Part shown: positions 1 through 27,540 of the stretch, one piece after another
How the letters are laid out: each line of letters begins with the position of its first letter
Numbering within the stretch: position 1 is the stretch's first letter
From: an uncultured Dyadobacter sp.
GTDB taxonomy: Bacteria > Bacteroidota > Bacteroidia > Cytophagales > Spirosomataceae
Reading direction: 5' to 3'
Assembly: GCF_946482605.1 (NCBI RefSeq)
Contig: NZ_CAMLSE010000059.1
Location: forward strand, 1-27,540
DNA length: 27,540 nucleotides
Translations under genes and position numbers: made by a program
The notes under the pieces: generated by a model
What the model saw: only the letters and a program-made list of their open reading frames with translations
What the model was told of the DNA's origin: nothing
Databases searched by the model: none

Positions 1-1869
1 GTTGGCCCAAACGCTGAGGGTTTTCCAATGCTTTTTGGCAAAATCGGTGTTGCCTTCGGCTTTGGTGATCGCGTAGGTGAGGATGAGCATATTACCTGCT
101 TCTTCCACGGGCATGTCCTCGCCGTACGTCTGCCCGTTCGCGAGCGGGTAGGTACCTACATCGTGTGCGGCGAAAGGCTTGGTCCATTTGCCGCTCTCCG
201 AATAATAGAAGATCGGTTCCATCATCCCTTTGAGCAAAGTAGGGTTATAAAGCAGAAACAATGGCGCCGATGGGTAAGTGATATCGACCGTTCCAATGGA
301 GCCGTTGCTGAAATTTTCTTTGGAGAAAAACAGCGGGGTGCCGGTCGGATCGGCTACCAGTTTGTGCGCCGAAATGGCTTGGCGATAGGCGAGCACACAA
401 AGCTCGGCATATTGTTTGCCACCGGCTTTGAATGCATCGTCGTAAATGGTTTTATCGGTTTCCTCGCAGGTTTGGAGGATTTTGATAAAATCGTTTTCGG
501 CGCTTTTCAGCTCACCTGCAATGGTTTTGTTACCCTCGCGGTTCCACCACGGACGCAGGTTTTGACCAAAATATTGGACAGAATAGCCATCGTCATAGCC
601 CAGCAATGCGTGCAGCGATTTGCTTTCAGCGCCCACTTTCCCCACATTCAATATCAAACCCATTGATTTGGTATCCGCAGGAGCCGCGCCGGCCTGATCC
701 AGACTAAGGGAGCCTTTTGAAGCAAATTCTTTGATAATATCCGTTGAGAGGCCGATTGCCGAGCCTTTAACGATGCCCTGTGGAGCAGCAAGATAAGCCT
801 GGCCCCAGTCGATACGGACATCGTCGCCCCTCTTTGCCAGGAGATTTTGAACAGCATTAGCGAGTGACAGGCTAGTAAGGCCGTCCTGGCTTGCTTCCTT
901 GCCGGTTACCGACTGGCTGGCGTCGTTCGTCGCCCAGAGCCCGGATACGGCATTGAGAATGCTCACGTCGTGCTGCTTGCCATCCGTCGATTTGACTTCG
1001 TAGACAACATAGTTGACCGGACGCGAAAGCAGGTCCATATCTTTCATGATCAACGGTGCTACAAATCGCACTTGAAGCTGCACAGGGCCCGCTTCGAAGT
1101 TGTAAATCGATTGCGTAGCCGTCATTTCAAAACTGGTCTGCTTTGCCAATGCCACCACATCATCGCCTTTCGGAGCGATTTCATCGGCCAAACCAATATC
1201 GATATAACCAGGCCCGGCGCCATTTTTGACGTAGGCAGCCAGTGTGTTCTTCCCTTTTTTCAATGCCTTCGCAGCGGCCGGACTGATTGGTTTGAACTCG
1301 TAATCGCCCGTAAAGCAAGGTGCGCAATCGAATGCAGGCACGCCGTTGATGAATACCTGCACATCGTCGTCATGGAAGATATTCAGGACAGGTTTCTCAA
1401 AGTCGACATTAGTGAGATTAAACTCGCGCCGGTACCAGAGCTCCCGTGGGAATTCGGTGCCGCCCTGGAGCATGGCATCGTTCCGCTCGTGCGTACCAAA
1501 TGGCGCGGGACCCTGTTTCCAGGTGCTGATATTGTAGCCGTCCTTGAACCACCATTTCGGATCGGGCCTGGTGGTTGTGAATTTGGCGGTGTAGGCTTCC
1601 TGTTTGGCCGTCGGAAGAATGGTTTTCATTTCGGCTGTGGCCGCGCCCATAAAGCGGTATGCCTTGCCGTCGACTCGGATGAGGCCGTCCATCGGGTGCG
1701 GCTTGCCCGTCCAGTGTTTAGTAACGGAGCCCGCAAGCTGGTCGCCAAATGACCAAACGCTTGTGTAAGGATCGACGGTGACCAGCGGCGTTGCCGGCGG
1801 CCGGATAGATTGGGCAAAAATCGTTGAGGTTGTGAGTAGCGTCAGCGCGGTAAGCCAGCGTTTGAGCAT
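1..1869 (-). CDS. Secreted glutaminase-like protein (GtaA / DUF4965 family), 3' end outside window
   Basis: The minus frame from the ATG at 1867-1869 is open for 623 codons to the window edge, so the C-terminus is missing. Residues 1-20 form a signal peptide (MLKRWLTALTLLTTSTIFAQ). Next comes IRPPATPLVTVDPYTSVWS and TKHWTGKPHPMDGLIRVDGK, typical of the DUF4964 N-terminal domain. A beta-rich segment follows (about 125-190, with WYRREF and DDDVQVFINGVPAF) that looks like a galactose-binding-type fold, then DUF5127-like sequence. From about 514 the protein has FFSKENFSNGSIGTVDITYP, then FAAHDVGTYPLANGQ and GEDMPVEEAGNM, the signature of the DUF4965/DUF1793 part of fungal GtaA-type glutaminases. 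Bacteroidota members are about 820 residues as I remember them, so roughly 200 are absent. The family name implies hydrolysis of L-glutamine to glutamate outside the cytoplasm, but the substrate of bacterial members is not certain. No TAnnTTTG element was found upstream. Confidence 0.88.
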   Translation of the reverse strand, partial: MLKRWLTALTLLTTSTIFAQSIRPPATPLVTVDPYTSVWSFGDQLAGSVTKHWTGKPHPMDGLIRVDGKAYRFMGAATAEMKTILPTAKQEAYTAKFTTTRPDPKWWFKDGYNISTWKQGPAPFGTHERNDAMLQGGTEFPRELWYRREFNLTNVDFEKPVLNIFHDDDVQVFINGVPAFDCAPCFTGDYEFKPISPAAAKALKKGKNTLAAYVKNGAGPGYIDIGLADEIAPKGDDVVALAKQTSFEMTATQSIYNFEAGPVQLQVRFVAPLIMKDMDLLSRPVNYVVYEVKSTDGKQHDVSILNAVSGLWATNDASQSVTGKEASQDGLTSLSLANAVQNLLAKRGDDVRIDWGQAYLAAPQGIVKGSAIGLSTDIIKEFASKGSLSLDQAGAAPADTKSMGLILNVGKVGAESKSLHALLGYDDGYSVQYFGQNLRPWWNREGNKTIAGELKSAENDFIKILQTCEETDKTIYDDAFKAGGKQYAELCVLAYRQAISAHKLVADPTGTPLFFSKENFSNGSIGTVDITYPSAPLFLLYNPTLLKGMMEPIFYYSESGKWTKPFAAHDVGTYPLANGQTYGEDMPVEEAGNMLILTYAITKAEGNTDFAKKHWKTLSVWAN

Positions 1870-2053
1870 AGTTTCGGTTGGTTTTGTGGAAATGGTGTTG
1901 GAAAATCTCCGTAATGATAGGGGTAAGAACCGTATAGAGCAACGAGGAGGTAGTTTTCGTTGCATTGAATACGTTATTGTTCTGATAGCAAGTGGGAAAC
2001 GGTTCTTTTCAGGGGAGGGATTTAAGTAGAGGGGTGGCCGCGCTTTGTCTCCC

Positions 2054-2344
2054 TCAGATTTTTTCATAGATCAATTGTTTCTCCTGATCGATCTGAGGCT
2101 TGATGAACGAAGAAAGGCCGTTGGAGCTGACTAAGTCTACTTTGGTTTGAAGGAGCTTCGTGAGCTCTTCCTGCATGTCTACAAATGCAAAAAAGTCCGC
2201 GCCGGCTTCATAGTCGAGATCCACGAGAATATCCACATCGCTCTCGGCGGTTTGTTCGCTGCGAGATGCCGAACCGAAAAGATACGCGCGTTTAACAGGC
2301 TTATCCCGGAAAAATTGGGCTGCTTTTTGAATGATCTGCTCCAT
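2054..2344 (-). CDS. Orphan minimal nucleotidyltransferase (MntA-like, MNT domain)
   Basis: This 96-residue protein is one nucleotidyltransferase domain of the pol-beta superfamily. The motif LFGSASRSEQTAESDVDILV (22-41) carries the G-S pair and two metal-binding aspartates, D36 and D38. The third acidic residue is probably D70 in TKVDLVS. All three catalytic acids are therefore present and the domain looks active. In HepT/MntA toxin-antitoxin pairs such proteins AMPylate and silence a HEPN (DUF86) RNase encoded next to them. No HEPN-like frame lies in the 135 bp upstream or the 184 bp downstream, so the partner is lost, elsewhere, or never existed here. It sits between dsbD and the glutaminase-like gene on the same strand, but the gaps and the palindromic repeat upstream argue against an operon. 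The family call is firm; the function is unknown. Confidence 0.85.
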   Translation of the reverse strand: MEQIIQKAAQFFRDKPVKRAYLFGSASRSEQTAESDVDILVDLDYEAGADFFAFVDMQEELTKLLQTKVDLVSSNGLSSFIKPQIDQEKQLIYEKI

Positions 2345-2395
2345 GACAGTCTTTGTTTCAACCCAACATAAGAAATGCAGGGCATACTAAGTTAC

Positions 2396-2482
2396 ATCCC
2401 TACGGGATTTGAAAGACTCGCATTCGATTCCTGGCTACCAACTAATAACCCAAGACTTAAGTCTTGGGTTATTGTGCGAGTC
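2396..2482. repeat. Compound palindromic repeat (REP-like) between dsbD and the nucleotidyltransferase gene
   Basis: Three nested or adjacent inverted repeats are visible. A small hairpin ATCCC-TAC-GGGAT lies at 2396-2408. A perfect 30-bp palindrome lies at 2444-2473, centred on GACTTAAGTC. An outer pair, GACTCGCA at 2415-2422 and TGCGAGTC at 2475-2482, encloses the 30-bp palindrome. The outer arm reaches the first two bases of the dsbD stop codon (2481-2483, read on the minus strand). It may end dsbD transcription as an RNA hairpin, although no clean T-tract follows. CTACGGGAT hairpins near CTACCAAC are, as I recall, common dispersed repeats in Bacteroidota. The centre also matches the REP at 19721-19744. 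The symmetry is seen directly; the REP assignment is inference. Confidence 0.7.
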
Positions 2483-4607
2483 ACTTGCTCCCAAACGCCG
2501 CCTTCCCGCTATCCAGGAACGCCGCAAACTTCGCCGGATCCAGATCATAGTTTTTAGGCGCTACGAGCAGGTTTCCTTCATGATCCACGAGGCAGTAATG
2601 CGGCTGGGCATTGTTATTGTATTTCACAATTTGCAAATCTGCATTCTGCGCGCCTATGGTTTTCTTCACCTTGTTATCGTATTTAGAAGTATACCATTGC
2701 GCTTCGGGAAGCTCGGTTTTATCGTCGACGTACAATGCGACGATCACGTAATCATTGTTCAGGCGCTGCAATACGGCGGGATCGACCCACACGCGGGCTT
2801 CCATTTCGCGGCAGTTCACGCAGCCATGGCCGGTGAAATCGATGAACACGGGTTTGTTCACTTTTTTGGCATAAGCCAATGCTTCCTGATAATCGTAGAA
2901 GCCTTCGAGTTCGTGAGGTAAATGGAAGAGGTCCGAATACTTGCGAGCTTCACCGGAAAGGGCCGAGGGCGTTGCGGCAGCGGCACTTCTTTTATTCAAA
3001 TCAAAATCCAATGTCGATTGCGGAGGCAGGTAACCGGCCAATGCTTTAAGCGGCGCTCCCCACATGCCCGGGAGCATATACACGACGAATGTGAAGGTGA
3101 TAATGGAAAGAAGCAGCCGCGGTACACTCACTTTCTCAATGGGTGAATCATGCGGCGTGCGGATCTTGCCGAGCAGATAGAAGCCCAGCAATGCGAAAAT
3201 GACGATCCAGAATGCGAGGTAAATCTCACGATCCAGCAAATGCCAGTGGTAAACCTGATCGGCAATGCTGAAAAATTTCAGTGCTAATGCCAGTTCGAGG
3301 AAACCGAGTACCACTTTCACGGTATTCAGCCAGCCGCCGGATTTGGGCAACGATTTCAACCATTGCGGGAACAATGCAAATGAGGTAAATGGAATGGCAA
3401 ATGCAGCCGAAAATGCGGCCATACCCACAATAGGCTTCACCACTTCACCACCCGCGGAGGCCACGAGCAAGCTGCCGACGATCGGGCCGGTGCAGGAGAA
3501 TGAAACGAGCACCAATGTGAATGCCATGAAGAAAACGCCCGCATAACCACCCTGATCGGCCTTCTGGTCCATTTTGTTTACAAAACCACTCGGCAGCACA
3601 ATCTCGAAAAGCCCCAAAAAGGAAAGTCCGAATGTGATGAAAATCGCGAAAAAGAGCAGATTGGGCAGCCAGTGCGTGCTGAGGAAATTAGCAAATGCCG
3701 GGCCATTCAGCCGCGAAACGACGGTACCTATTAATGTATAGATCAGAATAATGGAGATACCATATAAAAAAGCCTTGAACTTGCCCTTCTCCTGATTGGT
3801 GAAAAAGCTCACGGTCATCGGGATGATCGGGAAGACGCAAGGCGTAAGCAATGCTACCAGGCCGGAAAGGAATGCGGCTAATGCGAAACCCAGCAACGAG
3901 CCGTCGGAAGCGGATTCGGCGGGCACTACTTCGGCAGCCGATTTCGGGGTGGTTTCAATAGTAGCTGCTGCGGAGGCAGTACTGTCGGCACTTGCCGGAA
4001 GGTCTGATGCAGAAACGGCTATGGCAGTGTCGTTGGGTGTTGCCGGTGCGGTAGTAGGGGCCACGCTGGGCTTGTCGGCCGGTGTAGTGGCGCCCACAGT
4101 GGGTTGCTCGCTCGTCGAAGTTGCAGCGGCAGCAACTTTCAAACCTTTGAATTCAAAATCTTCTCCTCCCGGAATACACAAGCCGCTCACGTGGCTGCAA
4201 GTCTGGTATTCTGATGCGCCTTTGATGACCGGGTTATCGGCCAGGATTTTTACAGTTTGTTTAAAAACACCCTTTCCTTCAAAATAGCGCACATTGCCCT
4301 GCCATACCTCTTCAAATTTCGTCTTCGGGTTCTGCGGTTTCAGTTTGCCGACAACCTCGAAAGTCTTGTTCTTTTCAAAGGTAAATGTGGTCAGCATCGG
4401 GCCCAGGTCCGGATCGAAATCGGAGGAATACATGTACCAGTCTTTGTCGATGGTTGCGGTAAAAACCAGGTCGACGGTCTCGCCTTTTTTGACCTCAGGT
4501 TTGGAAAATGTGTAAGTCCAATGCGCTTTCGCCTTTTGTACCTGCGCCTGCGCGAGGCCTGTTGCAAAAAGACAAATGCTGAGAATGAATATAATACCGC
4601 GTTTCAT
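2481..4607 (-). CDS. dsbD: Thiol:disulfide interchange protein DsbD
   Basis: The 708-residue protein brings electrons from cytoplasmic thioredoxin across the inner membrane to envelope thiol proteins. It has a signal peptide (1 to about 22, ending AQAQ) and an N-terminal DsbD-alpha-like immunoglobulin domain (about 28-156) with the cysteine pair C137/C144. An Ala/Thr/Ser/Pro-rich linker spans about 159-235. A hydrophobic core of about eight segments (about 238-530) carries C257 in TPCVFP and C372 in SFSCTGP. The C-terminal thioredoxin-like domain (about 565-705) has FIDFTGHGCVNCREME, with C596/C599. All three Cys pairs of a classical DsbD are present. The ATG at 4605-4607 is chosen because it gives the signal peptide. 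The gene is divergent from argB and ends against the palindromic repeat. The low-complexity linker is unusually long, but otherwise the protein is ordinary. Confidence 0.95.
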   Translation of the reverse strand: MKRGIIFILSICLFATGLAQAQVQKAKAHWTYTFSKPEVKKGETVDLVFTATIDKDWYMYSSDFDPDLGPMLTTFTFEKNKTFEVVGKLKPQNPKTKFEEVWQGNVRYFEGKGVFKQTVKILADNPVIKGASEYQTCSHVSGLCIPGGEDFEFKGLKVAAAATSTSEQPTVGATTPADKPSVAPTTAPATPNDTAIAVSASDLPASADSTASAAATIETTPKSAAEVVPAESASDGSLLGFALAAFLSGLVALLTPCVFPIIPMTVSFFTNQEKGKFKAFLYGISIILIYTLIGTVVSRLNGPAFANFLSTHWLPNLLFFAIFITFGLSFLGLFEIVLPSGFVNKMDQKADQGGYAGVFFMAFTLVLVSFSCTGPIVGSLLVASAGGEVVKPIVGMAAFSAAFAIPFTSFALFPQWLKSLPKSGGWLNTVKVVLGFLELALALKFFSIADQVYHWHLLDREIYLAFWIVIFALLGFYLLGKIRTPHDSPIEKVSVPRLLLSIITFTFVVYMLPGMWGAPLKALAGYLPPQSTLDFDLNKRSAAAATPSALSGEARKYSDLFHLPHELEGFYDYQEALAYAKKVNKPVFIDFTGHGCVNCREMEARVWVDPAVLQRLNNDYVIVALYVDDKTELPEAQWYTSKYDNKVKKTIGAQNADLQIVKYNNNAQPHYCLVDHEGNLLVAPKNYDLDPAKFAAFLDSGKAAFGSK

Positions 4608-4749
4608 GTCGATGGTTTGGGTAATGGCTTTGCTGGTCCGCCGGGCCGGGCGATCAATCTACAATTTTGATAGAGCTTTCTTAACCAACGTAATTTGGCT
4701 AAAAAAATTCATCATTTGAAATTCCCTTTCCCCCGATTCCCGTTTCTGC

Positions 4750-4757
4750 TACCTTTG
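4750..4757 (+). promoter_or_regulatory. Probable Bacteroidota -7 promoter element for argB
   Basis: TACCTTTG matches the TAnnTTTG -7 consensus of the Bacteroidota primary sigma factor and lies 35 bp before the argB start codon. A TTTG at 4715-4718 is too far away (31 bp) to be a convincing -33 element. The 185-bp divergent gap to dsbD holds no matching element on the minus strand. Confidence 0.55.
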
Positions 4758-4792
4758 TCGCCTCAAATTCAGAATAGTTAACAGTTATTAAC

Positions 4793-5581
4793 ATGTCCCA
4801 GCCCTTATACGTAGTCAAGATCGGAGGTAATGTAATCGACAATCCCGAAGCATGTGCCCGTTTTCTGAAAGCCTTTGCGGAGCTCGATGCTCCCAAAATC
4901 CTCGTGCACGGCGGCGGAAAAGTAGCGACGCAAATAGCCGCGAAATTGCAGATTGAAACGCAGATGGTTGACGGCCGCCGCATTACCGACCAGCCGATGC
5001 TGGATGTGGTGACCATGGTGTACGGAGGGCTGGTGAACAAAAACCTCGTAGCGCAATTGCAAGCCGCCGACTGCAACGCCATCGGCCTTACCGGTGCTGA
5101 CGGCGGTATCATACGTTCCGTGAAGCGTCCTGTGAAAACGATCGATTACGGATTCGTGGGCGACATCGAAGCGGTAAACGGCGAGCAAATCAACGCTATC
5201 CTGTCCAGCGGCCTCACGCCGATCATCGCCCCATTAACATACAGCGCCGAAGGCCTGCTGCTCAATACGAACGCCGACACGATGGCCTCCGCAACGGCGG
5301 TCGCGATGTCGGAAACATTTGAAGTGAACCTGATCTATTGTTTCGAGAAAAAAGGCGTGCTCTCGGACCCCGACGACGACGACGCGGTGATCAGCAAACT
5401 GGTACCCGCTACTTACGAAGAGTACAAAGCCACAGGCGCGATCAATAAAGGTATGATACCCAAACTTGACAATGCATTTGCTGCATTGAATGCAGGTGTG
5501 ACGCAAGTTACCATTTGCCATGCCGATGAGTTGGCGAATGCGGTTTCCGGAGGTGCGGGGACGGCGATTGTGATCGGGTAG
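4793..5581 (+). CDS. argB: Acetylglutamate kinase (possibly N-succinylglutamate kinase), arginine biosynthesis
   Basis: The protein phosphorylates the gamma-carboxylate of an N-acylated glutamate, the second step of arginine synthesis in the cytoplasm. Its 262 residues are normal for the family. Visible motifs are the N-terminal KIGGNVID (K9), the glycine loop VHGGGK (38-43), MVDGRRITD (58-66) for the acyl-amino-acid substrate, LNTNAD (157-162), and KGMIPKL (219-225) with two lysines near the nucleotide site. Known biochemistry in Bacteroides shows that some Bacteroidota use N-succinyl rather than N-acetyl intermediates; the sequence read by eye cannot decide this. No other arg gene is adjacent: argH lies 12 kb away on the opposite strand. 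The ATG at 4793 follows a TAnnTTTG promoter element, and a strong hairpin follows the stop codon. Confidence 0.93.
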   Translation: MSQPLYVVKIGGNVIDNPEACARFLKAFAELDAPKILVHGGGKVATQIAAKLQIETQMVDGRRITDQPMLDVVTMVYGGLVNKNLVAQLQAADCNAIGLTGADGGIIRSVKRPVKTIDYGFVGDIEAVNGEQINAILSSGLTPIIAPLTYSAEGLLLNTNADTMASATAVAMSETFEVNLIYCFEKKGVLSDPDDDDAVISKLVPATYEEYKATGAINKGMIPKLDNAFAALNAGVTQVTICHADELANAVSGGAGTAIVIG

Positions 5582-5610
5582 GTATCTTTTGAATGACAAT
5601 TAGTTAAGTG

Positions 5611-5657
5611 AAGGTCTGTAAATTTAGGAATCGCATTCCTAAGTTTACAGACTTTTG
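5611..5657 (+). terminator. Hairpin terminator after argB
   Basis: A long inverted repeat, GTCTGTAAATTTAGGAAT against ATTCCTAAGTTTACAGAC with a 3-base loop and one mismatch, spans 5614-5652. It is preceded by AAG and followed by TTTTG, which fits an intrinsic terminator. It separates argB from the monooxygenase operon. The roughly 110 bp after it are AT-rich and presumably hold the next promoter; the best -7 candidate, CAATTTTG at 5688-5695, has one mismatch to consensus. Confidence 0.75.
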
Positions 5658-5769
5658 TATATTGTTAGTTACATAGTCAATTAAGGTCAATTTTGTCACC
5701 TAATTATTAAATTTTCTTAAAATTTAATTTAAAGTTCTTAAATTGCATGAGTTAAACCCACTCATTACC

Positions 5770-7098
5770 ATGCTGTTTCGAAAAGGCCTAGTTCTGGTTT
5801 TTTTGCTGTTGTGTCATTGGTGTGCAGGCCAGGCTCCCGAGTTTTATAAGGATGTACAACCGATTATCCATGCCAATTGCGTTCCGTGCCATCGTGCGGG
5901 CGAGGCAGCTCCATTCCCCCTGGTAACGTTCGAGGATGTCGCCAAACGCTCCAAATTCATCAAACAAGTCGTCAGTTCGAGGTATATGCCGCCCTGGAAG
6001 GCCGACAACCATTACAATTCCTTTGCCAACGACCGCTCGCTGAGCGAAAAAGATATCAAAACGATTGTCGGATGGATAGACGGCGGCACCTCCAAAGGTA
6101 AAGCCAACGTCAAAGCCGAACAGGAGTTGCAGGCCCGCCTCGACGCCGGAACATCTTATAAACGCAAGCCGGACCTCAAACTGAGCATGAAAGAGGCGTT
6201 CACGCTGAAAGGCGATACCAAGGAACGCTTCGTCATGTTCAAGATTCCATTTGAGATGGCCCAGGAGGCTAATGTGGAGGCAATCGAGTTTACTTCCAAT
6301 AACAAGAAACTCATCCACCACGCCAATTTTGCGATCCATCCCGTGCCCGACGCGTCGATAGACCTGCATAACACGGTCGATTTCGTGGACCTGAGCGGGC
6401 CGGAGGGCGACAAGTATTATGAATGGGTCAAGTATAAAAAAGAAATGACCTATTATGGCGGCTGGATCCCGGGAACGACGGTCGAGGCCTATCCCGAAGA
6501 TATGGGTTGGGTAATGCCCAAACGGGGCGTGGTGTTGCTCACCGTGCATTTTGGCCCCAGTTCGGTAGACGCGCAAAGTATCGACGGCCTGAATGTCTTC
6601 TTCAAAAAAACGCCTATCAAACGCAGGGTAAAGGTGATAAGCCTCGGCTCGGGCGGTATCGGTGAAAAGGAGATTTCACCACCGCTCATGATCTTTGCCA
6701 ATGAGGTGAGTAGTTTTAAACTACGTATTGCAAACAACCAGCCCGATATTTCGCTCCTGTACGCGTGGCCGCATATGCATTACCTGGGCAAGGAGTTCAA
6801 GGCTTATGCGACGATGGCCTCGGGCGATACGGTAGGCCTTGTACACGTGCCTGCGTGGGATTTCCGCTGGCAGGAAATTTATAAATATAAAAAACCGGTA
6901 TTGCTGCCCAAAGGCGCGGTGGTGACGGTAGAAGCGACTTACGATAATACAGCGAGTAATCCTGCGAACCCGCACAATCCGCCGCAGCTGGTGTTGTCGA
7001 CGGGCAATATGCGGAGCGATCAGGAAATGATGACGCTTATCCTGATGTATGTGGACAGGCTACCCGGCGACGAGGAGCTTGTTTTCAAGTGGAATTGA
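5770..7098 (+). CDS. Exported CxxCH / copper type II monooxygenase (PHM/DBM-like)
   Basis: I prefer the ATG at 5770 because MLFRKGLVLVFLLLCHWCAGQ then makes a clean signal peptide; an in-frame ATG at 5743 would add nine residues. Numbering here follows the longer form (451 aa). A short cytochrome-c-like segment has CVPCH at 46-50, flanked by the usual F/YKDVQPI and PPWKAD context. The rest resembles the two-domain catalytic core of peptidylglycine/dopamine monooxygenases. HH192-193 and H269 fit the CuH site; H344 and H346 (WPHMHYLGKEF) with the EMM at 428-430 fit the CuM site. All expected copper ligands therefore seem present. The family hydroxylates a C-H bond using O2; the substrate is unknown. 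It is first in an operon, 27 bp before the FG-GAP/UnbV gene. The CxxCH may supply electrons in place of ascorbate, which is inference. Confidence 0.87.
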   Translation: MLFRKGLVLVFLLLCHWCAGQAPEFYKDVQPIIHANCVPCHRAGEAAPFPLVTFEDVAKRSKFIKQVVSSRYMPPWKADNHYNSFANDRSLSEKDIKTIVGWIDGGTSKGKANVKAEQELQARLDAGTSYKRKPDLKLSMKEAFTLKGDTKERFVMFKIPFEMAQEANVEAIEFTSNNKKLIHHANFAIHPVPDASIDLHNTVDFVDLSGPEGDKYYEWVKYKKEMTYYGGWIPGTTVEAYPEDMGWVMPKRGVVLLTVHFGPSSVDAQSIDGLNVFFKKTPIKRRVKVISLGSGGIGEKEISPPLMIFANEVSSFKLRIANNQPDISLLYAWPHMHYLGKEFKAYATMASGDTVGLVHVPAWDFRWQEIYKYKKPVLLPKGAVVTVEATYDNTASNPANPHNPPQLVLSTGNMRSDQEMMTLILMYVDRLPGDEELVFKWN

Positions 7099-7125
7099 TT
7101 TTTATTGGTTCATAAACGGAATTGC

Positions 7126-10100
7126 ATGGGTAAACTCTACTATCTGTTGTTTTTGCTGCCATTTCCTGTTTTCTCCCAGCCTGTTTTCAGGAAATTACCT
7201 CCCAAAGAAACCGGGGTGAATTTCATAAACCGGATCGAAGAGAACGATTCGCTGCACATTTTCCGGTATGAATATCTCTACAACGGAAACGGGATCGGTG
7301 TGGGCGATTTCAATGGAGACGGCAAGCCCGATCTCTTTATTTCCGGAAATACGGTTCCAAACAAGCTGTTCCTCAATCGTTCGCCGGAAGGGGGCATCGC
7401 ATTTGAAGATGTGACCCGCAAAGCGAAGCTCGAAGGCAATGGTAAATGGGCGACAGGCGTGAGCGTGGCCGATGTAAACGGCGACGGTCTGCCGGATATC
7501 TACGTATGTCATTCCGGGTTTTACAGGAAGCTGTCGGACAAGAATAACGAGTTGTTTATCAATCAGGGCGTAAAGGGCGGTGTGCCGGTTTTCAAGGAAG
7601 TAGCCGTGGAAGCAGGTTTGAATGCGATCGGCTCGCAATCCACGCAGGCAGCCTTTTTTGACTATGACAAAGACGGCGACCTGGATATGTTTTTGCTCAA
7701 TCACTCCAACCACACGGTCAATCCGTTCCTGAATACCAGGGAAATGCGTGCCACGCCGAACCCCTATTTTGGCAACCGGCTATTCGAGAATGTAGGCGGG
7801 AAGGGCAAGCTCAAATTCCAGGACGTAACCCAGAAGGCGGGAATTATCAACAATGCTTTGAACTTCGGATTGAGTGTGGTCGTGGCGGATATGAACCAGG
7901 ACGGCTGGCCCGACCTTTACACGACGAGCGACTATACCGAGGTTGATTGTTATTATGTCAACAATCGGAACGGCACATTCACAGAGTCGTTGCGCAAGTC
8001 GTTTACCCACGTTTCGAGGTTCTCAATGGGTGCCGACGTGGCCGATTTCAACAACGACGGCCTGCCCGACGTGCTAACGCTCGATATGCTGCCGGAGGAC
8101 AACCACCGCCAGAAGTTGCTCAAAGGCGCTGATATGTACGATCAATACCATTTGTTGCTCGACAGCGGTTATTACCACCAGAATATGCGTAATATGCTGC
8201 ACCTGAACCGCGGAATCGACCAGGCGGGCAATGTGCGGTTCAGTGAAATAGGCCAGCTTGCGGGCGTCAGCAATACCGATTGGAGCTGGGCAGGTTTAAT
8301 GGCCGACCTTGACAATGACGGCTGGAAGGATCTGCTTATCACAAACGGCTATCTGAGGGATTTTACCAATATGGATTTCCTGAAATACACCGTGGCCGAC
8401 GAGCAGATGAAGGAAGCGGCAAAGGGCAACCTGAATTTCAAAACCTACGATCTGGTGCAGAAGATGCCCTCCAACAAGCTCAGGAACTACTTATTCAGGA
8501 ACACCGGCGTCGCTGGAAGCTTTGGTTTCGAGGATGTTTCGGAAAAATGGGGGATGAATGAGCTGGCGGTTTCGAATGCAGCTGCCTACGCGGATTTTGA
8601 CGGCGACGGCGACCTGGATATGGTCATTTCGCACATCAACGACCCGGTTTCGATTTATCAGAACCAAACTAACAAAAAAGGCCTGACGCTGCGGCTGCTC
8701 GGTTTGAATGCCAATTCGCAGGCATTCGGCGCGAAAGCGCGTGTGTATGCGGGAGGCGTTACGCAATACGCAGAGCTCTATCCGGTTCGGGGTTACCAAT
8801 CGACCGTCACTTCCGACCTGCATTTCGGGTTGGGTATTGCCGGAAAGGCCGATTCCGTGCGGATTGATTGGCCTTCGGGTAAAACCAGTTTCCTGGCCAA
8901 TCAGGCAGCCGGGCTCGTGGTACTGAAAGAAGCCGAAGGCGCTGACCCCAAGCCGAATGGTCCGGTGGCTGTTTCCTGGTTCCAAAATGTGGCTGCACAG
9001 GCCGCCGGGATCGATTTTGTGCATAAGGAAAATGATTTTGTGGATTTCAAAGTGGAGGTGCTGCTGCCTTACCAGCTTTCGAGACTGGGACCTGCACTGG
9101 CGAAAGCGGACGTAAATGGCGACGGCCTCGACGATGTGTTCCTGGGCGGCGCGTCGCATCAGTTTGGCGTGCTTTATATTCAAAAACAAGATGGTACTTT
9201 CGAAGGCGCTGCCGCCCAGCCCTGGCGGCAGAATGTGGTTTGTGAGGAAGTGAATGCATTATTCTTCGATGCCGACCGCGATGGCGACCTAGATTTATAC
9301 GTGGTGAGCGGTGGTAATGAGTTTGACGAAAATGCCCCGGAATACCGCGATCACCTGTATCTGAATGATGGAAAAGGGGCTTTTCACGAAGAAGTACTGG
9401 CATTGCCGTCCATGCGCAACCCCAAGCAATGCATTGCCGCGGCGGATGTGGATGGCGACGGCGACTTGGACCTTTTCATAGGCGGCCGCGCGGTGCCGGG
9501 TTCGTTTCCAATGGCGGCGAGAAGTTATTTATTAAGGAATGACAGTCAGGGTACCAGCGTGAAATTCACGGATATTACAGCTGGCGTGGCTGCTTTGCTG
9601 AACCCGGGAATGGTTACCGCCGCAGTTTTTGCGGATTTAAATGCAGATAAAAAGCCCGATCTGCTACTCGCAGGTGACTGGATGCCCGTCATGGCTTTTA
9701 AAAATACCGGTACCACATTTGAAAATGAGCCGGTTGATGCATTGAAGGATTCCGACGGAATGTGGGCTGCTATGGAAGCCACGGACCTCGATGGCGACGG
9801 CGACCTCGATTTCATACTCGGTAACGCAGGTTTAAACAATCAATATAAACCCACGCCCGATAAACCGGTGGCGATCTACTACGACGATTTCGATAAAAAT
9901 GGCGTGATCGATCCCGTCTGCACCTATTATATCGGAGAAAAAAGCTACCCGATGTTCTCCCGCGACGAAATGCTCGACCAGATGACGGCCCTGAAAAGGA
10001 AATATACCAACTACGCCGGCTATGCCGATGCGACGGTGGAAGATGTTTTTGGAAAAGATGCCGTAGAAAAAAGTAAAAAAGTGTATTGCAAAGAGCTGAG

Positions 10101-10455
10101 GAGCATTGTGCTGGAAAATCTGGGGAACTTCGGATTTAAAAGGCATTCGCTTCCGGAAGCCGTTCAATTTTCCCGGACGAGCAGCATTATCGCTCAGGAT
10201 TTGAATGTGGATGGCAAAGCAGATCTCGTGGTCGCGGGCAACTTTTCCGCTTACCGCGTGCAGCTCGGGCCTTGCGACGCTTCGGTAGGGACGGTGTTGA
10301 AGCAGGTAGGACCTTTCCGTTTCGAGGCACTTTCGCCTACGGAGACTGGCTTATGGGCAGGCGGCGATATTCGGGGTGGGGTTTTGTTAAATAAAAGGCG
10401 TATATTGTTTACCGTTAATAATGACGAGCCCGTCTTGTTGGAATGGAAAAAGTGA
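7126..10455 (+). CDS. Large exported FG-GAP/VCBS repeat protein with central UnbV (ASPIC) domain
   Basis: The reading frame opens at a TTG at 7105, but the ATG at 7126 gives a proper signal peptide (MGKLYYLLFLLPFPVFSQ), so I start there; the protein is 1,109 residues. It holds about 14 calcium-binding-type repeats of the form D-x-N/D-x-D-G-x-x-D, seven before the centre (e.g. VGDFNGDGKPDLFISG, VADVNGDGLPDIYV, FFDYDKDGDLDMFL) and seven after (e.g. KADVNGDGLDDVFLGG, AADVDGDGDLDLFIGG). Between them, around 525-595, lies an UnbV/ASPIC-like segment with NANSQAFGAKARVYAGG and VRIDWPSGKTSFL. This suggests two beta-propellers joined by the UnbV domain. The protein is exported, with no enzymatic motif visible. 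It may be a surface scaffold or binding protein. Its stop codon overlaps the haloperoxidase start by 13 bp, so the two are translationally linked. Confidence 0.9.
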   Translation: MGKLYYLLFLLPFPVFSQPVFRKLPPKETGVNFINRIEENDSLHIFRYEYLYNGNGIGVGDFNGDGKPDLFISGNTVPNKLFLNRSPEGGIAFEDVTRKAKLEGNGKWATGVSVADVNGDGLPDIYVCHSGFYRKLSDKNNELFINQGVKGGVPVFKEVAVEAGLNAIGSQSTQAAFFDYDKDGDLDMFLLNHSNHTVNPFLNTREMRATPNPYFGNRLFENVGGKGKLKFQDVTQKAGIINNALNFGLSVVVADMNQDGWPDLYTTSDYTEVDCYYVNNRNGTFTESLRKSFTHVSRFSMGADVADFNNDGLPDVLTLDMLPEDNHRQKLLKGADMYDQYHLLLDSGYYHQNMRNMLHLNRGIDQAGNVRFSEIGQLAGVSNTDWSWAGLMADLDNDGWKDLLITNGYLRDFTNMDFLKYTVADEQMKEAAKGNLNFKTYDLVQKMPSNKLRNYLFRNTGVAGSFGFEDVSEKWGMNELAVSNAAAYADFDGDGDLDMVISHINDPVSIYQNQTNKKGLTLRLLGLNANSQAFGAKARVYAGGVTQYAELYPVRGYQSTVTSDLHFGLGIAGKADSVRIDWPSGKTSFLANQAAGLVVLKEAEGADPKPNGPVAVSWFQNVAAQAAGIDFVHKENDFVDFKVEVLLPYQLSRLGPALAKADVNGDGLDDVFLGGASHQFGVLYIQKQDGTFEGAAAQPWRQNVVCEEVNALFFDADRDGDLDLYVVSGGNEFDENAPEYRDHLYLNDGKGAFHEEVLALPSMRNPKQCIAAADVDGDGDLDLFIGGRAVPGSFPMAARSYLLRNDSQGTSVKFTDITAGVAALLNPGMVTAAVFADLNADKKPDLLLAGDWMPVMAFKNTGTTFENEPVDALKDSDGMWAAMEATDLDGDGDLDFILGNAGLNNQYKPTPDKPVAIYYDDFDKNGVIDPVCTYYIGEKSYPMFSRDEMLDQMTALKRKYTNYAGYADATVEDVFGKDAVEKSKKVYCKELRSIVLENLGNFGFKRHSLPEAVQFSRTSSIIAQDLNVDGKADLVVAGNFSAYRVQLGPCDASVGTVLKQVGPFRFEALSPTETGLWAGGDIRGGVLLNKRRILFTVNNDEPVLLEWKK

Positions 10456-11795
10456 TCCGGAATAGGGCCTTCAGATGCTTCGCGTATGCATTATGCATGC
10501 TCGCGGGGGAATCGCATGCGCAGCCGCGCACGGCGTTGCTGCACCGCGCCGAGCAGAACCTCACGCGGGTGATCGTTCATGATATATTTTCTCCACCTGT
10601 GGCAAGCCGCATTTATTTGTATGCCAATGCAGCTGCTTACGAAACTTTGGTACTCGGCCATAAGGGATATAATAGCCTCTACGGCCAGGCCAACGGCTTC
10701 CCCCGGATAGAAGCGCCCCGCGAGAAAAGTTTGACTGCATCGGGCCTGCCCGCGGGTGATATTAACTACGAACTGGCTGCATTGTACGCGTTTTTCAGAA
10801 CGGGCGGACGGCTTGTTTTTTCAGAGCCGATGCTGAAAGACAGTGCCGAGCATATCCTTGCCACTTGCGGCGAGCACGACGAGGTCGTTTACCAGAATTC
10901 CCTGCGCCTGGGCGAAATGGTTAGCGACAGCATTCTGGCCTGGTCGGCGCGCGACAACTACGCCGTCACCCGGAAAAAGCGCCGGTATGCATATAGTAAG
11001 GAAAAAGGTAAATGGACACCGACACCCCCGGGGTATATCGACGCCGTGGAGCCTTATTGGAGCCAGATCCGGCCCGTTTCGCTGGATTCCGCGGCGCAAT
11101 TCAAGCCCATTCCGCCGCCGGCATTCAGCACCGATCCTGCGAGCGCATTTATGAAGGAAGTGAAGGAAGTTTACGATAGCACGCGGGACCTTGGCAAGGA
11201 AAAAATCCTCATCGCTAGCTTCTGGGACTGTAATCCTTTTTATCTCAATACACAGGGCCACCTGAACTTCGCTACGAAGAAGCTTTCGCCCGGAGGCCAC
11301 TGGATATCGATCGCCGGACAAGCCACGGAGAGCGTCGGTAAAAGCTGGATCGAATCGTCGGCGGTTTACCTGCGTACATCCATTGCATTGTTCGATGGCT
11401 TCATCAGCTGCTGGGACGAAAAGTACCGTAGCCAGTTTATCCGGCCGGAAACGGTGATCAATGCTTACATGGATGAGAAATGGCGGCCATTGCTCCAGAC
11501 ACCGCCATTTCCGGAGTATACCAGCGGCCACAGCGTCATATCCACAGCGGCCGCGGAGGTGCTCGAAGCGGAGCTTGGGAAAGGATTTGCATTTGACGAC
11601 TATACCGAAACGCCGTATGGCTTACCGGTAAGGCATTTTAGTTCGTTTGCAGCGGCGGCGGAAGAGGCGGCCATCAGCAGGCTTTACGGAGGCATACACT
11701 ATCGGGCCGCCATTGTGAACGGGCAAAAGCAAGGCAGAGGCATTGGATTACAGGTAATTCAGAAAATACGGCTAAAAGAAACTATCGGCAAATAG
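10443..11795 (+). CDS. Exported vanadium-dependent haloperoxidase (PAP2 superfamily)
   Basis: The 450-residue protein has an N-terminal export signal (about 1-27, ending SHAQ) and the complete vanadate/phosphate-binding signature of the acid phosphatase/haloperoxidase superfamily. K327-YRSQFI-R334-P makes the first motif, SGH at 361-363 in EYTSGHSVISTAAA the second, and R413-LYGGIH419-Y the third. The spacing and an alpha-helical N-terminal half fit bacterial vanadium haloperoxidases rather than lipid phosphatases. Such enzymes use hydrogen peroxide to oxidise halide to hypohalous species; halide preference cannot be read here, and phosphatase activity is a possible alternative. The ATG overlaps the last 13 bp of the FG-GAP gene, giving a translationally coupled operon. 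SusC follows in the same direction after about 200 bp. Confidence 0.92.
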   Translation: MEKVIRNRAFRCFAYALCMLAGESHAQPRTALLHRAEQNLTRVIVHDIFSPPVASRIYLYANAAAYETLVLGHKGYNSLYGQANGFPRIEAPREKSLTASGLPAGDINYELAALYAFFRTGGRLVFSEPMLKDSAEHILATCGEHDEVVYQNSLRLGEMVSDSILAWSARDNYAVTRKKRRYAYSKEKGKWTPTPPGYIDAVEPYWSQIRPVSLDSAAQFKPIPPPAFSTDPASAFMKEVKEVYDSTRDLGKEKILIASFWDCNPFYLNTQGHLNFATKKLSPGGHWISIAGQATESVGKSWIESSAVYLRTSIALFDGFISCWDEKYRSQFIRPETVINAYMDEKWRPLLQTPPFPEYTSGHSVISTAAAEVLEAELGKGFAFDDYTETPYGLPVRHFSSFAAAAEEAAISRLYGGIHYRAAIVNGQKQGRGIGLQVIQKIRLKETIGK

Positions 11796-11842
11796 TCTAT
11801 CACAATTGTATGTTAATTATTAATATTTTTTAATAAATGTTA

Positions 11843-11872
11843 TATTTTTGTTAATAAAAATATTTATTTTTG
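11843..11872 (+). promoter_or_regulatory. Probable promoter region of susC
   Basis: Two TATTTTTG octamers (11843-11850 and 11865-11872) match the TAnnTTTG -7 consensus within a very AT-rich stretch, in contrast to the surrounding coding DNA. Using the second gives a leader of about 115 nt before the susC ATG, containing a small hairpin TCAGCC-TC-GGCTGA at 11906-11919. No canonical -33 TTTG sits at the ideal distance. Confidence 0.5.
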
Positions 11873-11993
11873 ACATTACAATGCTTTTGATGTGCAAAAT
11901 GGGAGTCAGCCTCGGCTGATTGCCGGTCTTCGGATCAGAGTATGTAGTCAAGTTAACTTAAACCACCTAAAATTTCAATTTACCAAGTTTACC

Positions 11994-14900
11994 ATGAGAC
12001 AAAAGTGTACTACTTTAACACGTCTGGTAACATTGCTCCTCCTCCTCACTGGAAGTACCTGGAGTATGGCCCAAGACAGAAAGACCGTCAGCGGGACGGT
12101 GCTTGACAAGGATCAGAATCCTTTGCCCGGCGTTTCCTACCTTATTAAGGGAGGCAGCACAGGTGGCGCGACAGATGCCAACGGAAAGTTCAGCGTGGCT
12201 GTGCCTTCCAGTTCGGCAGTGCTTGTATTTTCATCGATTGGATTTGTTACAAAAGAAGTACCGGTGGGTAATGCCACCCAATTGACCGTCAACCTGGACG
12301 AGGACAATAAAACGCTTAATGAAGTAGTCATCACAGGTTTCGGTATGTCGACCGAGGCCAGAAAGCTTGCTTTTTCGGTTCAGTCCGTTCAGGGACAGGA
12401 TATTACCCGCACTGCAAACGCCAACATGGTCAATGCATTGCAGGGTAAAGTAGCCGGTGTAATGATCAACCAGGGAACAGGTGGTCCGATGTCTTCGTCG
12501 CGTATCCGTATCCGCGGTAATGCATCGCTAAGCCCTAACACCCAGCCGCTTTTCGTGGTGGATGGTGTTTTGATCCGCCCCGGAACATCCGGTGCTGACT
12601 CATGGGGTGCTGCGCAGGATTTCGGTAACATCATGAAAAACATCAACCCGGATAACATCGAGTCGATGACCGTGTTGAAAGGTTCGGCTGCGAGCTCACT
12701 GTACGGTTCGGAAGCTTTGAATGGTGTAGTGGTTGTTCAAACTAAAAAAGGACGTGTTGATAAAGGCTTGGGAGTTACTTACACCCATACTTCGACTTTC
12801 GAGAATGCCTATAAATTCCTCGATCTTCAGAATGAATTCGGTGCAGGGTTGAGCCCTACATTTGCAAATGGTGCCGACGGCGTACCCGAAGTTGACCGTC
12901 CTAACTTCCCGTTCTCTTATGGTCCTAAATTTGAAGGCCAGCAAGTTCGTGACCTGGATGGCCGTATGGTGGAATGGAAAGCCAATGATCCGCTTAAATT
13001 CTTCCAGACTGGTAAGTACATCAACCACAACGTGGCCGTAGAAGGTGGTAACGACCGCAGCTCTTTCCGCGCATCTTTCTCGTCTTTGAAAAACACCAGC
13101 ATCATGGTGGCAGGAACCGAGCTGAAAAGAAATAACTTCAACGTTCGCGGAACGCAGAAAATCGGTAAAGTCATTAACCTGGACGTGAGCGCGGATTACA
13201 CCGACAACGACATGGTGAACCCGATCCGTCAGGGTGGTAACTACAACCCGGTATTCCGCTTTGTTTACAACCGTCCACGAAGCCTGGATATCGATTACTG
13301 GTCTAAAAACTACATCGATCCGATTGCAGGCGGACGTCGCCGCGGTACTGCCGACCCGTACAACATTACCGAGTTTATGTTCCAGACTTTCGAATACAAG
13401 CAATTCAGAAATGAAAAAGTATTCCGCGGGAACATTGACCTCACCGGAAAGCTCACCGATTGGCTAAGCTTCCTGGTACGCGGTAACGTTCAGAACGAGT
13501 TGTATACAGGTGGAAATAAAAACAGAGGTGATAACGTGAACTACTCCGGCGGAGAGTACCGTGAATATTCTGAAAATAAGAGCCAGACCCGTTTCCAAGG
13601 TCTCTTGACTGCCAACAAGCAGCTGAGCACCGACTTCAATCTGAGCTTCACCGTGGGTGGAGAAACCAACCGGTTGGTCGGCGGACGTAAATTCGATATG
13701 CGTACAGACGGTGGTCTTCGTGTGCCGGATGTATACTCTTTGGCAAACAGCATCAACATCCTGAAAGTGGAAAGCAATGCGCTGACACCTTCGAAAAGAA
13801 TCGATGCATTGTACGCTTATGGTGACCTGACTTTCAAGGACGCGTTAACGTTGAGCGCGAGCTATCGTACCGACTGGTCTTCTACATTGACCTATGCTAA
13901 TGGAAACGGAGACTACATTTATTCTTATCCATCCGTAGGTTTGGCATGGATCGCGACAGAATCTTTGAAAGACCTTCCTTCCTGGTTGTCATTCGGTAAG
14001 CTGAGAGCCAGCCTTGGTTACACAGGTGGTGATACAGAGGCATGGTCTACCAACCAAACTGGTGTATACGAGCCCAAAGGTACTTATACACAGGCTGACG
14101 GAAGCGTAGTGAACTGGTCCGGTTTCCGCGATAACACGTTGCCAAACTATGCATTGAGAAACCGTCTGGCCCGCGAAGTTGAATTTGGTGCGGACATTCG
14201 TTTCTTCAACAACCGTTTGGGAATCGATGCGACTGTTTACAACAAGATCACTAAAAACGAGATTTTGAGCCTGAACACCACTGCTGAGTCAGGGGTAAGC
14301 AGCCGGATAGTGAATGCAGGTAGGATTCAAAACAAAGGGGTGGAAATCCTTTTGACAGCAACTCCTATCAAGAGAAGTGATTTCGAATGGAATACCAGCA
14401 TCAACTTCTCACGTAACCGTAACAAGGTGCTCGAACTCGTTGAAGGAACAAATACGTATGATCTGGCCCTCGGTTTTGGCGCTGACGTAAAATCTGTTGC
14501 CCGTGTTGGTAAGGATTACGGAACGGTGATCACGCAATACGGTTTTGCAACCTATAAATCCGCTGATGCCAATAACCCGGCAAACGGACAGAAAGTAATC
14601 GGTAGCATTTCAGGTGAAGGCGGTATCGGATATGTACGCAACGGTTCTTACGGCGACAAGGCGGATAAGGAACTGGGAACGGTGATGGAGAAATTCCTGG
14701 CAAGCAATGTCAACTCTTTCCGTTACAAAAACTTCACGGCAACCGTTCAGGCCGACGCTAAAATCGGTGGTATCATGTCGTCCGCAACGCACCAGTATGG
14801 TTCTTCGACAGGTGCATTCGCATTCACATTGCCAGGTCGTAACCCTGAGCACGGTGGTGTAACCTATACAGATGCGGAAGGTGTTGTGAAAACCGACGGT

Positions 14901-15332
14901 ATCATCCCTCAGGGTGTATTGGCGGACGGATTCAAGGTGGTAGTGGATGGTCAGCCGAAAGACCTGGGTGGCATGAGCTACGCCGACGCGGTAACAGCGG
15001 GTTATGTGAAGCCAATTCCTGCTTACGCATACTACCTGAACCTGACCCAATGGTCGTCCGGTATCCGGGAATATTCGACTTTCGAAAACTCATGGGTTGC
15101 ATTGCGTGAAGTTTCGATCGGCTACAATGTGCCTTCGGCATGGTTGAGCAAGGCAAAGATCCAAAGCCTGCGTGTGAGCCTGGTTGGTCGTAACCTGGGT
15201 TACCTGTATAAAACTGCGAAGGATGGTATCAACCCGGAAGGTTTGTATAGCAACAAGGCCGGTGAGTTCATGGAGTACGGTGGTTTGCCATTCTCGCGTA
15301 ACCTTGGCGTATCAGTGAGCGTAGGATTGTAA
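11994..15332 (+). CDS. SusC/RagA-family TonB-linked outer membrane transporter
   Basis: The frame is open from a GTG at 11892, but the ATG at 11994 directly begins a signal peptide (MRQKCTTLTRLVTLLLLLTG, ending SMAQ), giving 1,112 residues. After it come a carboxypeptidase D regulatory-like domain (about 29-102, VSGTVLDKDQNPLPGVSYLI), the TonB-box-like EVVITGFG, and a plug domain with ALQGKVAGVMI, SSSRIRIRGNASLS, PLFVVDGVLI and AASSLYGSEALNGVVVVQTK. The rest is the 22-strand barrel. There is no STN domain before the regulatory domain, so it is not of the anti-sigma-signalling type. It imports a nutrient across the outer membrane, driven by TonB, with SusD as lid. The substrate is unknown and no glycoside hydrolase is adjacent. 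Its codons favour GGT, CGT and AAC, unlike its GGC-rich upstream neighbours, which suggests high expression. Confidence 0.95.
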   Translation: MRQKCTTLTRLVTLLLLLTGSTWSMAQDRKTVSGTVLDKDQNPLPGVSYLIKGGSTGGATDANGKFSVAVPSSSAVLVFSSIGFVTKEVPVGNATQLTVNLDEDNKTLNEVVITGFGMSTEARKLAFSVQSVQGQDITRTANANMVNALQGKVAGVMINQGTGGPMSSSRIRIRGNASLSPNTQPLFVVDGVLIRPGTSGADSWGAAQDFGNIMKNINPDNIESMTVLKGSAASSLYGSEALNGVVVVQTKKGRVDKGLGVTYTHTSTFENAYKFLDLQNEFGAGLSPTFANGADGVPEVDRPNFPFSYGPKFEGQQVRDLDGRMVEWKANDPLKFFQTGKYINHNVAVEGGNDRSSFRASFSSLKNTSIMVAGTELKRNNFNVRGTQKIGKVINLDVSADYTDNDMVNPIRQGGNYNPVFRFVYNRPRSLDIDYWSKNYIDPIAGGRRRGTADPYNITEFMFQTFEYKQFRNEKVFRGNIDLTGKLTDWLSFLVRGNVQNELYTGGNKNRGDNVNYSGGEYREYSENKSQTRFQGLLTANKQLSTDFNLSFTVGGETNRLVGGRKFDMRTDGGLRVPDVYSLANSINILKVESNALTPSKRIDALYAYGDLTFKDALTLSASYRTDWSSTLTYANGNGDYIYSYPSVGLAWIATESLKDLPSWLSFGKLRASLGYTGGDTEAWSTNQTGVYEPKGTYTQADGSVVNWSGFRDNTLPNYALRNRLAREVEFGADIRFFNNRLGIDATVYNKITKNEILSLNTTAESGVSSRIVNAGRIQNKGVEILLTATPIKRSDFEWNTSINFSRNRNKVLELVEGTNTYDLALGFGADVKSVARVGKDYGTVITQYGFATYKSADANNPANGQKVIGSISGEGGIGYVRNGSYGDKADKELGTVMEKFLASNVNSFRYKNFTATVQADAKIGGIMSSATHQYGSSTGAFAFTLPGRNPEHGGVTYTDAEGVVKTDGIIPQGVLADGFKVVVDGQPKDLGGMSYADAVTAGYVKPIPAYAYYLNLTQWSSGIREYSTFENSWVALREVSIGYNVPSAWLSKAKIQSLRVSLVGRNLGYLYKTAKDGINPEGLYSNKAGEFMEYGGLPFSRNLGVSVSVGL

Positions 15333-15368
15333 TCCGTTTACAGCCCATTTTTAATAACAGCATTTTTT

Positions 15369-17063
15369 ATGAAATCTATAAAGAGTAAACTCATATTAAT
15401 GGCCGCCGTAGGATTTCTGAGCTCCTGCGAGAAGCAAGCCTTTGTTGACGTCAACAAAAACCCGGACGCTCTTTCAGGGGTCCCACCTCAGAACCAGTTC
15501 TTGCAGGCAACAAATGGTATCCATAGCCAGGATTTTGAAGCATATTACGACTTCTATCGCCGTATCATGCCCTGGATGCAGTACAACACGCCGCAGACCG
15601 GGAACCAGGGTTCGTTTACTTTGAACTATGACAACTTCGCCAATCGTTACGGACGTCTTTACAACGGCGTGGGTGACAGATTGTACGATCTGGAACAGTT
15701 GGTAGGGAAACTGAGTGCCGACGAGCAGCCTCGTTACACGAATATGATCCAGCAGGCTCGTATCCTGAAAGCATATTACACTTTCTATGTTTCGGATATC
15801 TATGGAAGCGTACCTTATACAGAGGCTTTCCAGGGACGTTACGGCGGAACATTGCAGCCCAAGTATGATACACAGCAGGAATTGTTCGCAAAACTGGATG
15901 GAGAGATCAAAGCGGCTGTGGCGATTCTTAAACAAAACCCTGCGGTTCCGCAATATTCACTGGGCAACTATGACCAATATTTCAATGGTGACGCACAGAA
16001 ATGGATCAAGGCGGCTAATGCTTTAAGACTTCGTATGGCAATGCGTGTGCAGAAGGCTGATGCCACTGCGGGTAACGCGATCATCAATGAGGTACTTGCT
16101 TTGCCTGCCGCTGATCAGATGAGCAGCAACGCCGACGCCTGGGTGTTTATCGGTAACGCTACATTTACCGGTGATGCGGGTGGCGGTAACTGGAATACCG
16201 ACGGGTTGAGAGCTCCCAAGCCGATAGTGGATTTTATGTGGGACAAAAAAGACCCGCGTCTGGATGCCTTCTTTACACCTAACCAATACAGCCAGGCTAA
16301 TGTTGATCTGCTGATTGCGGATAAGAAGCTCCCTGCTGGTACAAAAGCGGGAAGGCGCTACGTCGGAAGCTTCACCAGCCCTGATGATGCACGTCAGACG
16401 ACCACGATTCAGAGATACTACACTCCGAAGCTGATCTCGTCCAACAATCAGACCGTCGACACATTGTCGTTCATTCAACCACGCCTGTTCAATGCAGGAA
16501 AGGCTGATGGAGCAGGAAATGCAGGAACGGGCAAGTCATACATCCCTGTGATCACTTATGCCGAATTCTGCTTTATGCGTGCGGAGCTTGCAACGAAGTC
16601 GATCGGTACCGGCACTGCAAAAGACTGGTACGAAGCTGGTGTGAAGAGCTCTTTGCAGTTTTACAACGAAGTAGGTCTGGGAGCGAAACTGACAGACTAT
16701 GTCGCCACCACCGATGCCGAAGTTGCAGCCTATCTGGCACAACCTGGGGTTGCATTCGAGGCTGCAAAAGCAATGGATCAGATCGCGAGTCAGAGCTACC
16801 TGAACTTCATGAGACAGCCTCAGGAAGGATGGGCCTTGTGGAAGCGCACAGGTTATCCTAACGAAAACTCTGTGGTGCCTTTGCCAAAAATGACTTACCT
16901 CAATGTTGCATTGGTTGTTCCACGTCGTGCGCCTATCACTTTGCCGTCGTCATCAGATCCTAACTTTGCAAACAAAAAGGCAGCTTACGATGCCATGGCT
17001 GCACAGCCGGGCTTCGGAGACCTCGCAAGTGCGCAAGGCCGTGTTTGGTGGGACAAGCAATAA
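15369..17063 (+). CDS. SusD/RagB-family outer membrane lipoprotein (SusD-like_2 type)
   Basis: The gene starts 36 bp after susC and encodes 564 residues. The N-terminus MKSIKSKLILMAAVGFLSSC is a lipoprotein signal with C20 as the lipidated residue. The TPR-like helical body shows typical segments: ARILKAYYTFYVSDIYGSVP, YFNGDAQKWIKAANALRLRM and FMRQPQEGWALWKRTGYPNE. These fit the SusD-like_2 branch rather than classical starch-binding SusD. It sits on the cell surface and closes over the SusC barrel, binding the ligand before import. The genes form a two-gene operon ended by a strong hairpin; substrate identity is not visible. Confidence 0.93.
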   Translation: MKSIKSKLILMAAVGFLSSCEKQAFVDVNKNPDALSGVPPQNQFLQATNGIHSQDFEAYYDFYRRIMPWMQYNTPQTGNQGSFTLNYDNFANRYGRLYNGVGDRLYDLEQLVGKLSADEQPRYTNMIQQARILKAYYTFYVSDIYGSVPYTEAFQGRYGGTLQPKYDTQQELFAKLDGEIKAAVAILKQNPAVPQYSLGNYDQYFNGDAQKWIKAANALRLRMAMRVQKADATAGNAIINEVLALPAADQMSSNADAWVFIGNATFTGDAGGGNWNTDGLRAPKPIVDFMWDKKDPRLDAFFTPNQYSQANVDLLIADKKLPAGTKAGRRYVGSFTSPDDARQTTTIQRYYTPKLISSNNQTVDTLSFIQPRLFNAGKADGAGNAGTGKSYIPVITYAEFCFMRAELATKSIGTGTAKDWYEAGVKSSLQFYNEVGLGAKLTDYVATTDAEVAAYLAQPGVAFEAAKAMDQIASQSYLNFMRQPQEGWALWKRTGYPNENSVVPLPKMTYLNVALVVPRRAPITLPSSSDPNFANKKAAYDAMAAQPGFGDLASAQGRVWWDKQ

Positions 17064-17088
17064 TATTATATAGATTTAGTTAAGAGCG

Positions 17089-17121
17089 AAAGAGGCAGGC
17101 CATTTGGCCTGCCTCTTTGTT
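17089..17121 (+). terminator. Intrinsic terminator after susCD
   Basis: A perfect 13-bp stem, AAAGAGGCAGGCC (17089-17101) against GGCCTGCCTCTTT (17106-17118) with loop ATTT, is followed by GTTTG. It ends the susCD operon 25 bp after the susD stop and is nearly symmetric. It may also slow transcripts coming from argH and the redoxin gene on the other strand. Confidence 0.88.
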
Positions 17122-17152
17122 TGTACATGTGTATCCTGATTGCAAAGAGAGA

Positions 17153-17686
17153 TCACTGATTAATCAAACACCCAATTGCCTCCGTTCTGCTTTTGACAAC
17201 CATTTCTCCATTTAATACGGCGTCAATAGCATTTCTCAGGTATAGCTCGGTAGCCTTCGCTCTGTTTTTCCCCAGTGCATAATACCAGTTATCGATCGCT
17301 CCCCGGTACAGTATTTCCCCATTTGCATTGATGAGTATCGCTTCGGGCATGGTGATGGCCTGGTAGCGCTTCACTTTACGTAATTCCGGGTCCTGATAGC
17401 CGGGAATGGTGGTTTGGTATTTGAGCAAAAATCGACGGATGTCTTCCCTTTTAACCGTCGGGACTGGGAAGACTGCTTCAAACGCAACGCCTTTTTTGGA
17501 ATAATCCGTGTGAATGCTTTTGATCTCGCGCATGTAGGCATTCGAAACCGGGCACTCGGGATCGAGGAAGAAGATGACTTTGAGGTTACCCGGTCCGGCA
17601 TGGGCGGGACGGTGCGTGCTGGTAGCCGAAATAAGGCTAAGAGTAATGCAGCACAACGTCCAGACGATGGCGGACCGGGTTTTCAT
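17153..17686 (-). CDS. Exported single-Cys redoxin / thioredoxin-fold protein
   Basis: The 177-residue protein has a signal sequence (about 1-30, ending PAHA) and a short thioredoxin fold. The active-site region reads FFLDPECPVSNAYMREI: C45 is followed by P-V-S rather than the usual C-x-x-C, so a second redox cysteine is missing there. The other cysteine of the mature protein is C173 in the C-terminal EAIGCLIN. The cis-proline region (AITMPEAILINANGEILYRG) is intact. The DxxCPVSN site together with RGAIDN and the final GC-x-I resembles redoxin domains that I recall next to or fused with PHM-like copper monooxygenases in Planctomycetes and Acidobacteria. That suggests a link to the enzyme at 5770-7098, but this is inference from memory. 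It starts 5 bp after argH and is probably co-transcribed with it. Confidence 0.8.
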   Translation of the reverse strand: MKTRSAIVWTLCCITLSLISATSTHRPAHAGPGNLKVIFFLDPECPVSNAYMREIKSIHTDYSKKGVAFEAVFPVPTVKREDIRRFLLKYQTTIPGYQDPELRKVKRYQAITMPEAILINANGEILYRGAIDNWYYALGKNRAKATELYLRNAIDAVLNGEMVVKSRTEAIGCLINQ

Positions 17687-17691
17687 GGTAT

Positions 17692-19026
17692 TTATTTTAA
17701 TAATGCTTCCAAAGCGGTGGATATCCTCTCATACCCGAATGCCGCTATTTCCAGCTCCATTCGTGCACGAATAGCGTCCGTCTGCAAATTCCCGATACTT
17801 CCCTCGTGGCTATGTTTCAATGCCCGCGGCGCAACATAGCTGCCATCACCGATTTCGGCCCCAACCTGCTTGTAAGCATCACGGAACGGTACACCCGCGA
17901 TCACGAGCTCATTCACACGTTCGACGCTGAAAAGCAGGTCGTATTTCGGATCGTCGAGCAGGTTTTGCTTCACTTTCAAATGTTCGAGCATAAACGCGGC
18001 GATGTCGAGGCAATCGAGGATCTCATCGAATGCAGGCATCAGGATTTCTTTCAGCAGCTGCATATCGCGGTGGTAGCCGGATGGCAGGTTGCTGAGAACC
18101 AGCGTTACCTCCATGGGAAGGGCTTTCATGCGGTTGGTCTTGGCACGGAGCAGCTCGGCAACGTCCGGGTTCTTTTTGTGCGGCATAATGCTGCTGCCCG
18201 TCGTAAGGTCGTCCGGCAAGACGATAAACCCAAAATTCTGACTGTTGTAAAGGCAAACGTCCATCGCCAGCCGGGAAACCGTTGCGGCCAGCGAAGCGAT
18301 CGCGCTCAATGCAGCCTGTTCGGTCCGGCCGCGGCTCATCTGTGCGTACACCACATTGTGATGCATGCCTTCGAAGCCCAGCAGTTCGGTGGTAAGCTGG
18401 CGATCGAGCGGGAACGACGATCCGTAGCCAGCTCCGGAGCCTAGCGGGTTACGATTGGCGAGGCGGTAGGCTGCATTCAGCTGGATCACGTCGTCGATCA
18501 GTCCCTCTGCATAGGCCCCAAACCATAGCCCGAAGGAAGAGGGCATGGCGATCTGTAAATGCGTGTAGCCTGGTAACAGATCATTTTTATGTTCTTCCGA
18601 TTTGCGGGCAAGCACATCGAAAAGCTTCCCGGTAGCCTGAACGACTTCAAACAACCGCGCACGAGTGTAAAGCTTCATATCCACGAGCACCTGATCGTTG
18701 CGCGAACGTCCGCTATGGATCTTTTTGCCTGTATCGCCCAGCTTGCGGGTCAGCAGCAACTCTACCTGCGAATGCACGTCCTCGATGCCGTCTTCGATTA
18801 CGAATTCGCCGGCCTGAGTTTGCTGGTAAATGGCTTTCAGTTCGGTTTTAAGGGCTGAAAGGTCATCGGCTGTAAGCAAGCCGATGGTTTCCAGCATGGT
18901 GGCATGCGCTATATTTCCGAGCACGTCGAATTCGGCCAGGTGCAGGTCCATTTCGCGGTCCCGCCCGACTGTGAAGCGCTCAATTTTTTCAGAAGTGACA
19001 GTATTTTCCTTTTGCCAGAGTTTCAA
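17692..19026 (-). CDS. argH: Argininosuccinate lyase
   Basis: The protein catalyses the last step of arginine synthesis, splitting argininosuccinate into arginine and fumarate in the cytoplasm. Its 444 residues are close to the usual length. Fumarase/aspartase superfamily motifs are complete: EDVHSQVE (82-89), SGRSRNDQV (105-113), GYTHLQIAMP (153-162, with catalytic T155-H156) and the signature GSSIMPHKKNPDVAELLRAK (277-296) with the catalytic serine loop. The ATG at 19024-19026 fits the N-terminal MKLWQK start of relatives and lies about 40 bp after a TAnnTTTG element. The exported redoxin follows 5 bp downstream. The pathway partner argB is 12 kb away, so the arginine genes are scattered. 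Confidence 0.95.
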   Translation of the reverse strand: MKLWQKENTVTSEKIERFTVGRDREMDLHLAEFDVLGNIAHATMLETIGLLTADDLSALKTELKAIYQQTQAGEFVIEDGIEDVHSQVELLLTRKLGDTGKKIHSGRSRNDQVLVDMKLYTRARLFEVVQATGKLFDVLARKSEEHKNDLLPGYTHLQIAMPSSFGLWFGAYAEGLIDDVIQLNAAYRLANRNPLGSGAGYGSSFPLDRQLTTELLGFEGMHHNVVYAQMSRGRTEQAALSAIASLAATVSRLAMDVCLYNSQNFGFIVLPDDLTTGSSIMPHKKNPDVAELLRAKTNRMKALPMEVTLVLSNLPSGYHRDMQLLKEILMPAFDEILDCLDIAAFMLEHLKVKQNLLDDPKYDLLFSVERVNELVIAGVPFRDAYKQVGAEIGDGSYVAPRALKHSHEGSIGNLQTDAIRARMELEIAAFGYERISTALEALLK

Positions 19027-19066
19027 AATGCAGGATTGTAAAATTTATGAATTTAAAATTTCACTA

Positions 19067-19074
19067 CAAATTTA
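19067..19074 (-). promoter_or_regulatory. Probable -7 promoter element for argH
   Basis: On the minus strand this reads TAAATTTG, a match to TAnnTTTG, 40 bp before the argH start codon. The REP palindrome at 19095-19114 begins only 21 bp upstream of it, overlapping the place where a -33 element would lie. Confidence 0.55.
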
Positions 19075-19094
19075 GCATCATTAGCTTACCTTTT

Positions 19095-19114
19095 CCGTCA
19101 TCTTAAGATGACGG
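19095..19114. repeat. REP palindrome 1 (upstream of the RAYT gene)
   Basis: A perfect 20-bp palindrome with ends CCGTC/GACGG and centre CTTAAG. It is the left of three related palindromes around the transposase gene, and it lies in the argH promoter region. Confidence 0.8.
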
Positions 19115-19224
19115 CCAGTGGTTTTTTTGTGGGCGATACTTTTTTGTTTGTTACTAAATGTGGGGTTTTGCGTATCAAGGATACCGCAGTGGTTTATTGT
19201 TGAATGCGTTTTAATCTTAATGGT

Positions 19225-19653
19225 ATGAGCTGGACTCGTCTTTGGATCCATGTTGTTTTTTCTACGAAGTATCGCGCGCCTGTATTGCGGGATGAGATTC
19301 GGATGAAGGTGTTTATGCATATTAAGGAATATGCCGAATCGAAAGGCATCCAGGTAGATGTGGTAAATGGCCATCTGGATCACGCGCATTGCCTGATTTG
19401 CCTTGGCCGGGAGCAAACGATTGCAGATGTTATGAAGATCGTAAAAGGAGAGTCTTCTTATTGGATTAATAAAAACAAACTGACGAAAATGCGGTTTGTC
19501 TGGCAGGATGATTACTGGGCAGTAAGTGTGAGCGAAAGGCACGTATCGCGCGTCCGCAACTACATACTCAGGCAGGAAGAACACCACAAAGGCAAAACCT
19601 TCGATACAGAGATCAACCGGTTTATGGCCAAATACGGCTGGACCGAAAAATAA
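19225..19653 (+). CDS. REP-associated tyrosine transposase (RAYT, IS200-like Y1 family)
   Basis: A protein of 142 residues from the preferred ATG at 19225 (MSWTRLWIHVVFSTKYR, the usual family start); an in-frame ATG at 19204 would add seven residues. It belongs to the HUH single-strand endonucleases: LDHAHCLICL holds the metal-binding H-x-H, and VRNYILRQEEHH holds the catalytic tyrosine on its helix. WQDDYWAVSVSERH between them is typical of the Bacteroidota branch. Such proteins cut and join single-stranded REP hairpins and are often domesticated and single-copy. Three palindromes with shared CCGTC/GACGG ends flank the gene, matching this role. No IS605-type TnpB accompanies it. It lies between argH and the NlpC gene. 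Confidence 0.9.
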   Translation: MSWTRLWIHVVFSTKYRAPVLRDEIRMKVFMHIKEYAESKGIQVDVVNGHLDHAHCLICLGREQTIADVMKIVKGESSYWINKNKLTKMRFVWQDDYWAVSVSERHVSRVRNYILRQEEHHKGKTFDTEINRFMAKYGWTEK

Positions 19654-19660
19654 TCTTGGA

Positions 19661-19680
19661 CCGTCGGCTTCAGCCGACGG
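19661..19680. repeat. REP palindrome 2 (7 bp after the RAYT stop)
   Basis: Stem CCGTCGGCT (19661-19669) pairs with AGCCGACGG (19672-19680) across TC. The outer CCGTC/GACGG matches palindromes 1 and 3. It begins just after the transposase stop codon and is followed by CTGGGGAGGCTGG. As RNA it could also end transposase transcription, though no T-tract follows. Confidence 0.8.
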
Positions 19681-19720
19681 CTGGGGAGGCTGGTGGTAAG
19701 AAAAGAAACGTCCGGTCAAT

Positions 19721-19744
19721 TTCCGTCGACTTAAGTCGACGGAA
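19721..19744. repeat. REP palindrome 3 (overlaps the 3' end of the NlpC gene)
   Basis: A perfect 24-bp palindrome, arms TTCCGTCGACTT and AAGTCGACGGAA, with the same CCGTC...GACGG frame as the other two copies. Its right half encodes, on the minus strand, the last codons P-S-T and stop of the NlpC/P60 protein. Its centre GACTTAAGTC is identical to that of the palindrome at 2444-2473. Confidence 0.82.
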
Positions 19745-20243
19745 GCATTCTTTTAATCGCCACAAATCGCTTGTGGTAATACGTTGCATTCAATAAATCG
19801 TAGCGAATCCCGCCTTTCCATGCAGAGTGGATAAATTTGACGTATCCCGGAGCGACTTCGGTGATGATGCCCACGTGGCCGATACGCTTGCTTTTAGAGC
19901 TGTTACCTTTGAAAAAGATCAGGTCGCCCGGTTTGGCCTCTTCGAGCTCAACGGCCTCTCCATGCTCTGCCTGAGCGGCACTGGAATGGGGCAATGTAAT
20001 ATTCCACTGATTGAAGCAATACCGGACAAATCCGGAGCAGTCAAAACCTTTTTTGGAGGAACCGCCGGAGCGGTAAGGGATATGTAAATGCTTTGTGGCA
20101 AAGCCAACCAGCGATTGGATCGGGTTGAGTGAGTCGGCGGCTACTTCCTGCGCAGGGCGGGCCTGTGCGAAAGACTGATTGCCGAATGTACTGCCTGCAA
20201 ACAAAAGGGCGAAAACGACTAGGGAACGAATCAAAAAATGCAT
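19731..20243 (-). CDS. Exported NlpC/P60-family cell-wall peptidase
   Basis: The 170-residue protein has a signal peptide (1 to about 27, ending QSFAQ) and a single NlpC/P60 papain-like domain. The catalytic triad is visible: C69 in GFDCSGFVRYCF, H123 in RIGHVGII and H139 in KFIHSAWKGG. IPYRSGG before the cysteine and KPGDLIFF between are typical. Such enzymes cut D-Glu-gamma-diaminopimelate bonds in peptidoglycan stem peptides, in the periplasm or at the surface. There is no SH3 or LysM binding domain, so this is a minimal form. The final residues PST and the stop lie inside REP palindrome 3, so the natural C-terminus may have been replaced. The neighbour purM is divergent across a 254-bp gap. 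Confidence 0.92.
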   Translation of the reverse strand: MHFLIRSLVVFALLFAGSTFGNQSFAQARPAQEVAADSLNPIQSLVGFATKHLHIPYRSGGSSKKGFDCSGFVRYCFNQWNITLPHSSAAQAEHGEAVELEEAKPGDLIFFKGNSSKSKRIGHVGIITEVAPGYVKFIHSAWKGGIRYDLLNATYYHKRFVAIKRMLPST

Positions 20244-20451
20244 GAAATTTAAGTGGGTTCAGGGCTTAAAATGGTCAAACAAGAGATTCTATGGTTTTTT
20301 GCTTAATTACCTCAGGTTTGTAAAGCTAACGACTTTTTTGCGGTTGTCTTATTTTAAAAAATGGTTAATTTTTGTAATTATTTGTAAATCATTGATTTCA
20401 ATAAATAAGGGATACTTTCATTAAAGTAAAGGTTTAAGCCCCCTTTTTGCC

Positions 20452-20459
20452 TACTTTTG
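20452..20459 (+). promoter_or_regulatory. Probable -7 promoter element for purM
   Basis: TACTTTTG matches TAnnTTTG and lies 38 bp before the purM ATG. The 254-bp divergent gap to the NlpC gene is AT-rich; apart from this element I see no gene, repeat or clear RNA structure in it. Confidence 0.55.
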
Positions 20460-20497
20460 TGGCAGAATCAGGATAGCTTACTAATCAATACGCTCAG

Positions 20498-21664
20498 ATG
20501 AAAACTACCGACCGTTATCTCCAGCGCGGTGTCTCGGCTTCAAAGGAAGATGTGCATAAGGCCATTGAAAAGATCGACAAAGGACTTTTCCCGAAGGCTT
20601 TCTGCAAAATAGTCCCGGATACGCTGGCAGGCGATCCCGAATATTGCACGATCATGCATGCTGACGGCGCCGGTACCAAAACTTCCCTGGCGTATTTGTA
20701 TTGGAAGGAAACGGGAGATATCTCCGTTTGGAAAGGCATTGCGCAGGACGCTATCGTAATGAATACCGACGATCTTTTGTGCGTCGGCGCCACAGGCCCG
20801 ATGCTCTATTCTTCAACCATCGACCGGAACAAGAACCGCATCCCGGGGGAAGTGATCGCCGAGGTGATCAATGGGGCCGAGGAAGTGCTCGACATGCTGC
20901 GCAGTTACGGGGTTGAGATTTACAGCACCGGCGGTGAAACTGCCGATGTGGGTGACCTCGTGAGAACAGTGACGGTCAACAGCACCGTCATTGCCCGCAT
21001 GAAGCGCTCCGAAGTAGTGGACAATGCCAATATCCAGGCGGGAGACGTGATTGTAGGGCTCGCGTCGTACGGACAGGCTAACTACGAACAGGAATACAAC
21101 GGCGGCATGGGCAGCAATGGCCTGACTTCCGCAAGACACGATATTTTAGGTAAATACCTGACCAAATATTCCGAAAGTTTTGACCCTGAGGTGAGCGAAG
21201 ATCTCATTTATAGCGGCAGCAAAAAACTCACCGACGAAGTAGCAGGTGCACCTTTGAATGTGGGTAAACTAATCCTCTCACCTACACGTACATACGCCCC
21301 CGTAGCCAAGGCATTGCTCGACGAGATGCGGACGCAAATTCATGGCATGGTACATTGCAGTGGCGGAGCTCAGACAAAAATTCTACATTTTGTTGATAAC
21401 CTTCACATTATCAAAGATAACCTGCTGCCGGTACCCCCATTGTTCAGGCTGATCCAGGAAGAAAGTGGTACGAGTTGGCAGGAGATGTATAAAGTGTTCA
21501 ACATGGGTCATCGGCTGGAAATTTACCTGTCAGAAGCAGATGCAGCGAGGGTGATCGAGATCTCCGAATCGTTCGGAATACCCGCTCAGATAATCGGCAG
21601 GGTAGAAGCTTCGGCAGAAAAAAAACTGACCATCAGCAGCGAGCACGGTACGTTCTATTATTAA
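20498..21664 (+). CDS. purM: Phosphoribosylformylglycinamidine cyclo-ligase (AIR synthase)
   Basis: The protein closes the imidazole ring of the purine pathway, converting FGAM and ATP to AIR in the cytoplasm. Its 388 residues fit the slightly long Bacteroidota form. Visible family features are RGVSASKEDVHKAI near the start, MHADGAGTKTSLAY (53-66), the NTDDLLCVGATGP metal/ATP segment (about 89-101), GGETADVGDLV (about 145-155) and the GASYGQ-like GLASYGQANYEQEYNGGMGS. The C-terminal half holds VHCSGGAQTKI and MYKVFNMGHRLEIY. It stands alone, with its own promoter element and a clear terminator, and no other pur gene is in the window. Confidence 0.92.
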   Translation: MKTTDRYLQRGVSASKEDVHKAIEKIDKGLFPKAFCKIVPDTLAGDPEYCTIMHADGAGTKTSLAYLYWKETGDISVWKGIAQDAIVMNTDDLLCVGATGPMLYSSTIDRNKNRIPGEVIAEVINGAEEVLDMLRSYGVEIYSTGGETADVGDLVRTVTVNSTVIARMKRSEVVDNANIQAGDVIVGLASYGQANYEQEYNGGMGSNGLTSARHDILGKYLTKYSESFDPEVSEDLIYSGSKKLTDEVAGAPLNVGKLILSPTRTYAPVAKALLDEMRTQIHGMVHCSGGAQTKILHFVDNLHIIKDNLLPVPPLFRLIQEESGTSWQEMYKVFNMGHRLEIYLSEADAARVIEISESFGIPAQIIGRVEASAEKKLTISSEHGTFYY

Positions 21665-21688
21665 AGATCGGTTACGCTCGTTGCATTG

Positions 21689-21722
21689 AACCTCCGGAGA
21701 TTATTCTACCGGAGGTTTTTTA
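21689..21722 (+). terminator. Intrinsic terminator after purM
   Basis: AACCTCCGG (21689-21697) pairs with CCGGAGGTT (21709-21717) across an 11-base loop, followed by TTTTTA. It begins 24 bp after the purM stop and has the classical stem plus T-tract form. Confidence 0.88.
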
Positions 21723-21819
21723 TTTGGAGCGCTCAGCATTGGTTCGTTTTTAGGCATGGGAATTGTAGTATAATTTCTAATTGAAAGTAGAAATAATGTA
21801 TCTATTTAAATATGTAAAT

Positions 21820-23535
21820 ATGAAACATTTTAACCACTACAAGATGCCGGTGATGAAGGCACTGGTGTTTTATTTCCTGCTGCCCGTTCTGCACCTGCCT
21901 GCGCAGACACCTGAGGTCCGGTTCAATACGACGCCGGTAATATCCGGATTGACATCGGCAATGTCACTGGTGCATGCCGGAGACGCCTCCAACCGAATTT
22001 TTATCGCAGAGCGGGCGGGGATCATCAAGGTGTTTGAACAAGGGGCTCTGGGGACGGCAATCGTTTTTCTGAACATGAACAGTGCGGGGCCGGTCGTGTC
22101 TACCACCGGAGAAGGGGGCTTGCTCAGCGTGGCATTTCATCCCGATTATGCCAACAACGGCTTTTTTTACACCTATTACACCGACACTGCTGGTGACCTT
22201 GTACTTGCAAGGTACACCGCGACCACACCGGCCGGGAATGTGGCCCTGGCATCCACCAGGTTTGAAATTCTGAAAATCCCGCATCCGGTCAACTCGAATC
22301 ACAATGGAGGAGAACTGCATTTCGGAAATGCGGACGGTTACCTGTATTTATCCACCGGGGACGGCGGATCGAGTAATGACCCGGGCCAAAACGGGCAGAA
22401 TAGTGCGACCTTGCTCGGTAAAATACTACGTATCGACATTAATCCGCCCAGCGGATCGGGAGTCAAATATGCGATTCCGCTGGGAAATCCATTTGGTAAT
22501 GAAGTATTTGCGCTGGGGCTGAGGAACCCCTTCCGATGGAGTTTCGACCGTCAAACGAATGCCATGTGGATCGGTGACGTCGGGCAGGGTAGCCGCGAAG
22601 AGGTCAATCGCAGGTCAGCGGCAGCGACTTTGGGAGCAAATTATGGTTGGAGGTGCTTCGAGGGCGATATCCGGACGCCCGGAATCGCTATTACGGAATG
22701 TCCGGATACCGCGGGTTACGTCAAACCAGTTTATAGTTACCAGACAGGCAGTGCAAGGGGCAGGTCTGTGATCGGGGGCGTGGTTTACCGGGGCACAGCC
22801 TGGCCGGCCATGCAGGGCTATTACATCGGTACCGATTATTTTTCAGGGGATATTCACAAAATTAGTGCGAACGGCCTGGTAGCAGATTATCAGACATCTA
22901 CGATTACCGGCGTTACCGACATAGGTGAAGCGGAGTCCGGGGAAATATATGGCGTAACGGGAAGCGCCGTGTATGCCATTGAAGCAGAGCCAGCTCTGCC
23001 GGTAACGTTGGTCAATTTTTCGGGCGCTCCGAGCGCCGAGGGGGTGAAACTATCCTGGCAGACTTCAATGGAGGCAGATTTCAAGGCATTCGAGATCGAA
23101 TACAGCACCGATGCATTGGGCTTCGGGAATGTAGGCATTGTGCCTGGCGCCAATGCCCCAGGAGGAAACAGGTATGGATTTTCGCATACCACTGCATTGA
23201 AAGGGAATTTGTATTACCGCCTCAAAATGGTCGATACGGATGAAAGTTTCAGGTATTCCCGGATGATCACCGTGAGCAGGGATGCGGAAGAAATGAATGA
23301 GAACTTTGTAAGGCCCTCGCTGATCAGCACAAGTACTATGAATTTGCTGATCGAGGAGCCGTTCCAGACCGTGGAGGTGGTCAATACGGGAGGACAGGTA
23401 GTTTTGACAGAAAAAATTGGTGGCAGAAGCGGTCCGGTCAGCATACCATTGCAGGCAACTGTTTCGGGGATTTACATTGTGCGAATGGCCGGGCACGACC
23501 GGATCGTGCAGCAACGAGTGCTTGTTTTGAGGTAG
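21820..23535 (+). CDS. PQQ-dependent sugar dehydrogenase (GSDH family) with T9SS C-terminal domain
   Basis: The frame opens at a TTG (21781), with ATGs at 21796, 21820 and 21844. I choose 21820 because it puts a short basic region before the hydrophobic signal core (ALVFYFLLPVLHLPAQ); the protein is then 571 residues. The first part is a soluble glucose/sorbosone dehydrogenase propeller: GEGGLLSVAFHPDY, NHNGGELHFG (His about 161) and GLRNPFRWSFD (Arg/Asn about 235-236) match the catalytic and PQQ-contacting positions of this family. LLGKILRIDINP and GANYGWRCFEG are further hallmarks. A fibronectin-like module (LPVTLVNFSG... to YYRLKMVD) follows, then a type A T9SS sorting domain ending GIYIVRMAGHDRIVQQRVLV. 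It is therefore probably secreted or surface-anchored and oxidises a sugar-like substrate, which is unknown. Confidence 0.87.
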   Translation: MKHFNHYKMPVMKALVFYFLLPVLHLPAQTPEVRFNTTPVISGLTSAMSLVHAGDASNRIFIAERAGIIKVFEQGALGTAIVFLNMNSAGPVVSTTGEGGLLSVAFHPDYANNGFFYTYYTDTAGDLVLARYTATTPAGNVALASTRFEILKIPHPVNSNHNGGELHFGNADGYLYLSTGDGGSSNDPGQNGQNSATLLGKILRIDINPPSGSGVKYAIPLGNPFGNEVFALGLRNPFRWSFDRQTNAMWIGDVGQGSREEVNRRSAAATLGANYGWRCFEGDIRTPGIAITECPDTAGYVKPVYSYQTGSARGRSVIGGVVYRGTAWPAMQGYYIGTDYFSGDIHKISANGLVADYQTSTITGVTDIGEAESGEIYGVTGSAVYAIEAEPALPVTLVNFSGAPSAEGVKLSWQTSMEADFKAFEIEYSTDALGFGNVGIVPGANAPGGNRYGFSHTTALKGNLYYRLKMVDTDESFRYSRMITVSRDAEEMNENFVRPSLISTSTMNLLIEEPFQTVEVVNTGGQVVLTEKIGGRSGPVSIPLQATVSGIYIVRMAGHDRIVQQRVLVLR

Positions 23536-23614
23536 AAGATGTGATGTCCAAACCTGGACGGATCTGTTCGTAAGCGGACAGGAGGGAATCACTAAATCAT
23601 GCATTGGATTATCC

Positions 23615-23641
23615 AGAGGCCGTTTTTGACGGCCTCTTTTG
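23615..23641 (+). terminator. Intrinsic terminator after the sugar dehydrogenase gene
   Basis: AGAGGCCGT (23615-23623) pairs with ACGGCCTCT (23629-23637) across TTTTG, followed by TTTG. Two smaller hairpins (23546-23559 and 23564-23581) precede it. It lies before the next gene's promoter, which argues that the longer frame running through it is not the real start of that gene. Confidence 0.85.
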
Positions 23642-23652
23642 CTTTGGCAGGC

Positions 23653-23660
23653 TATTTTTG
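23653..23660 (+). promoter_or_regulatory. Probable -7 promoter element for the FtsX-type permease
   Basis: TATTTTTG matches TAnnTTTG, 45 bp before the ATG at 23706 and directly after the preceding terminator. Confidence 0.5.
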
Positions 23661-23705
23661 ATTTGGACAGAAATTATCCATTTCAAAGTTTCAACCTGCC
23701 CGGAT

Positions 23706-26093
23706 ATGATTGGAAATTACTTCAAAACGGCATACCGCAGTCTGGTGAAAAACAGGCTCTATTCGCTCATTAACCTGACAGGCCTCACATTGGGTCTGGG
23801 TGTTGCTATTACACTTTTCTGGATTGTACGGTTTGAGTATAGTTTTGATCGTTTCCATGCCAAGGCCGACCGCATTTACCGTGTCAAGTCGACCGACAAG
23901 TTTGGTGAGCATCAGTCACATGTGCATCAGACCACGATTAAAATACTGAAAACACAGTTTCCGGGCGTGGAAACAGCGGCTAACTTCTATGGCATGAACC
24001 CTGCGGCGGTGCAGGTGGGGACGGATATTTTTAACCAGAGGAATATCTCTTTCACCGAACCGGCCATGCTCGAAATGCTGGACGTACGCTGGATTGCCGG
24101 GAACCCGAAGCAATCCCTCAGTGCGCCCGGCCAGGTGGTACTCGACGAGCAGACCGCCAGGAAGCTGTTCAAGGGCAATGCGATGGGCAAGCGGCTGCGC
24201 TACGACAATAATGTAGACCTGACCGTCACCGGCTTGATCGGCGACCTGCCCATTAACACCGAATTTCCGATGGAGATGATCATTTCATGGGAAACAATGA
24301 AGAAAATGCAACCTGATCTGGCGCAGGAGGACAAGCTCGGCGGCGGCGATTCCATGCACCAGGGATTTGTTTTGCTGAAACCCGGCGCATCAACCGAGCC
24401 GATCAATGCGGGGCTTACCGATTTTTCCAAAAAACGGCCGGAGGAAACAACGGTAACCTCGGTGGAATTGCAGCCTCTTTCCGAAATGCATTTCGACACC
24501 AGCAAGGATCCGTTCATGTATTCGATGCCGAAATGGATGCTCTACACGCTTGCGAGCATTGGGCTATTCCTCATATTTATCGCTTGTATCAATTTCGTAA
24601 ATCTGGCTACCGTTCAGGCGATCCAGCGCGGCCGCGAGGTGGCGGTGCGCAAAGTGCTGGGCAGTGGCAGGAAGCAACTGATTTACCAGTTTTTTGGTGA
24701 AACCGCAATGCTGGTGCTGCTGGCAACATGCCTGGGCGTATCGCTGGCCGGCAAGCTGGTAACCTATTCGTCGGAGCTTTTGAATACAAGCATTGATGGG
24801 TCGATGGTTTGGGATTCCGGTACTTTCCTGTTTCTGGGCGCGCTGGTGGTGACGGTAACGCTTTTTGCCGGGCTGTATCCCGCACTTATCCTCTCTGGCT
24901 TTCAGCCGGTGAAGGCTTTGCAAAATCGTGTGGCATTGCCTAACAGCAGTATTTCACTGCGGTCGTCGCTGGTAGTGCTGCAATTTGTGATCGCGCAGGT
25001 GCTGGTGATCTGTACTTTGCTGGCGATGAAGCAGATCCGGTATTTTTATGAAAAGGACCTGGGTTTTGAGAAAAGCGGCATTGTAACCGTCAATATGCCC
25101 GACCGGAGCGCCGTTCTGCGTGAGCGTTTCCGGCAGCAACTGAAACAGCATGCGGAGATCCGCGAGGTCGCATTCGGCCTTACTACCCCGGCGAGCAAGC
25201 GAAATCACTGGTGGGGGATGATGAAGCATCCGGCTCTGCGGGATGGTGAGGAAACGTTCCGTATTCAGCACATCGATACCAATTATTTCAACTTCTTCCG
25301 CATTCCGCTGCTTGCCGGCCGGATGTTGTCGGCAAGAGACACGATCCGTGAAAGCAAGGGTACCCGACTTACCGACGTAGTAGTGAACGAAAAGGCCGCA
25401 CATGACCTCGGTTTCCGGAATTTGGACAAGTTGATAGGGGAGAAGCTTGAATTCTGGGGAATGAAAATGAATGTCGTGGGCGTGGTCAAAGACTATCATT
25501 CGGAAGACCTTAAAAGCAAACTGATACCGCATGTATACGTGTACGCGAGCTGGAACTTTCAGCTGGCCAGTGTCCGGATCGATAATTCCAAAAAGGCCGA
25601 AGCGCTTGCCCATATAGGGGAGCACTGGAAAGCCATGTTTCCCAACAATTATTACGAACCCAAATTCCTGGAAGACGACATTAGGAGCTTTTACGATAGC
25701 GAGCGCAAGCTTTCCAATTTCCTCCAAATATTCGCCGTGCTGGGTGTGCTGATCGGCTCATTGGGCTTGTTCGGGCTCGTTTCTTTCGTGGTAACACAGC
25801 GTACCAAAGAAATAGGCATCAGGAAGGTGCTGGGTGCTACGGTTTACAGCATTGTGGAATTGATTTCGCGTGACTTTTTAAAACTGATGCTGATCGCATT
25901 CTTTATCGCTACACCAATTGCCTGGTATGCCATGCAGTCGTTTTTAAAAGAATATACCTATAAAATAGACATTGAGGCCTGGGTTTTTGTGCTGGCTGCC
26001 GGGCTTTCAGTAGGCGTCGCTTTACTGACCATCAGCTTTCAGAGCATTAAGGCGGCTCTGATGAATCCGGTGAAGAGTTTGAGGTCGGAGTAG
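23706..26093 (+). CDS. FtsX/MacB-like ABC transporter permease, two-domain Bacteroidota type
   Basis: I start at the ATG at 23706 (MIGNYFKTAYRSLVKNRLYS, the standard beginning of this family) rather than the TTG at 23604, whose frame crosses a terminator; the protein is 795 residues. It has a first transmembrane helix (about 19-40), a MacB-type periplasmic domain (about 41-275) and an FtsX membrane domain (helices about 280-300, 333-352, 375-395). A fourth helix (about 420-442) opens a second periplasmic domain, and the last FtsX domain follows with helices near the C-terminus. The motifs GREVAVRKVLGSGRKQL (about 309-325) and TKEIGIRKVLGATVYS (C-terminal) are coupling regions that contact an ATPase. 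No ATPase is encoded next to it, so it must use one from elsewhere. These proteins usually move or sense peptides or lipids by mechanotransmission; the substrate is unknown. Confidence 0.92.
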   Translation: MIGNYFKTAYRSLVKNRLYSLINLTGLTLGLGVAITLFWIVRFEYSFDRFHAKADRIYRVKSTDKFGEHQSHVHQTTIKILKTQFPGVETAANFYGMNPAAVQVGTDIFNQRNISFTEPAMLEMLDVRWIAGNPKQSLSAPGQVVLDEQTARKLFKGNAMGKRLRYDNNVDLTVTGLIGDLPINTEFPMEMIISWETMKKMQPDLAQEDKLGGGDSMHQGFVLLKPGASTEPINAGLTDFSKKRPEETTVTSVELQPLSEMHFDTSKDPFMYSMPKWMLYTLASIGLFLIFIACINFVNLATVQAIQRGREVAVRKVLGSGRKQLIYQFFGETAMLVLLATCLGVSLAGKLVTYSSELLNTSIDGSMVWDSGTFLFLGALVVTVTLFAGLYPALILSGFQPVKALQNRVALPNSSISLRSSLVVLQFVIAQVLVICTLLAMKQIRYFYEKDLGFEKSGIVTVNMPDRSAVLRERFRQQLKQHAEIREVAFGLTTPASKRNHWWGMMKHPALRDGEETFRIQHIDTNYFNFFRIPLLAGRMLSARDTIRESKGTRLTDVVVNEKAAHDLGFRNLDKLIGEKLEFWGMKMNVVGVVKDYHSEDLKSKLIPHVYVYASWNFQLASVRIDNSKKAEALAHIGEHWKAMFPNNYYEPKFLEDDIRSFYDSERKLSNFLQIFAVLGVLIGSLGLFGLVSFVVTQRTKEIGIRKVLGATVYSIVELISRDFLKLMLIAFFIATPIAWYAMQSFLKEYTYKIDIEAWVFVLAAGLSVGVALLTISFQSIKAALMNPVKSLRSE

Positions 26094-26101
26094 CACGGTT
26101 G

Positions 26102-27540
26102 TTATTTAACTAACAATTTCTTGTGAATCAGATTTTCTCGTGTCTGGATTTGGATGATGTAAGTACCTCCGGGGACGTTGCCCAGATTCAGTTGCCCCTT
26201 GCCACCCGTGGTAGCCATTTGGGAAGAAACTTCACGTCCCGCCCAATCCCATACCCTGATCTGTTTGATCGGGGTATTCGATTCAATGGTCAAAATTTCG
26301 GTCCTCGGAGTGGGGTTTGGATAGATATCAACTTGGATGTTATTAATGTTATGTTTTACGACAACGGTCCTTGATAAGGTAAAACTGCCGTCAACATCGA
26401 CGGAACGAAGACGATAGTAGGTCAAGGGTGCGTATTCGGCCAGACTGTCTTCAAACTCGTAATTCAGTCTGGTAGTGGAATTTCCGAGGGCATTTACCCG
26501 GCCCACTGCTTCGAACGACCGACCGTCTACACTTCTTTCTATCACAAAGTGGGATGCATACTTTTCATCAGCAGTGCTCCATGTAAGTACCACGGCATTT
26601 TCGGTTTTATGTGCTGTAAAATTGATCAGGGTTACAGGCAACGCGCTTTCAGGAATGCTGCCCAGTGCGAACGCTCCCCAGCTGGAAACGGTTTGTCCCG
26701 TTACGCTACCGGTACTTATTGTGCCGGTAGTAGATGTTGCCCCCTCATTCAGCCAGTCTGTTCCGCTTTTACGGGCAACTTGCAATACCGCCGGATTGAC
26801 AGAAGAGGTTATTGATGGATTGTGAAACGAATCCCACGTTACCTTCACCTTGCCGGTGGCTGTGCCAGCCGGTACAATGGTCCAATATTCTTCGTGATTA
26901 TAAGCATTCAATACGACGGGAGAAGTACCGCCTGCTTTAAAAAGGCCGGTTCCGGCGTCCGAGGGATAGTATCGAGCAGAGAGTTCGTCGCTGTTGTTTG
27001 TAATGTCAACTGTAATGGGTTGGTATTTCGTTGGATCACCCACTGGGAATTCGAAATTTCCGATGCCTTTTCTCCCGACATATCCGTCAACATGACTAGC
27101 ATCTTTTACGCCAGCGTGTGCAGCATTGGAAGTAAATACAAGCGGCGCAGACGCATCATGTGCTGTTACTACCCCATTGGTGAAGCTAACGACGCCATCC
27201 GCTTCCAGGGAGGTATTGAGGGTAATCCCGTTGCTATTATCAAAAACTAGGTTTTTTGTTCGTAATGTGTTACTGCCCGAAACAGTTTGATTTGAAACAC
27301 CATTGACAACAAGGCTCCCGGAGAAATAATTGTTGAAAATCTGATGGTTGACTACGTTCCCCTTTACGACTATGGTGCCATCGTTTTGCAAATTGCCGCT
27401 GTTGTTGGTAAATGAGTCGCCAATGAATAATGTGCTTCCGGCAGTGATTTGAATGACGGCGCCGTTGTTGACAAGGGTTTGAGCAACTGAACCGTAGGTG
27501 ATCATACCAAGTGCCAGGCTCGAAAGTATAGTGTATCTCA
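26102..27540 (-). CDS. T9SS-secreted cell-surface protein, start one base outside window
   Basis: The frame has an internal ATG at 27503-27505, but it stays open to the window edge and reads RYTILSSLALGMITYGSVAQ, a complete signal peptide. The preceding codon shows only its last two bases, TG (27539-27540), so the real start is probably an ATG whose A is position 27541. That makes about 480 residues. The N-terminal part is a beta-helix-like repeat (INNNGA, GTIVVKG, GSLVVNG patterns) typical of Bacteroidota surface proteins. A fibronectin-like module follows (LPVTLINFTA... to YYRLRSVD), then a type A sorting domain with VDIYPNPT and GTYIIQIQTRENLIHKKLLVK near the end. It should be exported by the type IX system and cleaved. 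No enzymatic motif is visible. It is convergent with the permease gene, with 8 bp between stops. Confidence 0.88.
   Translation of the reverse strand, partial: RYTILSSLALGMITYGSVAQTLVNNGAVIQITAGSTLFIGDSFTNNSGNLQNDGTIVVKGNVVNHQIFNNYFSGSLVVNGVSNQTVSGSNTLRTKNLVFDNSNGITLNTSLEADGVVSFTNGVVTAHDASAPLVFTSNAAHAGVKDASHVDGYVGRKGIGNFEFPVGDPTKYQPITVDITNNSDELSARYYPSDAGTGLFKAGGTSPVVLNAYNHEEYWTIVPAGTATGKVKVTWDSFHNPSITSSVNPAVLQVARKSGTDWLNEGATSTTGTISTGSVTGQTVSSWGAFALGSIPESALPVTLINFTAHKTENAVVLTWSTADEKYASHFVIERSVDGRSFEAVGRVNALGNSTTRLNYEFEDSLAEYAPLTYYRLRSVDVDGSFTLSRTVVVKHNINNIQVDIYPNPTPRTEILTIESNTPIKQIRVWDWAGREVSSQMATTGGKGQLNLGNVPGGTYIIQIQTRENLIHKKLLVK

What the first reader, a model, noticed from the sequence alone, without database searches (positions are those of the whole stretch)
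5770..17063. Copper monooxygenase, giant UnbV protein and vanadium haloperoxidase in one operon, followed by SusCD
Three exported proteins are packed with a 27-bp gap and a 13-bp overlap: a CxxCH/PHM-like monooxygenase, an about 1,100-residue FG-GAP/UnbV double propeller and a complete vanadium haloperoxidase. A SusC/SusD pair follows in the same direction. Two different O2/H2O2-using oxidases with a big extracellular scaffold and an outer-membrane importer suggest an oxidative processing and uptake locus, with the UnbV protein as a possible organiser. I recall VCBS repeat proteins and haloperoxidases being neighbours in Cytophagales, but I know of no described function for the set. Gene order is seen; joint function is inference.
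Basis: partly seen in the sequence, partly recalled or inferred. Interest (0 to 1): 0.72.

Follow-up and report, generated by a model that had tools for sequence, protein, structure and literature searches.

The report
SusCD uptake locus with oxidase partners
A conserved set of exported bacterial genes joins an outer-membrane importer, a large double-propeller protein and a vanadium peroxidase (here with a copper oxygenase too); the set is real and often inherited together, but what it oxidises is not known.

Summary
Window 5770-17063 (Dyadobacter-like) encodes a cytochrome c/copper monooxygenase of PHM fold, a 1,109-residue UnbV (CRTAC1-like) protein, a vanadium haloperoxidase with all seven vanadate-site residues, then SusC and SusD. 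The neighbourhood survey was run. UnbV lies directly upstream of the peroxidase in 65 of 69 related loci; of 296 Bacteroidota genomes, 61 of 64 with the peroxidase carry UnbV, against 80 of 232 without. UnbV and peroxidase paralogues co-diverge (0 of 5,000 shuffles). UnbV genes with no peroxidase close by still sit with SusC and SusD (44 of 53 loci) and UnbV co-diverges with SusC (0 of 3,000). A 98.8% match to the solved Zobellia peroxidase also lies behind tandem UnbV genes. Relatives add fucosidase, hexosaminidase and mannosidase genes, pointing to glycan or glycopeptide use. Extracellular location, scaffold role and substrate remain inferred. I found no description of the unit in the library searched. 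New variant of a known kind.

The parts
5610..5656 (+). terminator-like 20-bp stem after argB, separating argB from the oxidase genes
   Evidence: pattern scan; 17 sites against a shuffled mean of 15.7, but this stem of 20 pairs is far longer than the next, 10
5770..7098 (+). exported cytochrome c domain (C37xxC40H41, Met73) fused to a PHM/DBH-type copper monooxygenase core
7126..10455 (+). exported UnbV/ASPIC double FG-GAP propeller protein, 1109 aa; N-terminal half CRTAC1-like; 13 DxDxDG-type motifs
10443..11795 (+). exported vanadium-dependent haloperoxidase, zgVIPO1 (4cit) family, full vanadate site
11796..11993 (+). AT-rich gap before SusC with two TAnnTTTG (-7-like) elements at 11843-11850 and 11865-11872; possible separate promoter for SusCD
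   Evidence: no -33 element found at the usual spacing in the window
11994..15332 (+). SusC/RagA TonB-dependent outer-membrane transporter
   Evidence: TIGR04056, 540 bits; nearest solved: BT_2264
15369..17063 (+). SusD-like_2 outer-membrane lipoprotein
17153..17686 (-). redoxin (thioredoxin-like) gene; related genes lie between SusD and the PHM gene on the same strand in 17 loci

Best explanation
It is an outer-membrane uptake locus that works like a polysaccharide-utilisation (SusCD) locus whose accessory enzymes are oxidases. Shown: SusC-SusD-UnbV is a conserved, co-inherited unit in Bacteroidota; the vanadium peroxidase is UnbV's co-inherited partner with tightly packed or overlapping genes; a cytochrome c/PHM-type copper monooxygenase, often with a redoxin, is added in one UnbV lineage that includes Dyadobacter. 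Inferred: the UnbV double propeller is a calcium-stabilised partner of SusCD that holds or feeds the peroxidase; H2O2 plus halide (peroxidase) and O2 plus electrons delivered through the cytochrome and perhaps the redoxin (copper enzyme) modify a glycan- or glycopeptide-type ligand outside the cell or just after it passes SusCD, so that it can be bound, imported or cleaved. In Dyadobacter and near relatives the cassette sits between argB and argH with SusCD on the downstream side.
For: UnbV directly upstream of VHPO in 65 of 69 loci of the VHPO scan (L069 is cut at the contig start, L060-L062 lack it); 63 of 71 UnbV-VHPO rows overlap or lie within 30 bp, measured to the first ATG of the VHPO frame (three rows are one broken locus, L068, and one is the window). 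Phylum draw: VHPO in 64 and UnbV in 141 of 296 genomes, 61 shared, Fisher p 8e-20; of 79 core VHPO loci 46 have UnbV directly upstream on the same strand and 60 have one within the fetched 8-kb flanks. Paralogue-matched co-divergence UnbV-VHPO r 0.82 against 0.27, 0 of 5,000 within-genome shuffles; UnbV-SusC r 0.63 against 0.02, 0 of 3,000. UnbV with no core VHPO within 6 kb: SusC and SusD both within 14 kb in 44 of 53 loci, SusD nearest recognised upstream gene in 39 of 53 (a few, such as L218, L223, L226, are outer members of tandem UnbV arrays that end in a VHPO). SusD of PHM-bearing loci scores 690-932 bits against the window's profile whether SusCD is up- or downstream, against 373-529 in PHM-lacking loci, so the downstream pair in Dyadobacter is the same pair. 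Gene behind VHPO in 33 relatives: GH29 9, ROK kinase 4, redoxin domain 3, GH20 2, GH92, GH47, GH35, sulfatase 1 each; 29 genes of the next two positions: GH29 6, GH3 5, GH92 3, GH20 2, GH18 2.
Against: No glycosidase and no regulator among the 17 window proteins scanned (two had no family). Nearest solved SusC is BT_2264 (283 bits against 150 or less for others), known as a peptide importer (recalled), which does not point to glycans. 19 of 79 core VHPO loci have no UnbV within the fetched flanks, so the peroxidase can act without it. The distant VHPO subfamily is rarely linked (3 of 21). In the paralogue test the best UnbV match and best VHPO match named the same partner in only 164 of 270 comparisons. 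In the phylum sample the genes behind VHPO are mixed, with few glycosidases. No lipobox by eye in the window's three proteins, so attachment to SusCD on the surface is not indicated. No physical interaction was tested.
Confidence: 0.45

Rival explanations
1. Stress or defence role: the peroxidase consumes H2O2 and makes hypohalous acid (and the copper enzyme and redoxin handle oxidants) to protect the cell, or to attack rivals, while it feeds through SusCD. The genes are co-regulated, not one pathway.
For: A redoxin gene occurs in 28 loci including the window; one Zobellia iodoperoxidase (vIPO3) was upregulated on the alga A. nodosum and the authors discuss it with algal halogenated defence compounds (PMC9296495, passages).
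Against: Paralogue-by-paralogue co-divergence of UnbV with VHPO and with SusC argues for specific partnership, which general defence does not need.
Confidence: 0.22
2. The PAP2-fold enzyme works without vanadium as a phosphatase on phosphorylated glycans, the UnbV protein serving as a calcium-dependent glycan binder.
For: Pfam PAP2 match; K-x6-RP, SGH and SR-x5-H are shared by acid phosphatases and haloperoxidases (motif recalled, positions read); mannosidase and hexosaminidase neighbours.
Against: A 98.8% match to the solved Zobellia enzyme, reported iodide-specific in vitro (Fournier 2014, recalled; paper not held; its title seen in a reference list), is itself UnbV-linked. The Asp that follows the last His in phosphatases is Ala here (H419-Y-R-A; motif recalled). 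It does not explain the copper monooxygenase.
Confidence: 0.18
3. Peptide modification and uptake: SusCD imports peptides and the PHM-like enzyme hydroxylates them in the periplasm; sugars are incidental.
For: Nearest solved SusC is BT_2264, known as a peptide importer (recalled); PHM acts on peptides in animals (recalled); esterase/S9-like neighbours in 3 of 33.
Against: Glycosidase neighbours in many genera; the SusD is nearest to a chain named SusD, with glucan-binding chains close behind; most UnbV-VHPO loci of the phylum sample have no PHM.
Confidence: 0.12
4. Chance or hitch-hiking neighbourhood without joint function.
For: SusC is abundant: all 32 candidates scored in each of 12 genomes matched, so some SusC neighbours are expected; SusC occurs in 4 of 21 distant-VHPO loci, two of these UnbV-linked.
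Against: 29 of 35 against 0.12 expected; shuffles 0 of 5,000 and 0 of 3,000.
Confidence: 0.03

Closest known systems
zgVIPO1, vanadium iodoperoxidase of Zobellia galactanivorans (PDB 4cit, 4usz)
   Different: WDCNPY of 4cit is WDCNPF here; halide preference of the Dyadobacter enzyme untested; no copper monooxygenase hit in L108
CRTAC1, cartilage acidic protein 1 (PDB 9etn)
   Same: FG-GAP propeller plus UnbV/ASPIC domain; top fold match, E 1e-27, TM 0.75 over the target
   Different: The bacterial protein adds a second propeller half and lies with SusCD; no EGF-like domain among its Pfam hits
Peptidylglycine alpha-hydroxylating monooxygenase and dopamine beta-hydroxylase
   Different: About 16% identity; c-type cytochrome domain in front; the only Cys after the signal peptide are those of CxxCH, so the PHM disulfides (recalled) are absent
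SusCD polysaccharide-utilisation loci and their outer-membrane utilisomes (recalled)
   Same: SusC-SusD pair with dedicated accessory proteins; glycosidases in relatives
   Different: Accessory proteins here are oxidases and a UnbV propeller; no glycosidase among the window proteins scanned
CRTAC1-family FG-GAP gene beside hydrazine-synthase-subunit homologues (PMC12758564, passages read)
   Same: An FG-GAP/CRTAC1 gene recurring beside a redox enzyme
   Different: Different enzyme and organisms; no SusCD in the passages

Membership tests
Vanadium haloperoxidase | Seven vanadate-site residues K, R, S, G, H, R, H | tested here: met
   K327 R334 S361 G362 H363 R413 H419 invariant in 21 sequences and aligned with 4cit; residue roles recalled
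Vanadium haloperoxidase | Halide oxidation with H2O2 and bound vanadate | not testable with these tools
   needs purified enzyme
PHM/DBH copper monooxygenase | Two-domain PHM fold | tested here: met
PHM/DBH copper monooxygenase | His-His, His, His-x-His, Met copper ligands | tested here: met
   H183 H184 H260 H335 H337 M420 (or M414) invariant in 29 sequences; assigned by order and spacing, not by superposition; pattern recalled
PHM/DBH copper monooxygenase | Hydroxylase activity with an external reductant | not testable with these tools
   the cytochrome domain suggests haem-delivered electrons (inference)
CRTAC1 (ASPIC/UnbV) | FG-GAP propeller followed by UnbV domain | tested here: met
Polysaccharide-utilisation locus | SusC-SusD pair | tested here: met
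Polysaccharide-utilisation locus | Glycosidase or lyase gene in the locus | tested here: not met
   none among the window's 17 scanned proteins; present in many relatives
Polysaccharide-utilisation locus | Ligand-responsive regulator in the locus | tested here: not met
   no sensor, HTCS or sigma/anti-sigma domain among the 17 scanned proteins

The most novel reading that the evidence does not exclude
An oxidative counterpart of the glycan utilisome: SusCD complexes of aerobic Bacteroidota carry a CRTAC1-like double propeller (UnbV) as an adaptor that docks interchangeable oxidases (vanadium peroxidase, cytochrome-fed copper monooxygenase) and oxidises glycoprotein-type ligands at the importer. 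UnbV/CRTAC1 would then be a general adaptor for exported redox enzymes.
Probability: 0.2. Interest if true: 0.82.

Novelty: new variant of a known kind. Interest (0 to 1): 0.62.

Why it matters
Vanadium peroxidases are well studied in the test tube, yet their job in bacteria is unclear (recalled). This gives one large bacterial branch, including a near-copy of the solved Zobellia enzyme, a conserved partner (UnbV) and a likely site of action (a SusCD importer). It also gives the UnbV/CRTAC1 fold, which in humans is made in cartilage and lung (PMC10477339, passages), a testable bacterial role. Two Pedobacter genomes with a single UnbV match and a single VHPO match, side by side (G006 and G007), offer clean knock-out hosts.

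Tried and rejected
Fusion search: I looked for single proteins that fuse redoxin with cytochrome c-PHM (a layout I recall from other phyla) by searching a joined query; all 120 listed hits of 2,752 covered 68-72% of the query and were 426-469 aa long, so only the PHM part; the fusion is recalled, not shown. Plasmid records: no relative of the PHM-like protein. Own-genome search: no genome is held.

Promoters: sigma-70-type matches in the region (17) were near the shuffled mean 13.9 and were discarded. A TAnnTTTG element occurs before SusC in 13 of 17 Dyadobacter-type loci including the window, but TTTG at the -33 spacing in none and TTG only in L014, so a SusCD promoter is only possible.

Lipobox counting with a loose pattern (86 of 196 UnbV, 59 of 179 VHPO) over-counts (some hits are clearly not lipoproteins), so it was not used to place the proteins.

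Papers: search listings were 35 papers, 15 listed; UnbV with haloperoxidase: 0; any two of vanadium-dependent haloperoxidase, VCBS, SusC: 72, 15 listed, none on this by title; 'ASPIC and UnbV': 2; 12, 10 listed; FG-GAP with SusD: 2, one checked by passages, unrelated; 'CRTAC1 family protein': 1; vanadium, haloperoxidase, polysaccharide utilization: 2; PMC12188728 seen as listing only. Passages were read of PMC9296495, PMC12758564, PMC10477339, PMC11871015 and PMC2668756; no whole paper. Most subscription papers are not in that library.

Neighbour scans: one search listed 165 downstream genes; I scanned 33 (L016-L063; L003, L052, L054, L068 left out), 41 from the phylum sample (L103, L104, L112, L117, L121, L135, L162 left out) and 29 of later positions in L016-L058. 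Two of the 33 were rpoB, so not all are functional neighbours. Control: 31 of 35 genes downstream of UnbV without VHPO gave no glycosidase family in more than one member (GH31 and GH32 once each), but 45 of 70 families there were not shown, so single hits may be hidden. Searches likewise show 25 of 31, 44 and 34 families. The relatives are not independent, so these counts are not tests.
Full report
WHAT IS THERE. The window is from a Dyadobacter-like genome: named best hits of the PHM-like protein and of the haloperoxidase are Dyadobacter at 86% and 91% identity, and unnamed ones reach 95% and 92%. Between argB (4793-5581) and argH (17692-19026, minus strand) lie five plus-strand genes: cytochrome c-PHM 5770-7098, UnbV 7126-10455, VHPO 10443-11795, SusC 11994-15332 and SusD 15369-17063. 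A long stem-loop closes argB. The first three are packed with a 27-bp gap and a 13-bp overlap as reported; a 198-bp AT-rich gap precedes SusC.

THE PROTEINS. The first protein has CxxCH with an invariant Met73 and a PHM core. The top rows for its model (mean pLDDT 84.6) are all PHM or dopamine beta-hydroxylase, and the ligand pattern HH, H, HxH, M is invariant in 29 sequences. The UnbV model is confident as a whole (mean pLDDT 90.6, pTM 0.91); murine CRTAC1 is its top fold match, and 13 DxDxDG-type motifs lie over both halves. The VHPO is 50% identical to 4cit. SusC is a full SusC/RagA protein; nearest solved chain BT_2264.

NEIGHBOURHOOD SURVEY, CLOSE RELATIVES. A scan of one genome per species with a VHPO alignment gave 69 loci (107 stretches matched; the two peptide patterns favour close relatives). 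With profile searches and clustering, UnbV is in 65 of 69, SusC and SusD each in 58, the PHM gene in 44 (cluster counts less the window). Several loci are cut by contig ends. The order is SusC-SusD-PHM-UnbV-VHPO in Pedobacter, Chitinophagaceae, Runella and some Spirosoma and relatives; PHM is missing in Larkinella, Flectobacillus, Fibrella and other Spirosoma loci; and SusCD is downstream in Dyadobacter, Telluribacter, Persicitalea and Rhabdobacter, where argB precedes the cassette in 17 loci and argH follows in 15, window included. Three Larkinella loci hold two UnbV-VHPO pairs in tandem. A redoxin gene sits between SusD and PHM in 17 loci of the Pedobacter and Chitinophagaceae type; in ten Dyadobacter loci and the window it lies on the other strand after SusD. 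Pairs are tight: 63 of 71 rows overlap or are within 30 bp.

NEIGHBOURHOOD SURVEY, WHOLE PHYLUM. Of 296 Bacteroidota genomes drawn evenly, 64 have the VHPO and 141 an UnbV domain; 61 have both (odds ratio 39, p 8e-20). I fetched 100 VHPO places: all listed with E up to 4.7e-41 except two already held; 29 weaker rows were not fetched. Of 79 core-family loci, 46 have UnbV directly upstream on the same strand, 14 more have one elsewhere in the fetched flanks, 19 have none; of 21 distant-family loci, 3 have it adjacent and 4 have any. In 12 genomes chosen because they carry the locus, 29 of 35 core VHPO have an upstream same-strand UnbV within 6 kb against 0.12 expected, and 0 of 19 distant ones have a UnbV that near.

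SUSC-SUSD-UNBV IS THE CORE. The other 56 UnbV genes in those 12 genomes (53 regions) have no core VHPO within 6 kb. SusC and SusD both lie within 14 kb in 44 of 53, one of them in 5 more; SusD is the nearest recognised gene upstream on the same strand in 39. A few of these are outer members of tandem UnbV arrays that do end in a VHPO (L218, L223, L226). SusC is common, but distant-VHPO loci show it in only 4 of 21, two of them UnbV-linked. The stronger test is paralogue matching with genomes held fixed: UnbV-SusC distance correlation 0.63 against a shuffled mean of 0.02 (57 pairs, 10 genomes, 0 of 3,000), and UnbV-VHPO 0.82 against 0.27 (27 pairs, 11 genomes, three of them close Larkinella; 0 of 5,000; best matches agreed in 164 of 270). 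On a 193-row UnbV tree the PHM link needs 2 changes and the VHPO link 16, of which starred branches force 12 (rows were sampled for and against VHPO), so the PHM was added about once and the peroxidase was gained or lost several times.

LINK TO A STUDIED ENZYME. The VHPO of L108 is 98.8% identical over 410 residues to 4cit. It lies directly behind UnbV genes in tandem, the nearest overlapping it as open frames.

WHAT IT MAY ACT ON. In 33 relatives with a gene close behind VHPO, GH29 fucosidase is commonest (9), then ROK kinases (4); GH20, GH92, GH47, GH35 and a sulfatase also occur, and GH29, GH3, GH92, GH20 and GH18 in the next positions. This mix resembles N-glycan breakdown (inference). Genes behind UnbV without VHPO show no repeated glycosidase (capped list). 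In the phylum sample the set is different and mixed: GyrI-like, GH65, MFS, sulfatase. The peptide-type SusC and the glycosidases together would fit a glycopeptide; that is a guess.

LOCATION. The PHM-like protein, UnbV and VHPO have ordinary signal peptides by eye, without lipobox, and no sorting-domain hit; SusD has a lipoprotein start (by eye).

NOVELTY. Each family is known. The SusC-SusD-UnbV(-VHPO) unit, its reach and the matched paralogues were not found described in the paper searches, which cover open-licence papers only. In print, one passage notes a CRTAC1-family gene flanked by genes for hydrazine-synthase-subunit homologues (PMC12758564), in line with UnbV proteins recurring beside redox enzymes.

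Noticed in passing
window 17153-17686 (-): The Dyadobacter redoxins seen have CPxS or CPxT where most Pedobacter/Chitinophagaceae relatives have CPxC (L046 is CPxS too); the second Cys seems lost in the Dyadobacter branch (printed in part).
   Followed up: partly
window 4793-5581 and 17692-19026: The cassette lies between argB and argH in Dyadobacter and relatives, so it was probably inserted or rebuilt there in their ancestor.
   Followed up: partly
L011:16750-18291, L012, L014, L020 (-): At the site where Dyadobacter carries the redoxin, Telluribacter, Persicitalea and Rhabdobacter carry a ~520-aa FG-GAP protein on the minus strand.
   Followed up: partly
L068:6429-11220: In Spirosoma telluris both UnbV and VHPO are split over several frames, so the pair looks decayed together (or the sequence is faulty).
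   Followed up: no
L102, L107, L113 and seven other loci: A GH65-family gene lies near VHPO, in some between UnbV and VHPO, sometimes with an MFS transporter or a GyrI-like protein.
   Followed up: partly
L060-L062: Three Lunatimonas VHPO loci show no UnbV or SusCD hit within 10 kb; ROK-type genes lie near the peroxidase instead.
   Followed up: no
window 26102-27505 (-): Protein with a type IX secretion C-terminal sorting domain and no other Pfam match.
   Followed up: no
window 21781-23535 (+): Glucose/sorbosone dehydrogenase family protein followed by a MacB/FtsX-type permease; not part of the cassette.
   Followed up: no
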